IMG/VR virus record: IMGVR_UViG_3300018035_000006 | Coordinates: 1-20,000 of that record | Strand: one strand, 5' to 3' | DNA from: a virus | DNA: 20,000 nucleotides | Part shown: positions 1 to 20,000 of the stretch, piece by piece | Layout: every line of letters begins with the position of its first letter | Numbering within the stretch: position 1 is the stretch's first letter | The notes under the pieces: model-generated | What the model saw: the letters and a program-made list of their open reading frames with translations, nothing else | The model's database searches: none | What the model was told of the DNA's origin: nothing | Made by a program: the position numbers and the translations under genes

Positions 1-238
1 AAACAAATAATTCATCCACAGTTGTAAAAGTTATTGCTCCAGTTACCCTATCACCTTCTGGTAATTGTCTTAATTCTTTTTGGGTAGAAGGTGAAGCAAC
101 ACCTCTTATATTTAATATAATTGGTGTGCCTTCAACCCACCGACCATCAACTTCTTCACCTACACTTCTCAAAATTGTCAAAGCTTGAGAATTAAGTAAA
201 GGGCTACGTGTTACTCTTTTCATCAGTGAATTATTCAT
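1..238 (-). CDS. Phage head-tail connector/minor structural protein, 3' end outside the window
   Basis: Only the first 79 or so residues are inside the window; the frame stays open to position 1. I chose the ATG at 238, which overlaps the stop of the preceding gene (ATGAATAA). An in-frame ATG at 223 is possible but has no better ribosome-binding site. The visible protein begins MNNSLMKRVTRSP and contains LPEGDRVTGAITFTT. That resembles small phage connector proteins with an 'egdR...ai...yt' motif, which lie just after gp10-like proteins. Position supports a head-closure or tail-completion role, but the family is not firmly identified. Confidence 0.6.
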   Translation of the reverse strand, partial: MNNSLMKRVTRSPLLNSQALTILRSVGEEVDGRWVEGTPIILNIRGVASPSTQKELRQLPEGDRVTGAITFTTVDELFV

Positions 239-782
239 CAGTTTTCACCACATAAGTCACAGCGTTCCGCATTTGCCCAGAAGAAACCAGTGGATGAAAT
301 GATTCCATTGCATCTTCACGCTTATCAGTATCCCACTTCTTAGCACCTTTTAACTTCCTCAATCGTCCCAATTTTGTACCACGTTTTAAAGGAGTAAAAT
401 CACCTTCATTAATAACTTGCTTGATACTGTTAGATGCAATCATCCCAGCCCTGTTCAAATGTTTTCTAACACCTTCATCATCTTCATTCATCTTACATGC
501 AGCTGCTTGAAGAAATTCATTTGAAACTTTATCACTAACTTTTTTGATTCCTGGCTTCATAAATTCACGTTTTGGGATTCCTTGCAACGGAGAACCATTG
601 TCATGAATATAAGCTAATGCAGCATTACCAATAGGAACTTTACCATTTTCATCTTCTTTTCTGGAATCCTTGTCTTCAGGAATACCAACCAATACAGAAG
701 ACTTAGTAATTTCATGATATTGCTTTATAAGCTTTTCTGTTAAATCAAGTTTAACAAAAGATTTCACAACACCTTTTATCAT
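231..782 (-). CDS. HK97 gp10-like head-tail/tail completion protein
   Basis: A 183-residue protein that probably acts at the neck of the virion, joining head to tail. It shows the usual order for this phage family: an early VLVGIPED strand (about residues 31-38), then NAALAYIHDNGSP (about 53-65), IPKREFMKPGI (69-79), a helical middle, and a C-terminal HPLVSSGQMRNAVTYVV segment (about 163-178). These match the 'VGI..., LAyihEfGsp, iPaRPFl.PGi, PLidtGqlrnaity' signature of gp10-like and related minor structural proteins. Its ATG at 782 overlaps the TGA of the DUF4054 gene (ATGA), indicating coupled translation. Length is normal for the family. Confidence 0.82.
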   Translation of the reverse strand: MIKGVVKSFVKLDLTEKLIKQYHEITKSSVLVGIPEDKDSRKEDENGKVPIGNAALAYIHDNGSPLQGIPKREFMKPGIKKVSDKVSNEFLQAAACKMNEDDEGVRKHLNRAGMIASNSIKQVINEGDFTPLKRGTKLGRLRKLKGAKKWDTDKREDAMESFHPLVSSGQMRNAVTYVVKTDE

Positions 783-1189
783 GTCAATTGAGCACCTCCA
801 CAGCCAACAATATCAATCAATCTTTTCAATCGTGTTCCATAGGGAGTCAGATTGTAATTCCCACCTTCTGCTTCAAGAGCAGCTGCTGTATCAATACTAA
901 CATTCACGCCACCTGCACTTTGATTAGAAATTACACCTGAACTATCCCCTGGAAGACCACCATCATTAACAGAAGCATTATCTTTTGCCGACAATGTGAC
1001 GTTGTGAGCAACCCACAATTCCAATCCTTCATACAGTATCTCACCCCATCTTTTCGGATTCATAAGTTTAATACCCAATCCTGCCCAAAATAATATTACA
1101 CTATCTGGGAAATTTGTAGTATTAGCAAACTCTGTAAAATCCGTTCTAAATTTAGCAGCAAAAGTTGATAAGTCAATTGGCACACACAT
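779..1189 (-). CDS. DUF4054-type head-tail adaptor
   Basis: A 136-residue protein whose pattern fits DUF4054, phage connector proteins found just after the major capsid gene. The N-terminus has the 'F...F.eFa....fpd..i..fw...g' pattern (FRTDFTEFANTTNFPDSVILFWAG, here split as FRTDFTEFAN plus TNFPDSV). WGEILYEGLELWVAHNVTL (about 47-65) matches the 'WG.....g..L..AH.l.L' core. The C-terminal third is Gly/Ala/Ser rich and ends YGTRLKRLIDIVGCGGAQLT. It likely helps form the ring between portal and tail. The start is well placed after an AGGTGA ribosome-binding site. Confidence 0.82.
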   Translation of the reverse strand: MCVPIDLSTFAAKFRTDFTEFANTTNFPDSVILFWAGLGIKLMNPKRWGEILYEGLELWVAHNVTLSAKDNASVNDGGLPGDSSGVISNQSAGGVNVSIDTAAALEAEGGNYNLTPYGTRLKRLIDIVGCGGAQLT

Positions 1190-1196
1190 AATTCAC

Positions 1197-1550
1197 CTAT
1201 GCAGTTTTAGATTCAACATCTTCTGTTTTTGATTTCTTAACTCTTGGAACACGCTTCTTTTCTTCCGTAGGTTCTTCTTCTTTTAATTTAGAACCTACTT
1301 TGGGAAGTTCAGTAATCTTTGATTTTGCCACAGGTGAAAATACTTTTACCTGATGGCTTTCAGGTAAGACTGATAGCTTATCAGATTGCTTACCAACAAG
1401 CTTGACATCTCCTACAGCTATCAGTCCCTGAATAAACCAATGATTAAATTGTTCCTCGTCTATATCGTGAACACCAATATCAAGACGAGTCTTCTTATCA
1501 TCCGAAAGGGTGATAACTCTCTTAGTTTTGATCTTGACCTTTTTACTCAT
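1197..1550 (-). CDS. Small basic protein of the head operon, unknown function
   Basis: A 117-residue protein between the major capsid gene and the DUF4054 connector. It starts after an AAGGAGAA ribosome-binding site. The first 65 residues are mixed (RVITLSDDKKTRLDIG; FNHWFIQGLIAVGDVKLV). The C-terminal half is highly charged and Lys/Glu rich (KLKEEEPTEEKKRVPRVKKSKTE in outline), which suggests a disordered tail. Proteins of this size and place in related phages are often uncharacterised head proteins. I do not recognise a family. Position suggests a virion or assembly role. Confidence 0.7.
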   Translation of the reverse strand: MSKKVKIKTKRVITLSDDKKTRLDIGVHDIDEEQFNHWFIQGLIAVGDVKLVGKQSDKLSVLPESHQVKVFSPVAKSKITELPKVGSKLKEEEPTEEKKRVPRVKKSKTEDVESKTA

Positions 1551-1583
1551 ATCATTTCTCCTTTTTAAGAAATAATTGATTTC

Positions 1584-2576
1584 CTAAATGCCATCAGCGT
1601 AATACATGCATGATGCGTAGACTATTTCCACAACACCAATCCTACCATAATAGGTGGTGAGGTGCGACAAACTACGATATTCCAACGGGGTACGCTGAAT
1701 AGGAACTAACGGGAAACGTACACGATTGACATCCTGCGTATAAGCAACCATACGATCAGTAGCCTGTAACGGAGAACCCATCGGCGTTCCCAAACCTTCC
1801 AACCACTTAACAGGTTGAATATCCAATTTCTTACCATTTTTCTTAAGAGCAATTGAATTATCCTCAAGGAATGAAAGAATTGAAACATTACCAGCAGTAC
1901 TTACTTTTTGGCTAAGAATGTATGCAAACTTTTCCGGAGGAAGCAAAAGCTTACTTGGGCAAACGGCATAACCAGCTTGTTTCCAGCCCTGATAAAGAAG
2001 GGCATTGACATCTTCCAAAATCTCATCAGCAGTTTTCTCTTCCCACTGTGTATAGCCACTACCTCCGGCAGCAACAGCAGCAACATTAACTGACGGTGAA
2101 TTGAGCATACCATATTTACCAGTAACTGCAACATCACCAACATAAACCATTTGGTCAATATCCATCTGGTATTTAATAGCCATACCAGCATGTTTCTGTG
2201 CATCAACTGGACGACCAAGCTGCTGAGCACTTAAAAGTTCAAGAATGGTGTAACCAATTTCCATGCCCCAAGGAATCAAAGGTTGGGACTGCTTCGCAAT
2301 ATCCAACGCAATTCCCGGAATAGCATTTGAATTTTTACCAATCCAGTTTATACCCTGAGGATTCGGGGAACCAGCTGCCGCAAATGAACTCAATGAAAAG
2401 CTGCTTACTTCATCAGCAATTGAAACGTCTTCACGTAAATCAATATCACGTGTCCACGTAACATCATACAACGGTTCATGCAGTGTTTGATCCAAACGCT
2501 CTAACTCTCCCACAAGGAAAGAGCCAGTACTATCCATGGTATCTTTATCAAAAGTCATCATGTTTGATTTAAACAT
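1584..2576 (-). CDS. Major capsid protein, DUF2184 family (HK97 fold expected)
   Basis: A 330-residue protein that would build the icosahedral shell. It shows the DUF2184 signature. An N-terminal segment, DSTGSFLVGELERLD (about 15-29), matches 'd..g.flv.ELe.iD'. DLREDVSIADEVSSF comes next, then IPGIALDIAKQSQPLIPWGMEIGYTILEL (two segments about 86-114), W-E-E-K-T-ADEILEDVNAL, LLLPPEKFAYIL (about 210-221), and a C-terminal strand set ending YGRIGVVEIVYASCMYYADGI. A strong GGAGG lies about nine bases before the ATG. Length is normal for this family, and the gene follows the cement and protease/scaffold genes in the usual order. Confidence 0.92.
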   Translation of the reverse strand: MFKSNMMTFDKDTMDSTGSFLVGELERLDQTLHEPLYDVTWTRDIDLREDVSIADEVSSFSLSSFAAAGSPNPQGINWIGKNSNAIPGIALDIAKQSQPLIPWGMEIGYTILELLSAQQLGRPVDAQKHAGMAIKYQMDIDQMVYVGDVAVTGKYGMLNSPSVNVAAVAAGGSGYTQWEEKTADEILEDVNALLYQGWKQAGYAVCPSKLLLPPEKFAYILSQKVSTAGNVSILSFLEDNSIALKKNGKKLDIQPVKWLEGLGTPMGSPLQATDRMVAYTQDVNRVRFPLVPIQRTPLEYRSLSHLTTYYGRIGVVEIVYASCMYYADGI

Positions 2577-2596
2577 AGTTTATATCCTCCTTTCCA

Positions 2597-3088
2597 TTAA
2601 ATATTATAGACAATTTCAACATTGCCATCAGCATCAGCTCCACCAAGGAAATAAGCACCTGTAATAGCGACCTGATTTCCACTTGTAACGGCTTCAATAG
2701 TTCCCTGCGTTCCTGAATCATTTCCCCAACGGACATAAACCTGACCATCAAGAACAGGAGTTCCTGCAAGACATTGAACCATCATATAACCACTACGGAG
2801 AATATCACACGGTTGTTTGACTGAAGGTTGACCCATTGAAAATCCTTCATAATTAATACTTTCTTCTTGAACAGGATACGGACGTGTTAAGAACCCACGA
2901 ATTTTATCACCAGCATCTGTAATGAAAGTTATTTTTCCATTCCCATCCATCTTAACAGGAATACCATAGAAAAGAGGAGGAGCAGTAGGACTCATCATCT
3001 GCGGCTCTTTCTTTGCCATCTCTTCACGTGTTACCTGACCAGCAATACCTCCCGGCATCCTTTTGTAAAATACACTCTTGTCACTCAT
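2597..3088 (-). CDS. Head decoration / structural cement protein, gp24-like
   Basis: A 163-residue protein directly before the major capsid gene, in the place usual for decoration or cement proteins that stabilise the expanded shell. It opens with MPGGIAGQVTREE (about 11-23). It then has the pattern 'YGIPVKMDGNGKITFITDAGDKIRGFLTRPYP' (42-73, shown in parts: YGIPVKMDGNGKI; IRGFLTRPYP), GYMMVQCLAGTPVLDGQVYVRW (GYMMVQCLAG; DGQVYVRW), and a C-terminal 'GADADGNVEIVYN'. This matches the gp24-like cement family: 'G..v......pa..G......g.....G.l.R..p', then 'd.l..GyM.v......v..G..vyvR'. A strong AGGAGGT site precedes the start. Confidence 0.82.
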   Translation of the reverse strand: MSDKSVFYKRMPGGIAGQVTREEMAKKEPQMMSPTAPPLFYGIPVKMDGNGKITFITDAGDKIRGFLTRPYPVQEESINYEGFSMGQPSVKQPCDILRSGYMMVQCLAGTPVLDGQVYVRWGNDSGTQGTIEAVTSGNQVAITGAYFLGGADADGNVEIVYNI

Positions 3089-3108
3089 AAGTTACCTCCT
3101 ATTTAATA

Positions 3109-4593
3109 TCATTTGTTTTTACTATTCCAAAATTCTCTGTTACGCTGTTGTATACCTTTGATAGTATTCACAACCTTTCCTGTGTCTGTAATAATAGAAT
3201 CACGTACTGATCTATTATTCTTATCCCGTGTAAAATCAGAAGCTGCTCTAAACGCAATTTGTAAAGCTTTACCTGTCAGCTTACCAACATCTTTAACATC
3301 AATCATACCAGCGATAGCTGCATCATTTGTCAAAGCATATTTTAAAGCTTTCTGGCGAAGTTTTTCCAAACTCTTTGCATGATCCTTTGCCGGTTTTGCC
3401 AACCTGATTCCAGGATAAAGCAAATCAGCACGGTAGGAAATATCATTCCACATTGAATCACACGCTGCCGCTGCTTTCTTTTCTTCATCTTCAGGATCGG
3501 CATCATCATTTAGATTTTCATCAGGATCTTCATCTGAATCCTGATTTTCAGGTTTTTCAACCTTATCAGGATTTGCAGGATCAGCATCCTGATTTTCCAA
3601 ATTCTCATCAGGATCATCCCCATCCATATTCTGAGGGTCATCAGCCGGATCAGGATCTGCATCTGCACCAACTGCTTCTTTAATAGAAGAAGCTGCTTCA
3701 ACAAACTTTTCAATAATTCCTATCAGACGATCAATCTTACTATCCAGTTTTGTAAACTGATCATCATCTTTTGTCTTACGATCCTTTTCCATTTCATTAG
3801 GATCCTCCTCATCTGCATCTTTCTGTGGAAGGTTATCAGGATCGGCACCTTCAGCTTCTACAGCTTCAACAGCATCATCTGCGAGTTTATCAGCTTTTTC
3901 ATCATCAGGAAGCTTTTTAAAATCTTCATCTAATATGCGTTGCTTATAAACTCCTTTTAGCTTTGCTTTAAATTTCATAGCATCTTCGTCCTCCTTATAA
4001 AGATTTTTTAATTTAGGATTACATTTACAATTTCCACAACCAGAACATTCCTTATCACTGATTGCACATCTATTTCCCGCTCTTCCTTTCATAACTAGGG
4101 CAACATGATTCCCGGTGATATCTGTCTGCATTCCTACGCCCTTTTCAAGTTGAACGTATTCAGCATCGTAACCACACGAAATTTGTCGCATACCTCCTCT
4201 TATCATTTCAATAGCTTTCTGTGTTTTAACAATAATATCAGCTATTAAAAAATTAACAAATTCACCAACTCCTCTCCTTATGTTTGTTACTTCACCATGA
4301 GCATATTCTTTCCAATTTTCAGGAGTAACCATCTCTTTGGGGTGGTCAAGTGTAAACGGTTTACTTTCAAAAGATTTTATAGCATCTGGTTTAAAAACTT
4401 CTTCTTCAGTTCTTTTAATTGTAACTAGACCAGACGAATTTGGTTCAATAGGAACTTCATCCGCTTTATAAATTTGTTCTCCTGTCCTAGCAATTGGAAC
4501 ATCAGTAACAATTAAAAAGCCTTCAGGAGTTTCCCCCATGTGCTCACTTAATTGTTCTTCAATATAAAATCTTTTCTTTGCATCGTTTACCAT
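3109..4593 (-). CDS. DUF2213 prohead protease fused to acidic scaffold
   Basis: A 494-residue head-maturation protein. Residues 20-175 match DUF2213: PEGFLIVTDVPIARTG (23-38), EEVFKPDAIKSFESKP, TLDHP (His84), a central beta region, then ISCGYDAEY (Ser139/Cys140), and NHVALVMKGRAG (162-173, His163). The His and Ser/Cys residues are plausible catalytic positions by analogy with prohead proteases; this is inference. A cysteine cluster follows (Cys176, 183, 186, 189, 191), which is unusual. Residues 195-380 are acidic and low in complexity with a short coiled coil (about 281-303), typical of a scaffold. The C-terminal 110 residues are basic and helical, as expected for capsid-binding scaffold tails. 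It lies just before cement and capsid genes. Confidence 0.88.
   Translation of the reverse strand: MVNDAKKRFYIEEQLSEHMGETPEGFLIVTDVPIARTGEQIYKADEVPIEPNSSGLVTIKRTEEEVFKPDAIKSFESKPFTLDHPKEMVTPENWKEYAHGEVTNIRRGVGEFVNFLIADIIVKTQKAIEMIRGGMRQISCGYDAEYVQLEKGVGMQTDITGNHVALVMKGRAGNRCAISDKECSGCGNCKCNPKLKNLYKEDEDAMKFKAKLKGVYKQRILDEDFKKLPDDEKADKLADDAVEAVEAEGADPDNLPQKDADEEDPNEMEKDRKTKDDDQFTKLDSKIDRLIGIIEKFVEAASSIKEAVGADADPDPADDPQNMDGDDPDENLENQDADPANPDKVEKPENQDSDEDPDENLNDDADPEDEEKKAAAACDSMWNDISYRADLLYPGIRLAKPAKDHAKSLEKLRQKALKYALTNDAAIAGMIDVKDVGKLTGKALQIAFRAASDFTRDKNNRSVRDSIITDTGKVVNTIKGIQQRNREFWNSKNK
3481..3663 (-). repeat. Acidic DPDENL/ENQDADP coding repeat in the protease-scaffold gene
   Basis: This in-frame low-complexity stretch encodes residues 311-371 of the DUF2213 protein. 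Short units recur: DPDP, DDPDENLENQDADP, ENQDSDEDPDENL, DDADPEDEE. The DNA shows repeated 'tcatcaggat' and 'cctgattttc' words on the plus strand. Such repeats readily change length by slippage. They probably form a flexible, strongly negative spacer between the protease and the C-terminal capsid-binding helices. Confidence 0.75.
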
Positions 4594-4609
4594 AATAATT
4601 ATTTACCTT

Positions 4610-4732
4610 TTATAATTTAACAACATTATCTACTTTAACTATGTCTTTAGAATTTGGATTAAGATCATTCCAAAAACTTTCATATACTTGTCTAACATCA
4701 CCATTAGTTACACAGTTCCCTTCTTCAAAGAA
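4610..4732 (-). pseudogene. Out-of-frame C-terminal extension of the 394-residue gene
   Basis: After the stop of the 394-residue gene at 4708, the -1 frame is open from 4732 to a TAA at 4610-4612 and encodes 40 residues. The sequence reads like real protein (FFEEGNCVTNGDVRQVYESF, then WNDLNPNSKDIVKVDNVVKL) and ends just before the next gene's ribosome-binding region. No start codon with a ribosome-binding site is visible for it. The simplest reading is that one base was gained or lost near 4717-4732, so the upstream protein lost its original C-terminus. A sequencing or assembly error, or programmed shifting, would look similar, but no canonical slippery heptamer is present. Confidence 0.5.
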
Positions 4733-5892
4733 TCAAGTGCTTTTAAAGTTTTGGTACTTATTGAATCGTATATTTTTACTTTTATTTTTGGTATTTTTGA
4801 AAGTAATTTTTGTTTGTAAGACTCAGCTTCCTTCTTTGATTTAAATGAGTATGAAATATCTTCCTCACCTGTAATCATATTTGTGCCAGAACCATCTGAC
4901 CTTTTTCCACTCATAATACTTCTTATTTCTTTTCCTTCATCTCCTTTAAAATACACCCAAAGTGTAACATCATCTGCTGAATCACCAACTTTTGCTGACT
5001 CCCCAAATTCATATCTTTTTATTCTATCTTTGGCAATTTTAATTTTATTTTCATCTCCACTTTTCTTAGCTTCTTCTAAATGAATTTTTAATTTTTCTAA
5101 AATTGGATCATATTTATCTTTCACCTTACTACTATCTTTGCTCTTCCCAGCTTTGTTAAGTGCTATTGCAACAGCTTGAGACTGTTTCTTCCCTGCATTA
5201 CGTTCAACCGATATATTATGAGATACTGTAGATTGACTACTTCCTTCACGTAAAGGATCACCAGTGTATTTGTCTTTTATCATTTTTGAAACTTTATATC
5301 TAATATCTTTCGATTTATTATTTAAAGAAAATGTTAACTTTTCAGCTTGTTCCTTTGTTAAGTTATCTTTAATAATTTTTCCGGTTGAAAAATCTTTAAC
5401 ACAATACATTTTATCTTCATCCTTTGCAATGTATTTGTCTTTTGTTAGTAAAAGATGAGAATTTCCAACCCAAATCTTTTTACCCTTTGAAGATGTTAAT
5501 TCATAAGAAATAATATCTCCCCAAGGTCCAGAATGCTTTGTATCTTGATCAATACCTGTTACTGTGTATTTTTCTCCCTTAATCATTCCTTGGGCAGTAA
5601 CCTTTGCTGTAACTTTATCTCCTTTAGAAAAATAAGAATCCTTCGTCGGGGGATCTTGAGTGAAAGTATCACCATCTTTTGATTCTGCTTTAAGTTCATA
5701 CTTTCCAGGATTATTTTTAATAATTGTTCTTGCTTCAGTTTCAGTTAGACCTTTTTTAAAAACTTTTCCTGTATCTTTATCTAATAAGACCCAACAATTC
5801 CAATTTACATCATCCTTCGTCAACTTCTTACTTCCAAACGGTTTATGACTAATTCTCTTTCCATCACAGCTTTCAATTTGATTCACTAACAT
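4708..5892 (-). CDS. Modular phage protein of unknown function, with QAVAIAL module
   Basis: A 394-residue protein between the MuF-type gene and the protease-scaffold gene. It is built of small modules. Residues 33-61 and 162-192 are two copies of a roughly 30-residue unit (CWVLLDKDTGKVFKKGLTE and MYCVKDFSTGKIIKDNLTK). Residues 87-150 look like a small beta barrel (KGDKVTAKV, GEKYTVTGID, KKIWVGNSHLLL). Residues 216-249 carry the widespread phage module EGSSQSTVSHNI ... KKQSQAVAIALNKAG. Residues 305-376 form an alpha/beta unit beginning DVTLWVYF. Polyvalent-like head-injected proteins often have such mixed modules, so a virion-packaged accessory role is possible. The C-terminus seems truncated by a frame change (see 4610-4732). 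Confidence 0.75.
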   Translation of the reverse strand: MLVNQIESCDGKRISHKPFGSKKLTKDDVNWNCWVLLDKDTGKVFKKGLTETEARTIIKNNPGKYELKAESKDGDTFTQDPPTKDSYFSKGDKVTAKVTAQGMIKGEKYTVTGIDQDTKHSGPWGDIISYELTSSKGKKIWVGNSHLLLTKDKYIAKDEDKMYCVKDFSTGKIIKDNLTKEQAEKLTFSLNNKSKDIRYKVSKMIKDKYTGDPLREGSSQSTVSHNISVERNAGKKQSQAVAIALNKAGKSKDSSKVKDKYDPILEKLKIHLEEAKKSGDENKIKIAKDRIKRYEFGESAKVGDSADDVTLWVYFKGDEGKEIRSIMSGKRSDGSGTNMITGEEDISYSFKSKKEAESYKQKLLSKIPKIKVKIYDSISTKTLKALDSLKKGTV

Positions 5893-5919
5893 AATTTATC
5901 CTCCAATATTTTAATTCTA

Positions 5920-6816
5920 TTAAGCAGCCTTCCTATATTCTTCATTACCTGGAATACTTAGAAACTGTTCTTTATTCATTTTAACAATTTTTCCTTTGTA
6001 ATAAACTCTTGCTGGAAAATGTATATCTTCTATAAGAACAACTGGAGCAGGAAAACAACGACAATTAAATGTAGCACCAGGAAGATAATTCCCATACGAT
6101 TTTCCTTCACCAGATAATTTCTCTGGATCTGGAGGATCATTAAAAGGGCATACAACTTTATTCATAAATTTATGACTGCCCCGCAATCTTGAATCCACTG
6201 TAGAGTTCCACACATACCATTCTATCCCAATACTCTCCGCCCTTGCTTTTACTAATCCTGTAGCAGCACGTGACGTTTCCGTTCTTGCTATTGTTTTAGC
6301 TTGTGATTCTGTAACCTTACCAGTTTGAAGTAATTCAGCAATTAATGTCTCAGCACGTGCTCCAGTCTTTAAATTATTATTGACAAGATGATGAACACGT
6401 TCAGCAGCTTTCAAAGGTAGTGATGTGATCAAATCAACATTATCATCCATATATTCCTGCATCCTGTCATGAATCTCTCCCTTTGTTAGTTCACGTCGTA
6501 ATAAATTACTTATCTCCTTTGAATGACGTTCCCACATTGCTAAATCACTTTTTTCAAGAGAACCAATCATTCTTCCAACTGAAGCTTTTCCCCAATCAAC
6601 TATCCGAGCAGAATATTGTTTTAATTTTATTTCCAATCCTCTAATATCAGCGATTTTAAGTTTTGCACCAAAATTCGGTTTATTAACAAATAAGTAATTC
6701 TTGACTATTTTATCAACTTCTCTGCTAATAGCTACAAGGTCACGTCTGTATTGATTCTCAATACGTTTTGTAAGTGACCAGCTGAATATTCTACTTGGTT
6801 TCGTCTTCTGCTTCAT
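5920..6816 (-). CDS. MuF / SPP1 gp7-like minor head protein
   Basis: A 298-residue minor head (head morphogenesis) protein that usually associates with portal and is carried in the virion. The C-terminal half has the MuF signature: ARTETSRAATGLVKARAESIG, shown as ARTETSRA and KARAESIGI, then WYVWNSTVDSRLRGSHKFMN (about 203-222), PPDPEKLSGEGKSYGNYLPG, and NCRCFPAPVVL. The N-terminal part is helical. I chose the ATG at 6816, preceded by AGGG about ten bases upstream. A TTG at 6825 in the same frame would add three residues but sits too close to the AGGG. The gene overlaps the end of the small acidic gene by 26 bases. Confidence 0.88.
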   Translation of the reverse strand: MKQKTKPSRIFSWSLTKRIENQYRRDLVAISREVDKIVKNYLFVNKPNFGAKLKIADIRGLEIKLKQYSARIVDWGKASVGRMIGSLEKSDLAMWERHSKEISNLLRRELTKGEIHDRMQEYMDDNVDLITSLPLKAAERVHHLVNNNLKTGARAETLIAELLQTGKVTESQAKTIARTETSRAATGLVKARAESIGIEWYVWNSTVDSRLRGSHKFMNKVVCPFNDPPDPEKLSGEGKSYGNYLPGATFNCRCFPAPVVLIEDIHFPARVYYKGKIVKMNKEQFLSIPGNEEYRKAA

Positions 6817-6979
6817 CAGGATCAAACCCTATTTGTTTAATAATTTCCTGCGTTGAAATATCATCTACATCATCATCTTCACCGTCAGGATCTTCAATAT
6901 CCCCAGCAGCTTCTCTATCTTTTTGTATCTTTCTCCAGTCAATTTCTTGATCTTCATCTTTAACAAATTTTTTACTCAT
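6791..6979 (-). CDS. Small acidic protein between portal and MuF genes
   Basis: A 62-residue, strongly acidic protein (MSKKFVKDEDQEIDW ... EDPDGEDDDVDDIS ... FDPDEAEDETK). It has a clear GAGG ribosome-binding site seven bases before the ATG at 6979, and its 3' end overlaps the MuF-type gene start. The ribosome-binding site and compact layout argue that it is translated. I do not recognise a family. Its charge and place suggest an assembly factor or a small virion partner of portal or the MuF-type protein, which is inference. Confidence 0.65.
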   Translation of the reverse strand: MSKKFVKDEDQEIDWRKIQKDREAAGDIEDPDGEDDDVDDISTQEIIKQIGFDPDEAEDETK

Positions 6980-7010
6980 ATACTTACCTCAATACCCTCT
7001 GTAATTACCC

Positions 7011-7091
7011 CTATCTTACCCTTAAATCATGCTCGCAGGTGCCTCGTGGCAAAAGATTATTTAAAACCCTTATAAGTTTACCTTTTGTCAT
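7011..7091 (-). CDS. Possible 26-residue coupled ORF after portal
   Basis: The portal stop TGA overlaps an ATG at 7091 (AATGA). It opens a short frame, MTKGKLIRVLNN followed by LLPRGTCEHDLRVR, ending TAG at 7011. ATGA coupling is common in this window, so translation is possible. The peptide is very short, has no recognised motif, and could be a remnant of a longer gene or a chance frame. Otherwise the 108-base gap between portal and the acidic gene holds only the latter's ribosome-binding site. Confidence 0.25.
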   Translation of the reverse strand: MTKGKLIRVLNNLLPRGTCEHDLRVR

Positions 7092-10063
7092 TTTATACCT
7101 GCTTTCTTACGCCAGTCAGACCAAACACTGGGAACAATATATTTTCGTAAAGTAACTCCTGCGGTATTATTTAATCTCTCCGCAACTTGTTTTGCCACAG
7201 CTTTTACAGCTTTTTTATATTCTTTCTCTGATGTAGGAGGTTCAGTCTCAGAAACAGCTTTTACAGCTAAATCTGTAGCAACTTTCGTTCTAAAATTCTT
7301 AGGTGTAAAACTGCCTCCATCCAAACTCTTTATATACTTCAAGCATTCATTGTAATTCGTGGCAAATATTTTTTCACCCTGTTTATGTTCTTTCTTCAAC
7401 TTAAGAAGTTGTTTAACTAATGCAGGATCACTTACTTTAAATACATTATCAACACCCTTTTTGCCTGTAAATTCAAGATTAAGTGAACCATCCTTTTGTG
7501 GAATAAGATGCTGTGATTCTAATAGTGTAGCACCAAAAGCTTTCTTCTCACCAAGTTGTTTTTCAGTAGAGCCAATCCTTATTCCGGTATGAGAAACTAA
7601 TTTTGTAATAAGAGCGTTTTCATTTCCTTTTGATAAATCCTTTTCAACTTGTTTGTCTATCTTAGCATAATTCTTACTAAGATCTTTTATCATTCCATCT
7701 TTTTGTTTTGTTGTTTGTTCATCATGTTTCTTTGAATAAAACCATTGCTTCTTTCCATTTTCTGCAATAGCAGTTGCTAGTAAACTTCCCTTAGGATCTG
7801 GATTAACTTTTACATCTTTATAAGCAGGTGGCATCTTTAAAGATGAAAGATGTTTTGGCAATGGTTTACCATCTGATAGTTTCATACTTCCATCTTTATC
7901 CCTTTTTACTGCTGAAAATTCTGCATCCTTTCCTGCTTTATGCTTTTCGTATTTTCCACGCTCAGCACGTTTTACTTTTGTCTTTTCAGAATTACTTGAA
8001 GAACTACTTCCACTTCCTTTAGCTGTAAATTCACCGGCATGTTTTCCACCTTTGGCACGAGGATGTTTTTGCTCTTCAAAATCTTTTATAAGACTACCTG
8101 AAATATCAAGTTTTTCAGTGTCAATATCAATAATTTTTCCAGTATTTGCCTTAACTTGTTTTGCTCTATCATCAAGTAACATTTTCATCCACATATCTTT
8201 TTTATTGGTCACTTCAAGTTCAGGCAATCCATTCTCAGCACACCATAACTTTATTTGATGTTCAGCTTCTGGATTGTTATCAACCCTTGCTGTAAATATT
8301 TTAACAGTTTCACCATCATCTAAAAGTTCTTTTACATAATCAATCATCTTGGGAATTGGTTCACCCAACTTACCATCATTCCATCCATAATATTCGGCAA
8401 GCGTAGCATCAAAGTCAACACCTATCCATTCCTTGTTAGGAGATGAATCATGAACAAATTTCTTTGCTTCATTAATAGCTTTACCAAATAGTATTCTAGC
8501 TTCTTTTAAATTAATAACTTTCTTATCTTTCCCTTTACTCAAGGGAAGTTTTGATTCTGAATCAATACGTTTTTTCTTATCAGCTCCGGCTTGTTCTTCA
8601 ACCTCAGGAATTATTGTCTTAGGGTCTTCTTCAATTGATTCCTCATTTTGTTCACGATGTTCTTCACCACTTTCAAATTCAGATTCAGACCCTTCTTCTC
8701 CACCTAATCCCGGAGGGGGAGCATTTTGTTGTTCAATTTTTGCGGCTTCAACTTCTTCATCTGTTATATTTGTGAATATACCTGTTACACGAGAAGACTG
8801 CTGCAATTCTTTAAGACCAGTTGACTTTGTAATGATATCACCTGTTATTGCCTCACTGATAGAAGTAGTGACTGATGTATTGATTTCAGCCTTTTCTTTA
8901 TCACTCATCTTCCACAATGAATTGAAATCATACTCAAAATCAGTAGGAAGGCGTTCACCAAATAGTGAAACACCCATTATTTCCAACAGCTTTGATAAAT
9001 TAGGACGTAGTGTATTTTCCTGTTCACGATTTATACCATCGTAGTAATTTCTCAAATCTGTTTCACCCGTACTAAATCCTGCAGGTGATTGTCCGAACAA
9101 TCGAACAAGGGGGATACCAGTAGCACCGGATATCTGTTCACCAAACTGATTTAGCAGATCAGCTAATCCACCAAAGGAATTTGTCTTAATATCAAATTCA
9201 TCAGCAGCATCCAGAAGAGTAATTCCTTCATTTGTCTGCATCATTTTGATGTATTGAAACATCTTAAGAATAGCTTTTTCTTCACGACCACCCATTGCCA
9301 ACTTTTCACGTAAACCTTTTACTTTAATAGTACGTAAAAAAGATTTATAAACAAGTTGTGCAGCACCAAGAGTTGAACTATCATAAGCAATCAATCTATC
9401 ATACATACGTTCAATAACGGACAATCCCCAATAATTCTCATACACTTTTTGATAGAATGGAAGAGTAATGCCATCAAACCGTAACACACGACTATAATGT
9501 ATTTTCAATTGTGGCAATCTTATCTTTCCTATTGAAGTATGCATTCTATAAAACTTTGGCTTTCCCCAATCTTTGTTCATATCATCAACAAGTTCAGTTA
9601 AGGAAGGTTCACACATCCAACGGTCAAGTACAAGCAATCCCTTAAATGTATTATTTCCTATCCGGTCAAGGTCAAGAGGGTTTTCATATTTTTGTCCATC
9701 AATTAATATTACAGCAATACACCCACCGTATAGTCTTGCCCATTTAATTGTTTCACACAAAGACTTCCAAACATAAAAATCATCTAATGCTACATTCAGT
9801 TTATTGATGTTATCTGGTTTCATCTTTGACAACATCGTAATTCCCATCTTAGTCATATCTTCAGCAATAGCATCAACACATTGACCTATAAGCCAGCTAC
9901 TTCTGTATGAAGCTTCCAATAATGTTCTGTTCCTACTTATCAAGTTATTCAACGAATAAGTGGAAGCAGACATCTGGTTGTCAGTACCCAATCCAAGATT
10001 CGCCATAAAATTGGAAAATGAATCTTCAGTAAATGACTTATTTCTCATCGCTCGCTTTATCAT
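7088..10063 (-). CDS. Portal protein (DUF1073) fused to HAD-like and topoisomerase IB-like domains
   Basis: A 991-residue protein in one uninterrupted frame, about twice the usual portal length. Residues 1-440 match DUF1073 portals: WLIGQCVDAIAEDMTKMGI (57-75), a central GATGIPLVRLFGQSPAGFSTG (313-333, shown joined), and DLRNYYDGINREQENTLRP (336-354). A charged linker follows (455-540). Residues 545-645 look like a HAD-type fold: WIGVDFDATLAEY with Asp550/Asp552, KIFTAR (588-593), and LLDDRAKQV (629-637). Residues 662-683 carry the phage 'HPRAKGGKHAGEFTAKG' motif. Residues 735-991 form a topoisomerase IB core: GIRIG (Arg829), FTGKKG (Lys868/869), FTPKNFRTKVA (Arg925), LNNTAGVTLRKYIVP (Tyr975). 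The four main catalytic positions Arg, Lys, Arg and Tyr are kept; the site often His is Asn966. InterPro ties DUF1073 to Acb1-like anti-CBASS proteins, but no Acb1 phosphodiesterase domain is evident here. Confidence 0.85.
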   Translation of the reverse strand: MIKRAMRNKSFTEDSFSNFMANLGLGTDNQMSASTYSLNNLISRNRTLLEASYRSSWLIGQCVDAIAEDMTKMGITMLSKMKPDNINKLNVALDDFYVWKSLCETIKWARLYGGCIAVILIDGQKYENPLDLDRIGNNTFKGLLVLDRWMCEPSLTELVDDMNKDWGKPKFYRMHTSIGKIRLPQLKIHYSRVLRFDGITLPFYQKVYENYWGLSVIERMYDRLIAYDSSTLGAAQLVYKSFLRTIKVKGLREKLAMGGREEKAILKMFQYIKMMQTNEGITLLDAADEFDIKTNSFGGLADLLNQFGEQISGATGIPLVRLFGQSPAGFSTGETDLRNYYDGINREQENTLRPNLSKLLEIMGVSLFGERLPTDFEYDFNSLWKMSDKEKAEINTSVTTSISEAITGDIITKSTGLKELQQSSRVTGIFTNITDEEVEAAKIEQQNAPPPGLGGEEGSESEFESGEEHREQNEESIEEDPKTIIPEVEEQAGADKKKRIDSESKLPLSKGKDKKVINLKEARILFGKAINEAKKFVHDSSPNKEWIGVDFDATLAEYYGWNDGKLGEPIPKMIDYVKELLDDGETVKIFTARVDNNPEAEHQIKLWCAENGLPELEVTNKKDMWMKMLLDDRAKQVKANTGKIIDIDTEKLDISGSLIKDFEEQKHPRAKGGKHAGEFTAKGSGSSSSSNSEKTKVKRAERGKYEKHKAGKDAEFSAVKRDKDGSMKLSDGKPLPKHLSSLKMPPAYKDVKVNPDPKGSLLATAIAENGKKQWFYSKKHDEQTTKQKDGMIKDLSKNYAKIDKQVEKDLSKGNENALITKLVSHTGIRIGSTEKQLGEKKAFGATLLESQHLIPQKDGSLNLEFTGKKGVDNVFKVSDPALVKQLLKLKKEHKQGEKIFATNYNECLKYIKSLDGGSFTPKNFRTKVATDLAVKAVSETEPPTSEKEYKKAVKAVAKQVAERLNNTAGVTLRKYIVPSVWSDWRKKAGIK

Positions 10064-10075
10064 TGTATTTTCCTT

Positions 10076-10483
10076 TTATTCCAAAGTTTCTTTAAATAAG
10101 TGCATTGGCATTTCTATTATTGTTCCAAGAAAATCAGAACTTTGATAATGTGCTAGAAATGCATCACGTGCTGCATCTTGACTTGTGAAACCAAACATTA
10201 TTTTTTCTTCCCTATCATCTTTCCCTAATCTAATTACATACACCATTGGTGCGTATGGATCATTTCCAATAAAACAATCAACTTCCTCACCATCAACACC
10301 CACGGTTCCATTAATATACCCGTATTTATAATACATTAATGTTTTTCCTTTACCTTCTTCGCCCTTCCATTCCCTTACTGAACCTTCAGGATTTTCAATA
10401 GTAATTGAAAGACCTTGAAAATTTATTTGATTTGGTTTATTCACAACTCTTCCACCAACAATATTTGTTTCTTTTGATAGCAC
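10076..10483 (-). CDS. InPase-like phage protein (inorganic-pyrophosphatase-like domain)
   Basis: A 135-residue protein that starts with GTG at 10483, ten bases after AGAGG; no suitable ATG exists nearby. It shows the pattern INFQGLSITIENPEGSVR (20-37), YGYINGTVGVDGEEVDCFIG (54-73), KIMFGFTSQDAARDAFLAHY (94-113) and a C-terminal MPMHLFKETLE. This matches the phage InPase domain family, whose consensus is 'YGyI.gT.G.DgdevD.fiG', then 'K.mlGf.s...A...y...y' and 'm....fK'. The name comes from predicted similarity to inorganic pyrophosphatase; the true substrate is unproven. It lies just upstream of portal, consistent with a packaged accessory protein. Confidence 0.75.
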   Translation of the reverse strand: MLSKETNIVGGRVVNKPNQINFQGLSITIENPEGSVREWKGEEGKGKTLMYYKYGYINGTVGVDGEEVDCFIGNDPYAPMVYVIRLGKDDREEKIMFGFTSQDAARDAFLAHYQSSDFLGTIIEMPMHLFKETLE

Positions 10484-10485
10484 GG

Positions 10486-10752
10486 TTAATAACCTCTTTC
10501 TCTTAGAATTGAGTTAATTATTTCGTGTATAAATTCTTTATTGATAAATCTGTCAATCCAAATTTCTGTACAAGGAATAAAATTAAACATCCCTGAATGA
10601 CCATATGTATCAAATGATTTATCCACACATTTTACACAATTTTTATCAACAAAAAATATTTTGAAAACACCTCTTTTGCCATATAGACTTTTAACAAAAT
10701 GACCACCTTTTTCTTTTCCAATAATACTTTCAATCTCAACCTTATTTTTCAT
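10486..10752 (-). CDS. Small metallopeptidase-like fragment
   Basis: An 88-residue protein whose ATG at 10752 overlaps the stop of the DUF3326 gene. It resembles the N-terminal part of a domain seen in phage MuF or portal-associated proteins: 'v.gk.vR......F..ggh....fiP..EiWId......e....HE..E'. Here the matching parts are FVDKNCVKCVDKSFDTYGHSG, FIPCTEIWIDRF (about 58-69), and KEFIHEIINSILRERGY. The HE pair is at 76-77, but the second metal-binding His of an HExxH motif is absent, and the chain stops soon after. It may be a shortened, inactive or differently acting member. The family link is pattern-based and moderate. Confidence 0.55.
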   Translation of the reverse strand: MKNKVEIESIIGKEKGGHFVKSLYGKRGVFKIFFVDKNCVKCVDKSFDTYGHSGMFNFIPCTEIWIDRFINKEFIHEIINSILRERGY

Positions 10753-12104
10753 TTAATCACTGTTTTTTTAACAGGACGTGAAATAGCACCTGCATTTATT
10801 CCCTTTCTAAAAGATGTTATAAGACCAGCTGCTTCAAAATAATTATCAACAAAATATAATTTACCTTTTTTAAAGGGATATTTTGCCAGATCGTTTTCCA
10901 TCTTATTACGGTTATCTCTAACAGCAATAACAGTTATACCCTGTTCAATAGCAGCAAGAACTGGAATACCTACACACTTATCAGGAATAACAAGACATGA
11001 AATATCATTTACAGATAATACACCAGACTGTGTAATATCGTCTGTTACTATTGTAGGACTTGTATGTAATCCTTTCAGTACGCAATATAAAAATGTTTTG
11101 CTAATAACTTCACTTGCCATACGTGGATCAACAACTCCCATACTTTCATCCAAATCATCTATTGTCTGCATGATGGGGGCATGGGCAGATGGAAGATTCA
11201 ACAAACTACTTATTGAATGTGTAATCATAGCTTCAACACCACCCCAAGGATTAATAATTTTTCCACCTGACTTAAAATACTTTTCAATCAGTTCTTCTGG
11301 AACATCAACCCGTGAAATAACAGCAACAGCATCATAATCTTTCATTTGCTGTAAACGATAAACTACTCTTCCAATACCTTCAACTTTTCCAATAGCAGAA
11401 CCGGAAGATGAATATGAAGCAACAGCGTGAGTGGGTGGATCTATCATAACAATTTCAATATCAGCACCCAATGTAGTTCTTGCTGCAGACGCAGCATTAA
11501 TAACAAATTCATTTACTTCATTTTCTTTATGCTTATCAACAACCATCACTATCTTATTACTTCTAACACGTCTTAAACCTACTGTCCCCATGAACAGTCT
11601 ACTAATAATGCTGCCTTCAACATATAAACTATTTGATGGTATTTCATTAATATCAGAAGCATTAACAACATTCGGATGAAGTATTAATGTATCACACACA
11701 CCGGAAAGTAAACGAGCAACTGGGGTAGCATCTCCTGCATGTCCACCAATCTCTGCACCTATGCCAGTAGGGATCAACATCACTACATTATATTTATCAA
11801 CATTTTCAAATTCTCTTTGCTTGTATTCAAATACGTAATCATTTGTTTGATCCTCAACACCACTATCATTCAATATTCCTAATTCGCAATGATAGCCTTC
11901 ACTATCTGTTTTTGTAACAACAAAACGAACAAGTGTTTGGTTTGGTGAAAGTATATTTGCTACGCAATTTTTAAAGTATTGCAACAAATTTCTCCCTTTG
12001 TTTAGTGGAATAATAATTTCTTTTTCAAAAAGAACTGAATCTTCTGCATCAGTAACCAATTTAAATCTTCCACCAATTATACGATGACTACCTAACAACA
12101 TCAT
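10749..12104 (-). CDS. DUF3326 family protein
   Basis: A 451-residue protein with full-length similarity to DUF3326, a family of unknown function known from cyanobacteria, plants and other bacteria. Marked family blocks are TLVRFVVTKTDSEGYHCELG (57-76), PTGIGAEIGGHAGDATPVAR (112-131), TLILHPNVVNASDINEIP, SLYVEGSIISRL (159-170), NPWGGVEAMITHSISS (285-300), VVDPRMASEVISKTFLYCVLKGL (shown as VVDPRMASEV and FLYCVLKGL), SCLVIPDKCVGIPVLAAIEQG and NYFEAAGLITS. The fold is probably soluble alpha/beta with a conserved glycine-rich pocket; no reaction is established. Its ATG overlaps the upstream gene's TGA and its stop overlaps the next ATG, so it is made as part of a coupled set. It looks intact. Confidence 0.88.
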   Translation of the reverse strand: MMLLGSHRIIGGRFKLVTDAEDSVLFEKEIIIPLNKGRNLLQYFKNCVANILSPNQTLVRFVVTKTDSEGYHCELGILNDSGVEDQTNDYVFEYKQREFENVDKYNVVMLIPTGIGAEIGGHAGDATPVARLLSGVCDTLILHPNVVNASDINEIPSNSLYVEGSIISRLFMGTVGLRRVRSNKIVMVVDKHKENEVNEFVINAASAARTTLGADIEIVMIDPPTHAVASYSSSGSAIGKVEGIGRVVYRLQQMKDYDAVAVISRVDVPEELIEKYFKSGGKIINPWGGVEAMITHSISSLLNLPSAHAPIMQTIDDLDESMGVVDPRMASEVISKTFLYCVLKGLHTSPTIVTDDITQSGVLSVNDISCLVIPDKCVGIPVLAAIEQGITVIAVRDNRNKMENDLAKYPFKKGKLYFVDNYFEAAGLITSFRKGINAGAISRPVKKTVIK

Positions 12105-12823
12105 TTACTCCTTGCCCAAATTTTAATAATAGGATCAAGACCAGCTTCAATATGATCAAGTTTCTTAACAAGTATTTCATAATCAAACTTTTTATTTAAT
12201 GGCAGTACAAAGTCAACTTGTGATCCGTAACGCACCTGACCAAAACGAGAACATTGCCTCATTCTTTTTTGATCATCGTATGTAATAATTGTATTGATAT
12301 CTTTATCAGCTACCTGTACAATATAAAAACGCTGACCTAACATATTTGAATGAAAGACACTTGTCTTCTTTTGATTTTGGAATAAATAAGACATTTGATC
12401 TTTCTTATACCCAAAGTCATAAAACAAATTTTCTTCAAGTAAAGTCATTGACATATTATGTGTCTGTATTACTTCACAAAATTTTGATTCAACAAAAATA
12501 GCATCACAAGGAACTCTATTTGTGTGTACATCATAAGATGTCATAAATATTCCCACTACAATAGCACGTTCATTAAAATCATCAATTCCTAATAAATCCT
12601 TTACTGTAAAATCTTTTCCTTTTATCTCAAGGAAATTATTTGGATTAAATTCCTTAGCATAAAGAATTGTACCATCTGCCGGTGAATACATCAGATCATT
12701 ATTAAAATACGTAGGTCTGATAGGATCACGAAAAAACAATTCAGTATACATTTTACCCTTACTCTCTTTCTTAAGAGAAAGTACAGCAGGTGAGTTCATC
12801 CATTCACGTATATGCATCTTCAT
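12101..12823 (-). CDS. Phosphatidylserine-decarboxylase-family (pyruvoyl-type) protein
   Basis: A 240-residue protein with the landmarks of the PSD family: FFRDPIRPTYF (30-40), YSPADGTILYAKEF (46-59; Asp50 equals the conserved aspartate), GIFMTSYDVHTNRVPCDAIF (91-110; His100), and RFGQVRYGSQVDFVLP (193-208). Gly200-Ser201 is the place where family members cleave themselves and turn Ser into the pyruvoyl cofactor. All three self-processing residues (Asp, His, Ser) are therefore present, which suggests an active decarboxylase. There is no N-terminal membrane segment, unlike the E. coli enzyme, so the substrate could be phosphatidylserine or a soluble amino-acid-like compound. It overlaps both neighbours by ATGA. 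A start at the second Met (residue 3) is possible. Confidence 0.83.
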   Translation of the reverse strand: MKMHIREWMNSPAVLSLKKESKGKMYTELFFRDPIRPTYFNNDLMYSPADGTILYAKEFNPNNFLEIKGKDFTVKDLLGIDDFNERAIVVGIFMTSYDVHTNRVPCDAIFVESKFCEVIQTHNMSMTLLEENLFYDFGYKKDQMSYLFQNQKKTSVFHSNMLGQRFYIVQVADKDINTIITYDDQKRMRQCSRFGQVRYGSQVDFVLPLNKKFDYEILVKKLDHIEAGLDPIIKIWARSK

Positions 12824-13743
12824 TTTGAAAACCCTACATTCAACGGAGTTATAAAATCACAACATCCAGTTATTCCATATTTTTGACTTTCATTCATTTG
12901 CAAAAATATAATATCATAATTCAACTTACGACATATTTCAATAAGTAAATTATTCTTTTTCAATTCACGATTATAAGTAGCATCACTTGCTGTCATTGAC
13001 TGCAATGGAGAAACATTTATCAAAGTAGTTCTTACTCGTATACTGTTACATATTCCACAATTACACATATCAGCTTGTACTTGAATAACATTTGCTACTT
13101 TCTTTACTTCAGCACTGGGTAAAGAACTGTTCATCATCACGTTTTCCATATCAAGAACAAACAAATTATTACTTAATGAATCATTCTTTAATTCAATACG
13201 AATTATTCGCAATCCATAAGTTTTTTCAAGCCAATCATATATTCTACTATCAACAAATTGATTAACACCACCAAAGTAAATATTTCCTTTAAGATGTTTT
13301 AAATTATTATATCCATTAAACCTGAACGGGGCGTTAATCACTTTATATCCATTTTCAATTAGGGTATCACTTGCAACAATCTCTTCTCCAAGATACTTAT
13401 TCCAATTACCAAAGTTACTAAGAATAACAACATTGTCTAAATGAGGTAAATAAACAAATGCTTTCATATACGTCTGAAATGTAAGTCCCTCTTTTGGTGG
13501 TATTAATAAAATCAGTGATTCAAACGAAAGTAGATGGTAAAGATTAATCCAATCACCAATAAACTTTTCATAATTAATTTCTTTTCCTTTACCAGTCAAA
13601 GAATTTTTTGCATCAACATAAGTAGGTGCACACATAGCAAAGACAGGATAAGAAAATTGTGAAATTGTTCTGATATCTGCTTCCTCAGAATCGTAATTTA
13701 AAACTCTTCCATTACTTACTCTTTTTAGATCTCGTAAAAGCAT
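12820..13743 (-). CDS. Amidinotransferase/DDAH-fold protein, probably catalytically dead
   Basis: A 307-residue protein whose layout follows the guanidino-group-modifying superfamily (amidinotransferase, arginine deiminase, DDAH). The blocks are YPVFAMCAPTYVDAKNSL (32-49; family 'v.mc.P..f.v.y..n'), FVYLPHLDNVVILSNFG (96-112; 'pglpd.vFtan.g'), NGYKVINAPFRFNGYNNL (131-148; 'Gy.v.......FeG.gD.l'), NIYFGGVNQFVDSRIYDWLEK (154-174, in parts), LFVLD (194-198; 'fyHLD'), and GCCDFITPLN near the end ('gs..CLTl.l'). The catalytic His is Val196 here and the catalytic Cys aligns with Phe297, so the usual chemistry is unlikely. A Cys227-x-Cys229-x2-Cys232 cluster is an addition that could bind metal. It begins one base after the previous stop and ends in ATGA overlap with the PSD-like gene. 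Confidence 0.65.
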   Translation of the reverse strand: MLLRDLKRVSNGRVLNYDSEEADIRTISQFSYPVFAMCAPTYVDAKNSLTGKGKEINYEKFIGDWINLYHLLSFESLILLIPPKEGLTFQTYMKAFVYLPHLDNVVILSNFGNWNKYLGEEIVASDTLIENGYKVINAPFRFNGYNNLKHLKGNIYFGGVNQFVDSRIYDWLEKTYGLRIIRIELKNDSLSNNLFVLDMENVMMNSSLPSAEVKKVANVIQVQADMCNCGICNSIRVRTTLINVSPLQSMTASDATYNRELKKNNLLIEICRKLNYDIIFLQMNESQKYGITGCCDFITPLNVGFSK

Positions 13744-14256
13744 TTAACTAAAATCTCCTTGTCTTCTACTTTGAGCATTATCATCTTCTGTAATAACAAC
13801 TTTTCCAATAGTGACACCATGACATTTTGGATCTGGGCAATCAACAAGATGACTATGTGAATTTATTCTTTTCCACATACCATCATGTTCATTAAAATTT
13901 CCTCTGCAATATTGTGTAAGCTTTTTATCTTGTTCTACAAATTTTGCAATAACTGTATTATGCCAATCTGTTTCAATCTGATTTCTTGCTTCATCTCTTT
14001 CCTTTAAAGTTTTTGCAATTATATCTGCTGCCTCAACTCTTTTACCTTCTTTTTCTTTTTCTTTTTCATCAATCACTTTTTTATACTTTTCAACAATGAT
14101 TGGTGAAAAAATATAATACAATAAAAAACAAACAATAAATGTAACAAGATTCTCCCATGAAAAATTTAGTAATGCTGGTGTTCCTGTACTGGAACTTGTA
14201 GTTAATTGTGTTGTTTTTACTGATTGTTCTGCAAAAGCTATTAAAGTCATCATCAT
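13744..14256 (-). CDS. Membrane-anchored coiled-coil protein with Cys/His C-terminus
   Basis: A 170-residue protein with a short periplasm-like N-terminus, one membrane segment (about 36-55, NLVTFIVCFLLYYIFSPIIV), and a long Lys/Glu-rich helix (57-112) likely to form a coiled coil. The C-terminus has Cys117, His134, His136, Cys140, Cys145 and His146, spaced in a way that could bind zinc. Three ATGs occur in a row; the first, at 14256, suits the AAGGAA ribosome-binding site best. The gene lies among putative lysis genes, so an inner-membrane spanin or holin-partner role is possible, but no spanin family is recognised. Confidence 0.65.
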   Translation of the reverse strand: MMMTLIAFAEQSVKTTQLTTSSSTGTPALLNFSWENLVTFIVCFLLYYIFSPIIVEKYKKVIDEKEKEKEGKRVEAADIIAKTLKERDEARNQIETDWHNTVIAKFVEQDKKLTQYCRGNFNEHDGMWKRINSHSHLVDCPDPKCHGVTIGKVVITEDDNAQSRRQGDFS

Positions 14257-14280
14257 TTATTTCCTTATGAACATTATTTT

Positions 14281-14312
14281 TGAGTACCTCAGATATTTCA
14301 CTGAGGTACTCA
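14281..14312. repeat. Perfect 12-bp inverted repeat between membrane-protein genes
   Basis: TGAGTACCTCAG at 14281-14292 pairs perfectly with CTGAGGTACTCA at 14301-14312, with an 8-base loop. It fills the 64-base gap after the TAA of the two-TM gene and before the ribosome-binding site of the coiled-coil gene. Neither strand has the T run expected just after an intrinsic terminator stem. It may be an RNA-stability or processing hairpin, or a protein-binding operator. Confidence 0.7.
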
Positions 14313-14320
14313 CCCAAAAA

Positions 14321-14632
14321 TTAAATAGTTTTTTCTCCATCACCAACATTACTCTTAAGAGTAGGTTTATTCACTGGTGTGAACCATGCCTGTACTTGAT
14401 CAACCAAACTATTTGAAACAATAGCAGGATTGAATACTGCTATTAATTTTAAAATACTGACTACCAAAATGGGAACAGCAGTAATGATTGTTGAGTAATT
14501 AGTCATCACCCAACTACACCAATCATTGTCAAACATTTCACTACAGAAAAACTGCATAGTTGATGCGAAGACAATTAATGGGTAAACAACCATTAATATG
14601 ATAGATAGAATAATTAACCAAAACTTTTTCAT
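14321..14632 (-). CDS. Two-TM small membrane protein, holin candidate
   Basis: A 103-residue protein with an N-terminal hydrophobic segment (about 4-23, WLIILSIILMVVYPLIVF) and a second one (about 48-67, IITAVPILVVSILKLIAVF). The first could be a signal peptide (ending near VFAS) or a membrane anchor. Two cysteines, Cys30 and Cys39, fall between the segments, and the C-terminus is polar. Size and topology fit class II holins, and nearby genes include possible cell-wall hydrolases. No family was recognised, so the holin call is inference. A strong AAGGAGG sits five bases before the ATG and overlaps the preceding gene's 3' end. Confidence 0.6.
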   Translation of the reverse strand: MKKFWLIILSIILMVVYPLIVFASTMQFFCSEMFDNDWCSWVMTNYSTIITAVPILVVSILKLIAVFNPAIVSNSLVDQVQAWFTPVNKPTLKSNVGDGEKTI

Positions 14633-15418
14633 TTACGCCTCCTTTTTTAAATAAACCATCTGTGCTTCTAAATCTTTTACAGACATTCCCAAAAGTGATA
14701 ATCCTTTTTCATCCATCCAATCAATATCACACAAAGGATATGCCTCATCAAGATAATGAGATTGAAATGCTGGAGTTAATAGATATAACTGCCCCCATGA
14801 ACTTATTATTAAACTCCCATCTTTTTGATACCCTACTGCAATTATGCAATGACCACCTTCTATCTGTTGGTTAGGAACGTAATCCCAAACACTGGGAGAA
14901 GGGGCATTGTCAGGAACAATATTTGTGGGGACATCAATTCCTAAATAAACAACACCACATTCATAGATTCCACGTTTCAAATCCGTAATAATTCTAGGAT
15001 CTGTTTCTACAAATGCCCTTAACTTATGTCGTGTCTGTTGTTGATTACCAGTGGGGGCACCAGTATTTAACAAGTAGGATAATACATCTTGCTCATTTCC
15101 ACCTTGATCAGTATTTGGATCTGATGGATTATAACCACATGCTTGTTGATACAAAGACAATACATCGTTATCCACTTCTGTAATCATACCATCTTTTTTA
15201 TTAGTATGAAAACTCCAAAGCTGAAGGGCATGATAATATCCTGCATAAGTACAATCACCTAATGTATCATTAAGCATTATTCCTAAATCAGGTATCATCC
15301 CATCTGCATAATTTAATTCATCAGGAAGTGTAATTGAAGTAGCAAGACTTCTTAATGAACTCATATGCGGAACTGCTGGATTAAACTTTCTTGGCTGTCG
15401 ACCTAATTTGTAAATCAT
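14633..15418 (-). CDS. Papain-like (C1-type) cysteine peptidase homologue
   Basis: A 261-residue protein with the C1-papain layout. Cys56 is in NDTLGDCTYAGYYHAL, His190 in IEGGHCIIAVGY, and ISSWGQ at 205-210 matches the 'NSWG' block, with Ser in place of the usual Asn. It lacks a signal peptide and the long propeptide of secreted papains. It could act as a peptidase in the host cell or virion; a bacteriophage role is not established for this type. The substitution of Asn may lower activity but is tolerated in some members. It has an AGGTGA ribosome-binding site and leads into the holin candidate. Confidence 0.7.
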   Translation of the reverse strand: MIYKLGRQPRKFNPAVPHMSSLRSLATSITLPDELNYADGMIPDLGIMLNDTLGDCTYAGYYHALQLWSFHTNKKDGMITEVDNDVLSLYQQACGYNPSDPNTDQGGNEQDVLSYLLNTGAPTGNQQQTRHKLRAFVETDPRIITDLKRGIYECGVVYLGIDVPTNIVPDNAPSPSVWDYVPNQQIEGGHCIIAVGYQKDGSLIISSWGQLYLLTPAFQSHYLDEAYPLCDIDWMDEKGLSLLGMSVKDLEAQMVYLKKEA

Positions 15419-15428
15419 AATTCACCTA

Positions 15429-15929
15429 CTATTTTAAATTTTGCAAAGCAATTATAATCTGCTGCGGTGTAAGTTTTACATTACTCAATTTCTTAAGCTT
15501 AAGTGAAGTTTTACTTGCCATACCAGAAGACAATCCCTTAATAAAACCATTCAACACAGCTTCTGCATCACTTGCCCCCAATGACGTATCAGATAATATT
15601 GTATTGATATCACCAGCTATTGTAGCAAAGTTACTGTTAGGATTTGCATTGTTTGCTGCTGTAATTGCGGTTAGTAAAGCTTGCAAACTGACATCAACTG
15701 TTTGAACAGTTACAACTGCTGTATTTGTAGTAGCTTGTGCTGATGTCGCATTATTAACTATCTGCGTAGCTAATGAAGGATACACCACAGCAATCAAACC
15801 ACCTAAATCTGTAGCAATTGTAATCAGTGTCTGCGGATTACTTAATATACTTGATATTGCACTACAACCACTTACTGTTAAAAAACAAACGACCATTGCT
15901 ACTGCTAAAACACTCTTTAACTTTTTCAT
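15429..15929 (-). CDS. Predicted lipoprotein, unknown function
   Basis: A 166-residue protein with a lipoprotein signal: basic MKKLK, a hydrophobic core, and a VSGC lipobox with Cys22 as the expected lipid-bearing residue. I chose the ATG at 15929, seven bases after GGAG. The ATG at 15935 is almost on top of that site, so the two-residue-longer form is less likely. The mature part is Ala/Asn/Thr rich (residues about 28-130) with helical pattern, then a Lys-rich C-terminus ending QQIIIALQNLK. Phage lipoproteins may take part in lysis (outer-membrane spanin) or superinfection exclusion; nothing here decides. Confidence 0.7.
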   Translation of the reverse strand: MKKLKSVLAVAMVVCFLTVSGCSAISSILSNPQTLITIATDLGGLIAVVYPSLATQIVNNATSAQATTNTAVVTVQTVDVSLQALLTAITAANNANPNSNFATIAGDINTILSDTSLGASDAEAVLNGFIKGLSSGMASKTSLKLKKLSNVKLTPQQIIIALQNLK

Positions 15930-15966
15930 AATCATTCTCCCTTTGTTTAAGTTGGTTACTAAATTG

Positions 15967-16371
15967 TTAATTACTTAACATCACCTTATGTTTTTCCAAA
16001 CTTTCTAATGCATCTTTATTCATTCCTAAACTATATGATTCACAAAAATTTTGTTCTGTTCCACTGAACATTCTTACTAATTCTATATATGTTCCTTTAT
16101 GAAATAAATCATCAAATTCCAAATAGTAAAAACCATGCTTCAATAACAACATATCTTTATCTTCACATGGGCATAATTTAATAAGTTTTACATTATAAAT
16201 TAATCCTATTGCATCAGCTATATCCCCCATAATTAATTTACCTTCAGCTTTATACACTTTATCTGATTGTGCCCCTAAACCAGAAAATAAAATAAATGTA
16301 ACTTTTTGAGCATGTGATTCACAACAACTCATAAGGAATAACACAAATATTATAAATAATAAATTTTTCAT
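15967..16371 (-). CDS. Small predicted lipoprotein, unknown function
   Basis: A 134-residue protein with a signal segment MKNLLFIIFVLFLMSCC; Cys16 is the likely lipidation site (LMSC box). The mature part contains a CPC pair and a helical C-terminal half (LGMNKDALESLEKHKVM). No family is recognised. The ATG at 16371 overlaps the TGA of the papain-fold hydrolase gene and has AGGTG six bases upstream, so the two are translated together. With the next lipoprotein it may form part of an envelope-acting group. Confidence 0.65.
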   Translation of the reverse strand: MKNLLFIIFVLFLMSCCESHAQKVTFILFSGLGAQSDKVYKAEGKLIMGDIADAIGLIYNVKLIKLCPCEDKDMLLLKHGFYYLEFDDLFHKGTYIELVRMFSGTEQNFCESYSLGMNKDALESLEKHKVMLSN

Positions 16372-16886
16372 ATTTCACCTTCAAAAATAATATTAATATA
16401 CTTTGAAATATTCCACTCATCAACTAACTCTTGTGGTGTTAATCCCCACCAATTCTTTTTAGCTAATCCCATTGTATACCCTGCATTGATTAAAAACTTT
16501 TCAGCTAATTCAGAACAAACCGTGTCTGAACCCAAATGAATCCATCTTGCCAACCCTATTAAATGTAATAGTAATCTCCAATAGGGATAAATTTTACCAT
16601 TTTCACCTTTTACAGCATCCCAACCTTTACGAAAGTTTTCAACATTCATTCCTTCCCAACGAGCAATAATAACTCTACTTCCTTTGTAAGCTGTAAATAA
16701 ATTTTGTTGCTCAATATTCCATACAGCTTCAAAAGTATTTCCTTGAGAATCCAAAATAATACCAGCATGAGAATACTCTGCTGTTTTACTTTCGCATCTT
16801 ATTGCTTCAACAAAAGTAATCAACTTACCTAGTGATTGAGGATTTCTTGTTGCAAACACATCTCCCGGTTGTAATAATATATTCAT
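16368..16886 (-). CDS. YiiX-like permuted papain-fold (NlpC/P60 clan) hydrolase
   Basis: A 172-residue protein with the pattern of permuted NlpC/P60-like amidases. It opens LLQPGDVFATRNPQSLGKLI (4-23), then YSHAGIILDSQGNTFEA (38-54; His40 and Glu53) and SDTVCSELAEKFLINAG (120-136; Cys124). In such permuted enzymes His comes before Cys, as seen here. The ATG at 16886 is preceded by GAGG at six bases; a GTG at 16898 would add four residues and lacks its own site. It could cleave peptide or lipid-linked substrates; in a phage setting, cell-wall lysis is one option. It is coupled to the lipoprotein gene downstream. Confidence 0.75.
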   Translation of the reverse strand: MNILLQPGDVFATRNPQSLGKLITFVEAIRCESKTAEYSHAGIILDSQGNTFEAVWNIEQQNLFTAYKGSRVIIARWEGMNVENFRKGWDAVKGENGKIYPYWRLLLHLIGLARWIHLGSDTVCSELAEKFLINAGYTMGLAKKNWWGLTPQELVDEWNISKYINIIFEGEI

Positions 16887-16894
16887 AAAGCACC

Positions 16895-17347
16895 TCACAC
16901 ATAATTATCAACAACAATAAGTTGAAACTTGTCAATGCCTTCAAGAACAGTCATAAATTTCTTAAAGGTATTGCCTGAATTAAGAACAGCACGTTCGCCT
17001 TTTACTTTATCACGGGTACTTCCCATTATAGTACAACCTAATGTGTCTTCAACAATATTCCCAGCATGGAACTCAAGGAAGCTATGACCATCAACATAAT
17101 AAGGAGTTGTAGGTCGTTGTATTACAAATGTCCAACCATGCTTTGGTGAATTATACCTTACACATTCATAATAAGGATTAGCTTCATCATTTGCAGGAAG
17201 ATGAAATCGTGAAGGAGTTTGTGTTTCATCCAATACGTCAGGTTGTAATACTTCACAAAAATAATTTGTGTCAAAATACAGTTTACCAAAATCCCCCTGT
17301 AAATTATCTTTCTCATCCCTAATTATCTTACATATTTCAAAATACAT
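16895..17347 (-). CDS. DUF5675 family protein
   Basis: A 150-residue protein with the DUF5675 pattern: an N-terminal 'G.L..d....c..L' region, PSRFHLPANDEANPYYECVR in place of the 'LPaG.Y......' block, LEFHAGNIVEDTLGCTIMG (about 91-109; 'iHpGN...dt.GCi..G'), and RAVLNSGNTFKKFM. Family members are frequent near phage lysis genes, and a function in wall processing has been suggested, but the activity is unknown. An AGGAGA ribosome-binding site lies seven bases before the ATG. It is the first gene after the G+C-rich fibre region. Confidence 0.82.
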   Translation of the reverse strand: MYFEICKIIRDEKDNLQGDFGKLYFDTNYFCEVLQPDVLDETQTPSRFHLPANDEANPYYECVRYNSPKHGWTFVIQRPTTPYYVDGHSFLEFHAGNIVEDTLGCTIMGSTRDKVKGERAVLNSGNTFKKFMTVLEGIDKFQLIVVDNYV

Positions 17348-17361
17348 AATTTATCTCCTAC

Positions 17362-17565
17362 TTAATTTCTTAAACTACCTGTTGAAAATATACCATCCCC
17401 AAACATTCCACCTGTAAACGATGTTACAATTACACTTGCCGTAAAATTAGCACCTGTAATATTGCTTGATGTTACCGTTTCGTTTAAAGATGTCGGGCTA
17501 AAAGTATAATTTGTCTTGCTCGGCGTTACCGTATAACTGCCTGCCGATAATCCTGAAAAACTGTT
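17362..17565 (-). pseudogene. C-terminal remnant of a fibre or secreted repeat protein
   Basis: Between the secreted-protein gene and the DUF5675 gene, one frame is open for 67 codons after a TAA at 17566-17568 and ends at TAA 17362-17364. It encodes NSFSGLSAGSYTVTPSKTNY, TFSPTSLNETVTSSNITGAN, FTASV and a tail GGMFGDGIFSTGSLRN. The first part is a near-textbook copy of the 'FSGL..GsYTVTPsk.gYtFsP.s..vtv...n.tg.nFta' repeat of large secreted bacterial proteins. There is no start codon with a ribosome-binding site and the frame differs from the gene upstream. It is best read as a broken piece of a former gene or a lost C-terminal domain. Confidence 0.65.
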
Positions 17566-17587
17566 TTACAAGGTTTTGTTACCCCCA

Positions 17588-18715
17588 TTAATACGCTGTC
17601 GAGTGTGCGGAAGAACCGCCTCCGCCAGTACTAAATGTCGTATTTGCGGGTTGATTAAAAGATGCGCCTTGATAAAATTGGACTTTATTCGATGACGAAC
17701 TAGTCCATGCTGGGGACGGTCCAAAATAAGCTGAAGCACCACTTCCTTGCACAAGAAGAGTCCCCGTACCTAATGTGACTTGGTTACTTGGAGCATAATA
17801 ATATACTCCAACAGCCCCAAAAGCAGTCCCACCGGTTATAATTCCTGTAACGGATAATGTCCCACCAGCCATTAAGATGCCACCGCTATAATTTCCCGAA
17901 CCCCCAGTTACATTTCCTACTACAGTTACACTATTACCATTGGAGCTTATTCCAAAAGTCGCATATCCATCTCGCGGTTGTGATCCAACAGTAGATCCAC
18001 CTGAGACATTTCCTATAACAGATATTGTGCCATTAGTAGTAAAAATCGCATCTACACCCCCTGCACCTGAACCCCCAATCACATTCCCAGTAACATTGAG
18101 AGTTCCCCCGCCCATGATAAATACCATTGCTGTCCCGTAAGCAGCAAGACCGGTATTTATATTTCCAGTGATATTAATTGTACCTGCTCCAGTAGCAGTA
18201 AAACATTCATATCCTCTATTCGAGCCTCCGGTTAAATCTCCGTTTATATTAATGGTACCAGTGCTAGAATCTTCAAACATATATTGACCAGAAGTTAATA
18301 TGATACCTTGAGAATTGGAGTTTAGCCCTGTATTAATTGTCAGCACATTGCTCGTCGTCCCTGTAATCAAATAGGTACCTAAGCTATTTGTACCATCGTT
18401 AAATGTAGTAACATTAAGCGAACATCCAGAGTTGCAAAATGCAGAACTCAAGTTTAAAGCAAATTGACCACCAGCAGATGATTCCATCAAAGCTAATGAG
18501 CCAGAAGTATCTGGAATCCTCGCATGTGAATCCCATGTAACGGTATAAGATACTAAATCGACAGTATCTCCGGCCTGAGGAATTGTAGAGTTACATCCAG
18601 ACCATACAGTTGAATCTGACCAGTTGCCGGTTTTTGTAGCGGTGCAAGTATAAGCCCAAAGCTGTGATGGTATGAAGAAAAATAAAATGATTATTAATAA
18701 GAGTATTTTTTTCAT
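17588..18715 (-). CDS. Secreted beta-repeat protein next to the tail fibre
   Basis: A 375-residue protein with a typical signal peptide (MKKILLLIIILFFFIPSQLWA; likely cut after Ala21). The mature start has W-rich blocks, TGNWSDSTVWSGC and IPQAGDTVDL, reminiscent of G8-type or envelope-protein domains. The rest is Gly/Asn/Thr rich and repeats a 'G-T-(I/L)-N/S-V-T-G-N-(I/V)-x-G-G' unit about every 25 residues, which suggests a right-handed beta helix. I chose the ATG at 18715, with GAGG about eight bases upstream inside the end of the fibre gene; a start at 18754 would add 13 residues before the signal peptide. A cleavable signal is unusual for a virion fibre, so it may be exported by the host. 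No family is certain. Confidence 0.7.
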   Translation of the reverse strand: MKKILLLIIILFFFIPSQLWAYTCTATKTGNWSDSTVWSGCNSTIPQAGDTVDLVSYTVTWDSHARIPDTSGSLALMESSAGGQFALNLSSAFCNSGCSLNVTTFNDGTNSLGTYLITGTTSNVLTINTGLNSNSQGIILTSGQYMFEDSSTGTININGDLTGGSNRGYECFTATGAGTINITGNINTGLAAYGTAMVFIMGGGTLNVTGNVIGGSGAGGVDAIFTTNGTISVIGNVSGGSTVGSQPRDGYATFGISSNGNSVTVVGNVTGGSGNYSGGILMAGGTLSVTGIITGGTAFGAVGVYYYAPSNQVTLGTGTLLVQGSGASAYFGPSPAWTSSSSNKVQFYQGASFNQPANTTFSTGGGGSSAHSTAY

Positions 18716-18720
18716 GATTA

Positions 18721-20000
18721 TTACCTCGTCACTTTCAGTGTTACTACACACCATGTAGATGTGCTCGGTGCTGTGGTCACTTTAAAAGCATAGTCATAGT
18801 TTGCCGCGCTGGATGTGGTACCGCAGTTCCATGTGGCTTGATTTCCATAGGCTGACGCCCCGCCTCCTGTGGGCTTTGTTCCTGTGCTGCATAGTGTAGA
18901 AGACGGCAAGGAACTGGCTGAATATGCCTGTCCAAAAACATCAATTACTATTGGTGTCGCGTCTTCGGCGTTGCAGGTGACCGTCCATTCATTGATTGAA
19001 GAAATTGCATAATCTCGATGGACATATGCAATCGAATTTACTGGAATGACAGCTCCGCCTCCGTCAAATATAGCAACTATCTGCTCAACAAGCCCACCAC
19101 CCATCGTATCGAGGTTGTACGTGCTGCCTGCAGTACCCTGTAAAGTAATATTTGCTGTAGAAGCATTTGCGCCTGTACCGGCCATGAGAGGCTTTCCCGA
19201 CACTGGAGCAAGTCCACCATTTACCCATCCGTTCCCTGCTGCTATTTGTCCGGAAGTAAAATTTGTTATTAAAGAACCGTCCGCCGCAGGGTATTTACCG
19301 GCAGAGGTCATTTGCGGTACATCATTTGCGCCTACACCCAAAACAATTCCTAGACTTGCAAGGGTAATATTGGCGGCAGCTCCATAAGGGTCATAAGCAT
19401 TTGCTCCAAGAGTAGCTTGATATCCAGAACAAGCAGAACCAGAAACACAATATGTATTTGTATCCAATCCAAAAGTTCCTGCTCCTGTCATCGTAACGTG
19501 AGGAGATCCACTTACCCAAGTTAAAGCATTAATTCCATTTAATATAGCTGTTATGTATTGCACAGCATTATTTGTTGAACCATCATAATAATACCCATGA
19601 GGTGATGCTCCTGCGGTATTCCACCCATAAGGATAATTACTAACATCTGGGGAAGTAACTGTATTTGTTCCGTTTGATTTTTGCCATGTTCCATATTGAC
19701 CTGCAGTCCCTACTGCATATAATTTACTCCAATTACTTGCCGTGGTACAACCATAATAAGTCAACGTATCCGTTGCATAATATATTGTAGGGACTATACA
19801 AGTAGCAGGTAATGCTGATGCTAGACCTTGGGTATAGGGTAATCCGTCTGCACCAGGAATCCCATCCTGAACCATAATTTGCCATGATGCTCCATCATAT
19901 ACATAAGCAATTCCCAATGAAGTATTTCGATAAGCCCAATTTGTTGAAGGATTAGAAGGTGCTGAAGCAAAATCACCTTTCCAAATAATAGGTAACCCAT
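18721..20000 (-). CDS. Tail-fibre-like protein, 5' end outside the window
   Basis: At least 425 residues; the frame is open to position 20000, and the TTG at 19917 is only an internal codon. The visible N-terminal part, GDFASAPSNPSTNWAYRN then GIAYVYDGASWQIMVQDG, matches the 'W.G.....p.n...Y.N...g..Yv.dG.sW..m..DG' unit that precedes collagen-like stalks; PGADGLPYT follows. The middle is Gly/Ala/Ser/Thr rich. The last 120 residues (IPVNSIAYVHRDYAISSINE onward, with IVIDVFGQAYSASSLP and a final WCVVTLKVTR) resemble a beta-sandwich tip domain common on phage fibres. It would bind host surface receptors. It has extra cysteines in the tip domain. Confidence 0.78.
   Translation of the reverse strand, partial: GLPIIWKGDFASAPSNPSTNWAYRNTSLGIAYVYDGASWQIMVQDGIPGADGLPYTQGLASALPATCIVPTIYYATDTLTYYGCTTASNWSKLYAVGTAGQYGTWQKSNGTNTVTSPDVSNYPYGWNTAGASPHGYYYDGSTNNAVQYITAILNGINALTWVSGSPHVTMTGAGTFGLDTNTYCVSGSACSGYQATLGANAYDPYGAAANITLASLGIVLGVGANDVPQMTSAGKYPAADGSLITNFTSGQIAAGNGWVNGGLAPVSGKPLMAGTGANASTANITLQGTAGSTYNLDTMGGGLVEQIVAIFDGGGAVIPVNSIAYVHRDYAISSINEWTVTCNAEDATPIVIDVFGQAYSASSLPSSTLCSTGTKPTGGGASAYGNQATWNCGTTSSAANYDYAFKVTTAPSTSTWCVVTLKVTR

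Follow-up and report, generated by a model that had tools for sequence, protein, structure and literature searches.

A phage cassette of GME-fold, PSD-fold and DUF3326 genes as a candidate small-amine module

Three coupled genes, encoding a protein of the guanidine-modifying-enzyme (GME) fold, a PSD-fold decarboxylase and a DUF3326 protein, lie within the structural region of a viral genome fragment. Our best explanation, which we hold with moderate confidence, is that these genes form a small-amine module carried by the phage and most likely devoted to polyamines. The trio is not a fixed unit; rather, two recurrent modules, GME-PSD and DUF3326-decarboxylase, are fused in the window, by which we mean the whole 20,000-nucleotide stretch analyzed (positions 1 to 20,000 of IMG/VR record IMGVR_UViG_3300018035_000006).

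The cassette is encoded on the minus strand. It begins with the arginine-dihydrolase-like GME-fold gene (12820..13743, 307 aa) and continues with the gene for the PSD-fold pyruvoyl-dependent decarboxylase (12101..12823, 240 aa) and the DUF3326 gene (10749..12104, 451 aa), followed by ORF88 (10486..10752, 88 aa), which has no detectable relatives. As the original prediction had it, the three cassette ORFs are intact and full-length, and the ORF coordinates place 4-nt stop/start overlaps between GME and PSD (12820..12823) and between PSD and DUF3326 (12101..12104); another joins DUF3326 to ORF88 (10749..10752). The next gene in the same direction encodes an InPase (PF18823, E 8e-31; 10076..10483). 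Beyond it, outside the cassette, is the gene for a portal protein that carries a topoisomerase IB domain at its C-terminus (7088..10063, minus strand; PF06381 in Pfam, E 1.5e-103). Both genes are downstream, as had been proposed, but the cassette does not run straight into them, since the previously unmentioned ORF88 intervenes. The predicted phage structural surroundings were recovered as the portal, a Mu-F-like head protein and the major head protein. The window had no megablast match among phage records.

We then considered whether the three genes occur together elsewhere. Both sub-modules recur in other genomes, while the complete trio was found nowhere else: DUF3326 was absent from the GME-PSD records (0/17), and window-type PSD or GME was absent from the DUF3326 records (0/49). 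Because parts of the set recur, we consider the coupling to be functional, and the proposal of a functional unit survives to this extent, with the reservation that the GME member is probably inactive as an enzyme. GME-PSD was found in T4-like viral contigs and in Bacteroides phages. PSD lay downstream at 76 of 79 viral GME loci (adjacent at 75; the remaining three contigs end there) and directly followed GME at 75 of the 76 testable loci. These relatives in viral contigs were detected by alignment scans, single-protein scans with each window protein having returned nothing. The nearest GME-PSD relative has no other gene in common with the window. Searched for SpeD, 18 GME-PSD records, of which three had been submitted as complete genomes, contained none.

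The DUF3326-decarboxylase module recurs in viruses and in many bacterial phyla, and bacteria that have it include the culturable Marimonas lutisalis and Pelotomaculum propionicicum. A decarboxylase gene was present within 1.5 kb of DUF3326 at 52 of 59 viral loci (46 SpeD-like, 6 PSD-like) and at 75 of 80 bacterial loci (32 SpeD-like, 43 NspC-like), and the rest of the same loci, about 1.15 Mb, contained only two decarboxylase matches, both SpeD and about 2 kb from DUF3326. In the reverse direction, DUF3326 was found within 4 kb at 38 of 56 viral SpeD loci. The partners represent three unrelated folds, SpeD-like and PSD-like (both pyruvoyl-dependent) and NspC-like (PLP-dependent), the last matching TIGR01047 at 2e-80 but below its cut-off. 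This linkage fits the earlier idea of a small amine-containing metabolite, although SpeD, NspC and PSD could each be tied to DUF3326 for separate reasons. NspC-type enzymes normally take carboxy(nor)spermidine, so ornithine or arginine need not be the common substrate of the three types. The viral SpeD-like partners keep the self-processing Ser, His and Cys, and SpeD-like partners of DUF3326 carry a conserved Gln and a Thr immediately ahead of the pyruvoyl Ser; the residues diagnostic of SpeD-type ornithine decarboxylases are given as Gln, Thr, Phe and Tyr in PMC10407285.

No SpeD (PF02675) was found within 1.5 kb of the window DUF3326, where PSD is present instead. In the tree, the window DUF3326 groups with SpeD-linked bacterial DUF3326 proteins (SH-aLRT 96), and its nearest relatives are bacterial. 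As it nests among SpeD-linked proteins, PSD has apparently replaced SpeD in the window; as the other PSD-linked DUF3326 clade occupies a different part of the tree, pairing with PSD apparently originated on two occasions. The protein itself is a clear family member (PF11805, E 4.3e-87, 292.7 bits against a gathering score of 25), with the family-invariant PTG, GG, GD and HPNVVNA columns kept and an N-terminal extension of about residues 1-105. Its predicted structure is a good model (pLDDT 86.9), but structure searches gave no confident match to its fold (best Foldseek E 0.011; best VIA-align Z 6.2, to galactolipid synthase and lumazine synthases), the viral structure library gave nothing and no relative was found among PDB sequences. 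We draw no reaction from the fold because these matches are within the range of common alpha/beta arrangements. A tblastn search of phage and plasmid collections did not find DUF3326, whereas IMG/VR holds at least 59. Members of the family are known from groups as far apart as cyanobacteria, plants and MAG phyla; in cyanobacteria it has been reported adjoining fed3 and DUF650, with no decarboxylase (PMC4284462).

The GME-fold protein was recognizable mainly by structure. By sequence it had no Pfam match and only a weak NCBIfam arginine dihydrolase match (E 0.0022; 17.3 bits against a cut-off of 450). Its predicted fold, however, matches ArgZ (Foldseek E 1.9e-13; VIA-align to 6jv0, Z 26.4, rmsd 2.6 over 254 aligned residues), with DDAH next best (Z 22.6). 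The DDAH-like call is thus certain by fold. Across the family the assignment is firmer: arginine dihydrolase NF052232 was the best NCBIfam match for 16/16 members (best E 1.4e-26), and the family matched AgrE/ArgZ at E 1.3e-30.

We compared the window copy with 15 relatives at 11 active-site-motif positions, covering ArgZ N22, D65, N71, Arg, FEGxxD, H168, D170 and C264; ten were invariant in all relatives and one nearly so. The window GME has lost 10 of the 11, including the NNxW, QD, AN, PR, EGEAD, GIRS and YHLD residues, and keeps only the Cys (C295, equivalent to ArgZ C264). Its terminal branch is 1.68 against 0.43 for its sister, a rate about fourfold faster, while the window PSD shows no such speed-up (0.62 against 0.64). 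On this loss and acceleration, the protein is probably catalytically dead, and probably persists either as a relic or in a non-catalytic partner role, although it could have kept some other Cys-dependent function. The original prediction of visible family motifs therefore applies to PSD and DUF3326 but fails for GME, most of whose motif residues are missing. A 7-deazaguanine role for GME was also considered and dropped, the amidinotransferase in that literature being an unrelated tRNA enzyme.

Next, we asked what the decarboxylase is likely to act on. The window PSD belongs to PF02666 (E 2.9e-26, 92.8 bits against a gathering score of 22). All three genes are metabolic and fall in the predicted folds or families. 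D50 (SPADG), H100 (YDVH) and G200-S201, which we take to be the catalytic and self-cleavage residues, are intact and invariant in 15 phage PSDs. Family match and residues are those of phosphatidylserine decarboxylase (PDB 7cnw, 6l06), and the protein might accordingly be a true phosphatidylserine (or archaetidylserine) decarboxylase that turns host lipids into phosphatidylethanolamine, aiding assembly or lysis; viral pssA/psd were taken as phosphatidylethanolamine synthesis in an ocean AMG survey (PMC11360552). We consider this unlikely. The protein falls below every NCBIfam PSD equivalog cut-off, its best score being far too low (NF003685, 80.2 bits against 183). The hydrophobic membrane-contact segment is absent from the window and phage PSDs by comparison with a single bacterial PSD control (maximum KD19 hydrophobicity 0.99 in the window and 0.84-1.44 in relatives, against 2.25). 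The partners point to amino-acid metabolism, with GME beside PSD or SpeD/NspC-type enzymes occupying the same gene slot, and no lipid gene was found adjoining PSD. These observations argue against the proposed change in membrane-lipid head groups, and nothing supported the suggested defense-blocking role. The window PSD is most likely a soluble pyruvoyl-dependent amino-acid decarboxylase that would use ornithine or arginine and feed polyamine synthesis.

Other chemistries deserve consideration. DUF3326 might form a carboxylated polyamine adduct for its NspC-, SpeD- or PSD-type partner to decarboxylate, as CASDH and CASDC do with carboxyspermidine. That the commonest bacterial partner is of the carboxynorspermidine decarboxylase family (NspC, 43/80) lends this some weight, but DUF3326 has no dehydrogenase match and the proven SpeD homologues use ornithine or arginine and not carboxyspermidine (PMC10407285), leaving it a minor possibility. 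We find it improbable that the genes, in place of free polyamines, produce an uncommon amine with which phage DNA or nucleotides are modified: GME-PSD does lie amid DNA ligase, DnaB-like helicase, dUTPase/dCTP-deaminase-like and IMPDH-family genes in Bacteroides phage SJC03, and GME and PSD are both present in the Campylobacter Fletcherviruses, which have modified DNA (PMC6884629), but the modified base of the Campylobacter phages, a 7-deazaguanine, comes from a known and unrelated pathway, the pair sits beside capsid or portal genes in T4-like contigs and in the window, and bacterial DUF3326-decarboxylase pairs occur without phage context. The single occurrence of the trio and its degenerate GME would suit passenger genes, present by chance or decaying, with no joint function in this phage; given the overlap coupling, the intact PSD and DUF3326 frames with their expected active-site and family residues, and the independent recurrence of both sub-modules, we regard this as very unlikely.

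We return to the small-amine module, whose proposed substrate is derived from gene neighborhoods and from the partner genes' homologues. In our model, PSD would self-cleave at Gly200-Ser201 to generate its pyruvoyl group and then remove the carboxyl group of a soluble amino acid. L-ornithine, giving putrescine, is the likeliest candidate, and L-arginine, giving agmatine, the next. Where the phage pair has its usual form, the arginine-dihydrolase-like GME would convert arginine to ornithine for the decarboxylase, a step that the window copy, with its active site lost, would probably no longer perform. DUF3326 may have been acquired from a bacterial SpeD-DUF3326 operon and could supply a second enzymatic step, either to produce the substrate or to consume the amine. 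The location beside capsid or portal genes hints at late production during infection, and a possible benefit would be charge balance of the packaged DNA, or translation.

More tentatively, it is possible that the PSD-like proteins widespread in phages add another fold to those that decarboxylate ornithine or arginine, paired there with an arginine-dihydrolase-like enzyme, and that DUF3326 is a new enzyme of polyamine metabolism found beside whichever decarboxylase fold is used. Phage genes annotated as phosphatidylserine decarboxylase and amidinotransferase would then belong to one arginine-to-amine pathway, not to lipid or creatine synthesis, and DUF3326, with no assigned reaction in the literature searched, gains a concrete, testable partner and pathway.

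Several known systems resemble parts of this arrangement. RESC5 of trypanosome RNA editing (PDB 8dpk, 8fn4), presumably non-catalytic, was a GME-fold protein among the structural matches, but it belongs to a eukaryotic RNA-editing complex and has no decarboxylase link. ArgZ/AgrE of the cyanobacterial ornithine-ammonia cycle (PDB 6jv0, 6lrf) share the GME fold, and their active-site motif residues have counterparts in the GME relatives of other phages; in contrast, phage GMEs stand alone, lacking the C-terminal cyclodeaminase half, and the window copy has lost nearly all of those residues. The SpeD-derived ornithine and arginine decarboxylases of phages and bacteria, as described in PMC9992855 and PMC10407285, are likewise phage-encoded, pyruvoyl-dependent and set in a polyamine context, and the phage SpeD homologues take ornithine or arginine as substrate; the window enzyme differs in its PSD fold and its pairing with GME and DUF3326, and a search of the two papers found no mention of DUF3326 or PSD. 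Phages thus have ornithine decarboxylases, while PMC9992855 detected no phage arginase homologue, and GME would supply this missing arginase-like feeder step. A parallel in logic is the giant-virus pairing of arginase with ODC (PMC9992855), in which two virus-encoded steps lead from arginine through ornithine to putrescine, as we propose for GME-PSD with different folds at both steps.

Nearly all genes of the window, a fragment of a virus genome from a 20 kb IMG/VR virus record, lie on the minus strand. In transcription order, the cassette comprises GME (13743-12820, minus), encoding a guanidine-modifying-enzyme-fold protein, PSD (12823-12101, minus; PF02666, 2.9e-26) and DUF3326 (12104-10749, minus; PF11805, 4.3e-87). 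As proposed in the original prediction, the three genes are coupled by 4-nt overlaps. They do not run straight into InPase and portal as it had stated: a previously unreported 88-aa ORF (10752-10486, minus), also overlapping DUF3326 by 4 nt, precedes InPase and then the portal gene. The head and portal genes are similar to those of 40 kb phages, including Acinetobacter Ab105-1phi and Burkholderia Magia; since terminase immediately precedes portal in Magia, the cassette sits at a variable site of a structural operon.

The portal gene (7088-10063, minus) combines PF06381 (residues 49-402) with the catalytic domain of a topoisomerase IB (PF01028, 6.2e-18, residues 782-970), and the region between them contains what looks like a HAD-like DxDxT stretch (GVDFDATLAEYYG); relatives of the portal align to only about the first 450 residues. 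Cysteine-protease-like motifs (GDCTYAG...GGHCIIAVGY; HAGIILD...CSELAEKFL) were seen at 14633-15418 and 16368-16898 (minus), for whose proteins PHROGs yielded no more than a family of unknown function and a weak label of an unrelated kind.

The window GME had no Pfam match and only weak sequence matches. Its predicted structure (pLDDT 79) supports the earlier DDAH-like, amidinotransferase-fold assignment, although the model lies closer to the arginine dihydrolase domain of ArgZ (Foldseek E 1.9e-13; Z 26.4, rmsd 2.6, 254 residues) than to DDAH (22.6). The family motifs previously described in this gene were not confirmed: of 11 motif positions, designated by the corresponding ArgZ residues, that are fully or almost fully conserved across 15 relatives, it keeps only the Cys. 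Judged by its sequence, the window GME is probably catalytically dead. Its terminal branch measures 1.68, versus 0.43 for its sister L010 (the nearest GME-PSD relative), while the PSD branches of the two phages are 0.62 and 0.64. Moreover, the window GME averages 8 points below the window PSD in identity to relatives; for other pairs the figure is +2. These differences argue that the loss is specific to GME and to the window lineage.

GME and PSD relatives are both present, far apart, in Campylobacter Fletcherviruses; in the Bacteroides phages SJC03 and DAC19, PSD immediately follows GME. Scanning viral contigs with a PSD alignment yielded 26 loci. Leaving Fletchervirus aside, almost all had GME immediately upstream of PSD, the exceptions being short contigs, a handful of ORFs lying between the two genes and a single divergent arrangement. 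A GME scan identified 231 relatives, with 79 new loci retained for counting: PSD lay downstream in 76 (adjacent in 75), and the other three reached a contig end. These counts are not independent events, as many of the loci belong to one T4-like group, carrying the pair between gp23 and PhoH, and some contigs are near-duplicates. Independent support for the pairing comes from the window, Bacteroides, L030, L031 and L035 lineages, and the GME and PSD trees are congruent in their main groupings. In one locus (L023:5185-5859), an ORF resembling a GIY-YIG homing endonuclease separates the otherwise adjacent genes. Downstream of the SJC03 pair (L004:10829-12311) are a dCTP-deaminase/dUTPase-like gene and an IMPDH/GMP-reductase-family gene, both recurring in roughly four related loci; this nucleotide-metabolism setting differs from the capsid context elsewhere.

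DUF3326 has decarboxylase partners of its own. Using an alignment focused on the HPNVVNA motif, we found 59 viral loci; the bacterial set comprised the best 80 relatives from a scan of genome contigs that reached many phyla, and is skewed toward relatives of the window protein. Some of the viral contigs used throughout the analysis may include host sequence. In six-frame profile searches, a decarboxylase lay within 1.5 kb of DUF3326 in 52/59 viral loci (46 SpeD-like, 6 PSD-like) and 75/80 bacterial loci (32 SpeD-like, 43 NspC-like). Upstream sequence was lacking for two of the five bacterial misses, and two viral misses had a SpeD about 2 kb off. The remainder of these loci (598 kb viral, 555 kb bacterial) gave two and zero decarboxylase matches, respectively, the two being the SpeDs of these viral misses. 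Pfam and NCBIfam confirmed the partner families (PF02675, PF02666, PF02784/TIGR01047). Conversely, DUF3326 lay within 4 kb in 38 of 56 viral loci with the DUF3326-linked SpeD type. A second PSD type, PSD2, had no DUF3326 nearby in 3 of 11 loci (L180, L181, L185).

One gene further upstream of the DUF3326-decarboxylase pair, some alphaproteobacteria have a member of the glutathionylspermidine-synthase family (PF03738), which again points to polyamines. In several alphaproteobacteria (e.g. L137:3565-4725, L128:3659-4210), the neighbours of the pair include GSP_synth-family, DUF1190, PspA-like and DUF350-like genes; PMC11237479 discusses this set as an envelope-stress operon linked to polyamines. 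Cyanobacterial DUF3326 adjoins fed3 and DUF650, with no reaction assigned (PMC4284462). The predicted fold of the window DUF3326 gave no confident structural match. In the literature searched for DUF3326 and the gene pairings, we found neither coupling reported.

The recurrence proposed as a check on the trio was seen for each module, not for their combination: DUF3326 was not found in 17 GME-PSD records, nor window-type PSD and GME in 49 DUF3326 records, the latter a weaker negative as those searches gave no match at all. SpeD was likewise not found in 18 GME-PSD records, including three that were submitted as complete genomes. The window DUF3326 clusters with SpeD-linked bacterial DUF3326 (SH-aLRT 96), and that of the six viral loci with the other PSD type forms its own clade elsewhere in the tree. 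Because the two sit apart, the PSD-type partner seems to have been acquired twice. The simplest reading is that decarboxylases of the SpeD-like, NspC-like and PSD-like types play similar roles, with DUF3326 and an active GME as alternative companions. The only record holding both is the window, whose GME is the probably dead one.

The substrate of phage and bacterial SpeD homologues with proven activity is ornithine or arginine (PMC9992855, PMC10407285), and one of these studies reports no arginase homologues in phages (PMC9992855). DUF3326-linked SpeDs retain the self-processing Ser, His and Cys; phage PSDs retain Asp, His and Gly-Ser and lack the hydrophobic segment present in the single bacterial PSD used as control. 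Given these SpeD activities and PSD features, the most economical pathway for GME-PSD would be arginine to ornithine to putrescine. Judging by gene position and on general grounds, we conjecture that expression would be late and that the benefit may lie in DNA charge balance or translation. An ocean survey of auxiliary metabolic genes, which also discusses viral creatine-pathway genes, assigns viral psd to phosphatidylethanolamine synthesis (PMC11360552); if phage PSDs are instead amino-acid decarboxylases, assignments of this type need review.
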